64,000 nt of DNA from an uncultured Prevotellaceae bacterium (GTDB lineage Bacteria; Bacteroidota; Bacteroidia; Bacteroidales; Bacteroidaceae). The notes under the pieces are model-generated. The model ran no database searches. It was not told the origin of the DNA and worked only from the letters and a program-made list of their open reading frames with translations. This document shows positions 1 through 64,000 of the stretch, one piece after another. Location: assembly GCA_947167515.1 (NCBI GenBank), contig CAMVIM010000002.1, forward strand, positions 62,001 through 126,000, written 5' to 3'. The translations under genes were made by a program, and so were the position numbers. The first letter of the stretch is position 1; each line of letters opens with the position of its first letter.

Positions 1-711
1 CAGAAGGCTCTGGCGCAGTTCCAGTTTATCCACCATTGCATTTTCCTGTCCCAGCACCTTGATGACCATCTTGTGCTGGATGCTCTCCTGAATGATGGAC
101 TGAATGGCGGAATTGCTGTCCTTGATGGTGCGCACAATCCGCCGCATCCTCTTGAAATAGAGGCGAGAAAGCACCACGAAGAGGGGGGACGTGACGATGA
201 CGATGATGGCGAGAGTGCGGTCCATCACATAGAGGTAGATGAACGAGGCGAGAAACTGAGCGATGACCACCACGGTGGTGGGCAGCACGTCGGTCATCAA
301 GTCCACAATGTCCCCCACATCGCCGAAGAGGCGGTTGATGACATCGCCGCTGTGGAACTTCTCGATGCCATGCCACTTGCCTTTGATGAGCTGGCGGAAG
401 AAGAACTGCTGCATCATGTTCTGTGTCTTCACGCCCAGCACAGCCGAAATCCAGGTGGAGAAAATGTGCATGAGCAGTTCGCACAGGAACACACTGCCCA
501 ATAGCACCGCCGTCCAGATGATGCTTCCCTCCTTGGCATGAGTGGCAATGTCGGTGATAGAGCGGATGGTATCGACGCTCAGCAGTCCCAGTCCCACCAG
601 CGAGAGACCGATGAGCATATTCAGTAGGGCTTGCAGTCGGCAGTTCTTATGGTGTTGCCAAAGCCATGCTGCGATTTCTTTGGTTGAGTATTTTGTCTTG
701 TTCAGTTGCAT
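1..711 (-). CDS. ABC exporter, N-terminal membrane half (runs off the window)
   Basis: The first 237 codons are present and the gene continues past base 1. The visible part starts MQLNKTKYSTKE and is an ABC transporter type 1 membrane domain: a first membrane segment near residues 35-50, a second near 60-80, then the cytoplasmic loop 'GDVINRLFGDVGDIVDLMTDVLP', typical of exporter half-transporters, followed by two more hydrophobic segments (about 140-160 and 165-180). The nucleotide-binding domain would lie outside the window, so the substrate cannot be inferred. It lies 253 bases downstream of nadK on the same strand, and a repeat element occupies the gap, so joint transcription is doubtful. 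The family is clear from the loop signature; MsbA-like versus bacteriocin-type exporter cannot be decided. Confidence 0.8.
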   Translation of the reverse strand, partial: MQLNKTKYSTKEIAAWLWQHHKNCRLQALLNMLIGLSLVGLGLLSVDTIRSITDIATHAKEGSIIWTAVLLGSVFLCELLMHIFSTWISAVLGVKTQNMMQQFFFRQLIKGKWHGIEKFHSGDVINRLFGDVGDIVDLMTDVLPTTVVVIAQFLASFIYLYVMDRTLAIIVIVTSPLFVVLSRLYFKRMRRIVRTIKDSNSAIQSIIQESIQHKMVIKVLGQENAMVDKLELRQSLL

Positions 712-794
712 GCCGTTTCAGTTCTCTTTTAGTATCTTGAAGGATGGAGAGGAAGTGGCTCCATCGCCATTTTTCGGGTGTTCTCATCATCCCT

Positions 795-895
795 CTTCCA
801 GCACGTTGAAATCGGTGTGACTCAGACCCCTACATGGGGTGTGACTCAGACCTCTATGTGGGGTGTGACTCAGACCGATTTTGGGGTGCTGGAAG
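795..895. repeat. Fold-back element with three 24-base-period units (copy 1)
   Basis: Three copies of GGTGTGACTCAGACC start at 814, 838 and 862, an exact 24-base period (15-base unit plus 9-base spacer). The outer ends are inverted: CTTCCAGCAC with AAATCGG on the left, CCGATTT with GTGCTGGAAG on the right. Related copies lie at 21803-21894 and 59184-59251. It lies between nadK and the ABC exporter gene. Confidence 0.85.
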
Positions 896-964
896 CCCCT
901 TTTTTCAGTCATGGGCAAAGCCCGCTTTTCAGCCCTTCCGTTTCGGGTTTCGCAGTGATGGGTG

Positions 965-1849
965 TCATCCTCTGCTGTCGGCTCCCCACATCATCTTCTT
1001 TCGCAGGGTGGAGAAGAAACTCTGCCCCTGTCGAGTGACCACCCTCACGGTGTAGGGTGCCTTTCTGATGCGGAGGTGAATGTTGTCGGGATAACTCTGG
1101 CTTCGTCCGTCGAGTGAGATGAGGAAACTGTGGCTCCGACTCTCCACACGGAGTGAGATTTCGCTGCTGTCGCATAGAACGATGGGTCGCATGTTGAGGC
1201 TGTGCGGTGCCACAGGTGTGAGGCAGATGGCATCGCCTTGTGGCACGATGATGGGGCCTCCCACACTGAGCGAGTAGGCTGTGCTGCCCGTGGGAGTGCC
1301 CACGATGAGTCCATCGGCTTGGTAAGTGGTCAGGTACTCATCGTCGATGTCTGTATGGATGGAAATCATGGAGGAGATGTCGTGTTTCAGGATGGCAATC
1401 TCGTTCAGTGCATAGGGATAGTCCTTCAGTTCCATCTCGTCGCAGGAGATGGTGAGCACACTGTGCGTCTCCACCCCGAAGTTGCCCTCGTAGATGTCGG
1501 CAATGGTCTCTTCAATATGGTCGGGAGAGAAACTGGCCAGGAAGCCGAGCCTGCCCGTGTTGATGCCAATGATGGGTATCTCCTTGTTGCCCACTCGGCT
1601 TGCCACGTCGAGAAACGTGCCGTCGCCCCCCATGCACACCACATAGTCTGCCGTGAAGTTGTTGTCTTTGACTATCTCACATTCAGGCACATGGATTTTC
1701 AGGTTCTCGCACAAGAACTGATGAAAGGTTTCGGGGATGACCAGTTCCGCCTTCCGTTCGGCTGCAATGGCAAAGAATTTTTGCACGGCAGCACTCTTTC
1801 TCTCCTGATGTATGTTGCCAAAGAGGGCAAACTTCAGCTTTTTAGTCAT
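965..1849 (-). CDS. nadK: NAD kinase
   Basis: Phosphorylates NAD to NADP in the cytoplasm using ATP or polyphosphate. The 294-residue protein has the family hallmarks in order: a substrate-binding GGDGTFLDVA motif near residue 75, NTGRLGFLA near residue 97, the conserved 'YQADGLIVGTPTGSTAYSLSVGGPI' region in the middle, and a late 'ISLDGRSQ' segment. The length is normal. The start MTKKLKFALFGN is the only one that keeps the N-terminal strand. It is divergent from the exbB operon; a -7 box (TATCTTTG) lies on its strand at 1920-1913. In some Bacteroides pdxJ sits between nadK and exbB (from memory); here it is absent. Confidence 0.95.
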   Translation of the reverse strand: MTKKLKFALFGNIHQERKSAAVQKFFAIAAERKAELVIPETFHQFLCENLKIHVPECEIVKDNNFTADYVVCMGGDGTFLDVASRVGNKEIPIIGINTGRLGFLASFSPDHIEETIADIYEGNFGVETHSVLTISCDEMELKDYPYALNEIAILKHDISSMISIHTDIDDEYLTTYQADGLIVGTPTGSTAYSLSVGGPIIVPQGDAICLTPVAPHSLNMRPIVLCDSSEISLRVESRSHSFLISLDGRSQSYPDNIHLRIRKAPYTVRVVTRQGQSFFSTLRKKMMWGADSRG

Positions 1850-1864
1850 ATTTAAGAGTTTTTA

Positions 1865-1897
1865 TTTGTCTGATATTGGTGAAAAACCGTATTTTTG
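1865..1897 (+). promoter_or_regulatory. Promoter of the exbB-exbD-tonB operon
   Basis: TTTG at 1865-1868, then 21 bases, then TATTTTTG at 1890-1897, matching the Bacteroidetes housekeeping promoter. Transcription would start near 1904, giving a leader of about 100 bases before exbB. Confidence 0.6.
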
Positions 1898-1912
1898 CAC
1901 ATGAATCGGTTG

Positions 1913-1920
1913 CAAAGATA
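1913..1920 (-). promoter_or_regulatory. -7 box for nadK
   Basis: TATCTTTG on the minus strand fits the Bacteroidetes TAnnTTTG element, 64 bases upstream of the nadK start. I see no TTTG at the usual 19-21 base spacing, so this is the weaker of the two divergent promoters. Confidence 0.5.
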
Positions 1921-2002
1921 CAGATAATCATTGGTTTTTCGTCTTTGTGACCACAAAAAAGTAATTTCTAATTGATAAATGATACTAATTTACTGAAACA
2001 TT

Positions 2003-2626
2003 ATGGAAGAACTCAGCATTCTTGAACTTGCCTCGAAAGGCGGATGGATCATGATTGTCCTTGCCATCCTCTCACTCGTCGCTGTCTATATCTTTGTGGA
2101 GCGTTTCATCGCCATCCGCAATGCAGGAAAAGACGATAAGCTTTTCATGGATCGTATTCGTGACTATCTCAAGGGTGGCGATGTGAAGTCGGCCATCAAC
2201 TTCTGCCGCAACACCGATACTGCTGCTGCCCGCATGATTGAACGTGGCATCAGCCGCATCGGAAAGCCAGCAGCAGAGATTCAGACTGCCATCGAAAACA
2301 CTGGCAATCTCGAAATTGCCACGATGGAGAAACGTCTGCCCGTCCTCGCTACCATCGCCGGTGGAGCGCCCATGATTGGCTTTCTTGGTACCGTCATTGG
2401 TATGGTCGAAGCCTTCTGGCAGATGAGCAACGCTGGCGGCAACATCGACATCAGCCTCCTCTCGGGTGGCATCTATCAGGCCATGATTACCACTGTGGGC
2501 GGTCTCGCCGTCGGCATCATCGCCCTCTTCGGCTACAACTACCTCGTCGCTAAGATAGACGGTGTGGTCAACGAGATAGAAGCCAAGTCGCTCACATTCA
2601 TGGACATCGTAAGCGAAGGAGAATAA
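2003..2626 (+). CDS. exbB: MotA/TolQ/ExbB proton channel protein
   Basis: Inner-membrane component of the proton-driven motor that energises outer-membrane transport through TonB. The 207-residue protein has a first membrane segment at about residues 14-33 ('WIMIVLAILSLVAVYIFVE'), a cytoplasmic loop, and two C-terminal segments around 115-140 ('MIGFLGTVIGMVEAF') and 160-185 ('MITTVGGLAVGIIALFGYN'), the standard three-segment ExbB layout. exbD follows after 4 bases and tonB overlaps exbD, so the complex is encoded as one unit. The tonB partner points to ExbB rather than MotA or TolQ. Confidence 0.92.
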   Translation: MEELSILELASKGGWIMIVLAILSLVAVYIFVERFIAIRNAGKDDKLFMDRIRDYLKGGDVKSAINFCRNTDTAAARMIERGISRIGKPAAEIQTAIENTGNLEIATMEKRLPVLATIAGGAPMIGFLGTVIGMVEAFWQMSNAGGNIDISLLSGGIYQAMITTVGGLAVGIIALFGYNYLVAKIDGVVNEIEAKSLTFMDIVSEGE

Positions 2627-2630
2627 GCCT

Positions 2631-3044
2631 ATGTTTAAGCGAAGAACCAAAGTCAGTCCGACGTTCAACATGGCGTCCATGACCGACATCATCTTCCTCC
2701 TGCTCATCTTCTTCATGATCACGAGCACAATGGTGTCGCCCAATGCCATCAAGGTGTTGCTGCCACAAGGTAAAAAGCAGACTACCGTCAAAGCAACGGC
2801 ACGAGTAGTCATCGACCAAGACCTCAACCTCTATGCGGCAGCTGGCAACGAAAAGGAGACTCCCGTCACGCTGGAGGAACTTCCTCAAGTGCTTACTGCA
2901 CAAGTCAACGACTCTACCGAACTCTTCGTCTCCCTCTATGCCGATGAAGCCGTTCCCTACCGAAATATAGTTGAAATTCTCAACATCGCCAACGAGAACC
3001 ACTTCAAGATGGTTCTTGCCACGCGACCCCCATCCAGCAAATGA
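2631..3044 (+). CDS. exbD: ExbD/TolR biopolymer transport protein
   Basis: Second motor subunit: one membrane helix near the N-terminus with the conserved proton-carrying aspartate (MASMTDIIFLLLIFFMI, about residues 15-31) and a periplasmic domain after it. The 137-residue length is normal for the family. Its stop overlaps the start of the next gene by four bases (ATGA at 3041-3044), implying translational coupling with the TonB-type protein. Confidence 0.92.
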   Translation: MFKRRTKVSPTFNMASMTDIIFLLLIFFMITSTMVSPNAIKVLLPQGKKQTTVKATARVVIDQDLNLYAAAGNEKETPVTLEELPQVLTAQVNDSTELFVSLYADEAVPYRNIVEILNIANENHFKMVLATRPPSSK

Positions 3045-4039
3045 CAGACGATAAGAAAAAGCATATCAAGGCAGGTCTTGTCACCCTTGTGGTGCATGTT
3101 CTCCTCGTCCTTCTCCTCACCGTCCTTACCCTTTCAGCCGCACAGCCAGACAAGGATAAGGAAGACGGAGTGCCCGTGCTCCTCGGTATGGTCGAAGATG
3201 CGGGTGGTGAAGACTTAGGAGGCCTTCCCACTGAAACCTCTCCTGAAAGCGCTGAGGCTACCGAACCGTCTGAACCCGCCGAGTCTTCCGACCCCATCGA
3301 TCCTGTTCCCGTTGCACCCCCTCCAACTCCGAAACCAGAACCTGCCCCTCAACAGCAGCCCACTCCGAAGCCCCTCATCACACAAGACCAAGAGAAATCC
3401 ATCGCTGCCGAACAGGCCAAGAAGAAAGCTGCTGAGGAAGCCAAAAAGAAAGCCGCTGAAGAGGCTGCCAAGAAGAAGGCTGCAGAAGATGCTAAACGCA
3501 AGGCAGCCGAAGAGGCTGAAAAGAAACGCATAGCTGAAGAGGCGGCTCGCAAAAAAGCTGCTGAAGAAGCGGCTCGCAAGAAAGCGGAGGAAGAGGCTCG
3601 CAAGAAGGCAGAAGCCGAACGAAAAGCCGCAGCAGCAGCTAACAGCCGTGTGGCAGGAGCTTTCGGTAATGCAGGCAACAAAGGCAGTAGTGGCAATACT
3701 ACTGGCAATGGCGCACAAGGTTCCCCTACGGGAAACAGCAACACGGGAGCCACGACAGGAGTAGGCGGGCTTGGTACAGGCACATCGGCAAAAGTGGGCA
3801 ACCGTCTGGTGGTCTATCTTGCCAAACCTAACTATGCCGATCCCAACAGTGAAGGCACCATTGTGGTGTCCATCCAGGTGAGTGCTACAGGCACTGTCAT
3901 CAGTGCCAACGTGACTAGCAGCACCACCTCCTCCGCCGCTCTGAAGAGTGCAGCTCTCGCAGCCGCCAAGCAGTCTAAATTCTCCGAAGGAGACAAGACC
4001 GAAAACGGCACCATCACCTACCGATTCAAACAAAAATAG
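3041..4039 (+). CDS. tonB: TonB/TolA-like energy transducer
   Basis: A 332-residue periplasm-spanning protein. It has a short cytoplasmic N-terminus, one membrane helix at about residues 11-30, a Pro/Glu/Ser-rich stretch (about 60-120), then a long alanine/lysine/glutamate coiled coil (about 125-205, repeats of KKAAEEA type) as in TolA. A Gly/Asn/Thr-rich linker follows, then a compact C-terminal domain ('GTIVVSIQVSATGTVISA') of the TonB fold (about 245-332). It probably links the ExbBD motor to TonB-dependent outer-membrane transporters. The coiled coil makes a TolA-like role possible, but no tolB or pal gene is nearby. Confidence 0.85.
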   Translation: MTDDKKKHIKAGLVTLVVHVLLVLLLTVLTLSAAQPDKDKEDGVPVLLGMVEDAGGEDLGGLPTETSPESAEATEPSEPAESSDPIDPVPVAPPPTPKPEPAPQQQPTPKPLITQDQEKSIAAEQAKKKAAEEAKKKAAEEAAKKKAAEDAKRKAAEEAEKKRIAEEAARKKAAEEAARKKAEEEARKKAEAERKAAAAANSRVAGAFGNAGNKGSSGNTTGNGAQGSPTGNSNTGATTGVGGLGTGTSAKVGNRLVVYLAKPNYADPNSEGTIVVSIQVSATGTVISANVTSSTTSSAALKSAALAAAKQSKFSEGDKTENGTITYRFKQK

Positions 4040-4096
4040 TAAATGCTTAAATGGCTCAATAAATAGTCAATTGTAAATACTTAAATAGTCAATAAA

Positions 4097-4645
4097 ATGA
4101 TATACGCATTTCTCGCAACAGGCTTCGAAGAAGTGGAAGCCCTTGGCCCCATCGACGTGATGCGTCGCGCAGGCCTCACAGTGAAGACCGTGTCCATTAC
4201 TGATGAACTCACCGTTGTGGGTGCTCATGGTGTGGGCATTGTGGCAGACACCATGTTTGCCGACAACGACTACACCGATGCTGACCTCCTCTTTCTCCCA
4301 GGAGGCATGCCAGGTGCAGCCAACCTCGATGCCCACGAAGGCCTCCGCCGTGTCATCCTCGCCCATCACGAAGCAGGCAAGCCCCTCGCCGCCATTTGTG
4401 CTGCTCCGATGGTCTTTGGACATCTCGGTTTGAGTCAGGGAAAGAAGATGACTTGCTATCCAGGCTTCGAGCAGCACCTCACAGGAGCCACCTACACCGC
4501 TGCTCTCGTTCAGCGCGATGGACTCCTCTTCACAGGCAAAGGTCCTGCAGCCGCTCTCGCCCTTGGCTATGCCCTTGTCGAGCACTTCTGCGGCACCGAC
4601 ACCGCCGACCAACTGCGTCAGGGCATGATGTACAACGACCTATGA
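4097..4645 (+). CDS. DJ-1/PfpI family protein
   Basis: A 182-residue cytoplasmic protein of the DJ-1/YajL/ThiJ group. It has the early acidic residue in '[17 protein letters not shown]', the '[11 protein letters not shown]' strand-loop, and the nucleophile-elbow cysteine in AAICAAPM (about residue 99). Family members include glyoxalases and protein or nucleotide deglycases; the older thiazole-biosynthesis label has no basis here. It follows tonB by 57 bases and its stop overlaps the ispD start (ATGA), so it is likely in the same operon. Confidence 0.9.
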
Positions 4646-5322
4646 ATGCCGTCATCATCGTGGCTGGCGGCAAGGGACTGCGCATGGGAGGCGACATCCC
4701 CAAACAGTTCCTGCCCATAGGAGGCAAGCCCATCCTCATGCATACCATCCTGCGTTTCCTTCAGTACGACAAGGAGATGCAGGTGGTGCTCGTTCTGCCC
4801 CATAGTCAGCAAGACTACTGGCACACACTCTGCCAGCAGTACCACTTCACACAGCCCTACACCCTCGCCAACGGAGGCGAAACCCGCTTCCACTCCGTCC
4901 AGAACGGCCTCGCCAAAGTGTCGCCCAGTGCCACTCTTGTAGGCGTACACGATGGAGTGCGCCCCTTCGTCTCTCTTGACACTATCCGTGCCTGCTACGA
5001 TGAGGCAGCCTGTTCCGAAGCCGCCATCCCTGTCACCGAGGTTGTGGAGACCCTTCGGCAGACCTTCTCTGAGGATAGGGGAGAGGGAGGGTCTGTCACT
5101 GTGCCCCGCAGCGGCTACCGCCTTGTTCAGACCCCCCAAGTCTTCTCAGCCCCCCTGTTGCGAACCGCCTACGAACAGCCCTACACCGACTTCTTCACTG
5201 ACGATGCCTCCGTGGTCGAACGCTATGGCCACGCAGTCACCCTCGTCACAGGCAATCGCGAAAACATCAAAATCACCACCCCCTTCGACCTCAAAGTGGC
5301 GGAAGCCCTGCTGGAGGCTTAA
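4642..5322 (+). CDS. ispD: 2-C-methyl-D-erythritol 4-phosphate cytidylyltransferase
   Basis: Third step of the non-mevalonate isoprenoid pathway: joins CTP and MEP to give CDP-methylerythritol. The start at 4642 was chosen because [16 protein letters not shown] begins the nucleotide-binding loop and overlaps the upstream stop by four bases; the open frame extends further 5' but only as a shadow of the DJ-1 gene. Later motifs: '[11 protein letters not shown]', 'VQTPQVF' and a C-terminal '[15 protein letters not shown]'. The segment SEDRGEGGS (about 5068-5094) looks like an in-frame insertion absent from the usual family sequence; it is encoded by G/C-rich DNA with a fold-back ACCTTCTC/GAGAGGG. 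Length 226 residues. Confidence 0.93.
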
Positions 5323-5463
5323 CTCTCAACTCTTGACCATTCTGAACAAATAATAATACCCCTTCGTATTGTAAAATGCCGATGAACAGGCTCTCGGAGC
5401 GCATTTGATACATTGTTTCATTAGGTTGATACAACAGTGAAAATTCGCTGCAAAGGAAATGAC

Positions 5464-5471
5464 TACCTTTG
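5464..5471 (+). promoter_or_regulatory. -7 box for the first GH53 gene
   Basis: TACCTTTG, 39 bases before the GH53 start. No TTG or TTTG sits at the usual spacing upstream, which suggests an activator-dependent promoter. Confidence 0.5.
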
Positions 5472-5509
5472 CAGCGTTTGTTGTTTAACAACCTAAATTA
5501 AATCATGTA

Positions 5510-7384
5510 ATGAAAAAGAATCTACTCTTGCTAATGCTTTTATGGCTGTCTTTGGGAACACACGCCATTACTGTAACTGACACTGTTTTTAATCGTAAAG
5601 AACATGAAGAGTTTGCTTTTGGAGCCGATATAAGTTTCGTGCCACAAATGGAAAGCTGGGGCACAAAATGGCTCGATAAAAATGGACAGCAGAAAGATAT
5701 CTTGCAAATTCTGAAAGAACAGGGAATCAACAGCATTCGTCTCCGTGTGTGGACTGTGCCTAATGGTGCCAGCAGTAAACAGGAAGTTGTCAATATGTGC
5801 AAGCGGGCGAAAGCTAAAGGCATGAGTGTGATGATAGATTTTCATTACAGCGACACTTGGGCAGACCCAGGCAGTCAGACAATACCTTCTGCATGGACAG
5901 ACCATAGTGTGGAGGCTCTGTCACAACACGTCTATGACCATACCTACGACGTGCTCTCAGCCATCAAGAATGCAGGGGTTACTCCGAAATGGGTGCAAGT
6001 TGGCAACGAGACGAAGCGAGGAATGTTATATCCTGTGGGCCAAACCAATAAGGGCGGAAGTGTTGCTTTTGCCAAGTTTGTAAAGGCTGGATATGATGCA
6101 GTCAAGGCTGTCGATGAGTCCATGCAAGTCATTGTACACCTGCCTGATGGTCACGACAACTCACTCTATCGGAGCATTTTTGATGGACTGAAAAAGAATG
6201 GGGCAAAGTGGGACATCATAGGCCTGTCCGCTTATCCTCGTTGGTCTCATCTGGATGGTCCCACCATGATTACGAAAGTCATGGCCAACATCAATGACCT
6301 GAAGCAACGCTATGGTACTCCCTGTATGGTGGTCGAGACAGGTCATTATCCCAGCAAGGCTGTTGAAGGCAATCAATACATGGTGGGAGTGATGGACAAG
6401 ATGATCAAGAATGGTGACCTTGGCTGTTTCTATTGGGAACCCGAATCGATGGGCGGTTACGACATGGGTGCTTGGGACGAAGCCACGAAAAAGCCCACCG
6501 TGATGATGGATGCCTTTCTGGGAGTGAAGCATACAGAAGTGTCGTGGATGATGAAGGCAAAGATGAAGTCACCGACAGCAGAGCTGATGGTTCCTGCTGG
6601 CGACCTGTTGTTGGAAACTCGTGTGCAGCATGTTCGCAAAGGTCGCTTGAAGTCTGCAGAGTTCTATCTTGATAAGAAAAAAGTGGGCACCTTCACGGTC
6701 AAAGATCTTGCCAGTGTTGGTACCGTTGAAGTCTTTCCGTGGACGGTAACCAATGCTCCCATTGGCGTTCACACAGCTTCTGCCAAAATCACAGACAACG
6801 TCAAGAACACACAGACAACAGACACCGTCACATTCTTTGTGGGTGAATCAGCCCTCATGGATAGTGGTCAAATAACCGATGCTGGTCAGAGAGGTGGCAC
6901 TGCACGTTGGAACATCAAATTTCCAACTCCAGGCAAATATCGGCTGGCTTTCAAGTATAGTAGTCCAGCCCTCCGTGGTGTAGAGGTGCGCCTCAATGGT
7001 GACAGTATCACCAAAATATATTTTTATAAGGATTCGAATGTTTTTCGGACATTTGATATTGAGGCGAATCAGATGGATAATCAGGAGCTATTGCTTACCG
7101 CAGCTTCTTCAACAGGCTTGCCCGATATTTCTTCACTGCGTATCTTTCCTCTTGAGGGTCAGCCATTGCCTGTTCAAAGCGAAATGACGGGCATCTCCTC
7201 TGCCGCTTCTCATGCGAATGACGATGAGGCCGTGAGTGTGTTCAGCCTGTCAGGTGTCCTGCTCTATCAAACTACCCTGTCTCAATTAGGCATCTCGCTT
7301 GGCGGCAAACCCTCTGCCGTGGTGGTTTTGCCAAACAGTGTTGGAGACACGCCATACATCGTTCGGAAACAGCGGCTGAAATAG
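5510..7384 (+). CDS. GH53 arabinogalactan endo-beta-1,4-galactanase, multidomain
   Basis: Cleaves beta-1,4-galactan in type I arabinogalactan, probably outside the cell. A signal peptide (about 1-19) is followed by the GH53 barrel (about 25-345). The acid/base Glu167 lies in QVGNETKRG and the nucleophile Glu276 in VVETGHY; 'IRLRVWTVPNG' and 'MIDFHYSDTWADPG' are family signatures. After the barrel come an Ig-like module (about 355-445), a carbohydrate-binding-like beta-sandwich (about 450-555) and a tail ('SVFSLSGVLLY...') resembling type IX sorting tails. The last 103 bases overlap convergently with the regulator on the other strand. The second GH53 at 9129 lacks the extra modules, which suggests a surface/periplasm division of labour (inference). 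Confidence 0.92.
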   Translation: MKKNLLLLMLLWLSLGTHAITVTDTVFNRKEHEEFAFGADISFVPQMESWGTKWLDKNGQQKDILQILKEQGINSIRLRVWTVPNGASSKQEVVNMCKRAKAKGMSVMIDFHYSDTWADPGSQTIPSAWTDHSVEALSQHVYDHTYDVLSAIKNAGVTPKWVQVGNETKRGMLYPVGQTNKGGSVAFAKFVKAGYDAVKAVDESMQVIVHLPDGHDNSLYRSIFDGLKKNGAKWDIIGLSAYPRWSHLDGPTMITKVMANINDLKQRYGTPCMVVETGHYPSKAVEGNQYMVGVMDKMIKNGDLGCFYWEPESMGGYDMGAWDEATKKPTVMMDAFLGVKHTEVSWMMKAKMKSPTAELMVPAGDLLLETRVQHVRKGRLKSAEFYLDKKKVGTFTVKDLASVGTVEVFPWTVTNAPIGVHTASAKITDNVKNTQTTDTVTFFVGESALMDSGQITDAGQRGGTARWNIKFPTPGKYRLAFKYSSPALRGVEVRLNGDSITKIYFYKDSNVFRTFDIEANQMDNQELLLTAASSTGLPDISSLRIFPLEGQPLPVQSEMTGISSAASHANDDEAVSVFSLSGVLLYQTTLSQLGISLGGKPSAVVVLPNSVGDTPYIVRKQRLK

Positions 7385-9009
7385 CTGACAGAAGAAAAAC
7401 CTGTCGCATCGCTGATTTCAGTAATGGTCAACCGCCCTTCATGTAGCAGTTCTGCAGCGCGGCGCAGACGGATGGTACGGATAAACTCAGTAGGTTTCTG
7501 TCCTGTGGCAGATTGAATCTTGCGGTAGAAAGTCATGCGGCTCATGCACAAATCGTTGGAAAGTTGCTCCACACTGTAGCTGTCGTCGTCAAGATGCTTT
7601 TCTACCCTGGCGATGGCTTTCTGCAGCCACTCGTTCTCTAAGGCAGATGACTTTTCCAGAGGTTGTTCCGTGGCAGGTGTTTCTTTTTTCATGGCGGCGA
7701 GGAACCTGCTCCGTTGTCGGTGGAGGAACCTGACATGAACGATGAGTCCCGCCAGGGTCATCAGCAGCACCCCCATCAGCCACCATGCCCATATAGGCAA
7801 TCGTTCCACAACCTCTTGTTCGGGTTGACTCCACCGTTTGCCAGGCTGGGTTTCTTGAAGTTCAATGCGGTAAACGCCTTCATCCTCGATGTTCTGTTGG
7901 CGAAGCGTGTGCCGCACTGGGTCATAGAGGCGTACATAGCGGTCAGACACCATGACCAGCCGTCCCTTATTGTCCGTCAGCAGAGCCACAATCGCATCTC
8001 CATATTCGTTCGCGGCATCATCCTCGTCAGCGAGGTTTCCCTCGCGATAGCTCATCACGTTGCCGAAGATGGTGGCGAGCCAAAGTGTGCCGTCCTTGGT
8101 GAAAGTCATGGCCGACACGTCTCTTGTGTCTGGCAGCACGATGCTCTCCTTGCCCTGTCGCATGCAGCGGATGTCTTTGCCCGTGCTGAACCAAAGAGCA
8201 TCGTGGGCATCAGAGGCGATGGCTGTCGGACGTTCAGACAGTCCTTTGGCCATGCGCACGGAGTCAGCCATGAATCGTGACAGGACTTGTCCGTCGAACC
8301 ATGGGCGTTGCCGATGGGCACTGTCTAAAGCATAGCAGTTCCCGAAGCCATCCGCCACCAGCAGCCGCCCCTGCGAGTCAGCCGAGATGCGTCGGAAGTC
8401 AAAACTATCGGGCCACTCGGTCGTGATTTGTACGAGCCGTCCGTGGTCGAGCCGCAATTGGCCCCCCTCCCATTCCATGCCCCACAGTCTTCCCTGCTTG
8501 TCCTCGTGCAGTCGGAAAATGTACTTGTCACCCCCTTCATACGTGTTCAGCAGTTGTCCGTCTGCCGCATACTCATACACCTTCTTGTTGGCTGTCAGCC
8601 ACCAATGCCCATTCCTGCCCACAACAATATCATCCACTCGCTTGTCATCCACCTCCTCCAGTCGGCGAATGCTGTAGTCCTGTTTATCGAGAACGTGCGC
8701 TCCGTGGAATGTGCCAATCAGGATAAACCGTTTCCCAGCTTCTGCCACACATGCCACGTTGTTGCTGCCCAGCAAATCGGGATGCTCCGTGTCGCTGCGG
8801 AACACCACCATTCTGCGCCCATCGTCCCGGCACACTCCACCCCCCTCGGTGGCATACCATAGGAAACCCTCCGAATCCTGTATCACCTGTAAGACTCGGT
8901 CAGACGAGAGTTGCTCCAGTCTTGGTAACGAAAGAGTCCGCTCCCCTTGTGCCCAGACAAGAAGTGGTGGCAGCAAGCCTATAATCCATAATATGAAGTA
9001 ACGTTTCAT
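7282..9009 (-). CDS. Membrane-spanning beta-propeller AraC regulator (no kinase)
   Basis: A 575-residue regulator. It has a signal/membrane segment (about 1-20) and a periplasmic two-component-regulator-type propeller (about 25-400, repeats such as 'DSEGFLWYAT', 'DSQGRLLVAD', 'TKDGTLWLAT'). One membrane helix ('WAWWLMGVLLMTLAGLIV', about 424-442) and a cytoplasmic AraC DNA-binding domain (about 475-565, ending 'GFSSVSYFSRCFRTMYGVSP') follow. It is laid out like a hybrid two-component sensor of polysaccharide loci, but the histidine kinase and receiver are missing. I use the start MKRYFILW at 9009 because the promoter at 9034-9065 would begin transcription downstream of the longer ATG at 9036. 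It probably senses a galactan or arabinan fragment and controls the flanking enzymes. Its 3' end overlaps the first GH53 gene by 103 bases. Confidence 0.88.
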   Translation of the reverse strand: MKRYFILWIIGLLPPLLVWAQGERTLSLPRLEQLSSDRVLQVIQDSEGFLWYATEGGGVCRDDGRRMVVFRSDTEHPDLLGSNNVACVAEAGKRFILIGTFHGAHVLDKQDYSIRRLEEVDDKRVDDIVVGRNGHWWLTANKKVYEYAADGQLLNTYEGGDKYIFRLHEDKQGRLWGMEWEGGQLRLDHGRLVQITTEWPDSFDFRRISADSQGRLLVADGFGNCYALDSAHRQRPWFDGQVLSRFMADSVRMAKGLSERPTAIASDAHDALWFSTGKDIRCMRQGKESIVLPDTRDVSAMTFTKDGTLWLATIFGNVMSYREGNLADEDDAANEYGDAIVALLTDNKGRLVMVSDRYVRLYDPVRHTLRQQNIEDEGVYRIELQETQPGKRWSQPEQEVVERLPIWAWWLMGVLLMTLAGLIVHVRFLHRQRSRFLAAMKKETPATEQPLEKSSALENEWLQKAIARVEKHLDDDSYSVEQLSNDLCMSRMTFYRKIQSATGQKPTEFIRTIRLRRAAELLHEGRLTITEISDATGFSSVSYFSRCFRTMYGVSPTLFGKTTTAEGLPPSEMPN

Positions 9010-9033
9010 GCGTTTCAATTCTAAAAAACGTGA

Positions 9034-9065
9034 CAAAGTTACATAATTTCTGCATGAAGTTACAA
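9034..9065 (-). promoter_or_regulatory. Promoter of the AraC regulator gene
   Basis: On the minus strand TTG (9065-9063), 21 bases, TAACTTTG (9041-9034). It fixes the regulator start at 9009 and stands back to back with the promoter of the second GH53 gene. Confidence 0.65.
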
Positions 9066-9094
9066 TTATACAACAACCTTTTGTACATTTTTTC

Positions 9095-9102
9095 TACCTT
9101 TG
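9095..9102 (+). promoter_or_regulatory. -7 box for the GH53-GH43-GH51 gene run
   Basis: TACCTTTG, 26 bases before the GH53 start at 9129, with no TTG at the consensus spacing. The 30 bases between it and the divergent regulator promoter are the natural place for the regulator to bind. Confidence 0.55.
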
Positions 9103-9128
9103 CACCACAAACTCAACGCAAACAGAAC

Positions 9129-10232
9129 ATGAAAAAATTTTTTTTGATGATGTGCAGCCTGCTGATGACAGGTGCATTGCATGCCCAGGGAGGTAACGGC
9201 GACTTCGTGAAGGGAGCCGATGTGGGTTTCCTTGCTGGACAGGAACAACGCGGAGTGAAGTTTCACGACCGACAGGGACATGAACGCGAATGTCTGGAAC
9301 TGCTCAAGAACGACTATCAGATGTCCGCTATCCGTATGCGTGTGTGGGTCAATCCTCGCGGAGGCGATTGCGACAAGCATGCCCTTCTGGCCATGGCGAA
9401 GCGTGTGAAGGCATTAGGCATGGATTTGATGGTCGATTTCCATTACAGTGACTCATGGGCAGACCCAGGCAAACAGCCCATTCCGAAGGCATGGCTTGGT
9501 CACTCCTACGAAGAGATGAAGCAAGACCTGCGCAACCATACCATCGAAGTGCTCACCCTGCTCAAAGACAACGGCATCGCACCTCGATGGGTGCAGGTGG
9601 GCAACGAGACCACCAATGGCATGCTGTGGAGTGTGAAGACCAACGAACGCGGATGGGAAGTGAAAGACTCATTGGGACATACCATCATCACTCACTCCAT
9701 GGGGCACATCAAGACCGAACCGCAGCAGTATGCTGGTTTCATTCGTGCTGGCTACGATGCCGTGAAAGAAGTCTTCCCCCAAGCCATCGTCATCGTGCAT
9801 CTGGATCGTGGTCATAAGCCATCCATCTACGACTGGAACCTCGACACCCTCCTAAAATACGGTGGCAAGTTCGACATGGTGGGCATGTCGCTTTATCCCT
9901 ATTGGGCGATGGAGGGACATCCCGAACTCAAGGCCGATGACATCATCACCGACTGCATTAAGAACATCCGCCATGTCAGCGAGAAATATCACTGCGACGT
10001 CATGATAGTCGAGACAGGCTACGAGGTGGACGAGGCTCATCCCGAAAAGATGGAGGAAGGCCGTCGCCAACTGACCCGCGTCATCCACGAAGCCCGCACC
10101 GCCACCGACGGACATTGCCGTGGCGTGTTCTATTGGGAGCCCCAATGCCTGCCAGGCGGCTATAAACTCGGAGCCTTTGATAGCAACGCCACCCCCACCG
10201 CCATCATGGACGGATTCATCGAAAAGAAGTAA
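9129..10232 (+). CDS. GH53 arabinogalactan endo-beta-1,4-galactanase, single domain
   Basis: A 367-residue enzyme with a signal peptide (MKKFFLMMCSLLMTGALHA) and one GH53 barrel. Acid/base Glu160 is in VGNETTNG and nucleophile Glu295 in MIVETGYE; 'AIRMRVWVNPRGG' and 'DLMVDFHYSDSWADPG' confirm the family. It shares the barrel with the 624-residue enzyme at 5510 but ends right after it, so it is probably the periplasmic partner that shortens imported galacto-oligosaccharides (inference). The start at 9129 is set by the signal peptide and the TACCTTTG box just upstream; the longer open frame starting 9030 overlaps the promoter. GH43 follows after 23 bases. Confidence 0.93.
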   Translation: MKKFFLMMCSLLMTGALHAQGGNGDFVKGADVGFLAGQEQRGVKFHDRQGHERECLELLKNDYQMSAIRMRVWVNPRGGDCDKHALLAMAKRVKALGMDLMVDFHYSDSWADPGKQPIPKAWLGHSYEEMKQDLRNHTIEVLTLLKDNGIAPRWVQVGNETTNGMLWSVKTNERGWEVKDSLGHTIITHSMGHIKTEPQQYAGFIRAGYDAVKEVFPQAIVIVHLDRGHKPSIYDWNLDTLLKYGGKFDMVGMSLYPYWAMEGHPELKADDIITDCIKNIRHVSEKYHCDVMIVETGYEVDEAHPEKMEEGRRQLTRVIHEARTATDGHCRGVFYWEPQCLPGGYKLGAFDSNATPTAIMDGFIEKK

Positions 10233-10255
10233 ACTAATCACAAAATGATAAGACA

Positions 10256-11308
10256 ATGAAAAAAACAATCTTTTCTCTCCTGCTCCTGTTCACCCTTGCT
10301 GCATCAGCACAGAACGAGCAGAACCGCCGTTTCAATCGCGAGACATTCACCACCCAAACCCCGATGGTTCACGACCCCGTGATGGCCAAGGAAGGCGACA
10401 CCTACTATCTGTACGCCACTGGCATGGGCATCCAGCAGATGACCTCGAAAGACCGCCAGACATGGACCGTCTCGCGCCAACCCCTCATGACCGTCATGCC
10501 CGGATGGGCCACCGACTCCGTGCCGGGCTTCACCACCCACGTCTGGGCACCCGACATCATCCAGTGGCATGGCCGCTGGTGGCTCGCCTACAGTTGCTCC
10601 ACCTTCGGCAAGAACGGTTCAGCCATCGGACTCCTCAGCGGCCGCTCACTCCACGCCAACATGTGGAAAGACGAAGGTTGCATAGTCACCTCCCACGAAC
10701 GCAAACGCGGAGCCGACGGACAGATGGAAGGCGACAACTGGAACGCCATTGACCCCAACTTCGTCATCGCCCCCTCCACCGACACCCCTTGGCTCGTCTG
10801 GGGCTCCTTCTGGGATGGCATCCAGCTCGCACGTCTTGACTCCACCATGCACATCGCCAAGGGCGAACGTCCTCGCACCATCGCTCGCCGTTACGACCCC
10901 AACTACAAGCCCACCGAGCCGAACCCCACCTCACGCTTTGCCGGCACCAACGCCATCGAGGCACCCTTCATCTTCCGTCACGGAGGCTACTACTACCTCT
11001 TCGTCTCGTGGGACTACTGCTGCCGTGGAGCCAAAAGCAACTACCGCGTAGCCGTAGGCCGTAGCAAGAGCGTGGAAGGTCCCTACCTCGACCGCAGCGG
11101 CAAAGACATGGCAAACGGAGGCGGAACCCTCTTCCTCGAAGGCGACAAGACCAACTGGGAAGCAGCAGGCCACTGTGCCGCTTACACCTTCGATGGCGAA
11201 GACATCTTCATCTGCCATGGCTACAGCGCCACCCAAGGTGGAGCCGCCCTGCTCATCCAGCGGCCCATCTCGTGGACAGCCGATGAATGGCCCGAACTGA
11301 AACCATAA
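10256..11308 (+). CDS. GH43 arabinan endo-1,5-alpha-L-arabinanase
   Basis: A 350-residue exported five-bladed propeller enzyme that cleaves the 1,5-arabinan backbone. Signal peptide about 1-18. The three catalytic acids are visible: base Asp40 in MVHDPV, pKa-tuning Asp166 in NAIDPNF and acid Glu235 in AIEAPFIF. The segments 'HVWAPDIIQWHGRWWLAYSC' and 'GNWDGIQ'-like 'WGSFWDGIQLARL' match endo-arabinanases of the GH43_4/5 kind rather than exo-arabinofuranosidases. It lies between GH53 and GH51 genes in a single direction with short gaps, so the set covers galactan and arabinan side chains of pectin. Confidence 0.9.
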   Translation: MKKTIFSLLLLFTLAASAQNEQNRRFNRETFTTQTPMVHDPVMAKEGDTYYLYATGMGIQQMTSKDRQTWTVSRQPLMTVMPGWATDSVPGFTTHVWAPDIIQWHGRWWLAYSCSTFGKNGSAIGLLSGRSLHANMWKDEGCIVTSHERKRGADGQMEGDNWNAIDPNFVIAPSTDTPWLVWGSFWDGIQLARLDSTMHIAKGERPRTIARRYDPNYKPTEPNPTSRFAGTNAIEAPFIFRHGGYYYLFVSWDYCCRGAKSNYRVAVGRSKSVEGPYLDRSGKDMANGGGTLFLEGDKTNWEAAGHCAAYTFDGEDIFICHGYSATQGGAALLIQRPISWTADEWPELKP

Positions 11309-11361
11309 AAAAGTTGACAATAGGCATCAACTCCTAATAACTAACTCCTAATTCCTAACTA

Positions 11362-13929
11362 ATGAACAAGATTTTGATGGCAGCCCTGCTGCTTACTGCC
11401 GTCTTCACGGCGAAGGCACAAACCACATCCTTCACGCAATCACAAAATAGAACAAAACAAGCCTCTATCCGCATCGACCTCGCCCAAAAGGGAGCCGTAG
11501 TGTCGCCCAACCTCTACGGCATCTTCTTCGAGGAAATTAGTCATGCCGGCGATGGTGGACTCTATGCCGAACTGGTGCAGAACCGAGGCTTCGAGGAGCA
11601 CGTGCTGCCCTCGGGCATGACCTACAAGAACGGCAAGGCCTACGCCCCCGATGCCATGAACTATGAGCACCGCAGAAACCGCAACTGGAACATTCCGTGG
11701 AACATGGAAGAAAAGAAGATGATGGGCTGGAAGGTGACAGGCCAGCAGGCCATAGTCACAAGTGAAGTGGTCGAAGCCACGAAACCGCTGCACCCGAACA
11801 CGCCTCATGCCATGCAGCTCAGTATCAAGAAGGTGCAGAAGGGTGGAAAGGCCGTGCTCACCAATACCGGCTACTGGGGCATTGGCCTGAAACGTGGCGA
11901 GAAGTACGACCTGCGCTTCTACGTGAAATCGACTGGTTATAAGGGCACCATCACCGCACGGCTGGTGGACGGCGAGACGGCTACCTCACTTGGCATGGCA
12001 ACCTTTGCTAATAAGCAGCTGAAGGATTGGACCGAGCTGACCGCAACGCTCACCGCTGAAGGTACAGCCACCCGAGGCGAACTGGCATTGGAGTTTGACC
12101 AACCAGGCACGGTGTTCGTTGACTACGTGTCGCTCTTCCCTCAGACCACATTTAAGAACCGCAAGAACGGGCTGCGAGCCGATGTGGCTCAGATGCTGGT
12201 CGATTTGCACCCTAAATTCATGCGATGGCCTGGCGGTTGCATCGTCGAAGGTGCCACGTATGAGAACCGTGTACGTTGGAAAGAGACACTGGGCGACCCC
12301 ATGATGCGTCGAGGCGAATGGGATCTTTGGGGCTATCGCGCCACATGGGGCATGGGCTATCATGAATTCCTGCAGTTCTGCGAAGACCTGAATATGGATG
12401 CCATGTTTGTCAACAACGCAGGCATGTCTTGCTCTGTTCGCAACGGTGACTTCGTGAGCAGCGATGCCGACATGGATGCCGTGATTCAGGACTTCCGCGA
12501 TGCCATCGACTATGCCCTGGCCGATCCTGCCAGCAACCAATGGGCAAAGATGCGCGCTGAAGCAGGACACCCCAAGCCCTTTCCCCTGAAATATGTGGAA
12601 ATAGGCAACGAGAACGTGGGGTCAGAGTATGTCGCCCACTTCAACTACATCTTCAAGAAACTTAAAGCTGAATATCCGCAGATTACCTTCATTAACACCC
12701 TCGGTCACACCGACCCACTGTTGGAGCAAGTGCCTGGCGACTACATGGTTGACCCACACTGGTATCGAAACCCGGACTTCTTCTTTGCCAACAACCATCT
12801 GTTCGACGATGCTCCACGCACCCACGACATCTACGTGGGCGAGTATGCCTGCAACGGTGGGGTAGGAGCTGGCAACCTTCTGGCTGCCCTCAGCGAGGCC
12901 GCCTTCATCATGGGTATGGAGCGCAACAGCGACGTGGTGAAGATGACTTCCTACGCACCTCTCTTCGAGAATGAGAACCAGCGTGACTGGCCTTGCAACC
13001 TCATCCACATCAACAGCAGCGAGGTCTATGGCCGCGCCTCCTACTACGTGCAGCAGATGGCCGCCGAACACCGCCCTACCTATAATATATATGTGAGCGA
13101 GCCAACCACTGCTCAACCCGCTGAACCTTTCGCTGCTGGCGGTATCGGTTTGGGCAGTTATGCCACACAGTGCGAGTACAAAGACATCAGCGTGACCACA
13201 GCCGACGGCAAGACCACCCGCTACGAACCCGCACAACTGACCCCCAAACGAGGCAAGTGGGAGATGAAGGGCGATGTGCTCAGCCAGACATCGGATGAAC
13301 GCACCTCGCTGGCTATGCTACCCACCATGAGCGATAACGACTACACCGTACAGCTGAAAGCCCGCAAGACGGGTGGCTTGGAAGGTTTCTTCATCTTCTA
13401 CTCACTTGACGAGAGCGGACGCAATGGTTATGGCGTTAACATAGGTGGATGGAACAACCAAACCACGGCCGTGCAGCCTATGCGTGGAGGTCGGCTGACC
13501 GATGTGGTGAGTCCCCGTGTGCGCCAAAGTGTCGATAGCAACAAGTGGTACGACATCAAACTGGTGGTCAAGCCCCTGTCAGCTACACTCTACATCGACG
13601 GCAAGGAAACCACCGTGGCCAAGCCAGCCGAACCCACCCGCCACTTCTGCCAGACAGGCTACGACGAGCAGACGTCCGAACTTATCATCAAGGTTGTCAA
13701 CGGTACTGACCAGCCCTATCACCGTTCCTTCACCATCGAAGGTGCTAAAAGCGTGATGCCCACAGGACGTGTCGTCACACTCTGCGGCAATGCCCAAGAC
13801 GAGAACACTTTCGAGCAGCCCACCAAACTCGCTCCCGTCGAGACCCGTTTTGGCAAGTTCGGCAAGCTGTTCGAATATGAGTTTGCCCCCATGTCATTCA
13901 CCATCATGCGAGTGAATGTAAACAAATAA
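11362..13929 (+). CDS. GH51 alpha-L-arabinofuranosidase
   Basis: An 855-residue exported enzyme that removes arabinofuranose branches. Signal peptide MNKILMAALLLTAVFTAKAQ; the first 60 bases are nearly the same as those of the esterase gene at 15413. 'LYGIFFEEISHAGDGGLYAELVQNR' opens the domain; a carbohydrate-binding-like insert (about 115-265) precedes the barrel. The acid/base is Glu417 in IGNENVG and the nucleophile Glu494 in YVGEYACNG. The C-terminal part includes a laminin-G-like sandwich (about 620-760), after which the GH51 beta-domain resumes. The length fits bacterial GH51 enzymes with an added binding module. Confidence 0.93.
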   Translation: MNKILMAALLLTAVFTAKAQTTSFTQSQNRTKQASIRIDLAQKGAVVSPNLYGIFFEEISHAGDGGLYAELVQNRGFEEHVLPSGMTYKNGKAYAPDAMNYEHRRNRNWNIPWNMEEKKMMGWKVTGQQAIVTSEVVEATKPLHPNTPHAMQLSIKKVQKGGKAVLTNTGYWGIGLKRGEKYDLRFYVKSTGYKGTITARLVDGETATSLGMATFANKQLKDWTELTATLTAEGTATRGELALEFDQPGTVFVDYVSLFPQTTFKNRKNGLRADVAQMLVDLHPKFMRWPGGCIVEGATYENRVRWKETLGDPMMRRGEWDLWGYRATWGMGYHEFLQFCEDLNMDAMFVNNAGMSCSVRNGDFVSSDADMDAVIQDFRDAIDYALADPASNQWAKMRAEAGHPKPFPLKYVEIGNENVGSEYVAHFNYIFKKLKAEYPQITFINTLGHTDPLLEQVPGDYMVDPHWYRNPDFFFANNHLFDDAPRTHDIYVGEYACNGGVGAGNLLAALSEAAFIMGMERNSDVVKMTSYAPLFENENQRDWPCNLIHINSSEVYGRASYYVQQMAAEHRPTYNIYVSEPTTAQPAEPFAAGGIGLGSYATQCEYKDISVTTADGKTTRYEPAQLTPKRGKWEMKGDVLSQTSDERTSLAMLPTMSDNDYTVQLKARKTGGLEGFFIFYSLDESGRNGYGVNIGGWNNQTTAVQPMRGGRLTDVVSPRVRQSVDSNKWYDIKLVVKPLSATLYIDGKETTVAKPAEPTRHFCQTGYDEQTSELIIKVVNGTDQPYHRSFTIEGAKSVMPTGRVVTLCGNAQDENTFEQPTKLAPVETRFGKFGKLFEYEFAPMSFTIMRVNVNK

Positions 13930-13955
13930 AAACATTAAAAACTCAACAAAATATT

Positions 13956-15386
13956 ATGAAAAAGATATTGGTTGCCATTGCGCTGATGGCAATACTGCCA
14001 TTGGCAGCTGGCGCACAATTGTTTGACAGTTCGACGGCAAAGACTAAAGCCCAGACAAAATATGGGCAGGTGGCTGGCTACATCGAACGCGGTGTTTACA
14101 CTTACAAGGGCATCCCCTATGCCCAAGCAGAACGCTTTCAGCCAGCCCATGAACCGAAAGCATGGCAGGGTGTGCGCTCCTGCCGCCATTGGGGACCCGT
14201 CTGCCCGCAAACCAAGAACAACGGATGGCGTGGCGACCAGTCAGCTTTCTTTTATCAGTGGAACGATGGCTATCAGAGTGAGGACTGCCAGCGACTGAAC
14301 ATCTGGACGAAAGGGCTGAACGACGGCAAAAAGCGTCCCGTGCTTTTCTGGCTTCATGGTGGTGGCTACACTAGCGGCAACGGACAGGAACACCCAGGCT
14401 ATGATGGGCGCAACCTTGCCGAAAAGGGCGATGTGGTCGTTGTCACCATTAACCATCGCCTCAATGTGCTCGGCTTCCTCGACCTCTCAGCCTTTGGCGA
14501 AAAATACAAGGGGTCAGCCAACCTTGGCATGACTGACATCGTGGCCGCCCTGCGCTGGGTGAAAGAGAACATCGCCAACTTTGGTGGCGACCCCGACTGT
14601 GTGACCATTTTCGGGCAGTCAGGCGGTGGCGGCAAGGTGTCCACTTTGCTCTGCATGCCCTCTGCCAAGGGACTGTTCCACCGTGCCATGGTGATGAGCG
14701 GCTCGTTCCTCGGCAGCACACCCCAACAGGAAGCCCGCGAGGTAGGTCAACTCACAGCATGGTATCTTGGACTTACCACTGAAACCATCGACAGCATCCA
14801 ACACGTGCCCTACGAGCGTTTGCTTGATGCCTCGAACAAAGCCTTCCGCGAAATCAGTAACCGCAATCGTGGCAAGCAGATTGGCCACGGAATCCGCCTT
14901 GGCTGGGGACCCGTAAACGATGGAGCCATCATGCCAGGCATCTTCGAGAATGGCAGCCAGAAAATCAGCAACGACATTCCCCTGCTCATTGGCTCCACAC
15001 TTAATGAATTCTCCACACCCAACGAAGACAAGATGGTGCGTCCCGCTGTCATTCAGCAAGCCACCATTCGCTGCCAAGACGGTGGTGCCCCTGTTTATGT
15101 CTATCTCTCAGCCTATCAGTCGCCCACGGTGGATGGCTCGTTTCATGCCTGTCACAACTCCGACATCCCCTTCTTCTTCAACAATGTGGTGAAGAGTGCC
15201 CAAATGACAGGAGCCACCAAGGAGGGCATCGCTTTGGGCGATAAGATGAGTTCCGCTTTGCTCAACTTTGCCCGCACAGGCAATCCCAACGCAAAAGGGC
15301 TGCCCCAATGGCCAGCCTTCACCCCCGAAACCCAAGCCACCATGCGTTTCGATGCGCCGAAGTGCCAAATCATGTCTAATAGATAA
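13956..15386 (+). CDS. Carboxylesterase type B
   Basis: A 476-residue exported alpha/beta hydrolase. Signal peptide about 1-20; the family start 'GVYTYKGIPYA' near residue 46; the oxyanion region 'LFWLHGGGYTSG'; and the nucleophile Ser222 in FGQSGGGGKVS, with an extra glycine compared with the usual GESAGG. 'SEDCQRLNIWT' is the conserved type-B motif. It sits 26 bases after GH51 and 26 before the second esterase, so it likely removes acetyl, feruloyl or methyl esters from pectic substrates; the exact ester is not visible. It could be called a CE10-type esterase. Confidence 0.88.
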   Translation: MKKILVAIALMAILPLAAGAQLFDSSTAKTKAQTKYGQVAGYIERGVYTYKGIPYAQAERFQPAHEPKAWQGVRSCRHWGPVCPQTKNNGWRGDQSAFFYQWNDGYQSEDCQRLNIWTKGLNDGKKRPVLFWLHGGGYTSGNGQEHPGYDGRNLAEKGDVVVVTINHRLNVLGFLDLSAFGEKYKGSANLGMTDIVAALRWVKENIANFGGDPDCVTIFGQSGGGGKVSTLLCMPSAKGLFHRAMVMSGSFLGSTPQQEAREVGQLTAWYLGLTTETIDSIQHVPYERLLDASNKAFREISNRNRGKQIGHGIRLGWGPVNDGAIMPGIFENGSQKISNDIPLLIGSTLNEFSTPNEDKMVRPAVIQQATIRCQDGGAPVYVYLSAYQSPTVDGSFHACHNSDIPFFFNNVVKSAQMTGATKEGIALGDKMSSALLNFARTGNPNAKGLPQWPAFTPETQATMRFDAPKCQIMSNR

Positions 15387-15412
15387 TTCCATATAACAAG
15401 ACACCTACCTGT

Positions 15413-17089
15413 ATGAAAAGAATCTTGATGGCAGCCCTGCTGCTCACAGCCGTCTTCACAGCGACGGCACAAATCCAAGAGAAGAAAATCACCGTGACCG
15501 AAAACATCGCCTACCGTACCGATGTAGGCCCCAGCACCGTGCTCGACCTCGCACAGCCCCTCTTCGGCCCCCAGCAAAACCGACCCGCCATCCTCATCAT
15601 CCATGGTGGCGGCTGGAGTGCTGGCTCCAAGAACGACATGGTCTATCGCACCCTCATGATAGACTATGCTATGAAGGGCTATGTGGTGGCAAACATGAAC
15701 TACCGCCTCTTGCAGGAAGCACCCCCACCAGCCTGCATCGAAGACGTGCGCTGCGCCATCCGCTGGATGAAAGCCCACGCCGACCAACTGGGCATCGACC
15801 CCGAACGCATCGGCACCTACGGACACTCTGCTGGTGGCCATCTCTCGCTCATGGCAGGAGTGGCAGCCGAGAGCAAGGCATTTGCCGACGACAAAGACCC
15901 GTGGAAAGCCTACTCCTGCCGTGTGGCATGCGCAGCCGGCGGTGCTCCTCCCACAGAGCTGGGACGCCCGGGCAATTCCTTTGGTGACCACACCGAGTGG
16001 TGGCCCATCGGCTACATCGGCAAGAGCGACACCCCCTTCCTCGTTCTGCAAGGCGGCGAAGACCCCGTGGTGCGACCCAACCTCACTGAAGACTGGGTGG
16101 TGAAGATGCAGAAGGCAGGCTCACAGGTGGACTATGTGAAAGTGCATGGTCAGCACGGCGTTGCCTTCGACCAGCAGTTGGAATTCACACGTCCCGCCAT
16201 GGATGCCTTCTATGCTCGCCACCTCAAGCACGACGACCCCAGCGTGAGCTTCGAGCAGATGAAAGTGCCCGACTTCGGTGGTAGCGGACGCCACAAGGCC
16301 ATCGCCGTGCGCGAGAAGACCCTGCCCGACTTCGTTGTCTATCGTCCTGTCAACCTCGATGCAGCCATGACCGTAGGCACTCCCCCCCTGTTTGGCACGG
16401 GCGAACCCCAGAAAGAGAAACTCCCCGTCCTCGTCTTCTGCAACGGCGGTTGCATGGACACCAGCATTGGCTACGAAAACATGCTCACCGACATCGCCTC
16501 CCACGGCTACGTGGTGGTGGCCATTGGCGAACTGCAGATGCTGGCTCAGCATGAGAAAGACCAGCACACCCCCTCGCCGATAGTGAAGAAAGCCCTCGAC
16601 TGGCTCAGCCAGCAAGCCGCCGACCCCAACTCCGCCTACTACAATAGGCTCGACATGGACAAGATAGCCGCAGCAGGTCACTCATGCGGCGGAGCGCAAG
16701 TCTTGGCCAATGCAGCCGACCCACGCCTCAAGACCTACGCTCTCCTCAATGCAGGCATGGGACAGATGAGCATGGCAGATGCCAGCAGCAAGTCGCTCAA
16801 GAACCTCCATGGCCCCATCCTCTACCTCCTTGGCGGCGAAACCGACATGGCATGGAAAAATGCGCAGGCAGACTACAAAGCCCTCAAGAAAGTCCCCGTC
16901 GTCTTTGCCGACAACACCACAAGCGGTCATGGCGGCACCTACCATCAGCCCAACGGTGGAGCCAACTCACGCATGGTGCGCGCCTGGCTCGACTGGCAGC
17001 TGAAAGGCAAGGCCGACCTTGAGAAACTCTTCCTCCAAGGCGACCTCACCGGCTACGATGGCTTCAGCATCAAGCACAAGAACTTCTAA
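15413..17089 (+). CDS. Two-headed alpha/beta hydrolase (BD-FAE-like plus PETase/chlorophyllase-like)
   Basis: A 558-residue exported protein that seems to hold two hydrolase domains. The first (about 25-275) is of the bifunctional/feruloyl esterase-like lipase type: 'ILIIHGGGWSAGSKND', nucleophile Ser139 in YGHSAGGH, a late 'HGQHGVAF'. The second (about 290-545) has its own set: 'VLVFCNGGCMDTS', nucleophile Ser424 in GHSCGGAQ and a late histidine in TSGHGGTY. Its signal peptide DNA matches that of GH51 at 52 of 60 bases. Its place in the arabinan/galactan run suggests removal of two kinds of ester. The domain pairing is read by eye; the function of the second half is uncertain. Confidence 0.8.
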   Translation: MKRILMAALLLTAVFTATAQIQEKKITVTENIAYRTDVGPSTVLDLAQPLFGPQQNRPAILIIHGGGWSAGSKNDMVYRTLMIDYAMKGYVVANMNYRLLQEAPPPACIEDVRCAIRWMKAHADQLGIDPERIGTYGHSAGGHLSLMAGVAAESKAFADDKDPWKAYSCRVACAAGGAPPTELGRPGNSFGDHTEWWPIGYIGKSDTPFLVLQGGEDPVVRPNLTEDWVVKMQKAGSQVDYVKVHGQHGVAFDQQLEFTRPAMDAFYARHLKHDDPSVSFEQMKVPDFGGSGRHKAIAVREKTLPDFVVYRPVNLDAAMTVGTPPLFGTGEPQKEKLPVLVFCNGGCMDTSIGYENMLTDIASHGYVVVAIGELQMLAQHEKDQHTPSPIVKKALDWLSQQAADPNSAYYNRLDMDKIAAAGHSCGGAQVLANAADPRLKTYALLNAGMGQMSMADASSKSLKNLHGPILYLLGGETDMAWKNAQADYKALKKVPVVFADNTTSGHGGTYHQPNGGANSRMVRAWLDWQLKGKADLEKLFLQGDLTGYDGFSIKHKNF

Positions 17090-17144
17090 GGCTCAACGCT
17101 TGACTCACAACTCTTCATTGGCTACGCCGAGAGGTTCTTAATTT

Positions 17145-17942
17145 TCAATTCTTAATTCTCAACTCGAATCCCACGTTCCATCCGTTCGTGCCTTCGGGCA
17201 ACAAGGCGATGGAGCCGCCCGAGAGTTGAATCATGCGACGGCATAGGCTCAGCCCTATGCCGTTGCCTGTTTTCTTTGTGGTGTAGAAAGGTACGAAGAT
17301 GTCGTTACGTTCAGCCGTGGGGATGGGTGCGCCATCATTGTAGAACACGATGTGAACCGTTTTCAGTTTGTCGCGGAAAGCGGAGATGAGCACATGCTTG
17401 GCATCGGCCTCCACTGCATTTTTCATGAGATTCATCAGCACCTGCCGCATCAAGTTCGGGTCGGCATGTAGTTGCAAGTTGGCAGGTTCTACTTTCACTT
17501 CTATGTCAACCTCGCCAGCCATAGTCTGCAAGCACCTTAACAAAATCTCCACCTCGATATTTTCAGGTTGAGGTAGTTGCAGCGATGAAAACTTGCGGTA
17601 GCCATCCACAAACGAACGTAACCCCTTCGACGTTTCGTGGATGACCTTCATGCCTTCGTAGAGGTCAGAGTTCCTGATGCTTTCCTCTTGCACGAATGTG
17701 CCCGACAGCGAGACGATGGGAGCCAGCGAGTTCATGATTTCGTGAGTCAGCGTTCGCGTCAGTTTTTCCCACGAAGCCATCTCGATGTCCTGTCGCTGTT
17801 CCTGCATCAGTTCCATCATGTGGTTGATGGTTTCACGTGCTGCACGTTCACCAGGCAGCACCCCTTTCGTCGGAAGACGGAAGGAGAAGTCGCCATTGCG
17901 GATAGCTTCGAGCACAAGGGGGTAGAGAGAGGTGGAAAACAT
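17145..17942 (-). CDS. Short soluble histidine kinase
   Basis: A 265-residue kinase. The H box is 'TRTLTHEIMNSLAPI' (His about 90), the N box 'LMNLMKNAVEADA', the G box 'GNGIGLSLCRRM', ending in a complete HATPase domain. There is no membrane helix or sensor domain: the region before the H box is only about 75 residues, and an in-frame TAG lies just upstream of the start, so the usual N-terminal sensor of related kinases is missing here. It is transcribed after the response regulator at 18052 with a 109-base gap. It probably phosphorylates that regulator. How it receives a signal without a sensor is unclear. Confidence 0.88.
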   Translation of the reverse strand: MFSTSLYPLVLEAIRNGDFSFRLPTKGVLPGERAARETINHMMELMQEQRQDIEMASWEKLTRTLTHEIMNSLAPIVSLSGTFVQEESIRNSDLYEGMKVIHETSKGLRSFVDGYRKFSSLQLPQPENIEVEILLRCLQTMAGEVDIEVKVEPANLQLHADPNLMRQVLMNLMKNAVEADAKHVLISAFRDKLKTVHIVFYNDGAPIPTAERNDIFVPFYTTKKTGNGIGLSLCRRMIQLSGGSIALLPEGTNGWNVGFELRIKN

Positions 17943-18051
17943 GGGCTATCTTTTAAAGTTCATTTAGGTTTCGTGTGTTTTATTTCTTTGGAGTTAGAAG
18001 GGTTAAGGGAGTTTGAGCCAAATGTGATGCTGGTGTCAAGGTATCGGCTTT

Positions 18052-18573
18052 TTAATTCATCACTCTCAACTTATTATACAGCGTCTGCCGACTGATGCCC
18101 AGCATTTCAGCAGCCAGTCGGAGGTTGCCGTGGCACTTATCCACAGCACTCCTCACGTGGGCCTCTTCCACTTCGGCCAGCGGTCGGATTTGCTGTTGGC
18201 GGTTGATGGCTCCCATCAGCGTGTCCACCAGTTTGTTGTTGTCCCACGGCTTCTCCACAAAGTCGGCAGCCCCACGCTTGAGAGCCTTCACCGCCAATTC
18301 GATGTCGGCATAGGCGGTGAACAGCACCACTGGCACTTCGGGGTGCAACAGCTTGATTTTGTCGAGCCAGAAAAGTCCCTCGTTGCCCGTGTTTAGACCG
18401 AGGGAGAAGTTCATGTCGAGCAACACCACATCGATGGCATTTTGTGCCATCACGGTCGGGATGCTGTCGGGTGCATTGAGGGTGAACACCTGCTCAAAGG
18501 TTTTCTTCAGCAGATAACGCAGCGAGATGAGCACGTTGGGGTTATCGTCGATGATGAGGATAGATTGATACAT
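18052..18573 (-). CDS. Response regulator, receiver plus Fis-type HTH (no AAA domain)
   Basis: A 173-residue regulator. The receiver (about 1-120) has its phosphorylation Asp in VVLLDMNF, the Thr switch in LFTAYAD and the Lys in FVEKPWD. A short linker leads to a Fis/NtrC-type helix-turn-helix ('NLRLAAEMLGISRQTLYNKL'). The sigma-54-activating AAA domain of NtrC relatives is absent, so it should act on ordinary promoters, as in PrrA/ActR-type regulators. The start MYQSILIIDD at 18573 was chosen over an upstream ATG because a TTTG-N20-TACTTTTG promoter (18626-18595) lies between them. Palindromes at 18650-18691 and 21962-21980 are likely its binding sites. Confidence 0.9.
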   Translation of the reverse strand: MYQSILIIDDNPNVLISLRYLLKKTFEQVFTLNAPDSIPTVMAQNAIDVVLLDMNFSLGLNTGNEGLFWLDKIKLLHPEVPVVLFTAYADIELAVKALKRGAADFVEKPWDNNKLVDTLMGAINRQQQIRPLAEVEEAHVRSAVDKCHGNLRLAAEMLGISRQTLYNKLRVMN

Positions 18574-18594
18574 GTGTATTCCTTTTTCTTTTTG

Positions 18595-18626
18595 CAAAAG
18601 TACGCTAAAAACGTCAAAGGGGCAAA
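18595..18626 (-). promoter_or_regulatory. Promoter of the response regulator-kinase operon
   Basis: Minus strand: TTTG (18626-18623), 20 bases, TACTTTTG (18602-18595). The nearest palindrome (18650-18668) ends 47 bases upstream of the -7 box. Confidence 0.6.
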
Positions 18627-18649
18627 AATCTCTGGAGGAAAAAAGAGGC

Positions 18650-18668
18650 GTGTCCAGTTTTTGGACAC
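18650..18668. promoter_or_regulatory. Probable response-regulator operator 1
   Basis: A 19-base palindrome GTGTCCAGTTTTTGGACAC with 7-base arms. It lies 47 bases from the -7 box of the regulator gene itself, which suggests autoregulation. Confidence 0.6.
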
Positions 18669-18672
18669 AAAA

Positions 18673-18691
18673 GTGTCTAATTTTTTGACAC
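18673..18691. promoter_or_regulatory. Probable response-regulator operator 2
   Basis: A 19-base palindrome GTGTCTAATTTTTTGACAC, centred 23 bases from operator 1 (two helical turns). It ends 48 bases before the -7 box of the outer-membrane gene at 18740. Confidence 0.6.
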
Positions 18692-18739
18692 TCCCGATTT
18701 TTCCGCATTTTTCATTCCGCCCCTTTGAGTGAGAGAAAG

Positions 18740-18747
18740 TAACTTTG
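18740..18747 (+). promoter_or_regulatory. -7 box for the outer-membrane protein gene
   Basis: TAACTTTG with no TTG at 19-21 bases upstream, as expected if an activator bound at 18673-18691 is needed. The leader to 18886 is about 130 bases. Confidence 0.55.
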
Positions 18748-18885
18748 TCCATGAAAAGAGTTGCGCACAAGCGTAAACACAGATCAGTTATATGTTTAGT
18801 AAACTTTATTCAAACCATGGTGCTTCGCCTTGGGTCGTGAGGTTCGAGACGAAGATTTTTCCGACAACATCAAAAACCAACCGAT

Positions 18886-21798
18886 ATGAAACAAATACTA
18901 TTTTTATTATTCATCATGAGTGGCGTATTCTGTTCGGCACAGGAAAGCGAACGTAAAATCTCCGTGTGGGGGCACGTGCGCGACTCGTTCACGAAGCAGG
19001 GCATTCGCGATGTGAAAATCACCGTTATGAGTGCCGACAGCACCGTGCTCGACACCACCCGTGTGTGGGGCAATCCACAGCCAGGCGTCAGTTACGATGC
19101 CACCTACAAGAGCCGTGTGCCCGTCGTGGCGCAGCGGCTCATCATCAAGGCCGAACATCCCGACTACGAAGACACCTATGTGAACTTCAATATCCGCTAC
19201 ATCAAGCGCAACACCTTCTTCGACGCTCCGTGGCACTACATGAAGCGGCGGCCCAAGCAGTCCCAACTCTCCGACATGGATCGAGAATTGGACGAAGTGG
19301 TGGTCAAGGCCACAAAGGTGCGCATTGCCTACCGTGGCGACACCCTCGTCTATAATGCCGATGCCTTCAATGTGCCCGAAGGCTCCATGCTCGATGGCCT
19401 GCTCCGTCAGATGGACGGGGTGGAACTGAACGACAATGGCGAAATCAAGGTGAATGGGCGTAAGGTCGATTATTTGACCCTGAACGGAAAAGACTTTTTC
19501 AAGGGACAGAACAAGGTGATGCTGGAGAATCTGCCCTACTACACGGTGAAGGAGGTGAAGGTGTTCAACAAGACCACCGAGCGTAGCGAGTTCTTGGGCC
19601 GCGACGTGGAGGAGAAGGAGTATGTGATGGACGTGCAGTTGAAGCGCGAGTACAGCATTGGCTACATGGGCAACCTCGAGGCTGGCGGCGGCATTGCCAC
19701 TCCCGAAGGTCTTGATGCTGAGCGGACTACGGAGGCCGACCGCTACATGGCTCGCTTCTTTGCCGCCCGATTCTCCGACAACACCCGCATGGCCCTGATG
19801 GGCAACACCAACAATATCAACCAGCAGGGGCGACCCACCCAGAGCGGCGACTGGCGTGACAACACGGGGCAGAACGGACGCACGACCACCCACCGGTTGA
19901 ATGGCAACCTCATGATGAACGGTAAGGACAACAAGGTGACCAACAATGTGGACTACAGTGTGGAGTGGGACCGTGGCGACTTTGTCAGTCGCACCTCGGC
20001 TGAGAACTATCTGAGCAGCGGCAATAGTTATAGCCACAACGAGAGCAACAGCAGGTTGCGTGACTTCACCTTCAATTTCGGCGACAACTTCCGTGTCAAA
20101 CTGCCCCAACTCAAGGTGCCTTTCAACATGGACACGCGCCTTGACCTCACCTACAACCGCCACCACGACTGGAACCAATCGGCCTCGGCCATGTTTGCCA
20201 CCGATCCCTTCGTCCAAGGCATCAGCGAGGCCGACACTGTCAACACCACCCAAAGCAGTTCGCACTATCGCAGCCGCAACTTCAACGTGCAGATGCTGAA
20301 CGCCCTTACCCTCAAACTGCCGTGGGGCGACCACATTGACCTCAACTTGAACGGCCACTATTGGCGCAATCCTGGCGAGGGCGATGCCCAAGAGCGTTAT
20401 CGCTACCATCACGAACCCGACCGCAGTAACGACCGCAACCGCCACGACGACACCCCCAGCCACTCCTACCTCTGGAATGCCCGTCTCAACTACACCATCG
20501 CATGGCTCAGCGGTTGGAGTGTGGAGACCTACGGACGCTATGAGCAGGAGTATCAGAACAACGTCAACGACTACTATACCCTTTCCCCATCCCTCCCCCT
20601 GTATGGGGAAGGTGACCTTGTGGCTGGTTCCTCAATAATCCATGTCCCCGACCTCGCCAACTCCTTCTCCTATGGGCAAATGAGCCGTGACTATCGTGCT
20701 GGCATCGTGTCTGGTTACACCAAGAACGCTGATGGAAACTACACCAACTTCCGTCTCGAACTCCCTGTGCGCCACATCCTTCAGCGCATGGACTATCGCA
20801 GCGACCCCCTCTCCACCTCGCTGAGCCGACACTACACCACCTTTGACCCCTCGGTCAGCCTCTCGGTGGCTCGCAACAACTTCAGCCGCTACTTCTATCT
20901 CAGAGCCAACATCACTCACACCCCGCCCAGCCTTCTCCAGATGCTCGACCGCACCAACACCAACAATCCCTTGGCCGTCATGCTGGGCAATCCGGACTTG
21001 CAGCAGCAGACCGCCTATACCTTCGCTGCCTACTTCCAGCGGTCGGGCGATGCCAAAACGCCCAACCACTATGTGAGCGTGTCGGGAGGCCTCACCGATA
21101 ACCGTGTGGTGCAAGGCTACTCCTACAACCAGCAGACGGGTGTGCGCACCTATCGTCCGGCCAATGTGGACGGCAACTGGTACACAGGGTTCCTCTACAA
21201 TCTGGGCATGCCCCTCGATTCTGCCAATCTCTTCCGCTTCTCACTCGATGCCAGCTACCGCTTGGATCACATAGTCGATTTGGCCAGCACCGACGGCGAC
21301 GGAAACAGCGCGCGAAGCACCGTGTGGGTGCATGGAACAACCTTTTCTCCCTCGCTGCGCTACCAGAAGGATAAGCTCTCCGTCCAACTTTCGGGCAATT
21401 TGACGTGGGAGAACACCCACCGACGCCAGCAGGAGGGCATCACCTCCTCTATGGCTGCCATCAACACCTTCCGCTTCCACTACGGACTCTCCGCCACCAC
21501 CCCCCTGCTGTGGAAAGTTTCCCTTTCCACCGACTTCACCATCTATTCGCGCCGAGGCTACTCCGACCCCTCCATGAACACCAACGAACCTGTGTGGAAT
21601 GCCACCCTCTCGCGCCCCTTCCTTCGGGGCAAGCTCATAGCCCTTCTGCGTGGCTACGACCTGCTGGCTCAGCGCACCAACTTCTCCTACACGGCCAACG
21701 CACAGGGGCGTGTAGAGACCTGGCGCAACAGCCTCGGTCGCTACCTGCTGCTGTCGCTGCAATGGAAGTTTAACCACAACCCGAAAAAGCGCACTTAA
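18886..21798 (+). CDS. Outer-membrane beta-barrel protein of the TonB-receptor type
   Basis: A 970-residue protein. It has a signal peptide (about 1-18), a carboxypeptidase-regulatory-like Ig domain (about 24-125), a plug-like region ('DGLLRQMDGVELNDNGEIKVNGRKVDYL', about 165-225) and a large barrel to the end. It fits the outer-membrane-protein beta-barrel family (PF14905-like), which resembles TonB-dependent receptors but lacks SusC features. It is divergent from the two-component genes and upstream of the FtsX/LolD transporter, with matching operators at both promoters, so it is likely part of an envelope stress or export system. SPSLPLYGEGD (about 20583-20616) is encoded by a fold-back CTTTCCCCAT/ATGGGGAAGG and looks like an in-frame insertion. 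Confidence 0.85.
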   Translation: MKQILFLLFIMSGVFCSAQESERKISVWGHVRDSFTKQGIRDVKITVMSADSTVLDTTRVWGNPQPGVSYDATYKSRVPVVAQRLIIKAEHPDYEDTYVNFNIRYIKRNTFFDAPWHYMKRRPKQSQLSDMDRELDEVVVKATKVRIAYRGDTLVYNADAFNVPEGSMLDGLLRQMDGVELNDNGEIKVNGRKVDYLTLNGKDFFKGQNKVMLENLPYYTVKEVKVFNKTTERSEFLGRDVEEKEYVMDVQLKREYSIGYMGNLEAGGGIATPEGLDAERTTEADRYMARFFAARFSDNTRMALMGNTNNINQQGRPTQSGDWRDNTGQNGRTTTHRLNGNLMMNGKDNKVTNNVDYSVEWDRGDFVSRTSAENYLSSGNSYSHNESNSRLRDFTFNFGDNFRVKLPQLKVPFNMDTRLDLTYNRHHDWNQSASAMFATDPFVQGISEADTVNTTQSSSHYRSRNFNVQMLNALTLKLPWGDHIDLNLNGHYWRNPGEGDAQERYRYHHEPDRSNDRNRHDDTPSHSYLWNARLNYTIAWLSGWSVETYGRYEQEYQNNVNDYYTLSPSLPLYGEGDLVAGSSIIHVPDLANSFSYGQMSRDYRAGIVSGYTKNADGNYTNFRLELPVRHILQRMDYRSDPLSTSLSRHYTTFDPSVSLSVARNNFSRYFYLRANITHTPPSLLQMLDRTNTNNPLAVMLGNPDLQQQTAYTFAAYFQRSGDAKTPNHYVSVSGGLTDNRVVQGYSYNQQTGVRTYRPANVDGNWYTGFLYNLGMPLDSANLFRFSLDASYRLDHIVDLASTDGDGNSARSTVWVHGTTFSPSLRYQKDKLSVQLSGNLTWENTHRRQQEGITSSMAAINTFRFHYGLSATTPLLWKVSLSTDFTIYSRRGYSDPSMNTNEPVWNATLSRPFLRGKLIALLRGYDLLAQRTNFSYTANAQGRVETWRNSLGRYLLLSLQWKFNHNPKKRT

Positions 21799-21802
21799 AC
21801 AA

Positions 21803-21894
21803 CCCCAAAATCGGTCTGAGTCACACCCCTACCATAGGTGTGACTCAGACCCCTATAGGGGGTGTGACTCACACCGATTTTGAGGCTCTGAAAG
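21803..21894. repeat. Fold-back element with three 24-base-period units (copy 2)
   Basis: Units start at 21813 (GGTCTGAGTCACACC, inverted form), 21837 (GGTGTGACTCAGACC) and 21861 (GGTGTGACTCACACC), again exactly 24 apart. Ends CCCCAAAATCGG and CCGATTTTGAGG are inverted copies. It follows the outer-membrane gene stop by 5 bases. Confidence 0.85.
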
Positions 21895-21961
21895 CACCTT
21901 TTTCCCGCCTCTTCCTTTGGCTCTATTTTTAGAGTGGAATTTCACTCTGAAACCCTTCAAT

Positions 21962-21980
21962 GTGTCTAATTTTTGGACAC
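21962..21980. promoter_or_regulatory. Probable response-regulator operator 3
   Basis: The palindrome GTGTCTAATTTTTGGACAC, a hybrid of operators 1 and 2. It ends 48 bases before the -7 box at 22029, the same distance as operator 2 to its promoter. Confidence 0.6.
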
Positions 21981-22005
21981 TTTTTGTCTCCATCCCTTTC
22001 AATGC

Positions 22006-22036
22006 TTGTCTGAACCGTGGGGAATGCTTAACTTTG
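22006..22036 (+). promoter_or_regulatory. Promoter of the FtsX/LolD transporter genes
   Basis: TTG (22006-22008), 20 bases, TAACTTTG (22029-22036). It places the start of transcription near 22043, so translation must start at 22064 rather than at the earlier ATG at 21917. Confidence 0.6.
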
Positions 22037-22063
22037 TGGACACAAAAGAAAGGTGAAGTCCTC

Positions 22064-24505
22064 ATGAAGTCATCCCTGCACACCCATCATGCGCTCGGCA
22101 TCGTCAGTTTGGCGATGGCACTGGTCGTGTGCTATGTGTTCGCCTCCCACGTCTGGCACGAGTCCGAACTCAACTATGCCATCGCCCACCGCGAACGGGT
22201 GTTTCAGGTGGAACAGACGGGGCCGATGATGACAGGCGACCCTTCGCTGCTCACAATGCAGTTGGCAGAACTCTTCCACCAGATGCCCCATGTGGAGGCC
22301 GCCACCGCCTTCAGCCAAGCGGCTCTTGGAGTGGGCAACAACGGATTCACTACCATCTATGGTGATCGGGTGGCCATGCTCGGCACCGTGAGCGATGCCC
22401 TGCCGATGGGACTGTCGGCTTGGGGGCTCGACATGGTGTGTGGCAGTGACAGCTTTGCAAAGGGAGGCATGAGCGGTGTCATCATTCCCGCTTCGGTGGC
22501 CCGGCAACTCTATGGCACCGAGCAGGCTGTGGGTCGTGAACTGCGCTGGTACAATCCCAACACCGACCCTGTGCCTGTGGTCGGAGTTTATCGCGACTTG
22601 CCGGCAGACTGTGGAATACCCAATTCGGTCTATCACACCACCAGCAATATTCGTTTCCCTTCCGATTCTTGGTGGTTCAAGACCTACATCCGGCTGGATC
22701 GTGCCGACCACCTCGGCAGCGTGGAACGCCTCTTCCAGCAACGGCTGGACAGCCTCTGCCATGAGAACCCCTTGCTGGCCAACACCTACGATGGCCTGCA
22801 ACTGAAATACACCTCGCTGGCTCAGCCTTCTGCTGTGAGTCTCACCCTTCCATTCTGCCATGCGGAGATTACGCTTCCGCTCGGTGGAACTGGCGATTTG
22901 GCTCTGTTGCTCTCCTCCCTGTTCGTGTTGCTCATGGCGGCTCTGAATGCACTGAATCTCAGTGTGGCAGCCGTGCCCATGCACATGAAGAGTGTCAACA
23001 CGCGGCTGGTGCTGGGGCAGCCAGTGGGCCAGGTGTGGGGAAACATCGTGGCTGGCAGTGTGGGCAGAGTGGCGGTGGCTTTCTTTCTGGCGGTGCTGAC
23101 GGTGCTGTGCCTGTCGCGGATAGAGGCCGTGCAGATTGTGGCACCACACACCCTGTCGATGACCGATGACCTCAATAGCCGCCTCTTGCTCTTGTTGGGC
23201 GGATTCACCTTGCTTTTGGGACTGCTCTCAGCCCTCTATCCAGCCTATAAACTGACCCATGTGCCGCTCTCTATGGTCATCCGTGCGCGCTATGCCCTTT
23301 CGCCTCGCGGCCGGTGGCTGCGCACCCTCACCCTCTGTCTGCAACTGGCGATGACGAGTGCCATCCTGCTCTGCTTCTCAGTCATCGCTTGGCAAAATCG
23401 TCATGTGCTCAACACCGATTATGGCTTCGACAAGGAACGGTTGCTCTATGCTCAGAACTACCATGTGGAGGATGGCGGCTCCGACGAGGACTTGCGCTCG
23501 GCACTGATGGAGGTGCCAGGTGTGGAGGACGTGAGTTTCACCGATATGGTGCCGTTTGTGTCCATGCAGACCCTGACGCTGTGGCTGTCGGGCCACACGT
23601 ATCTCACTCGCCGCCAGAATGCAGAGGGGACATGGGAGGAAGATGAGGTGTGGAACTTCGGACGAGTAGATACGAACTACTTCCACACGATGGGAATAGA
23701 CGTGCAGGAGGTGAAAGCCTCTCCCGTTCCCAATGACGGGAGTGACCCCTGTCTCGTCTTGCAGCATCGAGTGGCTGACAACTATCATCAGCGACTGTCT
23801 GTGCTGCACCACGGTCGTAATGTCCTTCTGTCAGTGGCAGCCGTGTGTGAAGACCTGCGGCTCAACTCCCTGCGCGAGGCTGACACGTTGGGCATGCGCA
23901 ACGCCTTCATTGTGGGGCAGGAAGTAGGCTCTTCCTATGCGCACGTGATGGTGCGTGTGGCCGAAGGGACCGACAAGCAGGCAATGGCCGACACGCTCTT
24001 CCGCCGCTATGAGCAGGTGCGGCACTTCGGCCGTCTTTATTCTCTGGAAGAGGCAGAGCGTCAGTTCGGTTTTCACGACTATGACGAAGTGGTGGAGCGC
24101 ATCTATGCTGACGAACTCTGTTTTGCCCGACAGATGCTGGTGCTGGCGGTGAGCAGCATCCTCGTCACGCTGTTGGGGTTGCTGGCTGTGGCGGTGGTGG
24201 AACGCCGCTATATGCTCCGCAGCATTGCCATCCGACGAGTGCTCGGCATGACGACGGGCGAAATCCTCCTCATGCAGATGCGCCGTTACGGTCTCCTGCT
24301 CCTTGTGGGGGCTGCCTTAGGCATGCCGCAGGCTTATTGGCTCTCGCGGCAGTGGCTCGCCTCTTTCCACGATTGTGCCGCCATGCCGTGGTGGATGCCG
24401 TTGGCTGTTTTGACTCTGCAGGCTCTCATGATAGGGCTGGTCATCGTGTGGCAAAACCTCCATTCTTCCATGAAAAATTTGACTTTGGCAGTAAAGACCG
24501 AATGA
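22064..24505 (+). CDS. FtsX/MacB-type ABC transporter permease
   Basis: An 813-residue inner-membrane permease with a duplicated layout: a first helix near residues 10-28, a periplasmic MacB-like domain, a three-helix block (about 275-420), then a second helix near 420-440, a second periplasmic domain and a final three-helix block (about 685-800, including 'MLVLAVSSILVTLLGLLAVAVVERRYMLRSIAIRRVLGMTTGEIL', the FtsX signature). Such proteins act mechanically, moving lipoproteins, peptides or drugs across the envelope, rather than as channels. The ATPase follows after 13 bases. The start is set by the promoter at 22006-22036. The substrate is unknown. Confidence 0.9.
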   Translation: MKSSLHTHHALGIVSLAMALVVCYVFASHVWHESELNYAIAHRERVFQVEQTGPMMTGDPSLLTMQLAELFHQMPHVEAATAFSQAALGVGNNGFTTIYGDRVAMLGTVSDALPMGLSAWGLDMVCGSDSFAKGGMSGVIIPASVARQLYGTEQAVGRELRWYNPNTDPVPVVGVYRDLPADCGIPNSVYHTTSNIRFPSDSWWFKTYIRLDRADHLGSVERLFQQRLDSLCHENPLLANTYDGLQLKYTSLAQPSAVSLTLPFCHAEITLPLGGTGDLALLLSSLFVLLMAALNALNLSVAAVPMHMKSVNTRLVLGQPVGQVWGNIVAGSVGRVAVAFFLAVLTVLCLSRIEAVQIVAPHTLSMTDDLNSRLLLLLGGFTLLLGLLSALYPAYKLTHVPLSMVIRARYALSPRGRWLRTLTLCLQLAMTSAILLCFSVIAWQNRHVLNTDYGFDKERLLYAQNYHVEDGGSDEDLRSALMEVPGVEDVSFTDMVPFVSMQTLTLWLSGHTYLTRRQNAEGTWEEDEVWNFGRVDTNYFHTMGIDVQEVKASPVPNDGSDPCLVLQHRVADNYHQRLSVLHHGRNVLLSVAAVCEDLRLNSLREADTLGMRNAFIVGQEVGSSYAHVMVRVAEGTDKQAMADTLFRRYEQVRHFGRLYSLEEAERQFGFHDYDEVVERIYADELCFARQMLVLAVSSILVTLLGLLAVAVVERRYMLRSIAIRRVLGMTTGEILLMQMRRYGLLLLVGAALGMPQAYWLSRQWLASFHDCAAMPWWMPLAVLTLQALMIGLVIVWQNLHSSMKNLTLAVKTE

Positions 24506-24518
24506 AATAATAGAGAAT

Positions 24519-25196
24519 ATGATTCAACTCGAAAACATCACAAAGAGATTCCCCCATACCTTGTCGCTGCGCGACGTGTGCCTCGACATCCCCGATGGCG
24601 AGTTCCTCTGCATCATGGGACCTTCTGGCTCAGGCAAGACAACCTTGCTCAATATCATCGGACTGCTTGATGCACCAACCGATGGGCGTTACCTGTTGGA
24701 TGGGGTGGACGTGTATGCCCAGAGTGAAGCGGCCCGCGCCACCTTGCGTCGCCGACATCTGGGCTTTGTCTTTCAGGCGTTCAACCTGATTGACGAACTC
24801 ACCGTGTGGGAGAATGTGGAATTGCCATTGAAGTTGCTCGGCTATTCGCGCAGTGAGCGTCGGCCACGTGTGGAAGAACTTTTGCGCCGCCTCGGCATCA
24901 GCCACCGTGCGCAGATGTATCCTGCCGAACTTTCGGGCGGACAGCAGCAACGAGTGGCTTTGGCACGTGCCGTCATCAACCATCCGCGTCTCCTCTTGGC
25001 CGATGAGCCTACAGGCAACCTCGACTCCAAGCAGGGACAGGAGGTGATGCAACTCCTCTCCGACTTGCACCACGACCTGCATTGCACCATTGTGATGGTG
25101 ACCCACTCTCACCGAGCCGCTGCCCATGCCGAGAGGGTGGTGGAGTTGTTTGACGGGAGATTGTTGGGGGGTAGGAGTTGTTTTATTGAGAATTAG
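24519..25196 (+). CDS. LolD/MacB-type ABC transporter ATP-binding protein
   Basis: A 225-residue ATPase. Walker A is GPSGSGKTTL (Lys40), the Q loop 'VFQAFNLIDELTVWENV', the signature LSGGQQQRVALARA, and Walker B LLLADEPTGNLD followed by 'VMVTHSH'. The length and 'FNLIDELT' loop match the LolD/MacB/FtsE subfamily that pairs with FtsX permeases. It is encoded directly after the permease and is surely its motor. No membrane-fusion protein or TolC gene is nearby; the outer-membrane protein at 18886 may be the functional outer partner (inference). Confidence 0.93.
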   Translation: MIQLENITKRFPHTLSLRDVCLDIPDGEFLCIMGPSGSGKTTLLNIIGLLDAPTDGRYLLDGVDVYAQSEAARATLRRRHLGFVFQAFNLIDELTVWENVELPLKLLGYSRSERRPRVEELLRRLGISHRAQMYPAELSGGQQQRVALARAVINHPRLLLADEPTGNLDSKQGQEVMQLLSDLHHDLHCTIVMVTHSHRAAAHAERVVELFDGRLLGGRSCFIEN

Positions 25197-25277
25197 AATG
25201 GTGAATTGAGAATGAGAAGTTAAGAGTTGTTTTTTTATACATTTTTACCTGCTTTCACCTATTTTTTCTTCGGTGGC

Positions 25278-25309
25278 TTGCCGCAACAAAACTAAAACTC
25301 TTAACTTTG
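25278..25309 (+). promoter_or_regulatory. Promoter of the lone GH43-like gene
   Basis: TTG (25278-25280), 21 bases, TAACTTTG (25302-25309). Transcription near 25316 excludes the ATG at 25273 and supports the start at 25342. Confidence 0.65.
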
Positions 25310-25341
25310 CAAATGAAATGCTAACTAAAACCTATAGAGCA

Positions 25342-26394
25342 ATGAAAAAATGTGTTTTTTTGTGGAGCCTCCTCTTGCTGGGGCTTTCTTCGCTCTCCCT
25401 CTCGGCACAGAACGTGCAGAGGGGTACGTATGGCTATCTCTATTGCCACATGAGCGACCAGGGTGAGTTTACGGCTTATGCGCTGAGCCGAGATGGTCTG
25501 CATTACCACGACCTGAACGGGGGCAGGGCGGTGATGGATCCCGAAGTGATGGCGGGCATTGAGGGCGGTCAGAGAGATGCCTATGTGTGCCGTAGGTCGG
25601 ACAGGAGGAAGGGCTACCTGATGGTGACAACGGATATGTGTAACCGCAAGAGCCGCTCGTGGTTCAACTATGGCATCAACCTCCTGACGAGTGATGACTT
25701 GATTCACTGGACTTCGAAGACGTTTGATTTCCGAAAGGGAAACGAGATTTTCTGCGACCCCGAGAGTCCCGACGTGGTGGCTGACTGGTCGAAGATTAAC
25801 CGTGTGTGGGCTCCGCAGATTTTTTGGAATCCTGACTATGTGTGGCCGAACGGCGAGAAGGGGGGCTACATGATTTACTATTCCATCTGGAGCAGCAACG
25901 AGGGGGACGGGTATGACCGCATGGTGTATAGTTATGCGGACAAGACGTTCACGAAGCTGACGAAGCCGCGTGTGCTCTTCGATTGGGGCTATGCCACGAT
26001 TGATGCCGACATCAACTATCTGGAGAGTGACGGCAAGTATCACATGCTCATCAAGAAGGAGGGAGGACACCCTGGCATTTTCCAGACGGTGGCTGACCAA
26101 CTGACGGGGCCTTGGCCAGAACCTGACGAGGACGATTTCGTGAGTTTCGAGGGGAAGAAGAAGTGTGAGGGCAGCAGTGCCTTCCAGATTGTGGGCGAGA
26201 AGGGCTGGAGGGTAGCTTACATCCAGTACAGCGACCGCCCGAAGCACTACCGCATTTGCCAGACGGATGAATACCTCCGAGGCTTCCACGACCCTGTCGA
26301 TATCGAGGGTGTGACCGGGCCCCAGCATGGCAGTTTCATGCGGCTGACCAAGAAGGAATATAAGAGATTGGAGAAATATTTTAAGTCTAACTGA
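25342..26394 (+). CDS. GH43-like five-bladed propeller glycosidase
   Basis: A 350-residue exported protein. Signal peptide MKKCVFLWSLLLLGLSSLSLSA. Propeller signatures of the GH43/GH62 clan: 'YLMVTTDMCN', 'NYGINLLTSDDLIHWT', 'RVWAPQIFWNPDYVWPNGEKGGYMIYYSIW', 'ATIDADINYLESDGKYHMLIKKEG', and a late 'YRICQTDEYLRGFHDP'. Family members remove arabinofuranose, xylose or galactofuranose; which applies here is not visible. It stands apart from the arabinan locus, has its own promoter, and its last 8 bases overlap the end of recG convergently. Confidence 0.8.
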   Translation: MKKCVFLWSLLLLGLSSLSLSAQNVQRGTYGYLYCHMSDQGEFTAYALSRDGLHYHDLNGGRAVMDPEVMAGIEGGQRDAYVCRRSDRRKGYLMVTTDMCNRKSRSWFNYGINLLTSDDLIHWTSKTFDFRKGNEIFCDPESPDVVADWSKINRVWAPQIFWNPDYVWPNGEKGGYMIYYSIWSSNEGDGYDRMVYSYADKTFTKLTKPRVLFDWGYATIDADINYLESDGKYHMLIKKEGGHPGIFQTVADQLTGPWPEPDEDDFVSFEGKKKCEGSSAFQIVGEKGWRVAYIQYSDRPKHYRICQTDEYLRGFHDPVDIEGVTGPQHGSFMRLTKKEYKRLEKYFKSN

Positions 26395-28567
26395 TTGCAC
26401 CCCAGTTGATGTTGCTCTTGCGGAGTTCGCGGAGGCGACGCCATAGAATGTCGTTCTGAGGGTTGCGCTCTTCGGGGTCGGATGTGATGACGGCTTGGGC
26501 GGTATCGCGGGCGAGCGTGAGGATTTGACCGTCACGTGCGAGGTTGGCTATCTTGAGGTCGAACGCTATGCCCGACTGCTGGGTGCCTTCAAGGTCGCCT
26601 GGGCCTCGGAGCTTGAGGTCTTGCTCGGCTATCTCGAAGCCGTCGGTGGTATCGACCATGCATTGGATGCGCTTGCGGGTGGTGTCGCCTATCTCGAACT
26701 TGGTGACGAGCACACAATAGCTTTGGTCGGCTCCTCGACCTACGCGCCCACGCAACTGGTGGAGCTGGCTGAGACCGAAGCGTTCGGCATTTTCGATAAT
26801 CATGACGGAGGCGTTGGGCACGTTGACACCTACCTCGATGACGGTGGTGGAGACGAGGATGTGGGTTTCGTGGTTGGCGAAGCGTTGCATCTCGACATCC
26901 TTGTCGGCGGGTTTCATCTTGCCGTGCACCTTGCTCACCTTGTAGGTGGGGAAGGCGCGTTGTATTTCTTCATATCCTGCTTCCAAGTCTTTCAAGTCCA
27001 TCTTCTCTGTCTCCTTGATGAGGGGATAGACGATGTAGATTTGCCGCCCTAACTGGAGCTCGCGGTGCATGAGTTGGTAGATGCGCGGTCGGTGGGCATC
27101 GAACATGTGGACGGTGCGGATGGGTTTGCGGCCAGGAGGAAGTTCGTCGATGACGGAGACGTCGAGGTCGCCGTAGAGGGTCATGGCGAGTGTGCGGGGA
27201 ATGGGGGTGGCTGTCATGACGAGCACATGAGGTGGCACGGTGTTTTTCATCCAGAGCTTGGCGCGTTGTGCCACGCCGAAGCGGTGCTGCTCGTCGATGA
27301 CCACAAGGCCCAACTTGTGGAAGAGGACGTTGTCTTCGATGACGGCGTGTGTGCCGACGAGGATGTGTATGTCGCCCGTGACGAGTCCTTCAAGCACGGC
27401 GGTTCGGCGTTTGCCTTTCACGGTGCCGGTGAGGAGTTCGACCTTGACGGGCAAATCGCCCAAGAACTCACGCAGGGTGTCGAGATGCTGCTCGGCAAGG
27501 ATTTCTGTGGGTGCCATGATGCAGGCTTGGCAGCCGTTGTCGATGGCGATGAGGGCGACCATGAGGGCGACAAGGGTCTTGCCGCTTCCCACATCGCCTT
27601 GCAAGAGGCGGTTCATCTGACGGCCTGACTTCATGTCGGCTCGAATCTCGCGAATGACACGCTTCTGTGCCTCCGTCAGCTGGAAGGGCAGGTGGTCGTA
27701 GAAGAATCTGTTGAAGTGCTCGCCAATGGTGCTAAAGACGATGCCCTTGTAGCGCAACTGGCGGTCTTTGACGTAGCGTAGGATGTTGAGCTGCACGTAG
27801 AAGAGTTCCTCAAACTTGAGGCGCAGCTGTGCATGGCGCAGGGCTTCGGGCGAAGAGGGGTAGTGGATGTTGCGCACAGCATCATCGTAGGACATGAGGT
27901 GGTGCTGCTGCACGATGTAGGGGGGGAGGGTTTCTGCCAACGGTTGCTTGAGGAGCTTGAACATGTTGGCGGTGAGTTTTGCCATTGCGGCGGAGGTGAG
28001 TCCGCTGTGCTTCATCTTCTCGGAGGTGTTGTAAGAGGGACAGAGCCCTTTGAAGACGGTGGGCTGGGCATCAAGTGTAGCTTCTTGCAAATTGGGATTC
28101 AGCGATGTGTCCTCGAAGAGGTTGCCTGTGGTTCGTGCTTGCGCGAGGAACTGTTCGGTGGCTGCCTCGATTTCGGGATGGGCAATCTGCAGATGGCCGT
28201 TGAAGACGGTTGGCTTGCCGAAGACGATGTAGGGCTTGCGGCAGTCGTAGTTCTGGGCAGCATATTTGATGCCTTGGAACCAGACGAGGTCGATGCTGCC
28301 GGTACTGTCGGCAAAGTGGGCGATGAGTCGTTTGTTGCGGCCTTCGCCGATGGTGTCGAAGGAGAAGATTTGTCCGCAGAGCTGCACGTAAGGCATGGAG
28401 CCGTCAATGTCGCGTATCTTGTAGATGCGGCTGCGGTCAATGTATTTGTAGGGATAGTATGCCAAGAGGTCGCCAACGGTGGTGATGCCGAGTTCGTTGG
28501 CGAGCAGGGTGGCGCGGTTGGGACCCACGCCTTGCAGGTACTTGATGTCTTGGCTAAGGATGTTCAA
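26387..28567 (-). CDS. recG: ATP-dependent DNA helicase RecG
   Basis: Branch-migration helicase that remodels stalled forks and Holliday junctions. The 726-residue protein begins with the wedge domain ('DIKYLQGVGPNRATLLANELGI' helix-hairpin), then the helicase core: Walker A in GDVGSGKTLVAL, DEQH box in VVIDEQHRFG, 'MTATPIPRTLAMTLYGDLDVSVIDELPPGR', and 'ERFGLSQLHQLRGRVGRG' with the C-terminal TRG region after it. Length is slightly above the usual 690-700. It is the last gene of the leftward run, 54 bases after dnaG. Confidence 0.96.
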   Translation of the reverse strand: MNILSQDIKYLQGVGPNRATLLANELGITTVGDLLAYYPYKYIDRSRIYKIRDIDGSMPYVQLCGQIFSFDTIGEGRNKRLIAHFADSTGSIDLVWFQGIKYAAQNYDCRKPYIVFGKPTVFNGHLQIAHPEIEAATEQFLAQARTTGNLFEDTSLNPNLQEATLDAQPTVFKGLCPSYNTSEKMKHSGLTSAAMAKLTANMFKLLKQPLAETLPPYIVQQHHLMSYDDAVRNIHYPSSPEALRHAQLRLKFEELFYVQLNILRYVKDRQLRYKGIVFSTIGEHFNRFFYDHLPFQLTEAQKRVIREIRADMKSGRQMNRLLQGDVGSGKTLVALMVALIAIDNGCQACIMAPTEILAEQHLDTLREFLGDLPVKVELLTGTVKGKRRTAVLEGLVTGDIHILVGTHAVIEDNVLFHKLGLVVIDEQHRFGVAQRAKLWMKNTVPPHVLVMTATPIPRTLAMTLYGDLDVSVIDELPPGRKPIRTVHMFDAHRPRIYQLMHRELQLGRQIYIVYPLIKETEKMDLKDLEAGYEEIQRAFPTYKVSKVHGKMKPADKDVEMQRFANHETHILVSTTVIEVGVNVPNASVMIIENAERFGLSQLHQLRGRVGRGADQSYCVLVTKFEIGDTTRKRIQCMVDTTDGFEIAEQDLKLRGPGDLEGTQQSGIAFDLKIANLARDGQILTLARDTAQAVITSDPEERNPQNDILWRRLRELRKSNINWGAIS

Positions 28568-28621
28568 GAGGTTTGGGGTTTTGAGGTTGTGCGGTCGCTT
28601 CGCTGAACGGTTATGGGGGGC

Positions 28622-30808
28622 TCATCTTACCACCACGCGGTCGCCGAGCAGCTTGGCGATTTTGCGCTGGATGTCGCCGAGTTCCTTGATGCGGCGCATG
28701 GTGTCGAGCATCTTGGTGATGTCGTTTTTCACTTCGGGACGGGTGAGGTCAGCGTTGTACTGCTTGAGCTCTTCTTCCACGATGGCGTTCTTGTAGTCGA
28801 GCAGGAGGCGCGTGAGGTAGGTGACTTTCAGTTCCTCCTCGCTCTGCTCCATCTGGTTGCCCGAACTGAGCTGGTAGCGCTCGCTGATGAGGTCGGCGGC
28901 TTCGCGGCTGATGTCTTCTTCCTGATTGTTGAGCAGGAACTTGCTGGCCTTGAAGCCTTCGTCGTGGACGTGTTGGCAGGTGAGAGTGAGCATCTTGGCG
29001 TAGAGTGGGGAGCGGAGGGTGATGCCATCGTAGGCGAGGTCGTTCTGTACAAACTCTGCCAGGGTCATCTGGGCTTGTTCTCCGTCAGCGTTCTCACCTT
29101 CGATGTATTGTTCGCCGTAGCGCGTAACGAGGGTCATCATCAGCCGCTCAATGCCAATGAAGCGTTGTTCGGTTTGGCTCTGCCGGGTGATGATGGGGGT
29201 GGTGGGAACGGTGGAGAAGGGGGCGTCGTCTTCCTCGGGATAGGCTCCGAAGGGAGGAATGTCATCGGGCATAGGAGGAATGTCGGAGGAGGGATTGAAT
29301 GAGGATGGACCGGATGAGGAAGAGTCGGATGAGGAGGGACTGGAGGGTGTGGAGATGGAGGTACTGTCTCCTGCAAGGGAAGAACTGCCTCCCGCTGGAG
29401 TGGATGTACTGGGGCTGGTAGCGTTGGCTTGCTCGGCATTCAGTAGACGAGTTTGGCGTTCGCGTTCACGTTGTGCCTCCTTCTTCATGTTTTCGAGGAT
29501 GGCAGCACGGTTCTTGTTGGCTCCACGCATGAGGATGGCTTCGTCCATGTTGAGGATTTCGGCACATTCGTGCACATAGGTGGAACGGATGATTTCATCG
29601 GGAATGACGGCGATGCTCCTGACGATGTCTTCGGTGAGCTGGGCGCGTTTGATGGGGTCGCGCTGTGCGTCTTTGAGCAGGAGGTTGGTCTTGAAGAGGA
29701 TGAAGTCGGTCTGGTGGGCTGCCACGTATTCCTTGAACTCCTGTGCGTTGTGCTTGCGCGAGAAGCTGTCGGGGTCGTCTCCATCGGGCAGAAGGAGTAT
29801 CTTCACGTTCATGCCTTCTGCAAGGAGCATGTCGGTGGAACGTGTGGCGGCATGGATGCCTGCCTCGTCGCCGTCGTAGAGGAGGGTGATGTTGTTGGTG
29901 AAGCGATGGAGAAGGTGGATTTGTGCCTCGTTGAGGGCTGTTCCTGAGTTGGCCACGACATTCTCGATGCCACACTGGTGCATGGCGAGCACGTCGGTGT
30001 AACCTTCGACCATATAGACCATATCTTCCTTGGCTATCTGCTTCTTGGCTTGGAAGATGCCGTAGAGTTCGTTGGCTTTGTGGTAGATGAGGGAGTCGGG
30101 GGAGTTGACGTATTTCTGGCTGACACCTTTGGTGCGGGCATCGAGCACACGACCTCCGAAGGCCACGACCTTTCCGTTGACGGCCACCCATGGGAACATG
30201 GCACGGCCACGGAAGCGGTCGTAGATGGTGCCGTTGTCGCGCTTGACGCACAGACCTGTCTCGATGAGGTATTTCTCGTTATATCCCTTGGCTTTTGCCT
30301 CTTTCGACATGGCATCGGGGCTGTCGAGACAGAAGCCGAGACGGAACTTGGCGATGATGTCGTCGCGAAAGCCACGGCTGCGGAAATAGGCAAGTCCGAT
30401 GGCACGACCGTCTTGGTTGTTCTGCATGGTCTGGCTGAAATACTTGGCAGCCCACTCGTTGACGGCGAACATGCTTTCCCGCTCATTCATCCGCTGGCGC
30501 TGCTCGTCGGTCATCTCTTCTTCCTCGACGGGGATGCCGTATTTCTTGGCCAAATGTTTCAGTGCCTCGAGATAGTTCATCTGCTCCATTTCCATGATGA
30601 AATGGACAGCGTTGCCTCCCTTGCCACAGCTGAAGCACTTGCAGAGGCCACGTGCAGGGGAGACGGAGAAAGACGGAGTCTTGTCGTCGTGGAATGGACA
30701 CAATCCCTTGTAGCTCGCTCCTGAACGGCGAAGCGTGACGTAGTCGGAAACGACGTCAACGATGTTGGCGGCATCTACGATTCGGTCAATGGTGGATTGC
30801 GGTATCAT
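28622..30808 (-). CDS. dnaG: DNA primase
   Basis: Makes RNA primers at the replication fork. The 728-residue protein has the N-terminal zinc finger (CPFHDDKTPSFSV ... CFSCGKGG, about residues 37-65), the catalytic core with 'VYMVEGYTDVLAMHQ' and the Toprim 'LLYDGDEAGIHA', and a C-terminal DnaB-binding region (about 550-728). Between core and C-terminus is a Ser/Pro-rich low-complexity linker (about residues 458-545) that is longer than usual. It lies 2 bases after folE and 54 before recG. Confidence 0.95.
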   Translation of the reverse strand: MIPQSTIDRIVDAANIVDVVSDYVTLRRSGASYKGLCPFHDDKTPSFSVSPARGLCKCFSCGKGGNAVHFIMEMEQMNYLEALKHLAKKYGIPVEEEEMTDEQRQRMNERESMFAVNEWAAKYFSQTMQNNQDGRAIGLAYFRSRGFRDDIIAKFRLGFCLDSPDAMSKEAKAKGYNEKYLIETGLCVKRDNGTIYDRFRGRAMFPWVAVNGKVVAFGGRVLDARTKGVSQKYVNSPDSLIYHKANELYGIFQAKKQIAKEDMVYMVEGYTDVLAMHQCGIENVVANSGTALNEAQIHLLHRFTNNITLLYDGDEAGIHAATRSTDMLLAEGMNVKILLLPDGDDPDSFSRKHNAQEFKEYVAAHQTDFILFKTNLLLKDAQRDPIKRAQLTEDIVRSIAVIPDEIIRSTYVHECAEILNMDEAILMRGANKNRAAILENMKKEAQRERERQTRLLNAEQANATSPSTSTPAGGSSSLAGDSTSISTPSSPSSSDSSSSGPSSFNPSSDIPPMPDDIPPFGAYPEEDDAPFSTVPTTPIITRQSQTEQRFIGIERLMMTLVTRYGEQYIEGENADGEQAQMTLAEFVQNDLAYDGITLRSPLYAKMLTLTCQHVHDEGFKASKFLLNNQEEDISREAADLISERYQLSSGNQMEQSEEELKVTYLTRLLLDYKNAIVEEELKQYNADLTRPEVKNDITKMLDTMRRIKELGDIQRKIAKLLGDRVVVR

Positions 30809-30810
30809 TC

Positions 30811-31377
30811 CTAATTTCTGATTAAGCTTAGAAATTCCTTGCGTTTCTCGATGTTCTCGAAAACGCCGGTATAGTACATGGTGGTGGTGGTGGAACCTTG
30901 CTTCTCAATGCCGCGCATCTGGATGCACATGTGCTGGGCTTCGATGACGACGATGGCACCGAGGGGGTTGAGGGCTTGCTGCAGACAGTCGCAGATTTGC
31001 TTGGTGAGGTGTTCCTGCACTTGCAGACGGTGGGAGAAGATGTCAACCATGCGTGGTATTTTGCTCAGCCCGACAATGTGGCCGTTGGGAATGTAGGCTA
31101 CATGGACTTTGCCGAAGAAGGGAAGGATGTGGTGCTCGCAAAGGGAATAGAACTCGATGTCTTTCACCACCACCATTTGGTCGTAATCCTCCTGGAACAT
31201 GGCCGACTTCAAGGTGGCCACGGGATCCATGGAATAGCCTTTGGTGAGTTCGAGGAAGGTGCGAGCCATGCGTTCGGGGGTTTTTGCCAATCCTTCGCGC
31301 TGTGGGTCTTCCCCAATCACTTCAAGATTTTTGACGCAGGTTTCTTTCAGTATTTCTATCTGTTCTTCTCTGTCCAT
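30811..31377 (-). CDS. folE: GTP cyclohydrolase I
   Basis: Converts GTP to dihydroneopterin triphosphate, the first step of folate synthesis. The 188-residue protein has the zinc-binding '[24 protein letters not shown]' segment, '[21 protein letters not shown]', and the second cysteine in '[15 protein letters not shown]'. Length is normal. It sits in an operon between a SPOR protein gene (14 bases before) and dnaG (2 bases after). Confidence 0.96.
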
Positions 31378-31391
31378 TTCTTCTGTTTAGG

Positions 31392-31877
31392 TTATTGATA
31401 GACGAATACTTCACTATTGACAATGATGGCTCCTTGAGCCAGTCGTGCATTTTTCAGCTTGTCAAGATAGTTGTCAGCTTCCTTGCGAGTGACAAAGTCG
31501 CCCACACGGCATCGCCAGTTGGGGGATTCAAACGTGGTATATACGCGGAGTTCGGGGAAGACGGTGGCCACTCTGTTGCCAGCACGTTGTGCCTGAGTTT
31601 GGTCGGCTTGTGTGCTACCTCCCCAATACACCTGAATGCGGTAGCCACGTGCCTTGGTCTTCTTGCCTTTTGGAATGCCTGGCAGTTCTCGAATCACCTC
31701 TTTTTTCGGAATGAATTGCTTCTTCCCGTTTACCATATCGTCGAGTAGGGAGTCTTGATGTACTGTCACTGTGCCTTGTCCCGCAGCCTGACTGGTGAGG
31801 TGTTCTGTGAAGTTTTGTGCAGACATGGTGATGGTACACCAAAGGATTGAAAGTGCAAGTGAAAGAAGTCGTTTCAT
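31392..31877 (-). CDS. SPOR-domain exported protein
   Basis: A 161-residue exported protein with signal peptide (MKRLLSLALSILWCTITMSA) and a C-terminal SPOR domain (about 85-161, 'YRIQVYWGGSTQADQTQAQRAGN ... WRCRVGDFVTRKEADNYLDKL'), which binds denuded peptidoglycan glycans at the division site. The start at 31877 is set by the signal peptide; the open frame reaches further 5' through repeat-like intergenic DNA. It lies between tpiA and folE on the same strand. Confidence 0.88.
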   Translation of the reverse strand: MKRLLSLALSILWCTITMSAQNFTEHLTSQAAGQGTVTVHQDSLLDDMVNGKKQFIPKKEVIRELPGIPKGKKTKARGYRIQVYWGGSTQADQTQAQRAGNRVATVFPELRVYTTFESPNWRCRVGDFVTRKEADNYLDKLKNARLAQGAIIVNSEVFVYQ

Positions 31878-31889
31878 TGTTGAGGATTT

Positions 31890-31990
31890 TATTGAATTGA
31901 GAATTGACAGTTGAGAGTTGACAATGGAGAATGGAGAATTGAGGATTGAGAATCGACAGTTGCCTATGATCAATCCTCAATTCTCCATTA
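31890..31990. repeat. Degenerate GAATTGA/GAGAATT intergenic repeats
   Basis: About 100 bases made of variations on TTGAGAATTGACAGTTGAGAG, with short inverted TCAATTCTC/GAGAATTGA pieces, between tpiA and the SPOR gene. Similar text occurs at 17095-17165, 25188-25222, 5323-5335 and 11309-11360. Confidence 0.6.
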
Positions 31991-31995
31991 GTTAA

Positions 31996-32754
31996 TTATT
32001 TCCAAGCGTCGATGATGCCCTTGAAGTCGGCCACCTTGAGTGATGCACCACCAATGAGACCACCGTCGATGTCGGGCTTTGCGAAGAGTTCGGGAGCGTT
32101 GGAAGCCTTGCAAGAACCACCGTAGAGGATGGAAGTTTCATTGGCTACTTCGGCACCGTACTTCTCGGCAACGACAGAGCGGATGTAAGCGTGGATTTCT
32201 TCAGCCTGGTCTGCCGTAGCGGTCTTGCCTGTACCGATAGCCCAGATGGGTTCGTAGGCAATCACGATGTTTTTGAACTGCTCTGCTGAGAGGTGGAACA
32301 CGCTGCCTTCGAGTTCTGCCTTCACAACGGCGTTCTGCTCGTTAGCCTCGCGCTGTGCCAATGACTCACCGATGCAGAAGATGACCTTCAGACCGTTGGC
32401 GAGTGCCAACTCCACTTTCTCCTTCAGGATTTCAGGAGTTTCGTTGTAGTATTCGCGACGCTCTGAGTGACCGAGAATCACATACTCAGCACCTGTAGAT
32501 TTCACCATTTCGGCAGAAACCTCACCGGTGTATGCGCCAGAAGCCTTGTCTGCGCAGTTTTCAGCACCAAGACCGATGACGTTGTGGTCAATGATTTCAG
32601 ACACTTTTGCCAAGTGGATGAAAGGAGTGCAGATGATGACACCGCAGTTGGGCTTGTCAGCAGCAAGTGCCTCGTTCAGACCCTTTGCCAGTTCGATACC
32701 TTCCTGGAGATTCTTGTTCATCTTCCAGTTTCCAGCAACAATTTTCTTTGCCAT
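31996..32754 (-). CDS. tpiA: Triosephosphate isomerase
   Basis: Interconverts dihydroxyacetone phosphate and glyceraldehyde 3-phosphate in glycolysis. The start [13 protein letters not shown] contains the conserved NWKMN with the catalytic lysine; the catalytic His is in [11 protein letters not shown] and the Glu in [11 protein letters not shown]. '[15 protein letters not shown]' and '[10 protein letters not shown]' form the phosphate loop. It is 252 residues from this start; an ATG two codons earlier is also possible. It lies 53 bases after the DoxX gene. Confidence 0.96.
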
Positions 32755-32807
32755 AGTCATGTTTGTTTTTTAGTGAGTTAAACCTTTATTGTAAGTTATT
32801 GAAAGTC

Positions 32808-33950
32808 TTATTGTAAGTTATTGATAATCTCTCTCAGCTCCTCGCCATCGGGCATGTTGTAGTTGCTCCATTTCTTCACGATGATGCCGTCGTGGAGCAG
32901 TACCAAGCCTGGTTGTCCCCTCACAACCGTCTTCAACATTCTTTCTTCGGCTATCTGGTAGTCGTATTCAGCTCCCGTGTGGTCGTTCCAGTAGGCTTGT
33001 GCCTGCTTGCTGTCCGACGATGTGAGGCAGTAGAAGTCCCATCCTTCGTCTTGTGCGCTGTCATACACGTCATTGACCTTGTCGATACATCCTTCATCGG
33101 CATGTTTCAAGTCGGGAATGATGAGCAGCACCGTGTAGCCGTCTGTCAGCAGGATGTCCTCCGTGATGTTCTCTCCATCGGCATTGGTGACGTAGAAGTC
33201 GGCAATGGCGAGGTCTTGAGTTTCCACGGGGGTGCGGCGTGTTTCCACATACGTCCATGTGGAGTCGGGGTCATCGTCATCAGCTTCCAGTTCCAGCGTC
33301 TGTCCGTCCTTTTCGTAGATGATTTTCACGTCAAACTTCTGTGAACCGCCAGATGTCACAGCCTTGCGGAGGTCGGTGCCAATCTTGTAGGGTCGGAAAT
33401 CGACGACGGGCAGACAGACGATGCAGTAAATGGCATAACCGATGATGGCGCAGAGCGAAATCAAGGCTATCAGCCACTTGATGCTGGAGGACAGCAGGTC
33501 GGTCAGACGTCGATGGTGGCGACATACGAAGATGGCAACCGCCAAGAGCACGATGTTTTTGGCCAGCGTTTCCGTGTTGCTCAGTATCAGCACATCGCCA
33601 AAGCATCCGCAATCGGACACAGGGTTGGCAATGGCTACGTAAACCGTCAAAATCGTCATCACGGTCATGAAGGCCACGGTGAGGACCGACGTTGTTTTCT
33701 TCTTGATTCCGAAGAGGAGGTATGTGCCCAGTGTGAACTCGACAAAGGCGAGAATCACGGCGCATCCCAGCAGGAACGTGTAGGGCAGCGTGAACCATGC
33801 CATCGCATGGATATAGTCCTCTAGCTTATAGACGGTGCCGAGAGGGTCGTTGGCTTTGACAAAACCACTGAAGAGGAATGTGGCTGCCAGCAGGAGGCGG
33901 CACACGTTCGCTGCAACGGTAAATGTCAGCACTTTAGCCCTCTTTGCCAT
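32808..33950 (-). CDS. DoxX-family membrane protein with thioredoxin-like C-terminus (BT_3928 family)
   Basis: A 380-residue inner-membrane protein. The N-terminal half (about 1-185) has four or five helices of the DoxX/MauE type with a DCGCFGD motif after the third; the C-terminal half (about 215-380) is a soluble domain with redox-protein-like strands ('GYTVLLIIPDLKHADEGCIDK ... FYCLTSSD ... VLLHDGIIVKKW') but no CxxC. It is of the Bacteroidales family I know as BT_3928, which lies between DUF1599 and tpiA there too. The start MAKRAKVL at 33950 overlaps the DUF1599 gene by 17 bases; an upstream ATG would overlap more. Confidence 0.82.
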   Translation of the reverse strand: MAKRAKVLTFTVAANVCRLLLAATFLFSGFVKANDPLGTVYKLEDYIHAMAWFTLPYTFLLGCAVILAFVEFTLGTYLLFGIKKKTTSVLTVAFMTVMTILTVYVAIANPVSDCGCFGDVLILSNTETLAKNIVLLAVAIFVCRHHRRLTDLLSSSIKWLIALISLCAIIGYAIYCIVCLPVVDFRPYKIGTDLRKAVTSGGSQKFDVKIIYEKDGQTLELEADDDDPDSTWTYVETRRTPVETQDLAIADFYVTNADGENITEDILLTDGYTVLLIIPDLKHADEGCIDKVNDVYDSAQDEGWDFYCLTSSDSKQAQAYWNDHTGAEYDYQIAEERMLKTVVRGQPGLVLLHDGIIVKKWSNYNMPDGEELREIINNLQ

Positions 33951-34488
33951 CTTGTGCTTCGGATAATTTGATGAGTCCAAATACGGAGTAGTTGATCATG
34001 TCGAGGTAGTTGGCATCGATGCCTTCCGAGATGAGCGTTTGACCGTCGTGCCCCTCTATCTGCTTCGTTCTGTTCAACTTCATGAGGATAAGGTCGGTGT
34101 AGCTGCTTACGCGCATGGAACGCCACGCCTCGTCGTAGTCGTGGTTCTTGCGGAGCATCAGTTCGAGTGCGCTTTGGGCATACTTGTCATAATACTCCAT
34201 CGCCTTGTCGGCATCCATGTCCTCGGTTTCGGCATAACCCAATTCAAGTTGGATGAGTCCCACGATGCCATAGTTCACGATGGCCTGAAACTCAGGGTAG
34301 ATACCTTCGCCTACCAGCGACACGCCCTTCACTTCGAGGCTGCGGATGCGGTTTGCCTTGATGAAGATCTGGTCAGTCACGGACGAGGGTCTCATGATGC
34401 GCCAGGCGGCACCGTAATCATGCAGCTTCTTGCTGAAGATGTCGCGGCATCCCGCCATGGCTTGCTTGAATTGTTGCTGAGTGTCCAT
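33934..34488 (-). CDS. DUF1599 protein with two internal repeats
   Basis: A 184-residue cytoplasmic protein made of two copies of one domain: 'LHDYGAAWRIMRPSSVTDQI' in the first and 'NHDYDEAWRSMRVSSYTDLI' in the second, each followed by 'NR...' and a 'NYGIVGLIQL'/'NYSVFGLIKL' end. This matches DUF1599 (PF07659, to my memory linked to nucleotide modification). The function is not established. It is the first gene of the leftward operon through recG. Confidence 0.85.
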   Translation of the reverse strand: MDTQQQFKQAMAGCRDIFSKKLHDYGAAWRIMRPSSVTDQIFIKANRIRSLEVKGVSLVGEGIYPEFQAIVNYGIVGLIQLELGYAETEDMDADKAMEYYDKYAQSALELMLRKNHDYDEAWRSMRVSSYTDLILMKLNRTKQIEGHDGQTLISEGIDANYLDMINYSVFGLIKLSEAQDGKEG

Positions 34489-34509
34489 ATCTTTCGTCTA
34501 AATGATGTG

Positions 34510-34517
34510 CAAAGGTA
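34510..34517 (-). promoter_or_regulatory. -7 box for the DUF1599-to-recG operon
   Basis: TACCTTTG on the minus strand, 21 bases before the DUF1599 start. The -33 region is not clearly conserved. Confidence 0.5.
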
Positions 34518-34620
34518 CGTCTTTTTCTCGAATAAAGAATAAAAACAACCTTATTATGAGTAAAAACACACCTAAAAAGTCCTTGTGAGGCGTTAAAATA
34601 ATGATGCTTGCACCATTGGG

Positions 34621-34691
34621 AAAACAACGTGCCCCACGTCAGTTTGTCAACGCAATGTGCGCTGGGGGGCTGACGTGGGGCACGTTGTTTT
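34621..34691. repeat. 22-base perfect inverted repeat with 27-base loop
   Basis: Arms at 34621-34642 and 34670-34691 are exact reverse complements (core GTGCCCCACGTCAG). The loop contains a smaller CGC/GCG stem. It ends 14 bases from the stop of the M23 gene and may end its transcript, as T runs flank both sides, but the stem is much longer than a normal terminator. Confidence 0.85.
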
Positions 34692-34704
34692 TCTTTACAC
34701 TGCT

Positions 34705-35685
34705 TTATGAGCACCTGATGACCTGTCCTGTTTTCAGAATGGAGTTGGCTCTGAGACCGTTCAGCTGACGGAGTTTCTCCACCGTTGTGCCATGTTTCTG
34801 GGCAATGGAGAAGAGGGTGTCGCCCGTCTTCACCGAGTAGGAAACAGGCTCCTTGCTCTCTGTTTCTGCCTTTGTTTGTGGCTTCGAAATGGTGGGCTGC
34901 TTGGGAGCGGCATAGGGCGCTGCTGGTGTGTATCCAGTCGATGCAGTCACCTTGGGAGTTTCCGAGTGAGTGGCGTTGCGGGTGGCAGCAGCCACATTGC
35001 CTTTGGAGAAGCCGTTCTGCAGCACGTAGTAGTCACCGGTCACGTCCTGGTTGACGAAGTCGAACAGCAGGGCGGGGTTGATGGGCTGACCGAGCACACG
35101 GGTCTCGAAGTGGAGGTGAGACCCCGATGACTTACCTGTGTTGCCACCCAAACCGATGGGCTCACCGGCACGAACGATTTGGTCTTTCTTCACAATCTGC
35201 TTGCTCAAGTGGCCGTAGAGGGTCTCCAAACCATTGGGGTGACGAATCACGATGTAGTAGCCGTAGCCGCCGCCGTTGTATTTGCAGATGCGCACTTTGC
35301 CATCGAATGCAGCGCGGATGGTGTCACCGATATAGACCTTGATGTCAAGGCCTTCGTGCTGGCGTCCCCAACGAGGACCGTACACGGAGTTGATTTTGCG
35401 GCTTGGGGTTGGCATGTGGAAGCCGCGAAGGTCGATTTTATAGTTTGCTGGAACAGAGCCGGTGCAACTTCTGAGGTTGTCGGTCCAGTCCATGTAGATG
35501 TTTGCAGCGGGATTGCTGAGGTCGGCAGAGAATGCTGCCGTATTGTTGAGTTTTACGTTGTGGATGTCTTTGAGTCTCTTGTCGGAAGGAGCCTGTCTTG
35601 CGATGATGTCTTGAGCGAAAGTGCTGACAGACAACAGCGAGAGTGCTGCGATGCCGATGGTTTTCTTAATGGTTGAATAGTTCAC
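34705..35685 (-). CDS. M23 peptidase with LysM domain
   Basis: A 326-residue cell-wall protein with signal peptide (MNYSTIKKTIGIAALSLLSVSTFA), an M23 zinc endopeptidase domain (about 95-210: His/Asp in GRQHEGLDIKV, late motif HLHFETRVLG) and a C-terminal LysM (about 280-326, 'YSVKTGDTLFSIAQKHGTTVEKLRQLNGL'). All metal ligands look intact, so it may be an active peptidoglycan hydrolase rather than an NlpD-type activator. It follows ndk by 52 bases. A strong hairpin follows the stop. Confidence 0.92.
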   Translation of the reverse strand: MNYSTIKKTIGIAALSLLSVSTFAQDIIARQAPSDKRLKDIHNVKLNNTAAFSADLSNPAANIYMDWTDNLRSCTGSVPANYKIDLRGFHMPTPSRKINSVYGPRWGRQHEGLDIKVYIGDTIRAAFDGKVRICKYNGGGYGYYIVIRHPNGLETLYGHLSKQIVKKDQIVRAGEPIGLGGNTGKSSGSHLHFETRVLGQPINPALLFDFVNQDVTGDYYVLQNGFSKGNVAAATRNATHSETPKVTASTGYTPAAPYAAPKQPTISKPQTKAETESKEPVSYSVKTGDTLFSIAQKHGTTVEKLRQLNGLRANSILKTGQVIRCS

Positions 35686-35737
35686 GATGTTGGTTTTTTA
35701 GGGGTTGAAACAATGTAAGGTAAAAGTGAGTCTCGTT

Positions 35738-36199
35738 TTAATACTCGTCGTTGGCATACAAGTATTGGAATACACCCGGAGTGTAATCGAAGATTTCCTC
35801 GGGCTTGAAGAAACGGTTCAGTTCAATCACCGCATTCTCGGGAGAGTCGGATGTGTGGATGATGTTCTCCTGGAAACTCATACCGAAGTCACCACGGATG
35901 GTGCCGGGAGCGGCTTTGCGTGAGTTGGTGCTGCCTGTCATCGAACGCACTGTTTCCACAGCGTCAACACCTTCATAGCAGCAGCATACAACGGGAGAAG
36001 CCATCATGGAGTTCTTGATGCGCTGGAAGAAAGGTTTCCCGGCCAGATGGGCATAGTGCTCGTTCAGCAGTTCATCTGTCAGTTGCATCATTTTCATACC
36101 TGCCAATCGCAAGCCTTTACGCTCGAAGCGGGCCGTCACTTCGCCTACAAGAGCGCGTTGTACAGCACCTGGCTTCAAGATTACAAGAGTTTTCTCCAT
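35738..36199 (-). CDS. ndk: Nucleoside diphosphate kinase
   Basis: Balances nucleoside di- and triphosphates. The 153-residue protein starts MEKTLVILKPGAVQR and has the phosphohistidine in ENIIHTSDSPENA. 'RGDFGMSFQ' and 'PEEIFDY' are family marks. It has its own promoter (36324-36294) and is the first gene before the M23 peptidase. Confidence 0.96.
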   Translation of the reverse strand: MEKTLVILKPGAVQRALVGEVTARFERKGLRLAGMKMMQLTDELLNEHYAHLAGKPFFQRIKNSMMASPVVCCCYEGVDAVETVRSMTGSTNSRKAAPGTIRGDFGMSFQENIIHTSDSPENAVIELNRFFKPEEIFDYTPGVFQYLYANDEY

Positions 36200-36293
36200 T
36201 GTTTTTTCCGATTATCTCTTTTGATTGCTTTGATTTGGAACACCACTCTCAAAATGGGAGTAGTAAATAAACCGTAAATTCAAAAATTCGGTG

Positions 36294-36324
36294 CAAAGTT
36301 ATGGAAAAAAGTTGAACCTCACAA
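36294..36324 (-). promoter_or_regulatory. Promoter of ndk
   Basis: Minus strand TTG (36324-36322), 20 bases, TAACTTTG (36301-36294), with transcription expected near 36287 and a leader of about 88 bases. Confidence 0.65.
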
Positions 36325-36351
36325 GGATATGGGGATGTTTTTACAGTTTTT

Positions 36352-36540
36352 TCACAAATCGAGGCATTTTTTTACTTCGGCTTCTGCCTTTGTCAATCTA
36401 TCTTTGCAGAATTCCACCAGTTCCTTGGCATCCTTCAGGTTGGCTGCCAGTGAGTCGATGTCCATCTCTCCGCTCTCGATTTTCTTCACGATTTCCTCCA
36501 GGCGCTTCATGGCCTTTTCGTATGTCAGTTCTTTTTCCAT
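36352..36540 (-). CDS. xseB: Exodeoxyribonuclease VII small subunit
   Basis: A 62-residue helical hairpin: MEKELTYEKAMKRLEEIVKKIESGEMDIDSL is the typical XseB opening. It partners with XseA to degrade single-stranded DNA. Its start overlaps the xseA end by 16 bases. Confidence 0.93.
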   Translation of the reverse strand: MEKELTYEKAMKRLEEIVKKIESGEMDIDSLAANLKDAKELVEFCKDRLTKAEAEVKKCLDL

Positions 36541-37826
36541 GTGATAGTTGATTTGAGTGTTCCTGATGCTAAAGTGGTCTCTATTTCATCTCCTTGATGG
36601 AGGTCACGGGTGTCTCTGACAGCTTTTCCTCCGATGCGCGTGATACTGAATCCGAGCCGCAGGATTCGGACGGGGTCTGTACTGTTCAATTTGCTGTCGA
36701 TGAGTTCGATGCGTTTCCGTTCTCGTTCGAGCAGGATGGGGGCGTGAAGGTTCATCTGCTGGCGGAGCAGCTCGACGTTTCCCTTGGCTCGTTCCAGCCG
36801 CAGAAGGCTTCCTCTCGCCAGTGTGGTGGCCAGGTCGTGAAGGCGGATTTCCTCCCTTGCCTTGACGCCGGAAAAGAGCATGGGCAACTTGCCGGTGAGC
36901 AGTTTGAGACGGGTGGATTCTTCGAGCAGAAGCTGGCTCGTGTGCTGGTTCAGGCGGGCAGCCAAATCCTCCAGCAGGTTCAGTTCTTCTTCCTGATGGT
37001 GGATGAGAAATTCGGCGGCTGCAGTGGGCGTTTTCACGCGAGTGTGGGCTATCAGGTCAATCACCGTGTCGTCCCTCTCGTGCCCGATGCCTGTGATGAT
37101 GGGGAGGGGGAATTGCGCCACATTCTCAGCCAGTTCCAACGAGTCGAACCCTTGCAGGTCGGATGTCGCGCCGCCCCCTCGGATGATGACCACTGCATCC
37201 CATTCCTGTTCGTGCGCCGCAATGCGGTTCAATGCGGCTATCACGCTCCTCTCCACCTCGTTGCCTTGCATGATGGCAGGGAACAGCTCCGTCTTGAAAG
37301 CCAGTCCTTTCTTGTTGTGGATGAGCTGGTTGCAGAAGTCTCCGTACCCTGCCGCCGAAGCCGACGAGATGACGGCAATGTGTTGCATCAGGCGGGGTAG
37401 GGGCAGTTCCTTGTTCAAGGTGAGGATGCCCTCTTCCTCCAGTTGCCGCAGTATCTCCTGCCGCCTTCGGGCAATGTCGCCCAGCGTGTAGGTGGGGTCT
37501 ATGTCGATGATGTTGAGCGAATAGCCATACAGCTCATGGAACGTCACCTCCACCTGCACCATCACCTGCATGCCGGCAGCGAGCCGTTGCCCCGTGGTGT
37601 TCTCAAACATCGGCTTGAGGAAAGCCCACCGGTTGGCCCACACCTGTGCACGGGCTTTCGCCATGATGCCGTTGCCGCGCGCCTCCTTCTGCACCAGTTC
37701 CATGTAGCAATGGCGGTTCACGCGCAACTCGCTCACCTCGGCTTGCACCCAATAGGCTTCGTCCAAGGTCAGCTCCAGCGTCTGCCTCACCAGCCCGTTC
37801 AACTCATATAGTGTCAGCGTCTCCAA
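36525..37826 (-). CDS. xseA: Exodeoxyribonuclease VII large subunit
   Basis: Catalytic subunit. The 433-residue protein has the N-terminal OB-fold ('WVQAEVSELRVNRHCYMELVQK') and the core ('IAVISSASAAGYGDFCNQL', 'VIIRGGGATSDLQGFDSLELAENVAQFPLPIITGIGHERDDTVIDLIAHTRVKTPTAAAEFL'), all characteristic of XseA. A long helical region follows to the C-terminus. It is preceded by an unrecognised gene after 33 bases and overlaps xseB. Confidence 0.95.
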   Translation of the reverse strand: METLTLYELNGLVRQTLELTLDEAYWVQAEVSELRVNRHCYMELVQKEARGNGIMAKARAQVWANRWAFLKPMFENTTGQRLAAGMQVMVQVEVTFHELYGYSLNIIDIDPTYTLGDIARRRQEILRQLEEEGILTLNKELPLPRLMQHIAVISSASAAGYGDFCNQLIHNKKGLAFKTELFPAIMQGNEVERSVIAALNRIAAHEQEWDAVVIIRGGGATSDLQGFDSLELAENVAQFPLPIITGIGHERDDTVIDLIAHTRVKTPTAAAEFLIHHQEEELNLLEDLAARLNQHTSQLLLEESTRLKLLTGKLPMLFSGVKAREEIRLHDLATTLARGSLLRLERAKGNVELLRQQMNLHAPILLERERKRIELIDSKLNSTDPVRILRLGFSITRIGGKAVRDTRDLHQGDEIETTLASGTLKSTITWKKN

Positions 37827-37859
37827 AATTCGTCTATCTATGAAATCCGTGGTTAAAAT

Positions 37860-38552
37860 TCAAATTCGTGGTCTTTTCCCGTTCAGCACATGCACAAACG
37901 TATCATAGTTTCGGTCAATGTGGCTCAACTCATACTGCTCAATCGTCAGCGAGAAGCGTCCGGGCAAGTCATCCAACCCGAAATACGCCTTGATGAGGCA
38001 CACCGCATTGAAAGCCCTGTCATCCAGCCGCTTCATCAGCGCCATGCAGCACTTCCTCGCCACCGTTCTGTCCTCGGCCATCTTGAGCGTCTTGAAAATG
38101 AGGAAATAGGACAGGGGAGAGTCGTCCTTCAGCAGAATCGACAGCCGCGTCACCTCCTCCTCGATGTGCAGCGCCTCAAACATCCCCAGCACCTGCTCCT
38201 CCGTCTTCAGCAGCGGCATCATCATGTTACACAATTTCACCAGCGATTCGCCGTGCGTCGCCTTCAGGTGCTCGTGCAACTGCCGCACCGCCCCCGCACC
38301 GAAGTCCAGTGTGCCGTCATCGGCAAGATGCCCCACCGCCGTCACGCCGCTCAGAAAAGCTGCCCTCTTATATATAATAAGGTGTAGCAGCGTCTCCCAA
38401 AACAGGTCGTTCTCCAACTCCGTCAGCACTTCCTCCCGCATCACACGCTCCATCCGCCTGAACTCCATATTGCTCAGGCCTCCCAGCATCCGCTCCAGTC
38501 CCACCCAGTCGCGCGTGCTGATAAACATCAGCGCCTTTTCCTTGTTGCCCAT
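37860..38552 (-). CDS. Uncharacterised 230-residue protein
   Basis: I do not recognise this protein. It is mostly alpha-helical with no signal peptide or membrane segment, starts MGNKEKALMFISTRDWVGLERML and ends ELSHIDRNYDTFVHVLNGKRPRI. It has a clear promoter (38621-38590) and a hairpin in its leader, and lies 33 bases before xseA, so it is probably a real, translated gene in that operon. Fragments of its 5' part are duplicated in the intergenic DNA at 38757-38836. Confidence 0.75.
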   Translation of the reverse strand: MGNKEKALMFISTRDWVGLERMLGGLSNMEFRRMERVMREEVLTELENDLFWETLLHLIIYKRAAFLSGVTAVGHLADDGTLDFGAGAVRQLHEHLKATHGESLVKLCNMMMPLLKTEEQVLGMFEALHIEEEVTRLSILLKDDSPLSYFLIFKTLKMAEDRTVARKCCMALMKRLDDRAFNAVCLIKAYFGLDDLPGRFSLTIEQYELSHIDRNYDTFVHVLNGKRPRI

Positions 38553-38561
38553 CGTGTACCC

Positions 38562-38581
38562 TCACGATTTGCGAATCGTGA
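38562..38581 (-). promoter_or_regulatory. Hairpin at the 5' end of the 38552 gene transcript
   Basis: TCACGATT and AATCGTGA enclose a 4-base loop, starting within a few bases of the expected transcription start, next to the start codon at 38552. It may protect the mRNA or control translation. Confidence 0.45.
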
Positions 38582-38589
38582 ATTTTATG

Positions 38590-38621
38590 CAAAGATAATA
38601 ATAATAAGATTATAAAGCAAA
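38590..38621 (-). promoter_or_regulatory. Promoter of the uncharacterised gene and xseAB
   Basis: Minus strand TTTG (38621-38618), 20 bases, TATCTTTG (38597-38590): full match to the Bacteroidetes consensus. Confidence 0.65.
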
Positions 38622-38756
38622 TAGGATGCCTTTTTTGTTGCCTTCTTTCACTTTTCCTTCAAAATTCTTTGTGACTTCAAATAATCCTTGTACATTTGCC
38701 ATCGTGTTCTTTGGAACATGACATTTTATTTGCTCATTTCGCTACTCGAATCGCAA

Positions 38757-38836
38757 CACCGAAGTCCAGTGTGCCGTCATCGGCAAGATGTTCCACCGCC
38801 TGAACTCCATGTTGCTCAGGCCTCTCAGCATCAGCG
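38757..38836 (-). pseudogene. Condensed duplicate of the 5' part of the 38552 gene
   Basis: 38757-38790 is identical to 38297-38330 (34 bases). 38796-38832 matches 38454-38490 at 35 of 37 positions, and CATCAGCGCC after it matches 38527-38536. Order and orientation are kept, with the pieces between deleted. Not translatable. Confidence 0.75.
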
Positions 38837-38943
38837 CCACACCCCACCATACTTCAACGCCACTTCTTCCATTGCCTCAACGCCACATCCTCCTCCCCCT
38901 CAACGCCACTTCCACTTTAGATTCATTCTATGAATTATAAAAA

Positions 38944-38996
38944 CCATACCATGAATTATACAATTCATTCTTTGGATTGTATAATTCATGGTATGG
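38944..38996. repeat. 21-base perfect inverted repeat
   Basis: Arms 38944-38964 and 38976-38996 are exact reverse complements (start CCATACCATGAATT), with an 11-base loop. Three TCAACGCCAC direct repeats lie just upstream (38851-38912). Confidence 0.8.
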
Positions 38997-39423
38997 ATTT
39001 AAGGCCGTTGCGCCGTTGCCTCACAGTTGGCTACGCCACCGCCTAAGAGATAGTATTGCTTGTGGTCAGCAGAATGAACAGAACCACCCGCCGAAATCTC
39101 CTCGGCAAGGTTTCTTCGGGAGCATTTCCGTCTGAACTATAGTGCTCTTGGAGGGAGGGGCGTAAAAAGAATAGCTTACTCAACTTTCGGGAGTAGTTAA
39201 GAAGTTAAGTAGTTAAGAAGTTAAGCCGATACCATGTTAATGGTTTCCGTCGATGAACTGACGAACAAAACATCTGGCTTAACTCCTGTCAGCAGGACGA
39301 GCGTAGCGATAACTCCTTAACTCCTTAACTTCCAAAGAAGTGAAGCTTCCGAACCTTTAATAACTTATTATGCGAAAATGAAATTAATATCCTCAAAAAG
39401 TTTGGATTTCCATAGAAAAGCAC
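38997..39423. other. Gene-free stretch
   Basis: I see no gene here. It holds an 8-base-period AGTTAAGN run (39187-39221) and, 100 bases on, its rough inverse AACTCCTT repeats (39311-39335), so a weak large hairpin is possible. Confidence 0.5.
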
Positions 39424-39458
39424 TACCTTTGTAGCCGAAATTTCATATAAATACGTAT
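39424..39458 (+). promoter_or_regulatory. Promoter and leader of the first tiny ORF
   Basis: Starts with TACCTTTG (-7 box). The 35 bases match 40185-40219 with one difference; the copies precede two different small genes at the same distance. Confidence 0.65.
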
Positions 39459-39463
39459 CTTTT

Positions 39464-39637
39464 ATGGCAAATACTGATTACAAGCAGCGCACACGTGAAG
39501 AAGTAATTGCATGGCTACAAAAAGCCAGAGAGCGCAAGGATGCCTTTCAGAAAAGGGCCAACGAGATATTCGCTGAGGAGGATCGACTGCGGCAACATGC
39601 TGCCGACTCGCATTACTACGATATTGCAGTAAAGTAA
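39464..39637 (+). CDS. Small 57-residue protein
   Basis: MANTDYKQRTREEVIAWLQK is followed by a charged helical sequence ending HYYDIAVK. I do not recognise it. The open frame is short, but it has a consensus -7 box and a leader shared with the gene at 40225, and the start codon sits at the same place relative to that leader. It could be an antitoxin-like or DNA-associated peptide in a small accessory cassette. A second, 21-residue frame overlaps its stop (TAATG). Confidence 0.5.
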   Translation: MANTDYKQRTREEVIAWLQKARERKDAFQKRANEIFAEEDRLRQHAADSHYYDIAVK

Positions 39638-39702
39638 TGAATAACCTCGACGTAAGCCGCTTTGATGCCGAAGTGGCGATGTTCAACGAAATGAAGCCGT
39701 AG
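39637..39702 (+). CDS. Possible 21-residue peptide or gene remnant
   Basis: MNNLDVSRFDAEVAMFNEMKP, starting in the stop of the previous ORF (TAATG). It may be translated by coupling, or be the start of a lost downstream gene. Length alone gives little support. Confidence 0.25.
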   Translation: MNNLDVSRFDAEVAMFNEMKP

Positions 39703-39844
39703 CCCCACGCCAACAATCTTTACCCCCTCATAACAATCAATGATTTAAGTTTCGGAAGTATTTTTAACCACGAATTACACGAATAAAATTAATTCGCATC
39801 AAACTTTTCTTTGGAAAAATCGATGCCGATAAAGATTTTCTTCA

Positions 39845-39852
39845 TACCTTTG
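39845..39852 (+). promoter_or_regulatory. -7 box of a candidate RNA gene
   Basis: TACCTTTG, with no clear -33 element. The RNA-like fold begins 13 bases after it. Confidence 0.45.
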
Positions 39853-39858
39853 TGTCGT

Positions 39859-40083
39859 TTTTATAGGAATCGGCATAGTTGCATTGACTCTAAACTCTAA
39901 ATAGGCTCGAAGCCGTTATCATTCTATCAGAGCTTTGCAACGTGGCTGGGAGGACTGATACGAATTAGGGGCTTGTCCCTGTTTAATTTCAAGTTTCCCT
40001 CTCCAGCAGGCCGGTTCCTCCTTCTTACAACAAAGGTAGGGAATCGAACCTTACTAAGTAAGATTTATTCTATCTTTTTCTTA
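39859..40083 (+). ncRNA. Candidate structured RNA, about 220 bases
   Basis: No ORF fits here, but the sequence folds well by eye. The closing stem is AGGAATCGG (39865-39873) with CCGGTTCCT (40011-40019), 9 pairs including one G-U. Arm 1: GTTGCA/TGCAAC (39878-39883/39936-39941), then CTCT/AGAG, capped by GGCTCGAAGCC (39904-39914). Arm 2: GCTGGGAGG/CCTCTCCAGC (39945-39953/39998-40007), with an inner AATTA..TAATT hairpin. It ends with CTTACTAAGTAAG (40050-40062) and a T-rich tail, like a terminator. Own -7 box at 39845. The class is unknown; a Bacteroidales-specific small RNA is my best guess. Confidence 0.45.
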
Positions 40084-40184
40084 GACGCTGCAAACTTAGA
40101 GCTTTCTATACAAATTGAATAGTATTTTGCACAGAAATCGTGTTAATATCCTTCCCCAAATGCGGTTTTTTGAATTATTTTTTG

Positions 40185-40219
40185 TACCTTTGTAGCCGAA
40201 ATTTCACATAAATACGTAT
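40185..40219 (+). promoter_or_regulatory. Promoter and leader of the second tiny ORF
   Basis: Second copy of the 35-base promoter-leader block (see 39424-39458), with one C/T difference. Confidence 0.65.
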
Positions 40220-40224
40220 TTATT

Positions 40225-40383
40225 GTGGCAAGACCGATTAAAGAAACACCCGTACTGAAAGGTAAAGACGTGGAGCGCTTCAAGTATAACCTTGAGCACC
40301 CTACGCCAGTGTCAGCCGAAGAAGTCACCAAGGCAAGGGAAACGTATGAGAAGTTTAAGCGCATAACCACCTTTGTCCTCTGA
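40225..40383 (+). CDS. Small 52-residue protein (MARPIKETPVL type)
   Basis: GTG start; protein MARPIKETPVLKGKDVERFK, then a charged helix to ITTFVL. I have seen MARPIKETP starts on small proteins of Bacteroidales at the head of toxin-antitoxin-like cassettes, but no function is known to me. The GTG aligns exactly with the ATG of the ORF at 39464 when the shared leaders are aligned, which supports this start. A GCAGCC/GGCTGC hairpin (40388-40403) follows the stop, then the antitoxin gene after 68 bases, so it may share the transcript. Confidence 0.55.
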   Translation: MARPIKETPVLKGKDVERFKYNLEHPTPVSAEEVTKARETYEKFKRITTFVL

Positions 40384-40451
40384 TTTTGCAGCCCAAAGGC
40401 TGCGAAACTACAGACAGACAATAAAAGACAATTCAAAATACAATATAGATT

Positions 40452-40706
40452 ATGGCAACAATCATCCCCAATTCGCCCCAGATGATTATCACGCTGGAAG
40501 ACAATGCGCTCGTGGCCGATATCAAGCGGGCACTGAAAATGATACGCGGCATAGCCTCAGTGCGTACCGCCACCATCAGTGATGACCACACAATCACCCC
40601 CGCCATGCGCCGCTCCATCAACAAGGCTCGCCGCGAATATGCCAAGGGTGAGACCATCAAATGCAGCACTCCGGAGGAGATGCAGCGATATTTCGACAGC
40701 CTATGA
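40452..40706 (+). CDS. Putative antitoxin of a YoeB-type module
   Basis: An 84-residue protein: MATIIPNSPQMIITLEDNAL, a helical middle with two arginine-rich patches ('MRRSINKARREYAKG') and 'CSTPEEMQRYFDSL' at the end. It overlaps the toxin start by four bases (ATGA at 40703-40706), the usual arrangement of type II modules, where the antitoxin comes first. It is not a typical YefM/Phd sequence, so the call rests on position and size. Confidence 0.7.
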   Translation: MATIIPNSPQMIITLEDNALVADIKRALKMIRGIASVRTATISDDHTITPAMRRSINKARREYAKGETIKCSTPEEMQRYFDSL

Positions 40707-40978
40707 CCTACACGATTGAGTACTCCAAGGAGGCTGACCGGACGTTGCGCAAGTGGAAGAAGTCCAACCCTCAGCTCTTCAAGAAGGCGACGAAGATTCT
40801 GATGGACATCATGCAGCATCCCCGCACAGGTCTGGGCCACCCCGAAGCACTTGTCGGAGGAAACGACGTGACATATTCACGCCACATCACAGCCCACGAC
40901 CGCATCATATACGACATCTACGACGACCGCGTCACGGTGCTTGTAGTTCAAGCCGAGGAACATAACAACGACAAGTAA
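40703..40978 (+). CDS. Txe/YoeB-family mRNA-interferase toxin
   Basis: A 91-residue RelE-fold toxin: 'MTYTIEYSKEADRTLRKWKK' at the start, 'HPRTGLGHPEALVGG' in the middle, and 'SRHITAHDRIIYDIYDDRVTVLVVQAEEH' at the end. The Ser-Arg-His/Arg-Ile-Tyr pattern is characteristic of YoeB, which cuts mRNA at the ribosome. The start at 40703 is preferred over an upstream ATG, as it gives the 4-base overlap with the antitoxin. Confidence 0.85.
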   Translation: MTYTIEYSKEADRTLRKWKKSNPQLFKKATKILMDIMQHPRTGLGHPEALVGGNDVTYSRHITAHDRIIYDIYDDRVTVLVVQAEEHNNDK

Positions 40979-41191
40979 TTTTTTACCGCCCCCTCTCTTT
41001 ACCTCTAACAAACAATCTAACCCTAAATCGAATAACAACTCATGCCCCGCTACCTCCACATACCCCACACTCCCGACACCGCCCGGACCCTGACTCTGAG
41101 CGGCCGTAACTGCTTGGTAGTGAGCGGCATAGTTCTCTCACCCTAAAATCGGCTACAGGCGCGGAAAAGGGCGCCGAGGCGAAATGTGTCC

Positions 41192-41236
41192 ACAAGGCAC
41201 GCAGAAGTCCCACAGCGGGGCTGCTGCGTGCCTTGT
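41192..41236. repeat. 13-base inverted repeat (hairpin)
   Basis: ACAAGGCACGCAG (41192-41204) and CTGCGTGCCTTGT (41224-41236) with a 19-base loop. No T run follows, so it is not a standard terminator. The surrounding 40979-41340 has only a 34-codon ORF at 41041-41145 that I do not trust. Confidence 0.6.
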
Positions 41237-41356
41237 CGCGTATCTGTCGTCCATGCGCCCTACATCGCGCTCCCTGCATGTGGGAAAGCCCCCGATGTAC
41301 CCCACAGAGAACGATATTCTAACTCAATTGTTTAACAAATAAAAAAAATCACGCTT

Positions 41357-41946
41357 ATGGAAATTCCCGTAACATTAGTGCCGAGCATCGACGCACAGGC
41401 AAAGCCCTCCTGGCCATCGACCCCGACCAGCCCACGCGCATCCTCTCCACCGACAAGAAGGCCCAGAAGGCCGGCGGCCTCTGCCTCGCCCTCAAGGGCG
41501 TGCCGGTGAAGCCCACCGCCAACGTCGATTTCAGCGCCGACGGCAAGGAGTTCGCAGGCGTTAACCTCACCGCCGCATCAGCTACGCCGACCGCAACCGA
41601 CGACGTCAACTTCGTCCCCACACTGGGCAAGACCGAGGTGACAGGTTCGGCTGATGAAATCCTTTTCCTCGGTCCCAACAACACCCTCTTCAACCCCAGT
41701 GCAGAAAGTAGCTACATGAAGGGCTTCCGTGCCTACTTCCAACTGAACAGTGCGTCGGAAGCTGCACCCCGCGCCTTCGTCCTCGACCTCGGCGACGATC
41801 AGGCAACGGGCATCATCAGCCTCACCCTCGACCCCTCTCCAAAGGGCAAGGGAGGTATATACACTCTTGACGGTCGCCGCATCAACGGCGAACCCACACA
41901 GAAGGGTGTGTATATCAAGAATGGTAAAAAGGTAATCATCAAGTAA
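41357..41946 (+). pseudogene. Remnant of a surface protein with C-terminal tail
   Basis: The frame ending at 41946 reads from just after a TAA at 41320 with no ATG before the middle: '...RTGKALLAIDPDQPTRILSTDKK...' to the tail 'GIYTLDGRRINGEPTQ' and GVYIKNGKKVIIK, a typical Prevotella surface-protein end. An ATG at 41357 (MEIPVTLVPSIDAQ) in another frame would join it by a one-base shift near 41390-41400. GTG at 41500 could start a 148-residue product. I read it as a 5'-truncated, probably frameshifted gene. DPSPKGKGG (about 41828-41855) looks like a palindromic in-frame insert. Confidence 0.65.
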
Positions 41947-41964
41947 AGAAAGGAGAACGCAAAT

Positions 41965-42132
41965 ATGAAAAAGAAAGAATATATCCAACCGGAGATGCAG
42001 ACGATGCTGATGCACGGCTGCGAGATACTCTCTGTGAGCGACGTGAAGACGCAGGGTCTTGGCGATAAAGAATCAGACAAACTGAATTACGAGAAGTCCG
42101 AAAAGAAGAGCATCTGGGACTACGGCATGTAG
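41965..42132 (+). CDS. Small 55-residue MKKKEYIQPEM protein
   Basis: Starts MKKKEYIQPEMQTMLMHGCE, continues ILSVSDVKTQGLGD and ends in a charged WDYGM. It belongs to a loose set of short Prevotella/Bacteroides proteins with a KKxYxxPEM start and a Gly/Asp-rich end, often next to surface-protein genes, of unknown function. A ribosome-binding-like AGGAG sits 10 bases before the ATG. It lies 18 bases after the surface-protein remnant. Confidence 0.6.
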   Translation: MKKKEYIQPEMQTMLMHGCEILSVSDVKTQGLGDKESDKLNYEKSEKKSIWDYGM

Positions 42133-42160
42133 CCTTCTGCCCGATGCCGCAAAAAGAAGA

Positions 42161-42205
42161 CACACCGCCTGCAATGAAGGGTTGCAGGCGGTGTGCTGTT
42201 ATAGG
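42161..42205. terminator. Bidirectional terminator between the small gene and sprA
   Basis: CACACCGCCTGCAA (42161-42174) pairs with TTGCAGGCGGTGTG (42182-42195). On the minus strand a TCTTCTTTTT tract follows the stem, so it is suited to end the sprA transcript. Confidence 0.75.
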
Positions 42206-42240
42206 GTGGTCATCAACAGACGTGAGTCCGATGTAAGGGG

Positions 42241-45200
42241 CTATCGCGTGAGCGAGAACTTCATGCTCACGCCAAAGTCGGCGGTGGTGGTGGGGTAGGA
42301 GGACTGAGAGACGAGGGGCACGTTGCGTTGCCAGTCGAGGAAGCCGGAGAGGGTGAGCAGACGGCTGAAGGTGTAGTCGGCAGAGATGGCGAGCTTGTAG
42401 GCTGTGGCACCTCCAGTGGCGGTGGTGACAGCCGTCTGGATGTTGCGGTTGAGGGCGTTCTGCAGACGGTAGGAGAAGTCGGCACGGATGTTGAGGTCGT
42501 GGCTCACGCCGCGCACTCGGCTGTTCGTGTTGTTGGCGGAGTTCTTGTCGTCCTGCCGCTTGTTCTTGGCCCGTTTGGCCTTCGACTTTCGTCCTTCGTT
42601 GCTTTGGATGGACTTCGCGCCAAAGAGGTTCAGGTCCTTTATCTTATAGCCCATGCCGATGACGAAGTCGTTGGAGAAGTTTTCCGTCAGTGCCACACTG
42701 GTCATGGAGAGATTCAGTGTGCGCGTCTTACGGTATTCGAGTTTGGCTGTCATGCCGCTGTTGAAGGTCATGTCCACGCCGATGAGGGGCGAGAAGGTCT
42801 CGTTGATGCTGACGGTCGAGACATTGTACATGGAGCTGGGGATGGGGTTGCCTGTGGTGACTTCCTTGATGAAGCCCCATCCGTTCATGTACTCCATGAA
42901 GTTGGAGTAGGAGTTGTAGGCACCCACGGAGTAGATGCTCTTGTAGCCGTGGTTGATGTTGAAGCTCTTGAAGTGGTCGGCGAACCAGGGGAACAGCTTG
43001 GTCAGGCCGCTGTACTTCACGCTCCAGTTGGGCATCATGCGAGTCAATGCGGGGAAGATGTCGAGCGGTATCTTCACGGCGTTATTTCCGCAGTAAGCGG
43101 AGAGGAACGCCGGCACCATCACGTCGGCTGAGTAGAGTTGCACACCGCCATTGGCTGGGTCGTATGCCTTTCCTGCCCAATCGGCACCAGCGCTTTCGGG
43201 GTAAGACATGGAGGCGTACTTCTGCTCAAGCCTGCTCTGGATGACGGGCAGGTTGTCGAGGAATTTCTGGAAATGCTTTGAACGGTAGTTGTTGTTGATG
43301 TTGCCGCCCGACTCAAAAGCCGACCCGAGGGAAACGACCGTCATGGAGAAGCTTCCGCTTTGTGTCTTCGGCATTCCTTCATACATGAACTGGATGCTCT
43401 TGGTCTTGTTGACCGTACGGGTGGCAGTGAGGTCAATCTTGAAATCCTTGAACGGCTCGACGGTCGCTTTCAGCTGTAGGTCTTCCATGGCTGCGGTGGT
43501 GGCAGGAGTGGTGATGTTGTCGTTCTGCATCAGCCAGCCGTTTTGTGCAGCCTTGTTGATGTAGCCATCGCCCACCGTTCCGAACGCGAAGCCGAGTCCT
43601 GGCGAGAGCATGCCGTTGACGCTCTTCTGGCCGAAGGCGTCGCCCACTTCGGTGCGGAAACCGGGAAGGGTGAGCGCATAGGTGTTGCGGTAGGAGAGGC
43701 TGATGTTGCGCACCGACATGAGTCCACGGGCAAAGACTTGGGCGGTCTTGTACCATGTGAGGTTCTCCAGCGGCTGTTTTGCCACCACGTGAATCTTCAC
43801 GGGGATGCTGTCGTGGCTCTTCACCTTGATGGTGTTGGCGTCTATCTTCTTGTATCTCAGTCTGTAGGTCTTTCCTTCAGCCGTGGTGGCTCTCACCATC
43901 AGACGTTTCGAGTTCTGCCCATGCTTCACCTCCACGTCGGTGGAGTCGTTGAGCGTAACCTCCTTCGTGAAGCCTTTCGCCTTCTTGTTGTTAGCCACAT
44001 TCTTGCTGTTCCTGTTGCTTTTGGCGTTCTTGCTGTCAGCCGTTTTCTTGTCGCCCTCTTCCGTCTCTCCTTCCTCGTTCTTCTTCGCTTTGGCTTCGGT
44101 CTTGCTGTTCTTGCTGGCAGTCTTTCGGTTTTGGTTGTTCGCGTTCTTGCTGGTGCCGGTCAGACGCTTTTCGGTGTCGGCCAAAAACTTCCACTTCTTG
44201 TAGAGGCTCTCCAGGTTCAGCTTGCCGTTGATGTTGATGGTGCGCTGAGTGCTGACCGTGTGACCGAGCGATGTGCCGTCATCCAGTTCTGTACCACGCG
44301 TCCAGTTGTAGTTGGCGTTGTAGTTCGCGTCGGTAGTCACCCAGTCGAGGATAGGTATCTTGTTGAGTGGCACCTGATAAGAGCCAGTGAAGGTGCTGCG
44401 GTAGGTCAACGGGCGGCCAAAGGACTTGAGGCTGCGGATGACGGAGTCTTTCCATGCAGAATATTCATCGGGGTAGAGGTGCTTGTTGACCACCACGTTG
44501 GGCTCTTCTATCTCGGCGTGGGTGGAGGAAGTCCACGACATCTTGAGTGCCTTGAAGATGTCCCACTTCACGGTCAGGTCGCGGTTCCACAGAATTTGGT
44601 CGGCAAAGACCACAGGCAGCTTGGTGCCAGCGTCGATGTCGCGTTCCTGGAACTCGTAGTAGCTACGGGTCAGGTCGGTGTTGAACGAGATGCTTTGCGG
44701 CAGCCATTGCAGGTTTTGTGCCTTCAGGATGTCAAGCCATTTCGACTTGCCTTTCAGTTTCTTGAAGGGTTCCCATGCTTTGTATTTTGGCGAGTAGTTG
44801 TAGCTCAGGTTGAGTTTCCAGTTTTCCTCATTCTCATACACCGTGGTCTCTCCGGTCTTGTAGCGTTGGCTGTAGCTGTAGCTGAAGGCGAAGTTGGCGG
44901 GGTCGTAAGGCATCGGCTTGCGGCTTTGTACGCCTGACCGCCAGTTGCTCAATGAGAAGTTCTTGTTTTTCACGACGCTCTCCGTCAGGCTGCTCAGGGA
45001 GTCGCGTTCCGCCTTGTTGCGGCACTCGTCGAGGGCATCCTTCAGCAGCATGTCGGTGTCAAACGGATTGTACTTTGGTGAAATCTTCTGCCAGGAGTAA
45101 GAGTAGTAGAACGGCAGGTTCATCTTCCACTTCTCGGGGAAGAACTTGCCCAATTCTATCTGAGTTGTGATGCTCCACTCGTAGAGGTTGTCCTTGCGGC

Positions 45201-48200
45201 GCTCGTTCACACGCTCTTCCAAGCCTCCAAAGCCCGCTGTCTCCACATGACCCGCCACGTTGACTGTGCCGAGGTCGGACAACTGCACGTTCAGGTTGCC
45301 CTGTGCTGCCCAACCGCCTTCTTCGGAGAAGTCTTGCATGCGGAGTTCGTTCACCCACACTTCCACATTTCCCGTGCGGCGGCCGTTGTTGCGCACGCCA
45401 ATCATCATGGTTCTCACCTCTCCCAGCGAGGGATTACCGATGATGCTGACCTTGTTGCTCGGGTGGTTGTCGTCGTACTTGTAGTATGTCTTTGTGTAGC
45501 TTGCGCCCCCCTCGGCCTTTGCCTTGTTGCGCTCATGCTTCAGTCCTGTGAAGACGCTGAAATCAATGTCCAGCATATTCTCTTCCGGCCACACCGCCCT
45601 GCACCCTTGGGTTGTATAGGTGTCGTAGTGTCCGGCTGGAGTCAGCTTGAGCGGTATTTCGTATTCGTAGTAGTTGCTCTTGTAGTCGCTTCCGATGCGC
45701 AGGAACATGCTCATTTGGTTGTCCTGCAGTTCGGTGTCGCCTTCCATCGCGTTGGCATGGACAAACATCTGCAAGTGCTTGTAGTTGCGGAAGTCCATGT
45801 TCATGGTCTTATAGACGGCACGTGCATCGCCCGTGGCAAGATTTTTCACCGTCAGCGCCAAAGCCTGCTCGTTCTCTTGGGTGAGTTGGGGCTGTGAGGG
45901 GTCGAGTGTGCGGGTGATGCCTGGAGGCAGCACATAGTTGACGGGTTTCCTGTCATTGTTCTCCTCGATGTTGATGGCAGAGGGGACGAGGGTGCCGCTC
46001 ACGCTGGGTTTCTCATTGGTGTAGAGCGGCTGTGTGTAGTTACGCCATTCGCCTCTCACGAGGTCGAGGTTGGCCAGACGAACGATGATGGGTTCCTTGA
46101 ATCCTGTCATGTACATACGCATGAAGCGGATGCTGGACAGGTCGTTGATGCTTCCTTCCTTGCCCTCGTAGCTCTCGATGGGGATGCGGAACAGGTACCA
46201 TGTGGCATATTCCTTGTTGCCGTTGCGCAGACCAACGGAGGTCTCGCGCGAATCGACGATGAAGTTCTGTCCCACCGTCATGTCTTCGGGACGCAGGCTG
46301 ACGTGGTACTCGAAGAAGTTCTCGTACTCGTTCATTGTGTAGTCAAGGTTTGCGTCTTCCACGTCGGGGGTGCTCTTGTAGGCTGTCGAATAGCTTTCGC
46401 GCGACTCGCTTGTGTTGGGCGAGTTGCCTTCGGGCGAGTTGATGAACTTGTAGCGGTCGAGAATGGACGTGCGCCTTTCGTCGAAGTCGCTGCCGCGGAA
46501 GTAGTGGTAGTCATCGCCTGCGGGGTCGTTGTAGATGGAGTCGAAAGCCGCCGCACTCACCTTCCCCTGGATGGCGTTCACATAGTCAGCATAGATGCCG
46601 AACCCACGCTCGTCGGCATCGGCAAGACCGTTCAGACCGATGTCTTGCTTGGGGCGGGCACCGCTCTCGTTGGAGAACGAATAGACCACCGACTTCTCGC
46701 TGGGCACACGTCCCCACGTGGTTTCGGTGTAGGTGGAAGCGGAGCTGACGGGCATGCCGCTCTCGTAGAACTTCTTTCCGTCCTTCAGCACATCCTCGCT
46801 GATGTCGCCCAAGTCGATGTAGAAGTCACCTCCGTAGCGGCGGTCGTCTTTCGTGTAGATGAACGGGTCGAGCATCCAGAACTCGATGTACTGGATGTTG
46901 CTGGTCTCAAAGTCGCTGGTGTCCAGCTTTCTCATCATACCGCCCCAACGCTTTTGTGGATTATTCAGGTGGGCATTCTCGTCCACGTCTGTGTCAAGGT
47001 TGTAGGGACCACGCTCGCTGGGGTAATAGGCGAGGTTCAGGATGCTGAGCGTGTTGCTCTCGCCCATGTTGGTGTCTCGGTTGGGGTAGATTTCTCTCAC
47101 ATAGACCTCTCGCACAAAGTGGTTGGAGAGTTGGTCGAGGTCGCTCTTGATGTGGCCTGGAGTGAGCGATGAAGAGCGGCGTGTGAAGAGTGGGTCGATG
47201 TTGTACCAGGCCAAGCGAGCACGGTTGTAGCCATACTTCACGTCGTTGGTCAGTTTGCCGTATTCGAGGTGGGAGGGTGTGGAGGAAAGCATCCATTCCT
47301 TGGGGTTGCTGACATCAATCGGGGTCTTGGTGTTCTCGAAGTCATCCAGATAGGAGGCGTTGCCCTGGGTGCCGCTGGCTGTTCCTGCCTTCAGTTGTGC
47401 GTATTCTCCCGTGAAAGAGATGGTGGAAGGTGCGCTGAGATGCAGGAAGGGCAGCTTGTCCAGCATGTTGGTCAGCCATTGCGAGTTCTGCTTCCAGTTC
47501 ATGTGCAGTCCCCACAGCATGTTGTTGAGCGGCTCGGAACCCATTGCCACTTTCGAGGTGAGCGGCTTCTCGCTCACTTTCAAGAAGGTACCGCCGATGT
47601 TGAAGTTCTTGTTGAAGTCGTAGTCCCAATTCAGTCCCAACATCGTTTTACGCATGAGCGAGTAGTCTTCCTGGCTTTCGAGGCTTACGCTCACGTTGGT
47701 TCCAGCATCGAGAATGCTTTGGTTGATGATGGTGACGATACCGTTGCGGTAATCGACCGTATAGTCGCTTCCCTCAGTCAGCACCACGCCACCAGCGGTG
47801 ACCACCACTGACCCTTGAGGAATGTAGGAACTGCCCAACTCTATTTGGCTTCCATTCGAAGCCTTGTATTCACCGTTCAGCGAAAACTTGTTCTTCTCGG
47901 CAATCTGACGCGCCACCGTCTTGGTGGAGTCGTAGAGCGCGTCATAGCAGTATCTGTCGATCAGCGCAGCATCGTTGCCAAACTTCTCTCTCAGCCAACT
48001 GCCGAAAGGTTCCACCACGGGGAAGAAGATACGTCCCGTGCTGGAATCGATGGTGTAGCCCTCCACAAAGTCGAATCTTCCGTTACCGTTAGGCACCGAC
48101 TTGTTGCTGTCATCCAAGCGGTCCAAGTTCATCATTTTCAGCAGTGTGGTGCTCTTGTAGGCCTCTTCGGGGATGTAGCTGAGTTTCACGCCCGTCGTGT

Positions 48201-49803
48201 CGCTCAGGTACTTGATGTCCAGCTTGAACTTCTCTCTCTGGATGGACTGTGCCTTCAGGCTATACACGTTCTTCATCATCAGATCCCAGTTGCCGATGCG
48301 TGGCGAGTTGCTGGTGTTTTTCAGCAACTTTACATACAAGGCTCTGTCGTTGTCTTTCTGGTCAGAAGAAAATTCACCCACCTGATAAGTCTGTCCGTTG
48401 TAGGTGTATTCAAAGGCTACCGCCAACACCTGATTGGACTGCAAGGTGGACTTCAAGCTCACATAGCCCAAGTGTTTGTTCAGAGTGTATTCCGAGGCTG
48501 TGAGCAGACGTGCGTTCTCCACCTTCTCATATTCCACACCTCCCTGCATGATGGGATCCAGCAGGGTGCTCGTCTTGTCGGTATAGCGGGCTTCGTCGTA
48601 GGAGGCTCCCACCAACGTGGAGTATTGGGTGTTGCTCGTGTTGCTCGGATTGGTAGGGCCTGTGCCTGCCCAGTTGGTGTTGACAATCTTCTGTTGCTCT
48701 GCCAAATCGACCAGACCGATGATGTTGCGTGTGTTCTCCGTTGCGCCGCCCGTGTTTGTCACCCACAGCTCGATGCGGTTGATGGTGATGCCGCTGACGA
48801 TGTTAGGCAGCGACGCACAGGCCTTGTCGTAGGTGTCGTGGAAGTAGTGTGCCAAGAAGAAGTGACGGTTCTCGTCGTAGTCGTAGGCCTGAATCTCATA
48901 GGTGTTCAGCTGGCTTCCTCCCTGACTGCTCACTGTCTTTGATACAGATTTCTTTTGGCTCACCACGGCTTGCAGCCTCAGACGACCAAACTGTAGGTCG
49001 GTCATTACGCCGAACAGCGAGTTGGAACCCTTGATGAGGCTCGAGTTGGTGGGGAAGGTGATGTTTCCAGCCTCAATCTTCTTGACGATCTCGTCCTCCT
49101 TGCCTTCGTAGGCCAGTTTCAGGTTCCTGGAGTCAAAGTCGAAGGTGGCTTCGGTGTCGTAGTTGATGTTGAAGTCCATCTTGTCGCCCACCTTCGCATT
49201 GACGCTCACGTTGATTTTTTCGTCAAAATCAAAGGCTTTGGTGGTGCGGTTGCGCTCCGAAAGGGATGGGTTGTCGGTGAATTTGTAGTTGTAGCCAAAC
49301 TTCAGTTCCGCACTTCCCTGTGTCTTGATCTGTACGCCTCCAGGACCGAAAATCTTCTCGGCAGGACCGAGGTCGAAGTGCATGTTGGTGAAGTCAAACT
49401 TCTCCTTTCCCTTCGTCACAAACAACGAGTCGTTCCTTGTCTTGAAGTGTTTCCAAAACGACTTCTTTTCCGACCATCGCAGATACTCTTCGGGGGTCAT
49501 CATCCAAGGTTGGCTCAAGAACTTGTCGCCCAATTTTGTGCCTACCTTGTAATAGCCTGATTTTACATCATATACAGCCGTGTCAGCTTTCAGATTTTCA
49601 GGGTCTTGAAGATCCATCGAGAAGTCTTCTCCGCGTACATCTTGGGGGTAATCCGTCTTCTTCACTCTCACGGTGTCAGCAGACCAAACACCTGATGACG
49701 AGAATGTGTAGCTATTGCTTACTGCCGCAATAGCGCTCATGCTCGTCATAACCAATAAGATATATAATATATTTCGAAGAGTCTGCTTCAAACCAGTCGT
49801 CAA
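42241..49803 (-). CDS. sprA: SprA (Sov), type IX secretion outer-membrane translocon
   Basis: A 2520-residue outer-membrane barrel through which type IX cargo passes. Signal-like segment about 10-27; the family opening 'AEKIFGPGGVQIKTQGSAELKFGYNYK' near residue 150 and repeated 'GNPSLGEVRTMMIGVRNN'-type patterns through the chain; final strand 'ADFGVSMKFSLTR'. Length fits SprA (about 2400-2500). A Lys/Asn-rich low-complexity insert lies at about residues 1875-1940. ruvA is directly upstream, as in other Bacteroidetes, but the 632-base gap holds a tandem-repeat array. Two proteins in the window (at 5510 and 41946) carry tails of the kind this system exports. Confidence 0.95.
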   Translation of the reverse strand: MTTGLKQTLRNILYILLVMTSMSAIAAVSNSYTFSSSGVWSADTVRVKKTDYPQDVRGEDFSMDLQDPENLKADTAVYDVKSGYYKVGTKLGDKFLSQPWMMTPEEYLRWSEKKSFWKHFKTRNDSLFVTKGKEKFDFTNMHFDLGPAEKIFGPGGVQIKTQGSAELKFGYNYKFTDNPSLSERNRTTKAFDFDEKINVSVNAKVGDKMDFNINYDTEATFDFDSRNLKLAYEGKEDEIVKKIEAGNITFPTNSSLIKGSNSLFGVMTDLQFGRLRLQAVVSQKKSVSKTVSSQGGSQLNTYEIQAYDYDENRHFFLAHYFHDTYDKACASLPNIVSGITINRIELWVTNTGGATENTRNIIGLVDLAEQQKIVNTNWAGTGPTNPSNTSNTQYSTLVGASYDEARYTDKTSTLLDPIMQGGVEYEKVENARLLTASEYTLNKHLGYVSLKSTLQSNQVLAVAFEYTYNGQTYQVGEFSSDQKDNDRALYVKLLKNTSNSPRIGNWDLMMKNVYSLKAQSIQREKFKLDIKYLSDTTGVKLSYIPEEAYKSTTLLKMMNLDRLDDSNKSVPNGNGRFDFVEGYTIDSSTGRIFFPVVEPFGSWLREKFGNDAALIDRYCYDALYDSTKTVARQIAEKNKFSLNGEYKASNGSQIELGSSYIPQGSVVVTAGGVVLTEGSDYTVDYRNGIVTIINQSILDAGTNVSVSLESQEDYSLMRKTMLGLNWDYDFNKNFNIGGTFLKVSEKPLTSKVAMGSEPLNNMLWGLHMNWKQNSQWLTNMLDKLPFLHLSAPSTISFTGEYAQLKAGTASGTQGNASYLDDFENTKTPIDVSNPKEWMLSSTPSHLEYGKLTNDVKYGYNRARLAWYNIDPLFTRRSSSLTPGHIKSDLDQLSNHFVREVYVREIYPNRDTNMGESNTLSILNLAYYPSERGPYNLDTDVDENAHLNNPQKRWGGMMRKLDTSDFETSNIQYIEFWMLDPFIYTKDDRRYGGDFYIDLGDISEDVLKDGKKFYESGMPVSSASTYTETTWGRVPSEKSVVYSFSNESGARPKQDIGLNGLADADERGFGIYADYVNAIQGKVSAAAFDSIYNDPAGDDYHYFRGSDFDERRTSILDRYKFINSPEGNSPNTSESRESYSTAYKSTPDVEDANLDYTMNEYENFFEYHVSLRPEDMTVGQNFIVDSRETSVGLRNGNKEYATWYLFRIPIESYEGKEGSINDLSSIRFMRMYMTGFKEPIIVRLANLDLVRGEWRNYTQPLYTNEKPSVSGTLVPSAINIEENNDRKPVNYVLPPGITRTLDPSQPQLTQENEQALALTVKNLATGDARAVYKTMNMDFRNYKHLQMFVHANAMEGDTELQDNQMSMFLRIGSDYKSNYYEYEIPLKLTPAGHYDTYTTQGCRAVWPEENMLDIDFSVFTGLKHERNKAKAEGGASYTKTYYKYDDNHPSNKVSIIGNPSLGEVRTMMIGVRNNGRRTGNVEVWVNELRMQDFSEEGGWAAQGNLNVQLSDLGTVNVAGHVETAGFGGLEERVNERRKDNLYEWSITTQIELGKFFPEKWKMNLPFYYSYSWQKISPKYNPFDTDMLLKDALDECRNKAERDSLSSLTESVVKNKNFSLSNWRSGVQSRKPMPYDPANFAFSYSYSQRYKTGETTVYENEENWKLNLSYNYSPKYKAWEPFKKLKGKSKWLDILKAQNLQWLPQSISFNTDLTRSYYEFQERDIDAGTKLPVVFADQILWNRDLTVKWDIFKALKMSWTSSTHAEIEEPNVVVNKHLYPDEYSAWKDSVIRSLKSFGRPLTYRSTFTGSYQVPLNKIPILDWVTTDANYNANYNWTRGTELDDGTSLGHTVSTQRTININGKLNLESLYKKWKFLADTEKRLTGTSKNANNQNRKTASKNSKTEAKAKKNEEGETEEGDKKTADSKNAKSNRNSKNVANNKKAKGFTKEVTLNDSTDVEVKHGQNSKRLMVRATTAEGKTYRLRYKKIDANTIKVKSHDSIPVKIHVVAKQPLENLTWYKTAQVFARGLMSVRNISLSYRNTYALTLPGFRTEVGDAFGQKSVNGMLSPGLGFAFGTVGDGYINKAAQNGWLMQNDNITTPATTAAMEDLQLKATVEPFKDFKIDLTATRTVNKTKSIQFMYEGMPKTQSGSFSMTVVSLGSAFESGGNINNNYRSKHFQKFLDNLPVIQSRLEQKYASMSYPESAGADWAGKAYDPANGGVQLYSADVMVPAFLSAYCGNNAVKIPLDIFPALTRMMPNWSVKYSGLTKLFPWFADHFKSFNINHGYKSIYSVGAYNSYSNFMEYMNGWGFIKEVTTGNPIPSSMYNVSTVSINETFSPLIGVDMTFNSGMTAKLEYRKTRTLNLSMTSVALTENFSNDFVIGMGYKIKDLNLFGAKSIQSNEGRKSKAKRAKNKRQDDKNSANNTNSRVRGVSHDLNIRADFSYRLQNALNRNIQTAVTTATGGATAYKLAISADYTFSRLLTLSGFLDWQRNVPLVSQSSYPTTTADFGVSMKFSLTR

Positions 49804-50435
49804 TATTGCAAGGCTTTCAATGCCAGCTCTTGCATGTTTCTATGATTAGAAACGTAGAAATTCCCACATTATTGTATTTATAGGAAAGAATTGTGTTTAG
49901 TGGGGGAGAAAAACCTTCCACATGAATTTTATTCTTCCGTCTCCCCCTCCCAGCCTCTTCCGTAGCCTCTGCCCTGTGTACGTAAGAACCTCCAATTTGC
50001 GTTGCCGTAAAGTCCTGAAAAATTTAGCTTGAATACACCAAATATTTTGGCTTGTTTACACCGATACATTTGGCTAGATTATACAAATCCATTTAGCTTG
50101 ATTACAAAACTCCATTTAGCTTGATTACAAAACTCCATTTAGCTTGATTACAAAAAATGATTTAGCTTGACTATATGAAAGTATAATCAAGCTAAAAGTA
50201 TTTGTGTTATCAAGCGAAAGGACAAAAGACTATCGAGCAAAAGAGGAATGAGTCAACAAGCAGAATAGGATGGAGGCTGTGAAACAGGTGATACTGAGGT
50301 TGTTAGCAAGAGGGGGAAGGGACAAAGGAACAAAAGCAGTGCGGGACTTTTCAGCCCCGCACTGTCCATGTTTTTCTTGATGTAATCCACATAGGTATTG
50401 TCGCCACCATGAAAAGGAAACTGGAACTTATTTGC
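49804..50435. other. ruvA-sprA intergenic region
   Basis: 632 bases without a gene. Apart from the repeat array I see no convincing ORF. The sprA-proximal 200 bases are A/T-rich and presumably contain the sprA promoter, but I could not single out a consensus -7 box. Confidence 0.5.
50022..50199. repeat. Seven 23-base tandem repeats plus one inverted unit
   Basis: Units start at 50022, 50045, 50068, 50091, 50114, 50137 and 50160, exactly 23 apart. The core is ATTTAGCTTGATTACAAAA; units 4 and 5 are identical and the outer ones drift. The last unit is followed by an inverted copy (TATAATCAAGCT), forming a hairpin with 50164-50175. It lies in the gap between ruvA and sprA. Confidence 0.85.
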
Positions 50436-51062
50436 TTATAGCATTTTGAGTGCCAGTTTGATAACCTTCTCGACGGGGGCAGCAGGCTCGTCTTTGAGGA
50501 TGGCCTTGACGGTCTTGGCCACAGGGGCTGGTGGGAAGCCGAGCATCTTGAGGGCTTCGCAGGCTTCGTTGTAGACCTCGCTGTTGGGCAGGGCGGCAGT
50601 GCTGCTGTCGCCAGATGGTGAGGCGGCCTCGATGCCGAGGGAAACCACCTTGTCGCGGAGTTCGACGATGATGCGTTGGGCAGTCTTGGCACCCAGACCT
50701 TTCACGGTCTTGAGCATGCGCTCGTTGCCGTCCATGATGAGGCGGGCCAACTCGGGTGTGGTGAAGCTGCTGAGCATGGTGCGGGCGGTGTTGCCGCCTA
50801 CACCGCTGACGCTGATGAGCATGAGGAAGAGTTCGCGCTCCTGCTTGGTGGCGAAGCCGAAGAGTGTCCATGCGTCTTCGCGGATGGACTCATAGACGAA
50901 AAGTCGTGCAAGCCCCCTTCCGTCTCCCCCCGAAGGAGGGAGTGATAGCAGAGCGGTATAGGTGTTGAGGGAGATGTTGAGGAGATAGCCCACGCCGTGC
51001 GCTTCGATGGTGGCTTGGGTGGGAGTGAGTTCGTCGAGGATGCCTCGGATGTATTCAATCAT
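50436..51062 (-). CDS. ruvA: Holliday junction branch-migration protein RuvA
   Basis: A 208-residue DNA-binding subunit that loads RuvB on Holliday junctions. The N-terminal OB domain starts MIEYIRGILDEL; 'FLMLISVSGVGGNTA' and 'VKGLGAKTAQRIIVELRDK' are the two helix-hairpin-helix motifs; the C-terminal RuvB-binding domain starts after a Ser-rich linker near 155. In the OB domain, SLPPSGGDGRG (about residues 40-50) looks like an in-frame insert coded by a fold-back CCCCTTCC/GAAGGAGGG at 50917-50942. It lies 40 bases after pepP. Confidence 0.93.
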   Translation of the reverse strand: MIEYIRGILDELTPTQATIEAHGVGYLLNISLNTYTALLSLPPSGGDGRGLARLFVYESIREDAWTLFGFATKQERELFLMLISVSGVGGNTARTMLSSFTTPELARLIMDGNERMLKTVKGLGAKTAQRIIVELRDKVVSLGIEAASPSGDSSTAALPNSEVYNEACEALKMLGFPPAPVAKTVKAILKDEPAAPVEKVIKLALKML

Positions 51063-51102
51063 GATGTGATGGGGTTAATGGGTTGAATGGGATTAGATGG
51101 GG

Positions 51103-52866
51103 TTAGACGGGTTGAGTTGCCTCTTTGAGCCATGCTTGGTGCTCCTCATCGAGGTGTGGGGCAAGGCGGTCGTAGACGGTCTGCTGGTAGGAGTTGAACC
51201 ACTGGCGTTCTTCCTCGGTGAGCATCTCCACCAGGATGGGAGAGGTGAGGATGGGGCAGAGGGTGAGGTGTTCGAAGGTGTAGTAGGGGCCGAAGGTGAT
51301 GCCCTCAGTGGCTTCGACTACGAGCATGGTGTCTTCGTGGCGCACGCCGTGGCTACCCTCGATGTAGATGCCAGGTTCATCGGTGATGGTCATGCCGGGC
51401 AAGAGAGGGGTGGGACGCCATTGCATGCGGAACTGGTGGAGGTCGATGGCCTCGTGGACAGACATGAACTGACCCACACCATGTCCTGTGCCGTGCAGGT
51501 AGTTAATGCCGTATTTCCACATGGCTTCGCGGGCAAGGACATCGAGCTGGGTGCCGCAAGTGCCTTTGGGGAAGACTGCTGAACCGAGGCGAATCCAACC
51601 TTTGAGCACGAGGGTGTAGTCGCGGCGCATCTCCCAAGTGAGGGGACCCAGCGGAATGGTGCGCGTGATGTCGGTGGTGCCGTCGAGATACTGGCCGCCA
51701 GAGTCGATGAGCAGGAGCCCTTCGGGCAGAACGGGAATGTCCGTTTCGGGAGTGGGGTCGTAGTGGACGATGGCACCATGATGTGCATAGCCCATGATGC
51801 TCTCGAAGCTGATGCCCTTGAAGAGGGGCTGCTCGGCACGAAATTCCTCCAGCTTTTTCGACAGCGAGAGTTCAGTCTGTCCGCCCTTGGGCACATTCTC
51901 GAGCGTCCACTTGATCCATTTCACCATCGCCACACCGTCCTTTTCCATCGCGTTGCGGAATCCATTGATTTCCACATCGTTCTTGAAGATGAGCATCTGC
52001 TCCACAGGGCTGTCCTTGCGAATGGGATGTTGGATGGCGGAATAGACTGCGTAGTTGGTCTTTTCGGGCTGAACCCACACGGGCAAGTTAAGGTGCTGAA
52101 GGTCGGTGATAATGTCGTTGTACGCACGGATGCTCACTCCCTCGCCTTTCAGATAAGCCTCCACTTCGGGCGTGACTTTCTCTTTACATATATATAATAA
52201 GGCTTCGGTAGGCGTGATGAGCACGTAGCCGAGAATGAAGGGGGTGTAGGCCACATCGTCGCCACGTAGGTTAAGCGTCCATGCCACTTCTTCGAGGCTT
52301 GGCACTACGATGGCATGCTGCCCAATCTTCTCTCTGATTCGTGCAATTTTCGATGCTGCGCTTTCACCAGCAAACTCCACGCCTTGGATAAAAGCCTTGC
52401 TTTGTGGGATGGCTGGGCGGTCTGTCCATATTTCGGCGTATGGGTCGAGGTCTGTGCGGAGCGTGAGGCCATAGGTTTTCAGCTCATTCTCCAAACTTTC
52501 CACATCAGCAGTGGTGTTCACCCATGCATCGACAGCCACCACACTTCCTTGAGGTAAAGCTGAACCGAGCCACTCGGTGATGGAGGGTGTGCCCTCTATC
52601 TTCTCCTTCATCAGCGCAAAGCCTGTGCCAGCCAACTGCTCGGTGGCTTGGATGAAATAACGCGAGTCAGTCCACAGGGCGGCCTTGTCGAGCGTGACCA
52701 CAGCTGTTCCAGCCGATCCGGTGAAGCCGCTAATCCAACGACGTGACTTCCAACGTTCTGGCACATACTCGCCAGCGTGAGGGTCGGTGCTGGGAGTGAT
52801 GAAGGCTTGTATGCCCTCTCTCTGCATGAGGCTACGAATCGCCTCAAGTCTTTCTTTTATTGTCAT
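51103..52866 (-). CDS. Xaa-Pro aminopeptidase (M24B)
   Basis: A 587-residue peptidase that removes N-terminal residues before proline. Two creatinase-like N-terminal domains (about 1-310) precede the pita-bread catalytic domain; metal ligands are visible in 'LLIDSGGQYLDGTTDITRT', 'HGTGHGVGQFMSVHE' and 'TDEPGIYIEGSHGVRHED'. The three-domain length matches eukaryotic-type aminopeptidase P rather than the shorter E. coli PepP. The start MTIKERLEAI at 52866 is set by the -7 box at 52895-52888, downstream of the longer ATG at 52890. It shares a direction with ruvA. Confidence 0.93.
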   Translation of the reverse strand: MTIKERLEAIRSLMQREGIQAFITPSTDPHAGEYVPERWKSRRWISGFTGSAGTAVVTLDKAALWTDSRYFIQATEQLAGTGFALMKEKIEGTPSITEWLGSALPQGSVVAVDAWVNTTADVESLENELKTYGLTLRTDLDPYAEIWTDRPAIPQSKAFIQGVEFAGESAASKIARIREKIGQHAIVVPSLEEVAWTLNLRGDDVAYTPFILGYVLITPTEALLYICKEKVTPEVEAYLKGEGVSIRAYNDIITDLQHLNLPVWVQPEKTNYAVYSAIQHPIRKDSPVEQMLIFKNDVEINGFRNAMEKDGVAMVKWIKWTLENVPKGGQTELSLSKKLEEFRAEQPLFKGISFESIMGYAHHGAIVHYDPTPETDIPVLPEGLLLIDSGGQYLDGTTDITRTIPLGPLTWEMRRDYTLVLKGWIRLGSAVFPKGTCGTQLDVLAREAMWKYGINYLHGTGHGVGQFMSVHEAIDLHQFRMQWRPTPLLPGMTITDEPGIYIEGSHGVRHEDTMLVVEATEGITFGPYYTFEHLTLCPILTSPILVEMLTEEERQWFNSYQQTVYDRLAPHLDEEHQAWLKEATQPV

Positions 52867-52887
52867 TCTGATGATGTAAATTTTCCA

Positions 52888-52895
52888 CAAAGTTA
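52888..52895 (-). promoter_or_regulatory. -7 box of the aminopeptidase-ruvA transcript
   Basis: TAACTTTG on the minus strand, 22 bases before the start at 52866; no clear -33 element. Confidence 0.5.
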
Positions 52896-52954
52896 CTTGT
52901 TTTTGAGTGATTTTGAAAGTTTTTCTTTAAAAAAGATATTTTTTTGTTAGATTT

Positions 52955-52986
52955 TTTGTTGTTTTTGTGGAAAAAGTCTAACTTTG
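52955..52986 (+). promoter_or_regulatory. Promoter of gdhA
   Basis: TTTG (52955-52958), 20 bases, TAACTTTG (52979-52986): complete consensus. The leader to 53127 is about 130 bases and contains a GCCTT/AAGGC hairpin (53020-53034). Confidence 0.7.
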
Positions 52987-53126
52987 CACCCGAAATCAAA
53001 AAACGCAGACACGGAACGCCTTTCTCGAAGGCTCGTTTTTGGGAGTTGAAGGGGATGTGTTTCGTCCGCAAAATAGGACAAGAGACAAAATTTATCAACA
53101 AACAACATTAAAAACCGTTTTCACAC

Positions 53127-54467
53127 ATGGACGCAAAAAAAGTATTGGAAGACCTTAAGCGTCGCTTTCCAAATGAACCTGAGTATCATCAGGCAGTAGA
53201 AGAAGTTCTCGGCACTATCGAGGAAGAGTACAACAAGCACCCAGAGTTCGACAAGGTGAACCTTGTTGAGCGTCTCTGCATTCCAGATCGCGTATATCAG
53301 TTCCGCGTTACTTGGATGGACGACAAGGGTCAGATTCAGACCAACATGGGCTACCGCATCCAGCACAACAACGCCATTGGCCCCTACAAGGGCGGTATCC
53401 GCTTCCACAGTTCTGTGAACCTCGGCATCCTGAAGTTCCTCGCTTTCGAGCAGACTTTCAAGAACTCACTCACTACACTCCCAATGGGTGGTGGCAAGGG
53501 TGGCTCTGACTTCTCTCCACGTGGCAAGAGCAACGCTGAGGTGATGCGTTTCTGCCAGGCTTTCATGCTTGAGTTGACTCGTCACATTGGTCCAGATGTG
53601 GATGTACCAGCAGGTGACATCGGCGTAGGTGGCCGTGAGGTAGGCTACATGTTCGGCATGTACAAGAAACTCACTCGCGAGTATAGCGGTGTGCTCACTG
53701 GTAAGGGCATCGAGTTCGGTGGTTCTCTCATCCGTCCAGAGGCTACTGGTTACGGTACAGTTTACTTCCTCCGTGCTATGTTGAAGACGAAGGGCGACAC
53801 TATCGAAGGCAAGAAGGTGCTCATCTCTGGTGCTGGTAACGTGGCTCAGTATGCTGCTGAGAAGGTGCTCCAGCTCGGTGGTAAGGTGATGACCATGTCT
53901 GACTCTAACGGTTACATCTACGACCCAGACGGTATCGACCGCGCTAAGCTCGACTACATCATGGAGTTGAAGAACGTATATCGTGGCCGTATCAAGGAAT
54001 ATGTTGATAAGTACCCAACTGCCAAGTATGTTGGTGACGGTGCAAAGCCTTGGTTCGAGAAGGCCGACATCGCTCTGCCTTGCGCAACTCAGAACGAGTT
54101 GAACGAAGAGCAGGCTAAGGCTCTTATCGCTAACGGCGTTATCGCTGTGGCTGAAGGTGCTAACATGCCATCTACTCCAGGTGCTATCCGCGTATTCCAG
54201 GAGGCTAAGATTCTCTACTCTCCCGGTAAGGCTTCTAACGCAGGTGGTGTATCTGTATCAGGTCTTGAGATGTCTCAGAACTCAGAGCGTCTGTCTTGGA
54301 CAGCTGAAGAGGTTGACGCTAAACTCCTCTGGATCATGGAGAACATCCACGAGAACTGCGTGAAGTACGGCACGGAGGCTGACGGCTACGTGAACTACGT
54401 GAAGGGTGCTAACGTTGCAGGCTTCATGAAAGTTGCGAAGGCTATGATGGCTCAGGGCATCGTGTAA
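53127..54467 (+). CDS. gdhA: NADP-type glutamate dehydrogenase
   Basis: Makes glutamate from 2-oxoglutarate and ammonia. The 446-residue protein has the substrate motif 'LPMGGGKGGSDFSPRGKSNAEVMRFC', the NAD(P)-binding 'LISGAGNVAQYAAEK' and the hexameric-enzyme C-terminal part. The length matches the small hexameric family, usually NADP-linked, but coenzyme is not certain. Codon choice differs from the neighbours (GGT, GCT, TCT, AAC and CGT dominate), as expected for a very highly expressed gene. A strong promoter and terminator flank it. Confidence 0.96.
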   Translation: MDAKKVLEDLKRRFPNEPEYHQAVEEVLGTIEEEYNKHPEFDKVNLVERLCIPDRVYQFRVTWMDDKGQIQTNMGYRIQHNNAIGPYKGGIRFHSSVNLGILKFLAFEQTFKNSLTTLPMGGGKGGSDFSPRGKSNAEVMRFCQAFMLELTRHIGPDVDVPAGDIGVGGREVGYMFGMYKKLTREYSGVLTGKGIEFGGSLIRPEATGYGTVYFLRAMLKTKGDTIEGKKVLISGAGNVAQYAAEKVLQLGGKVMTMSDSNGYIYDPDGIDRAKLDYIMELKNVYRGRIKEYVDKYPTAKYVGDGAKPWFEKADIALPCATQNELNEEQAKALIANGVIAVAEGANMPSTPGAIRVFQEAKILYSPGKASNAGGVSVSGLEMSQNSERLSWTAEEVDAKLLWIMENIHENCVKYGTEADGYVNYVKGANVAGFMKVAKAMMAQGIV

Positions 54468-54560
54468 TGAACTGGAATGACTAGTTCAACTAGTTTAGTT
54501 AGGATGACCAGAACGGCTAGAACGACTAGGACATAAGGAACTCAAATAGCAAAAATAGGT

Positions 54561-54600
54561 GAAAGTGTATCGAATTTCGGTTCGATGCACTTTCTTTTTT
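54561..54600 (+). terminator. Terminator of gdhA
   Basis: GAAAGTG and ATCGAA pair with TTCGAT and CACTTTC around a TTTCGG loop, followed by six T. It lies about 95 bases after the gdhA stop. Confidence 0.85.
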
Positions 54601-54609
54601 CTGTCCTCT

Positions 54610-54641
54610 TTTGGCGATTCAGAAAAAAGACTGTAACTTTG
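54610..54641 (+). promoter_or_regulatory. Promoter of the CotH gene
   Basis: TTTG (54610-54613), 20 bases, TAACTTTG (54634-54641), 29 bases before the start at 54671. Confidence 0.7.
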
Positions 54642-54670
54642 TGGGCAGATTTGTTACAAAGATTAGCTAA

Positions 54671-56584
54671 ATGATGGAAAGTATGAAAACGAGGCTATGG
54701 CAACTTGCCTTGGGCGCATTGCTTGTGAGCCATTCTGCTCATGCGCAGGAGTGGCTGAGGGTGCATCGTGGTTATGACGGTGAAACATGGACGATTCCTT
54801 TGTCTGTAAACCAGTTCTCGCAGTTTGATTTCTCGGATGAAGAGGACTTCCTGAGAGGGCATACGCGGCTGAAGGACGGCACGGAAATGGTCATTCCCTT
54901 CAGTATGAACAATTTGGAAGGCATTAGTTTTGCCAATGACCTGACCGATGAGGAGAAAGGTCACGACAAGTACCGTGTGTTTGCCCTCTACATCACCACG
55001 GAAGGGGAGGAGAACTTGGTGGAGAAGGAAGTGTGGCTGAACTGTCACTTCTCGTTGGACGGCAAAGGGGAATACTCCGACTATTCAGGCACGGGTCGTA
55101 TTCGTGGACGTGGAAACTCCACGTGGGAATGGTATGACAAGAAACCCTATAAGATCAAACTTGACTCGAAGAGCAAATTGCTCGGTTTGGAGAAGGCGAA
55201 GAACTGGAACCTGTTGGCCAATTACCGTGACGTGACGGACATGATGAATGTGGTGGCGTTTGAAACGGCGCGTTACATGGGCTTGCCTTTCACCAACCAC
55301 AGCCGTTTTGTGGAGGTGTTCCTGAATGGTGAGTACATAGGTGTGTATCAACTGACGGAAAAGATAGAGATAGGGACGAATCGTGTGAATATAGCCGAAG
55401 AAGGCGGACTGCTCATGTCGTTTGACCAAGATGATGGTCCCGACTTGAATCCTGGTGCAGGTGACAATTTCAAGAGCAAGGTGTTCGGTCTGCCTATGTG
55501 TGTGAAAGAGCCGGAAGATCTGACGGAGGAACAGATTGATTCCATCAGGGAAGAGTTTGCAGAGGTGGAGAAGTGCATCAAAGCACACGACTACGCCAAA
55601 CTGGACGAATTGGTTGACATCCCCTCGTTCATCAGCATTCTGCAGTTGCACGAGTATCTGTATAATGTGGAGATTGATGCGCCCCGCAGCCTTTACATCT
55701 TCCGCGACAAGGGCGGCAAATACACCTTCGGCCCTGTGTGGGACTACGATGCGGGTTTCGACTTTGACTGGACGAATATGGAGACGAACCACACGTTCTT
55801 CTCCAATTATCGGGAACTCATCTACGGTACAGACCCGTTGAATGCGACGGGTGCGAACTACGATATCAGCAAGTTCTTCCGCGAGATGTTTGGCAACAAG
55901 ACCTTTGTGGCACAGTATAAAGAGGCTTGGGCCAACAAGAGCGAGCAGATGTATAGCTATCCTTGGGAGACGGTGCAGAAATATGTAGAGGGGCTGAATA
56001 AGGGTGCCTATCGTCGGGATCAGTCGCAATGGCCGATGGCTTACACTTACCGTGGCTGGTACAACACAACGACCTACACTCCTGCCCAAGAGGTGGCGAA
56101 GATGTCGGCGTGGCTACAGAACAGAAAGGCTTACTTGGACGGTGTGATTGCAGCCTATCCAATAGGGAATGATGAGGTGATAGAGGTGATTGACCCAGCC
56201 GACTTGCAGGTGGTGAAGACCATTCAGATGACGAAGAATTGCGACTATAGAAGCGGCTACACCCAGCAAGGAAACATCGCCATCGCCAAGACCGACGTGG
56301 AGACGGCACTGGGTGGTGCTCCCACGGAACTGGTGCCACTCAATGCCGATGGCTCCGAGGGAACCAATACGGCTGCCAAGACCTACGGCGCATGGTTCGA
56401 TGCCAATGGCGACACAGGCGCATGGGGAGTGGGGCATGTCTATATCGAGAGCGACAACCTCTACTCATGGTCCTATGGCTGCCATCCCTCCAACTGCTGG
56501 TACGGCGAGACCCACACGGTCACGATGCAGTATCGTCGCGGTGCCAAGGCTGTTAATGTGGTAGTGACATTTCAAGTAAACTAA
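54671..56584 (+). CDS. Exported CotH-kinase-family protein
   Basis: A 637-residue protein with a signal peptide (about 6-26). The CotH kinase-like domain (about 130-480) shows 'GRIRGRGNSTWEWYDKKPYKIKL', 'NWNLLANYRDVTDMMNVVAFETARYMG', 'VFLNGEYIGVYQLTEKIEIG' and 'GPVWDYDAGFDFDW' with the conserved Asp residues. Eukaryote-like kinases of this type phosphorylate spore-coat proteins in Bacillus; in Bacteroidetes the substrates are unknown. The C-terminal 115 residues form a separate beta-rich module (DUF4859-like). metY follows after 12 bases, an odd partner. Confidence 0.88.
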   Translation: MMESMKTRLWQLALGALLVSHSAHAQEWLRVHRGYDGETWTIPLSVNQFSQFDFSDEEDFLRGHTRLKDGTEMVIPFSMNNLEGISFANDLTDEEKGHDKYRVFALYITTEGEENLVEKEVWLNCHFSLDGKGEYSDYSGTGRIRGRGNSTWEWYDKKPYKIKLDSKSKLLGLEKAKNWNLLANYRDVTDMMNVVAFETARYMGLPFTNHSRFVEVFLNGEYIGVYQLTEKIEIGTNRVNIAEEGGLLMSFDQDDGPDLNPGAGDNFKSKVFGLPMCVKEPEDLTEEQIDSIREEFAEVEKCIKAHDYAKLDELVDIPSFISILQLHEYLYNVEIDAPRSLYIFRDKGGKYTFGPVWDYDAGFDFDWTNMETNHTFFSNYRELIYGTDPLNATGANYDISKFFREMFGNKTFVAQYKEAWANKSEQMYSYPWETVQKYVEGLNKGAYRRDQSQWPMAYTYRGWYNTTTYTPAQEVAKMSAWLQNRKAYLDGVIAAYPIGNDEVIEVIDPADLQVVKTIQMTKNCDYRSGYTQQGNIAIAKTDVETALGGAPTELVPLNADGSEGTNTAAKTYGAWFDANGDTGAWGVGHVYIESDNLYSWSYGCHPSNCWYGETHTVTMQYRRGAKAVNVVVTFQVN

Positions 56585-56596
56585 AAAGACAATAAT

Positions 56597-57877
56597 ATGA
56601 GTAAGAAGAATCTTGAGACCATCTGCGTGCATGGCGGATGGAAACCATCGAAGGGCGAGCCTCAGCAGCTGCCCATCTATCAGAGTACCACTTTCAAGTA
56701 TGACACCAGCGAGCAGATGGCTCGTCTTTTCGACTTGAAGGATGCAGGATATTTCTATACACGTCTGGCCAATCCCACCAACGACCAGGTGGCAAAGAAG
56801 ATTGCTGCCCTCGAAGGTGGTGTGGGTGCTGTGCTGACCAGTAGCGGACAGGCGGCTAACTTCTATGCAGTCTTCAACATCTGTGAGGCTGGCGACCATT
56901 TCATCACCTCCAACACCATCTATGGTGGTACGTTCAACCTCTTTGGCGTGACCATGAAGAAACTCGGCATCGAGTGTACCTTCATTGACCCCGATTGGGA
57001 CGACGAGCGCATCGAGAAGGAGTTCCGTCCTAACACCAAGTGCTTCTTTGGCGAGACTATCAGCAACCCTGGTGGCAATGTGTTTGACATCGAGCGTTTT
57101 GCCAAGATGGCGCACAAGCATGGTGTGCCACTCATTGTCGATAACACCTTCGCCACACCCATCAACTGCCGTCCCTTCGAGTGGGGCTGCGACATCGTGA
57201 CGCACTCCACCACGAAGTATATGGACGGTCATGCTACACAAGTAGGTGGTTGTGTGGTGGATAGCGGCAACTTCGACTGGGATGCATACGCAGACAAGTT
57301 CCCAGGTCTGACAACTCCCGATGAGAGTTATCATGGATTGACTTACACCAAGGCTTTTGGTAAGATGGCATATATGACTAAGCTCGTTGCTCAGCTCATG
57401 CGTGACCTTGGTTCCATTCCTGCTCCTCAGAATGCCTTCCTGCTCAACCTCGGTTTGGAAACCCTGCATCTCCGTATGCGTCAGCATTGTGCCAATGCAC
57501 AGAAAGTGGCAGAATGGCTGGAGAAGAACCCGAAGGTGGGCTGGATAAACTATTGCGGACTGCCTTCTAACAAGTACTATGCATTGGGTCAGAAGTACCT
57601 GCCTAATGGCTCTTGCGGCGTGATTGCCTTTGGTTTGAAGGGTAGTCGTGAGGAAGCCATCAAGTTCATGGACAACCTCGACTTTATCTCCATCGTTACC
57701 CATGTAGCCGATGCCCGCACTTGTGTTCTCCATCCTGCTAGCCACACTCACCGTCAACTCTCCGACGAGCAACTTCGTGAAGCAGGTGTAGCTCCCGACC
57801 TCGTGCGCCTCTCTGTGGGCATCGAGAATGTGGAGGACATCATTGCCGACTTGGAACAGGCGATGGAGAAAATGTGA
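56597..57877 (+). CDS. metY: O-acetylhomoserine sulfhydrylase (Cys/Met PLP enzyme)
   Basis: Makes homocysteine from O-acetylhomoserine and sulfide. The 426-residue protein begins 'ETICVHGGWKPSKGEPQQLPIYQSTTFKYDT'. The PLP-binding lysine is in HSTTKYMDGH, and 'SSGQAANFYAVF' and 'GLETLHLRMRQH' fit the MetY branch rather than MetB. It begins 12 bases after the CotH gene. 27 bases of its 3' end recur at 59311-59337. Confidence 0.92.
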   Translation: MSKKNLETICVHGGWKPSKGEPQQLPIYQSTTFKYDTSEQMARLFDLKDAGYFYTRLANPTNDQVAKKIAALEGGVGAVLTSSGQAANFYAVFNICEAGDHFITSNTIYGGTFNLFGVTMKKLGIECTFIDPDWDDERIEKEFRPNTKCFFGETISNPGGNVFDIERFAKMAHKHGVPLIVDNTFATPINCRPFEWGCDIVTHSTTKYMDGHATQVGGCVVDSGNFDWDAYADKFPGLTTPDESYHGLTYTKAFGKMAYMTKLVAQLMRDLGSIPAPQNAFLLNLGLETLHLRMRQHCANAQKVAEWLEKNPKVGWINYCGLPSNKYYALGQKYLPNGSCGVIAFGLKGSREEAIKFMDNLDFISIVTHVADARTCVLHPASHTHRQLSDEQLREAGVAPDLVRLSVGIENVEDIIADLEQAMEKM

Positions 57878-57907
57878 TAAGAACGTCAGGCTCATATAAA
57901 AAGATAG

Positions 57908-58456
57908 ATGATGAAGCGAATAATTCTGACAGGAACGGCCTTGCTTTTGACTCTTGTGGCATTTGCCCAGGACTCTGTCCGTGTTTTTTCGGCAGATAAG
58001 ATAGAGGTGGACGCGCATGCCTACAACGTAAACCACGATAAAAAAGGAAATGTGAGAGCCGCACGTGCCGACGTGACGGTCCGCACCATTGTTCGCAACA
58101 ATGGCGAGAAGGAACGTAAGGCGTGGGTGATGCAGAAACTGATAGACGAAGAGGGCAATTATGTCGGTAAAAGCGATTATGCCTTTGTAAATGTCTTGCC
58201 TCATGATACGGCCAGTGTGGAAATGACCATACAGATGCTCAATGTTCGTCTGCAGCAGACAGAAGAAGAACCCATCCGTTTCTCCCTCCAGACTTATGTT
58301 GCGCCAAAAAACATGAAGATGAAGGAACGTAATAAAGATGATGTGAAGAGGACGGCATTTGCATCATGGCTTCTCGGTTCGCTGGCTGCAGATAAGCTGT
58401 ATGAGAAAGAGCGTCAGCATTACGGAACCTACTATACACCCGTCAGCTTTCAGTGA
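57908..58456 (+). CDS. Exported Ig-like protein of unknown function
   Basis: A 182-residue protein with signal peptide (MMKRIILTGTALLLTLVAFA) and one beta-sandwich (about 25-135: 'ARADVTVRTIVRNNGEKERKAWVMQKLIDEEGNYVGKS') like the Ig-like domain of GH2 enzymes; a helical C-terminus follows. I do not recognise a function. It lies 30 bases after metY and is followed by a terminator. Confidence 0.7.
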   Translation: MMKRIILTGTALLLTLVAFAQDSVRVFSADKIEVDAHAYNVNHDKKGNVRAARADVTVRTIVRNNGEKERKAWVMQKLIDEEGNYVGKSDYAFVNVLPHDTASVEMTIQMLNVRLQQTEEEPIRFSLQTYVAPKNMKMKERNKDDVKRTAFASWLLGSLAADKLYEKERQHYGTYYTPVSFQ

Positions 58457-58484
58457 TAACGAAATAACAAATTGGTATGATTAA

Positions 58485-58517
58485 GGGGCTTTGCCACACG
58501 GTGAAGCCCCTTTTTTT
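58485..58517 (+). terminator. Terminator after the exported Ig-like gene
   Basis: GGGGCTT (58485-58491) pairs with AAGCCCC (58504-58510), followed by seven T: a classic intrinsic terminator. Confidence 0.9.
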
Positions 58518-58645
58518 GTCCTTTTTTCTTTGTGTGATTGACTTAGACCAGAATAGAAAGCTAACGCTTCTTGTCTATATGTCTTTTGTCCGTTATTTCT
58601 TCATACGCTACATGTTTTGGTTAGACGGATTGATAATAATTTCGC

Positions 58646-58774
58646 TTACGCCGCCACGCCCAGCTCGTAGAGATGCTCAGGTGCGATGTCGATAGTGCCG
58701 TTGAGCCAGCAGACCGTCCAGCCGTCAAGTGCGCGGGCGGCTGTGACCCATTTCAAAACATTCTCCTGTTCCAT
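58646..58774 (-). CDS. Shortened DUF2442 protein
   Basis: A 42-residue product: start MEQENVLKWVTAARALDGW, then TVCWLNGTIDIAPEHLYELG. It has the two ends of a DUF2442 protein (opening strand; W-NG-DIAPE-LYE end), but the usual 35-40 residues between are missing. The reading frame is intact, so an internal deletion is likely. It starts 5 bases after the DUF4160 gene; these two domains are usual partners in small modules of unknown role. Confidence 0.6.
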   Translation of the reverse strand: MEQENVLKWVTAARALDGWTVCWLNGTIDIAPEHLYELGVAA

Positions 58775-58779
58775 GTTGC

Positions 58780-59037
58780 TTAGTCGAGAGGGTTAATCTT
58801 TGCCAGCGTTTCGCCGTTCTCCATGCGCTCCCAGTTTGCCATGAGTTCGTCCTTGTGCAGGTCGAGCCATTCGAAGACGAGATGCAGGGCGCGTCTCGGC
58901 ATCTGTCCCGTCACCTGCCCTGTCTGGATGTCGATGGTAGCACGATATTCGTTGTAGCGCACGTAGAAGTGCGGCGGGTTGTGATCGGGCAAGTACATCG
59001 TAATGACGATTCCATAGAAGTGGCAAATCTCTGGCAT
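58780..59037 (-). CDS. DUF4160 protein
   Basis: An 85-residue protein: MPEICHFYGIVITMYLPDHN, then PPHFYVRYNEYRATIDIQTG, the DUF4160 (PF13711) hallmark PHFHV-like box. Often paired with DUF2442 in bacteria and suspected of toxin-antitoxin-like roles; no function is proven. The start was set at 59037 by this motif and the -7 box TATCTTTG at 59074-59067. Confidence 0.85.
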   Translation of the reverse strand: MPEICHFYGIVITMYLPDHNPPHFYVRYNEYRATIDIQTGQVTGQMPRRALHLVFEWLDLHKDELMANWERMENGETLAKINPLD

Positions 59038-59066
59038 GTTGTTACATTGTTTATTGATTCTCGCGA

Positions 59067-59074
59067 CAAAGATA
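59067..59074 (-). promoter_or_regulatory. -7 box for DUF4160-DUF2442
   Basis: TATCTTTG on the minus strand, 29 bases before the start at 59037; no clear -33 element. Confidence 0.5.
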
Positions 59075-59183
59075 CAGCTTTTTTTGAGAATCACTCTTTA
59101 TTGGCATAAAAAAATGTATCATTGTCTCCAAGGTGGAGAAAATAATGAGCCCCCCATGGACCATTGGAATTTTGCTTTAACAG

Positions 59184-59251
59184 CCTCGGAATCGGTCTGA
59201 GTCACACCTATGGTGGCGGTCTGAGTCACACCGATTTTGAGGTAGTGGAAG
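59184..59251. repeat. Fold-back element with two 24-base-period units (copy 3)
   Basis: GGTCTGAGTCACACC at 59194 and 59218, 24 bases apart; ends CCTCGGAATCGG and CCGATTTTGAGG. Same right flank as copies 1 and 2 (TTTTG-GG, three bases, TGGAAG). It has one unit fewer. Confidence 0.85.
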
Positions 59252-59310
59252 AGGGGAAAAAGAGGATACGCCGTTGAGGTGTCAGAGGCTGTTCGCTTTC
59301 CTCTGTACAC

Positions 59311-59337
59311 TCATTGCCGACTTGGAACAGGCGATGG
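59311..59337 (+). pseudogene. Copy of the metY 3' end
   Basis: 27 bases identical to 57840-57866 inside metY, then diverging but still ending ATGTAA where metY has ATGTGA. It lies 1.4 kb downstream of metY, without the rest of the gene. Confidence 0.75.
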
Positions 59338-59367
59338 CGAAGATGTAAGGACAAAGGGATGAGAGAC

Positions 59368-59412
59368 AAAAAGGAAGGCGCTCTGCCGCTACAGCAGAAC
59401 GCCTTCCTTTTT
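59368..59412. terminator. Bidirectional terminator before the 60901 gene end
   Basis: AAAAAGGAAGGCG (59368-59380) pairs with CGCCTTCCTTTTT (59400-59412), extended inward by TCTGC/GCAGA. It ends the minus-strand sigma-factor operon. Confidence 0.85.
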
Positions 59413-59419
59413 CTTGCTC

Positions 59420-60901
59420 TTAGTGCTCAGACAAGGCTTGCCCCATCTCCTTCATGTATTTCTCCATGAGCTGGTTGACCTGTCTCTGGGCATCTTTGGC
59501 AGGCTTGGGCAGAACACCGACGTTCTTGTACAATTCTCCGTATGCTTGACTCTGTTCGGAGTAGAACTTGAGAATCCCTTCATATAGTCCCTTTTTCCAA
59601 ATAGGAGGAAGAGCATCGTCAAAAATACCTTTCAGATATTTGATGTAGTCCTGAAACTTCACGTCCAGTTCCTTGTTCAGTTTGATGATTTGCTTGAAAT
59701 AGTTGTCTGAGCCGGTGAGTGACCCCATTTTCACAAAAGGTTCCAGAGAACTGTAGGTGGCTTTGATGGCATCCATGTTCCCCTTGAGGGCTGTGGATTG
59801 GGCTTCGATTCGCATCTCCTGTTCAGGTGTGGGCTTGATTTCGTCCTTAAGAGAAATTACCCGACCGTCGGTGGGTATCGTGTCAACTTCCTCCCAACCA
59901 TCTCCCAACTCGTCGTCCACCACCACAGTGTCCCCCCCCCACTCATCGTCCACCACGGCAACATCGTCATTCCCTCGTTTTTGCCGTTCATTCAGCAGGC
60001 TCCTTCCCGAGTAGCGTCCCACACGACGCTCATAGTCTTGGTCGCCATCGTAGTAACCGTTGTGTACGGTGATGTTGTAGGTCTCGCCAGGCACGAAGTC
60101 GAGGTTTATCCATGCGGAGCAGAGCGAACCATCGGGGAAGATGCAGCGCAGGCGTCCCGCCATAGGTTTCTCCAGTTCTGTCTGCCACTCAAAGCGTTTG
60201 TTGATGACGGGCACACAAGCCACATAGTCATCATCTCCAATGGCAGCAAGTTCGTCAGCAGTCTCGGCGATGTAGATGTTATAGAGCGAGTCCTTGATGT
60301 TCTCATCCACACGTCCCACAATCTTGAAGGTCTTCTTCGACGATGCCAGTTCCTTCTCGTAGATGTCGGGACGCAGGGAGGTAATCATAAAGACCGTACC
60401 TTCCACGTCCTTTCCTGACTTAAAGTCGCCCCTTTCCCAAGCAATGGCATAGACATCGCGCAGTTGTGGGTTTTCGGGGTTCTTGGTAGCCATATACCAC
60501 ATCTCTTGACTCTCCTTAGTGCGGATGTTGAGATAATTGTTCTTGAGCATGTCAGAGGTGGGCATTTTCAGCGCGAAGTGCTGCTTGCTGCCCGGCGTGA
60601 TGTGCAGAATTTGGTAGCAAAGTGGCTCGTCGGCCATGAAACTGGAGGCGATGGCCTCAAAAGAAGCGTCGGTCGTGTGGCATGAAAAGGCGGAAATCTT
60701 TTCGCTCGACTCGATGATGTTCGTGTTCGGATTTCGGTTGATGGAAAACGATAGCCCCTCCTTCTCTCCGAAGTGGTCGATGATGGCATTGAGAGTTACA
60801 ATGACTTTCTCAGGCCTTTTCTGACGGCTGGCAGCCGACTGGGCATGGATGACTGCGATGGTGCTGCATGCGATGAGCAGCAAAGTGAATAAGCGTTTCA
60901 T
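59420..60901 (-). CDS. Exported protein of the ECF sigma operon
   Basis: A 493-residue exported protein of unknown function. Signal peptide (MKRLFTLLLIACSTIAVIHA); an N-terminal domain about 30-110; a DUF4369-like beta-domain (about 190-300: 'TFKIVGRVDENIKDSLYNIYIAETADEL', 'YNITVHNGYYDGD'); an acidic Asp/Val-rich linker (about 315-345); a helical C-terminus. A run of nine G in the coding strand (59932-59940) lies in the linker and is prone to slippage. It is encoded right after the anti-sigma candidate (15 bases) and is probably part of its envelope-stress response. Confidence 0.7.
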   Translation of the reverse strand: MKRLFTLLLIACSTIAVIHAQSAASRQKRPEKVIVTLNAIIDHFGEKEGLSFSINRNPNTNIIESSEKISAFSCHTTDASFEAIASSFMADEPLCYQILHITPGSKQHFALKMPTSDMLKNNYLNIRTKESQEMWYMATKNPENPQLRDVYAIAWERGDFKSGKDVEGTVFMITSLRPDIYEKELASSKKTFKIVGRVDENIKDSLYNIYIAETADELAAIGDDDYVACVPVINKRFEWQTELEKPMAGRLRCIFPDGSLCSAWINLDFVPGETYNITVHNGYYDGDQDYERRVGRYSGRSLLNERQKRGNDDVAVVDDEWGGDTVVVDDELGDGWEEVDTIPTDGRVISLKDEIKPTPEQEMRIEAQSTALKGNMDAIKATYSSLEPFVKMGSLTGSDNYFKQIIKLNKELDVKFQDYIKYLKGIFDDALPPIWKKGLYEGILKFYSEQSQAYGELYKNVGVLPKPAKDAQRQVNQLMEKYMKEMGQALSEH

Positions 60902-60916
60902 ATCGTTCTTGTTTTT

Positions 60917-61639
60917 TTATTTCTGTGCCATTTTTTCTAATGTGTATTTTGAAATCTCCAGTTCCAGCTCCACCCATTTCAGGTAAGCCTCGTTGGCTTG
61001 CTGCTTCAACAGGGCGATTTCCTCTGGAGTGTATTTGTAGTTCTCTGGACGAGTGATAGGGATGTCTCGTTCAGTCAGCATGACGGTAGCAGTCTCGTTG
61101 CGAGGGGCTTCTACGGTTGTCTGTTCGGTGGAAGGCTCTACGGCTGCAACTTCTGCTGTAGCCGACTTCTCAGAGGTGGACTCCTGCGCCAAGAGCGGTT
61201 GAGTGGTTGTTGGTGTTGACTGTTTCACCTTAGGCTGTTCAGCCACCTGCTTCTCCGATGGTTCGGAAATCCTCTGTGGTACTTCCGCTTCAGTTGCCTT
61301 TTGGGAAGCTTCCCTTTGTGGCACTTCTTTTTCCGTCTTAGGCTTCTCCACCTTCACGGCAATAGGCTTCCCCGTTGACATCCCATCTTCTGGCGTTCCC
61401 TTCGGTGGGGTGAGGAAGACGGCTATCAAGGCTGCCACACATGCCGCTGCCACCGAAGGCCAAAGCATGCGGGAGCGTCTTCTTTTCGCAGCCTTCTTCG
61501 CCCTCTCTTCCTCCACGCGCTTCATCAGTCGTGCGTTGAGGTCGGCTGGCATCGGTGGCAAAGCCTCTTCCTCCAGCCTGATGGCATCACGAAGGTTCGT
61601 GTCCTGTTGGCGTAATGTGTCGATATTGTCTTCTTTCAT
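60917..61639 (-). CDS. Anti-sigma-factor-like membrane protein
   Basis: A 240-residue protein with a cytoplasmic N-terminus (about 1-55, helical 'LRQQDTNLRDAIRLEEEALPP'), one membrane helix (about 58-76, 'LWPSVAAACVAALIAVFL') and a Pro/Thr/Glu-rich periplasmic stretch ending in a helical part. The layout matches single-pass anti-sigma factors, though no zinc-binding ZAS motif is seen. The start overlaps the sigma gene stop by four bases, so the two are coupled. Confidence 0.72.
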   Translation of the reverse strand: MKEDNIDTLRQQDTNLRDAIRLEEEALPPMPADLNARLMKRVEEERAKKAAKRRRSRMLWPSVAAACVAALIAVFLTPPKGTPEDGMSTGKPIAVKVEKPKTEKEVPQREASQKATEAEVPQRISEPSEKQVAEQPKVKQSTPTTTQPLLAQESTSEKSATAEVAAVEPSTEQTTVEAPRNETATVMLTERDIPITRPENYKYTPEEIALLKQQANEAYLKWVELELEISKYTLEKMAQK

Positions 61640-62196
61640 GATTGGAGCATTTGAATGATTTTACAAAGTTTCTTTCTCGTTCGGAACAGTTTCGAACCGA
61701 TGGTGTTGGGTGGAGAGTCGGTCACGTAGGCGATGTCCTTCACGCTCATCTCCTCATAGTAGAACATCGTGATGAGGCTCCGTTCCTCAGGTGGCAGATG
61801 TTTCAAGGCAGCCCGTATCAGTTGCACCGTCTCAGGGTCAGGATGCCCCAAGGTCGCCTCCACTTCCGCCTCCGACAGCCTTTCCGCCTCTCCGTCCTGG
61901 TCCTCAAAGTAGATGACCTCTCTCCGCTTGTGCCTCAGCCAGGTAATGGACTCGTTGTAGGCGATGCGTGACACCCACGTCTTGAAGGATGCCTTCTCCT
62001 CATTATACATATTTATATTTAGAAAGACCTTCAGGAACACATCCTGATACACCTCCTCGGTATCCTCCACACTCGGCAACAGCCTCACCACTTGGTTGAA
62101 GACATGTCTGCCATATCTCTCAACCATCATCTGCTGAGCCTTGGGGCTTTGTTCCTTCAGCCCCTCTATCAGATTTATCTCTATATCTGTCACCAT
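61636..62196 (-). CDS. ECF RNA polymerase sigma factor
   Basis: A 186-residue sigma-70 factor with region 2 (about 20-90, 'VEDTEEVYQDVFLKVFLNINMYNEEKASFKTWVSRIAYNESITWLRHKRR') and region 4 (about 130-183, 'LPPEERSLITMFYYEEMSVKDIAYVTDSPPNTIGSKLFRTRKKL'). It lies first in an operon with an anti-sigma candidate and an exported protein. Targets are unknown; the operon itself is a likely one. Confidence 0.93.
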   Translation of the reverse strand: MVTDIEINLIEGLKEQSPKAQQMMVERYGRHVFNQVVRLLPSVEDTEEVYQDVFLKVFLNINMYNEEKASFKTWVSRIAYNESITWLRHKRREVIYFEDQDGEAERLSEAEVEATLGHPDPETVQLIRAALKHLPPEERSLITMFYYEEMSVKDIAYVTDSPPNTIGSKLFRTRKKLCKIIQMLQS

Positions 62197-62293
62197 TTTT
62201 CGAGGTCTTCTACTTATATATACGATGGTGAAACACGAAAAATTGCAAAGGAGTGAAAAAAAGTGTTTTTCTTGCTCTTTTTCTGGTTCAGAA

Positions 62294-62356
62294 AAGGCGT
62301 ACCCCTCGACTACGAAGGGTCGTACCCGAGGGGTACGCCTTGCCGTAGTCGAGGGG
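62294..62356. repeat. Two overlapping, mutually exclusive hairpins
   Basis: Hairpin A: 15-base arms at 62294-62308 and 62327-62341 (AAGGCGTACCCCTCG). Hairpin B: 13-base arms at 62302-62314 and 62344-62356 (CCCCTCGACTACG). They share 62302-62308, so only one can form at a time. They lie between the sigma gene and the AAA ATPase gene. Confidence 0.8.
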
Positions 62357-62384
62357 TTCGATTTTGAAGATGTGTCGTATCTTC

Positions 62385-63521
62385 TTATTTTGAATAGTTG
62401 TCATCCCTGTTCAGCCATAGGGCAAAGAAGGGGTCATAGACCATGTAGGTGGATTTCTCTTGGGTGATGAAGTCTTTGTCTAACAATCCGCGGACGGCGG
62501 CTGTCACTACACTGACCGTTTGCAAGTGATGTTTCTTGATGAAGTTTTTGCTGGTGATGCTTTGAGCCTTGCCTTCTCGTGCAATGGCGATGAAAACTTC
62601 GCGCTGTTTTTCGGGTATCTTGTCCAGCAGGTCAGCGTATGTTTCGGAGAACATGTCGAGGATATAGGTGATGGCTGCATCCACCATGTCGAGGGTGCAG
62701 CGGGTGTTGGGGGGTGTTTTGAGGAAGAGGACGTTCAAAACACGTTGGATGCACGAGGTGACGGCATCGAACCGCTCGTAGATGTTGGTCACCACTCCTT
62801 CTTCCAGCGCCTTCCCGAATTTTGCGAACTGCATCTGTGCGAACTCCTCGTATTTCTCTACGGGGATAGGTTTCAGGTTCATGATGAGCACAGACTGATA
62901 GAACGGACGGGAGGGTGAGGTGAAAATCTCGCCCATCAGATGCCGTTTGCTACCTGCAAAGATGAAGGTGGCATTGATGCAGCGTTGGATGTAGGTGCGG
63001 AGAGTCGCTTCTACGTTAGGGGCATCGCTATAACGTGTAATTTGCTGAAACTCATCGATGGCCACAAGGCAGGGCTTGTCTGCCTCGCGAAGATACTGAA
63101 AGATTTCGTCCAGTGTGACGGCAGGGTTCTCGATGTCTCCAAGTCCAAGGCTCCATGTCGGGATGTTGTTGATGTCAAATGTGATTTCGGAACGAATGGA
63201 GCGTAATACGTTCAAGAATCCCTCCCAAACAGCACGTCCCTTGGGACGGAGTTCGTCAAGGATGGCTCGCCCAAAAACATTGACGAAATCACGCAGGCTG
63301 TTTGTTGCATAGATGTCAATATGGAACGTGTAAAAGTGCTCCTGAATCTCGGGTTGGTGGAAGCAATGGTGTATCAGGTCTGTCTTGCCCACCCGTCGAG
63401 GGGATATAAGTGCCATGTTGTTACCATTGACGGTAAGTTCCACCAACTGCTTGGTTTCTTCCACTCTGTCGCAGAAATATTCGGCTCCAGCATAGCCTTT
63501 TATCACAAATGGATTGTCCAT
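62385..63521 (-). CDS. AAA ATPase of the archaeal-type ATPase family
   Basis: A 378-residue protein with Walker A SPRRVGKTDLI (about residue 40-50), Walker B CLVAIDEFQQI, sensor 'FIFAGSKRHLMGEIF' and a C-terminal winged-helix domain ('KHHLQTVSVVTAAVRGLLDKDFI'). It opens MDNPFVIKGYAGAEYFCDRVEE, typical of AAA_35/ATPase-2 type proteins common in Bacteroidetes. The cellular role is unknown. Its promoter region contains stacked palindromes (63563-63597). Confidence 0.85.
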   Translation of the reverse strand: MDNPFVIKGYAGAEYFCDRVEETKQLVELTVNGNNMALISPRRVGKTDLIHHCFHQPEIQEHFYTFHIDIYATNSLRDFVNVFGRAILDELRPKGRAVWEGFLNVLRSIRSEITFDINNIPTWSLGLGDIENPAVTLDEIFQYLREADKPCLVAIDEFQQITRYSDAPNVEATLRTYIQRCINATFIFAGSKRHLMGEIFTSPSRPFYQSVLIMNLKPIPVEKYEEFAQMQFAKFGKALEEGVVTNIYERFDAVTSCIQRVLNVLFLKTPPNTRCTLDMVDAAITYILDMFSETYADLLDKIPEKQREVFIAIAREGKAQSITSKNFIKKHHLQTVSVVTAAVRGLLDKDFITQEKSTYMVYDPFFALWLNRDDNYSK

Positions 63522-63540
63522 ACCTTATTCATTTTGAGCA

Positions 63541-63548
63541 CAAAGGTA
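63541..63548 (-). promoter_or_regulatory. -7 box of the AAA ATPase gene
   Basis: TACCTTTG on the minus strand, 19 bases before the start. The palindromes upstream overlap its -33 region. Confidence 0.55.
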
Positions 63549-63562
63549 TGATTTTTCTGCAA

Positions 63563-63597
63563 ATTATCCTAATTAGGATTATCCTTTTTAGGATAAT
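63563..63597. promoter_or_regulatory. Stacked ATTATCCT palindromes (probable operator)
   Basis: ATCCTAATTAGGAT (63566-63579) and ATTATCCTTTTTAGGATAAT (63578-63597) abut, giving four ATCCT half-sites within 35 bases, 15 bases upstream of the -7 box. Placement is right for a repressor, maybe the ATPase itself via its winged helix. Confidence 0.6.
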
Positions 63598-63612
63598 TTT
63601 TCTTTTGAGGAT

Positions 63613-63646
63613 GAAAAACGCCTCATTTTGTGGCAAATGAGGCGTT
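63613..63646 (-). terminator. Terminator of the gene at the right edge
   Basis: AACGCCTCATTT (63617-63628) and AAATGAGGCGTT (63635-63646) with a 6-base loop; on the minus strand TTTTT runs out of the stem. It begins 4 bases after the stop at 63650. Confidence 0.85.
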
Positions 63647-63649
63647 ATT

Positions 63650-64000
63650 TCATTCGATGGCGTTTGTCTGTCGTTCAATCACCTGAATACCATCCAGCGA
63701 GAGGAGGATGCCATTGGGTGCTTTGTCCAGTTCCGCTTTCTGCTCCTTCTGCAGGTAGATGGGGTAGTCCTTGCCGAGAGGGAGAATCTTCAGCTCCACA
63801 CGTTTGCCAACAAGGTCGGAGAGGCGGACGAGCATGGGCTTGCCGTTCCAGAAGTTGTCCTCGACGAGTTGACCATCTGCATAAATGCGGGCGACATCTC
63901 CACGGTAGGAGATTTGGAGATAGAGGTCAAGATTCTCGTTCAGCTCGTTCAAGTTGCTGATAACCCATGTGGCTGCCTTGCCGAAATCTTCCTCAGTCGG
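63650..64000 (-). CDS. C-terminal part of a probable glycoside hydrolase
   Basis: The last 116 codons and stop are present; the 5' part lies beyond the window. The reading continues upstream of the first in-window start-like codon (TTG at 63952) without a stop. The segment 'YRGDVARIYADGQLVEDNFWNGKPMLVRLSDL...LKILPLGKDYPIYL' has the beta-sandwich pattern found at the end of Bacteroidetes beta-galactosidases (GH35-like). The family call is tentative. Confidence 0.6.
   Translation of the reverse strand, partial: PTEEDFGKAATWVISNLNELNENLDLYLQISYRGDVARIYADGQLVEDNFWNGKPMLVRLSDLVGKRVELKILPLGKDYPIYLQKEQKAELDKAPNGILLSLDGIQVIERQTNAIE

Follow-up and report, generated by a model that had tools for sequence, protein, structure and literature searches.

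We propose, at a probability of roughly 0.6, that the stretch of DNA analyzed here (64,000 nucleotides, hereafter the window) holds a reduced two-component regulon for envelope transport genes that descends from an NtrC-type system, in which a single loss removed the AAA+ domain while the operators were kept and the promoters changed to the housekeeping type. The observations behind this reading are a strict operator-to-promoter geometry, the co-occurrence of regulator and sites across genomes, a single branch that unites the short regulators and the presence of sigma-54 elements beside their longer relatives.

The response regulator (173 aa; 18052..18573, minus strand) consists of a receiver and a Fis-type HTH. 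Pfam reported Response_reg (5e-19) and HTH_8 (4e-10) alone, bearing out the original prediction of a regulator without the sigma-54-activating AAA domain and placing it outside the NtrC-type class of sigma-54 enhancer-binding proteins. D53 and other receiver residues are invariant in 19 rows. The accompanying histidine kinase (265 aa; 17145..17942, minus strand; HATPase_c, 1e-15) has no hydrophobic 19-mer above the hydropathy threshold and no recognized sensor domain.

Three predicted operator palindromes, strandless and each an exact match to GTGTCNANTTTTTNGACAC, lie at 18650-18668 (17-bp core 18651-18667), 18673-18691 (17-bp core 18674-18690) and 21962-21980, precisely at the positions originally given; the first two are indeed 23 bp apart between divergent genes and the third is a lone site ahead of the FtsX-type gene. 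All three sites therefore stand, with the qualification that such palindromes usually come as a tandem pair; the FtsX promoter has a single site. Allowing up to three mismatches, GTGTCNANTTTTTNGACAC matches the window five times (0.65 expected; none of 100 shuffles reaches five), whereas the loose form GTGTC-N9-GACAC at one mismatch is found at chance level (4 vs 2.76 expected; 26 shuffles reach 4), and hence the AT core of the palindrome matters. Rfam gave no match in the window. Putative -7 boxes accompany the sites at the regulator promoter (TACTTTTG, 18595-18602, minus strand, assigned from sequence and from the distance to the operator core), the barrel promoter (TAACTTTG, 18740-18747, plus strand; no TTG 22-24 bp upstream) and the FtsX promoter (TAACTTTG, 22029-22036, plus strand). 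Measured from the edge of the 19-mer to TAnnTTTG, the gaps are 47, 48 and 48 bp for regulator, barrel and FtsX, as originally given, or 48, 49 and 49 bp from the 17-bp core. Across the collected promoters, the gap is 49 bp in 70 of 85 and 47-50 bp in all 85 (the search admitted 46-51). TAnnTTTG boxes on the opposite side of the operator fall within 1 bp of 49+11k in 31/36 cases, an 11-bp phase that was spotted in the data before it was counted and that draws on related, nonindependent loci; these helix-phased secondary distances suggest class I-like activation.

The genes downstream are predicted to serve envelope transport. The barrel (970 aa; 18886..21798, plus strand) has no Pfam match, and its predicted structure (pLDDT 75.6) resembles TonB-dependent transporters, which make up the 50 PDB matches listed, SusC included (E 5e-15 and weaker, with low query TM-scores of 0.27-0.36). 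Its family is large, with 15 matches in its own genome and matches in 45/45 genomes of the genus. The FtsX/MacB-type permease (813 aa; 22064..24505, plus strand; MacB_PCD and FtsX domains) is followed by a LolD/MacB-like ABC ATPase (225 aa; 24519..25196, plus strand; ABC_tran, 1e-34) that scores under the curated cut-offs for both LolD (206 vs 307.75 bits) and DarD (239.5 vs 375 bits).

The genome-wide search that had been proposed as a check was run on the 3.68-Mb genome with the sequence read backwards as control. Palindrome, 47-50 bp gap and TAnnTTTG concur at exactly four promoters (control 0), three in the window and one on contig C5, unlinked, which precedes five GLPGLI genes and another barrel gene. 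The exact GTGTCN9GACAC occurs seven times (3 in the control), and the five with an AT-rich core are the three of the window and a second 23-bp pair on C5. The palindrome alone at up to two mismatches does not discriminate, with 9 matches in this genome against 5 when read backwards and no excess over the control in several genomes. The sites are thus rare and operator-like at their fixed promoter distance, as predicted, whereas the predicted closed circuit does not hold, since the fourth promoter heads other genes. As to autoregulation, also predicted, three of eight window-type loci (G000, G007, G026) carry an operator in front of the regulator gene itself. The first C5 gene passes the GLPGLI profile TIGR01200 (119.9 vs a cut-off of 50 bits), and the remaining four are 34-37% like this first gene, the one that was scored. 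The accessible part of a PhoP study merely lists GLPGLI genes (PMC9603813). PG0720 of P. gingivalis, reached via the word GLPGLI, was set aside, being described as a winged-helix regulator in the accessible part of its paper (PMC8757827).

Within the genus, the pattern occurs in 11/11 regulator-bearing genomes (one a fragment) and in 1/34 others, with 45 matches against 0 in the control; in one genome, G001, a site is present and no regulator was found. This co-occurrence supports a predicted pairing of regulator and site. A search of the window's own genome for the sigma-54 geometry gave no match, although RpoN is present.

The original prediction knew of no described system of this makeup, and our literature search, which lay largely outside subscription papers, found none; the system is, however, one member of a family in the Bacteroidales. 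Its members are marked by a tandem of 17-bp TGT-N11-ACA palindromes with a spacing of 23 bp, the edge lying ~49 bp from TAnnTTTG. Among named genomes this signature is present at 41/48 short-regulator loci, 0/32 longer NtrC-type loci and 0/48 in each of five shuffles; one of the seven short loci that lack it, L209, starts 5 bases before the match. The window regulator shares the receiver, the Fis HTH, the length (<230 aa) and the short branch of this family, as well as its tandem, the 18651/18674 pair serving both directions, with one site only at the FtsX promoter. All nine other genomes with the pattern encode a short regulator, as do 3 of 16 chosen pattern-negative genomes. Different regulator clades pair with different half-sites inside the same genomes, and HTH residue and half-site agree in 50/53 cases, with one well-supported independent contrast (four in all). 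Operators of clade B are of the TGTAAAA type.

The longer relatives are NtrC-type sigma-54 activators of the Bacteroidales, found beside ABC transporters (Phocaeicola vulgatus L223; L208, L219), with receiver and Fis HTH homologous to those of the window. Both groups share a 17-bp frame, often the same TGTCTAA half-sites, in tandem at promoters; such pairs occur in 20 of the 32 longer loci, L223 itself showing no tandem. The longer loci differ in the spacing of their palindromes (21-22 bp), in the sigma-54 elements that lie at a distance of 52-56 bp (raw counts 20/20 tandem-bearing longer loci vs 1/48 short loci), in their larger kinases with hydrophobic segments, where the window kinase has none, and in the sigma-54-activating domain, which Pfam found in 6/6 proteins scanned of the 32. 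Pattern matching for Walker A and GAFTGA gave no hits in the longer proteins, six of which, read by eye, carry variants. TAnnTTTG also lies at 46-51 bp in 4/32 longer loci, next to pairs 21 bp apart; in these four, which sit on a side branch, the box at 49 bp overlaps TGGCGC at 55 bp, a possible picture of an intermediate. In a quick tree, without outgroup root or ActR/PrrA/RegA and built from the 80 loci closest to the short query, all 66 short rows fall on one side of one branch (SH-aLRT 99). It took in the 7 plus-strand loci of the genus's 15 longer-regulator loci (L018-L032), all on very long branches, and left out L209 and L222 as incomplete. These comparisons suggest that the window switch descended from an older type that depended on a special partner of RNA polymerase and used the same landing sites.

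Elements of this arrangement have counterparts elsewhere. ActR/PrrA/RegA redox response regulators likewise combine a receiver with a Fis HTH and have no AAA+; membership in that group was rejected (NF033791, 49.0 bits vs a cut-off of 250), and nothing points to a redox role for the window regulator. Rhodobacter capsulatus NtrC and TyrR belong to the NtrC family, act at sigma-70 promoters and share the move off sigma-54, but they have kept the AAA+ domain that is gone in the window regulator. In BceS-BceAB-type detoxification modules, a small kinase without input domain lies beside an FtsX-type ABC transporter, as in the window; Bce kinases, however, have two membrane helices, which the window kinase lacks, and the regulator type differs. 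The sigma-54 regulons of Bacteroidia are predicted to be enriched in ABC-type antimicrobial peptide permeases (COG0577), according to the accessible part of one study (PMC12316311).

We hypothesize that the soluble kinase phosphorylates the regulator at D53 and that two regulator dimers then occupy a pair of 17-bp palindromes spaced 23 bp; on the assumption that the TAnnTTTG box begins near -11, the operator centers would lie at ~-69 and ~-92. On that helix face, the regulator would activate housekeeping-sigma RNA polymerase at -33/-7 promoters in a class I-like manner, its targets being the regulator-kinase genes, the barrel, the FtsX-LolD transporter and the unlinked five GLPGLI genes with the second barrel. 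The ancestor would have been a sigma-54-dependent NtrC-type regulator on similar palindromes, which lost its AAA+ domain once, retained its operators and saw its promoters become housekeeping type. Binding, activation and the direction of change are all inferred here, as is a kinase input supplied by a partner protein, for which the ABC transporter is a candidate. Tentatively, and with more doubt than belief, we extend this to a one-time jump between sigma classes, in which the -7 box replaced the sigma-54 -24 box in operator coordinates after AAA+ loss, the membrane sensor of the kinase was lost in the window's lineage and the controlled transporter may now sense.

The regulator might instead bind these operators and mainly repress, or activate and repress depending on distance, and eleven opposite-side TAnnTTTG boxes do lie 8-9 bp from an operator, where binding would block the promoter; we consider this unlikely, as the dominant gap (47-50 bp in 85/85, with 46-51 admitted) leaves -33/-7 free and the other distances stay in helical phase. 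It is also quite unlikely that the likeness of short and longer operators reflects convergence, or a preference common to Fis HTHs, rather than descent by way of one AAA+ loss. This reading has in its favor that the tree was made quickly, has no root and covers the 80 loci nearest to the short query, and that the pair spacings are unlike (23 vs 21-22 bp), but the common frame, the recurring TGTCTAA letters and the tandems at promoters are found in both groups, and the 66 short rows keep to one side of a branch with SH-aLRT 99.

That another DNA-binding protein uses the palindromes, the regulator being a mere neighbor, would accommodate G001, with its site and no detected regulator, and the short regulator of 3/16 pattern-negative genomes. 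We regard it as very improbable given that regulator clades match half-sites within the same genomes, that half-sites agree with HTH residues in 50/53 cases and that 9/9 pattern-bearing family genomes encode the regulator. Chance palindromes or transcription terminators would fit the loose palindrome of the window, which is at chance, but the full geometry scored 0 in all controls; such an origin has a negligible probability and was dropped (41/48 short loci vs 0/48 in each of five shuffles).

Returning to the reduced NtrC-derived regulon, transcription is initiated in different ways with sigma-54 and with a housekeeping sigma, and the move of a regulon from one sigma class to the other is hence not obvious. 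Related bacteria seem to hold both states with similar operators, making the steps of such a move testable. The strict geometry, moreover, can be used as a rule in searches to predict regulons, among them those of GLPGLI proteins and TonB-transporter-like barrels.

The three palindromes predicted as operators of the two-component regulator occur exactly at 18650-18668, 18673-18691 and 21962-21980 of the window, and the claimed fixed promoter distance is confirmed: 47, 48 and 48 bp separate the edge of the 19-mer from the -7 box (TAnnTTTG), equivalent to 48, 49 and 49 bp from the 17-bp core (TGT-N11-ACA). Within the window, the loose palindrome form with one mismatch shows no excess over chance, and the palindrome including its AT core is above chance. 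The exact loose form occurs seven times in the window's own genome (3.68 Mb, 74 contigs) versus three in a backwards control; five copies carry the AT core and the remaining two lie on contigs C7 and C14. With two mismatches allowed and no promoter box required, the palindrome stands out less clearly (9 versus 5 control in the own genome), and several other genomes show no excess over control. The genome-wide search that the original prediction had called for, combining the palindrome with TAnnTTTG at 47-50 bp, returned exactly four promoters in the own genome and none in the control.

The regulator (18052..18573, minus strand) is built of just two domains, a receiver and a Fis HTH, as had been predicted. 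Its kinase (17145..17942, minus strand) has a HATPase_c domain by domain search and an H-box recognised by eye, and lacks any hydrophobic 19-mer. The FtsX protein (22064..24505) contains MacB_PCD and FtsX domains, and the ATPase (24519..25196) is LolD/MacB-like, scoring under both the LolD and DarD cut-offs. The barrel (18886..21798), which has no Pfam match, has a predicted structure (pLDDT 75.6) closest to TonB-dependent transporters, with low TM-scores, among the 50 PDB matches listed; its family has 15 matches in the own genome and is represented in all 45 genomes of the genus. The barrel gene starts 138 bp past its -7 box, leaving a long leader (18748-18885), and no TTG or TTTG starts 24, 23 or 22 bp ahead of that box; Rfam gave no match within the window. 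A hairpin 3' of the barrel gene (21803-21883; -51.4 kcal/mol, z -9.0, equalled by 0 of 200 shuffles) is possibly a terminator separating barrel from FtsX. By eye, a similar inverted repeat lies 3' of the barrel at a related locus, L039. Past the kinase, at 13956-17089 on the plus strand, are two genes of esterase type (COesterase, BD-FAE), faced by none of the four predicted operator promoters of the own genome.

The fourth promoter lies on contig C5, unlinked to the window, where two palindromes 23 bp apart have a TAnnTTTG box at 49 bp. Under it, all on one strand, run four GLPGLI genes, then a barrel sharing 32% identity with that of the window, then a fifth GLPGLI gene. The first GLPGLI gene matches TIGR01200 at 119.9 bits (cut-off 50), and the resemblance of the other four to it is 34-37%. 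On the other side of the pair, a divergent gene that looks glycosidase-like by eye, left out of the target count, has TAnnTTTG at 117 bp; this gene neighbourhood covers 1750-8806 and 9228 onward of locus L038.

Across the genus, a short regulator (best E <= 1.3e-59) was found in 10 of 45 genomes, and in G003 a 35-residue piece of one sits where a contig ends. A search pattern that ignores the half-site sequence matched 45 times (control 0), in 12 of the 45 genomes, namely the 10 with a short regulator, G003 and G001. Two or three paralogous regulator clades co-exist in several genomes, and half-sites differ by clade: TGTCYAA for clade A, that of the window, and TGTATGA for clade C. Exact TGTATGANNNTCATACA occurs in 8 of 45 genomes, all seven with a clade C regulator plus G001 (one control hit in total). 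GTGTCYN7RGACAC is found in 14 of 45, with AT-core copies (by eye) in eight (G000, G003, G007, G013, G019, G021, G025, G026); G028 has a clade A regulator, yet no such AT-core copy. In G001, whose assembly is 88% complete, a clade C predicted operator promoter lies at C28:2286 (L120), and no short regulator was found. All 32 regulators with mostly C at half-site position 4 have N as the residue following RQTLY (N167 in the window), and 18 of the 21 with A there have a residue other than N; a nested group (L197, L202, L205) has N plus TGTC sites. Because just one of the four contrasts between HTH residue and half-site falls on well-supported branches, this residue is a lead only as a candidate recognition determinant.

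Named genomes beyond the genus were scanned with the regulator alignment, and the best 80 of 594 loci were split by open frame into 48 short (<230 aa) and 32 longer, the latter including L222 (255 aa), which ends at a contig end, and the near copies L208 and L210. The signature (a 23-bp pair with at most two mismatches in 12 fixed positions, and TAnnTTTG at 46-51 bp) is present in 41 of the 48 short loci versus none of the 32 longer ones among these best 80; after first-order Markov shuffling, repeated five times, it was seen in 0 of 48 every time. Among short loci the pair offset is 23 in 34 cases, and each other offset from 17 to 60 occurs at most once; in longer loci the commonest are 22 (nine) and 21 (five). 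Across the family, 10 of 131 genomes and 6 of 30 genera carry the strict pattern (control 0); all nine positive genomes besides the own encode a short regulator, within about 1.1 kb of the site in eight, as do 3 of 16 hand-chosen pattern-negative genomes.

Over 85 distinct promoters, taken from 88 fetched loci plus the window (gaps of 46-51 allowed), the gap is 49 bp in 70, 48 in 10, 50 in three and 47 in two. TTG or TTTG starts 24 (11 cases), 23 (29) or 22 bp (15) ahead of the -7 box, TTTG being counted twice, a spacing that agrees with the -33/-7 consensus given for the Bacteroidetes housekeeping sigma (PMC7366714). Opposite-side TAnnTTTG boxes cluster at 37-38, 48-49, 59-61, 70-72 and 80-82 bp (80 unique pairs); between 15 and 110 bp, 31 of 36 lie within 1 bp of 49+11k, as do 15 of 18 on sides with a recognised regulator gene (start codons guessed), a phase seen in the data first and counted afterwards, in loci related to one another. 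Eleven opposite-side boxes lie only 8-9 bp from the predicted operator, where regulator binding would block the promoter; negative autoregulation is therefore possible at the nine loci with this gap on the regulator side (L161, L162, L164, L166, L175, L176, L178, L183 and L055).

Tandem palindromes under a looser rule occur in 20 of the 32 longer loci, and all 20 have a putative TGGCAC-type -24/-12 element (at least 9 of 12 letters matching) 52-56 bp away; 1 of 48 short loci has such an element at 50-58 bp. Domain scans of six longer proteins showed the sigma-54-activating domain in every one. Within the genus, tandems were found in 0 of 15 loci with longer regulators, and RpoN is encoded in 43 of 45 genomes, including the own. 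The palindrome pattern with TGGCA occurs in 25 of 131 family genomes and 12 of 30 genera (one control hit; some matches are poor palindromes) and nowhere in the own genome. A quickly built tree of 104 sequences covering receiver and HTH (no outgroup; longer sample drawn from the nearest 80 loci and 7 of the 15 genus longer-regulator loci) places all 66 short regulators to one side of a single branch (SH-aLRT 99), where they adjoin longer regulators of Bacteroidaceae, Muribaculaceae and Prevotellaceae. At four longer loci (L222, L224, L228, L234) with pairs 21 bp apart, TAnnTTTG at 49 bp overlaps TGGCGC, a sigma-54 -24 element, at 55 bp; the three present in the tree are all on a side branch. 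A hydrophobic segment is found in all 30 kinases adjoining longer regulators (mostly 405-467 aa), in 57 of 58 adjoining short regulators outside clade A, and in none of the eight of clade A, the window's included; three rows of the kinase set end at contig ends.

The best model is that two regulator dimers would bind the predicted operators at one fixed helix face and activate housekeeping promoters, in a lineage that would have dropped the sigma-54-activating domain and retained its operators. Judged by domain scans of 18 proteins and otherwise by sequence start, candidate targets of clade A in relatives include FtsX permeases, GLPGLI, TonB_C, DUF4837 and GH88 proteins, and those of other clades TolC, FtsX, LolD-like, thioredoxin-like and M60 proteins, a set that points not to a particular cargo but to envelope transport as the theme.
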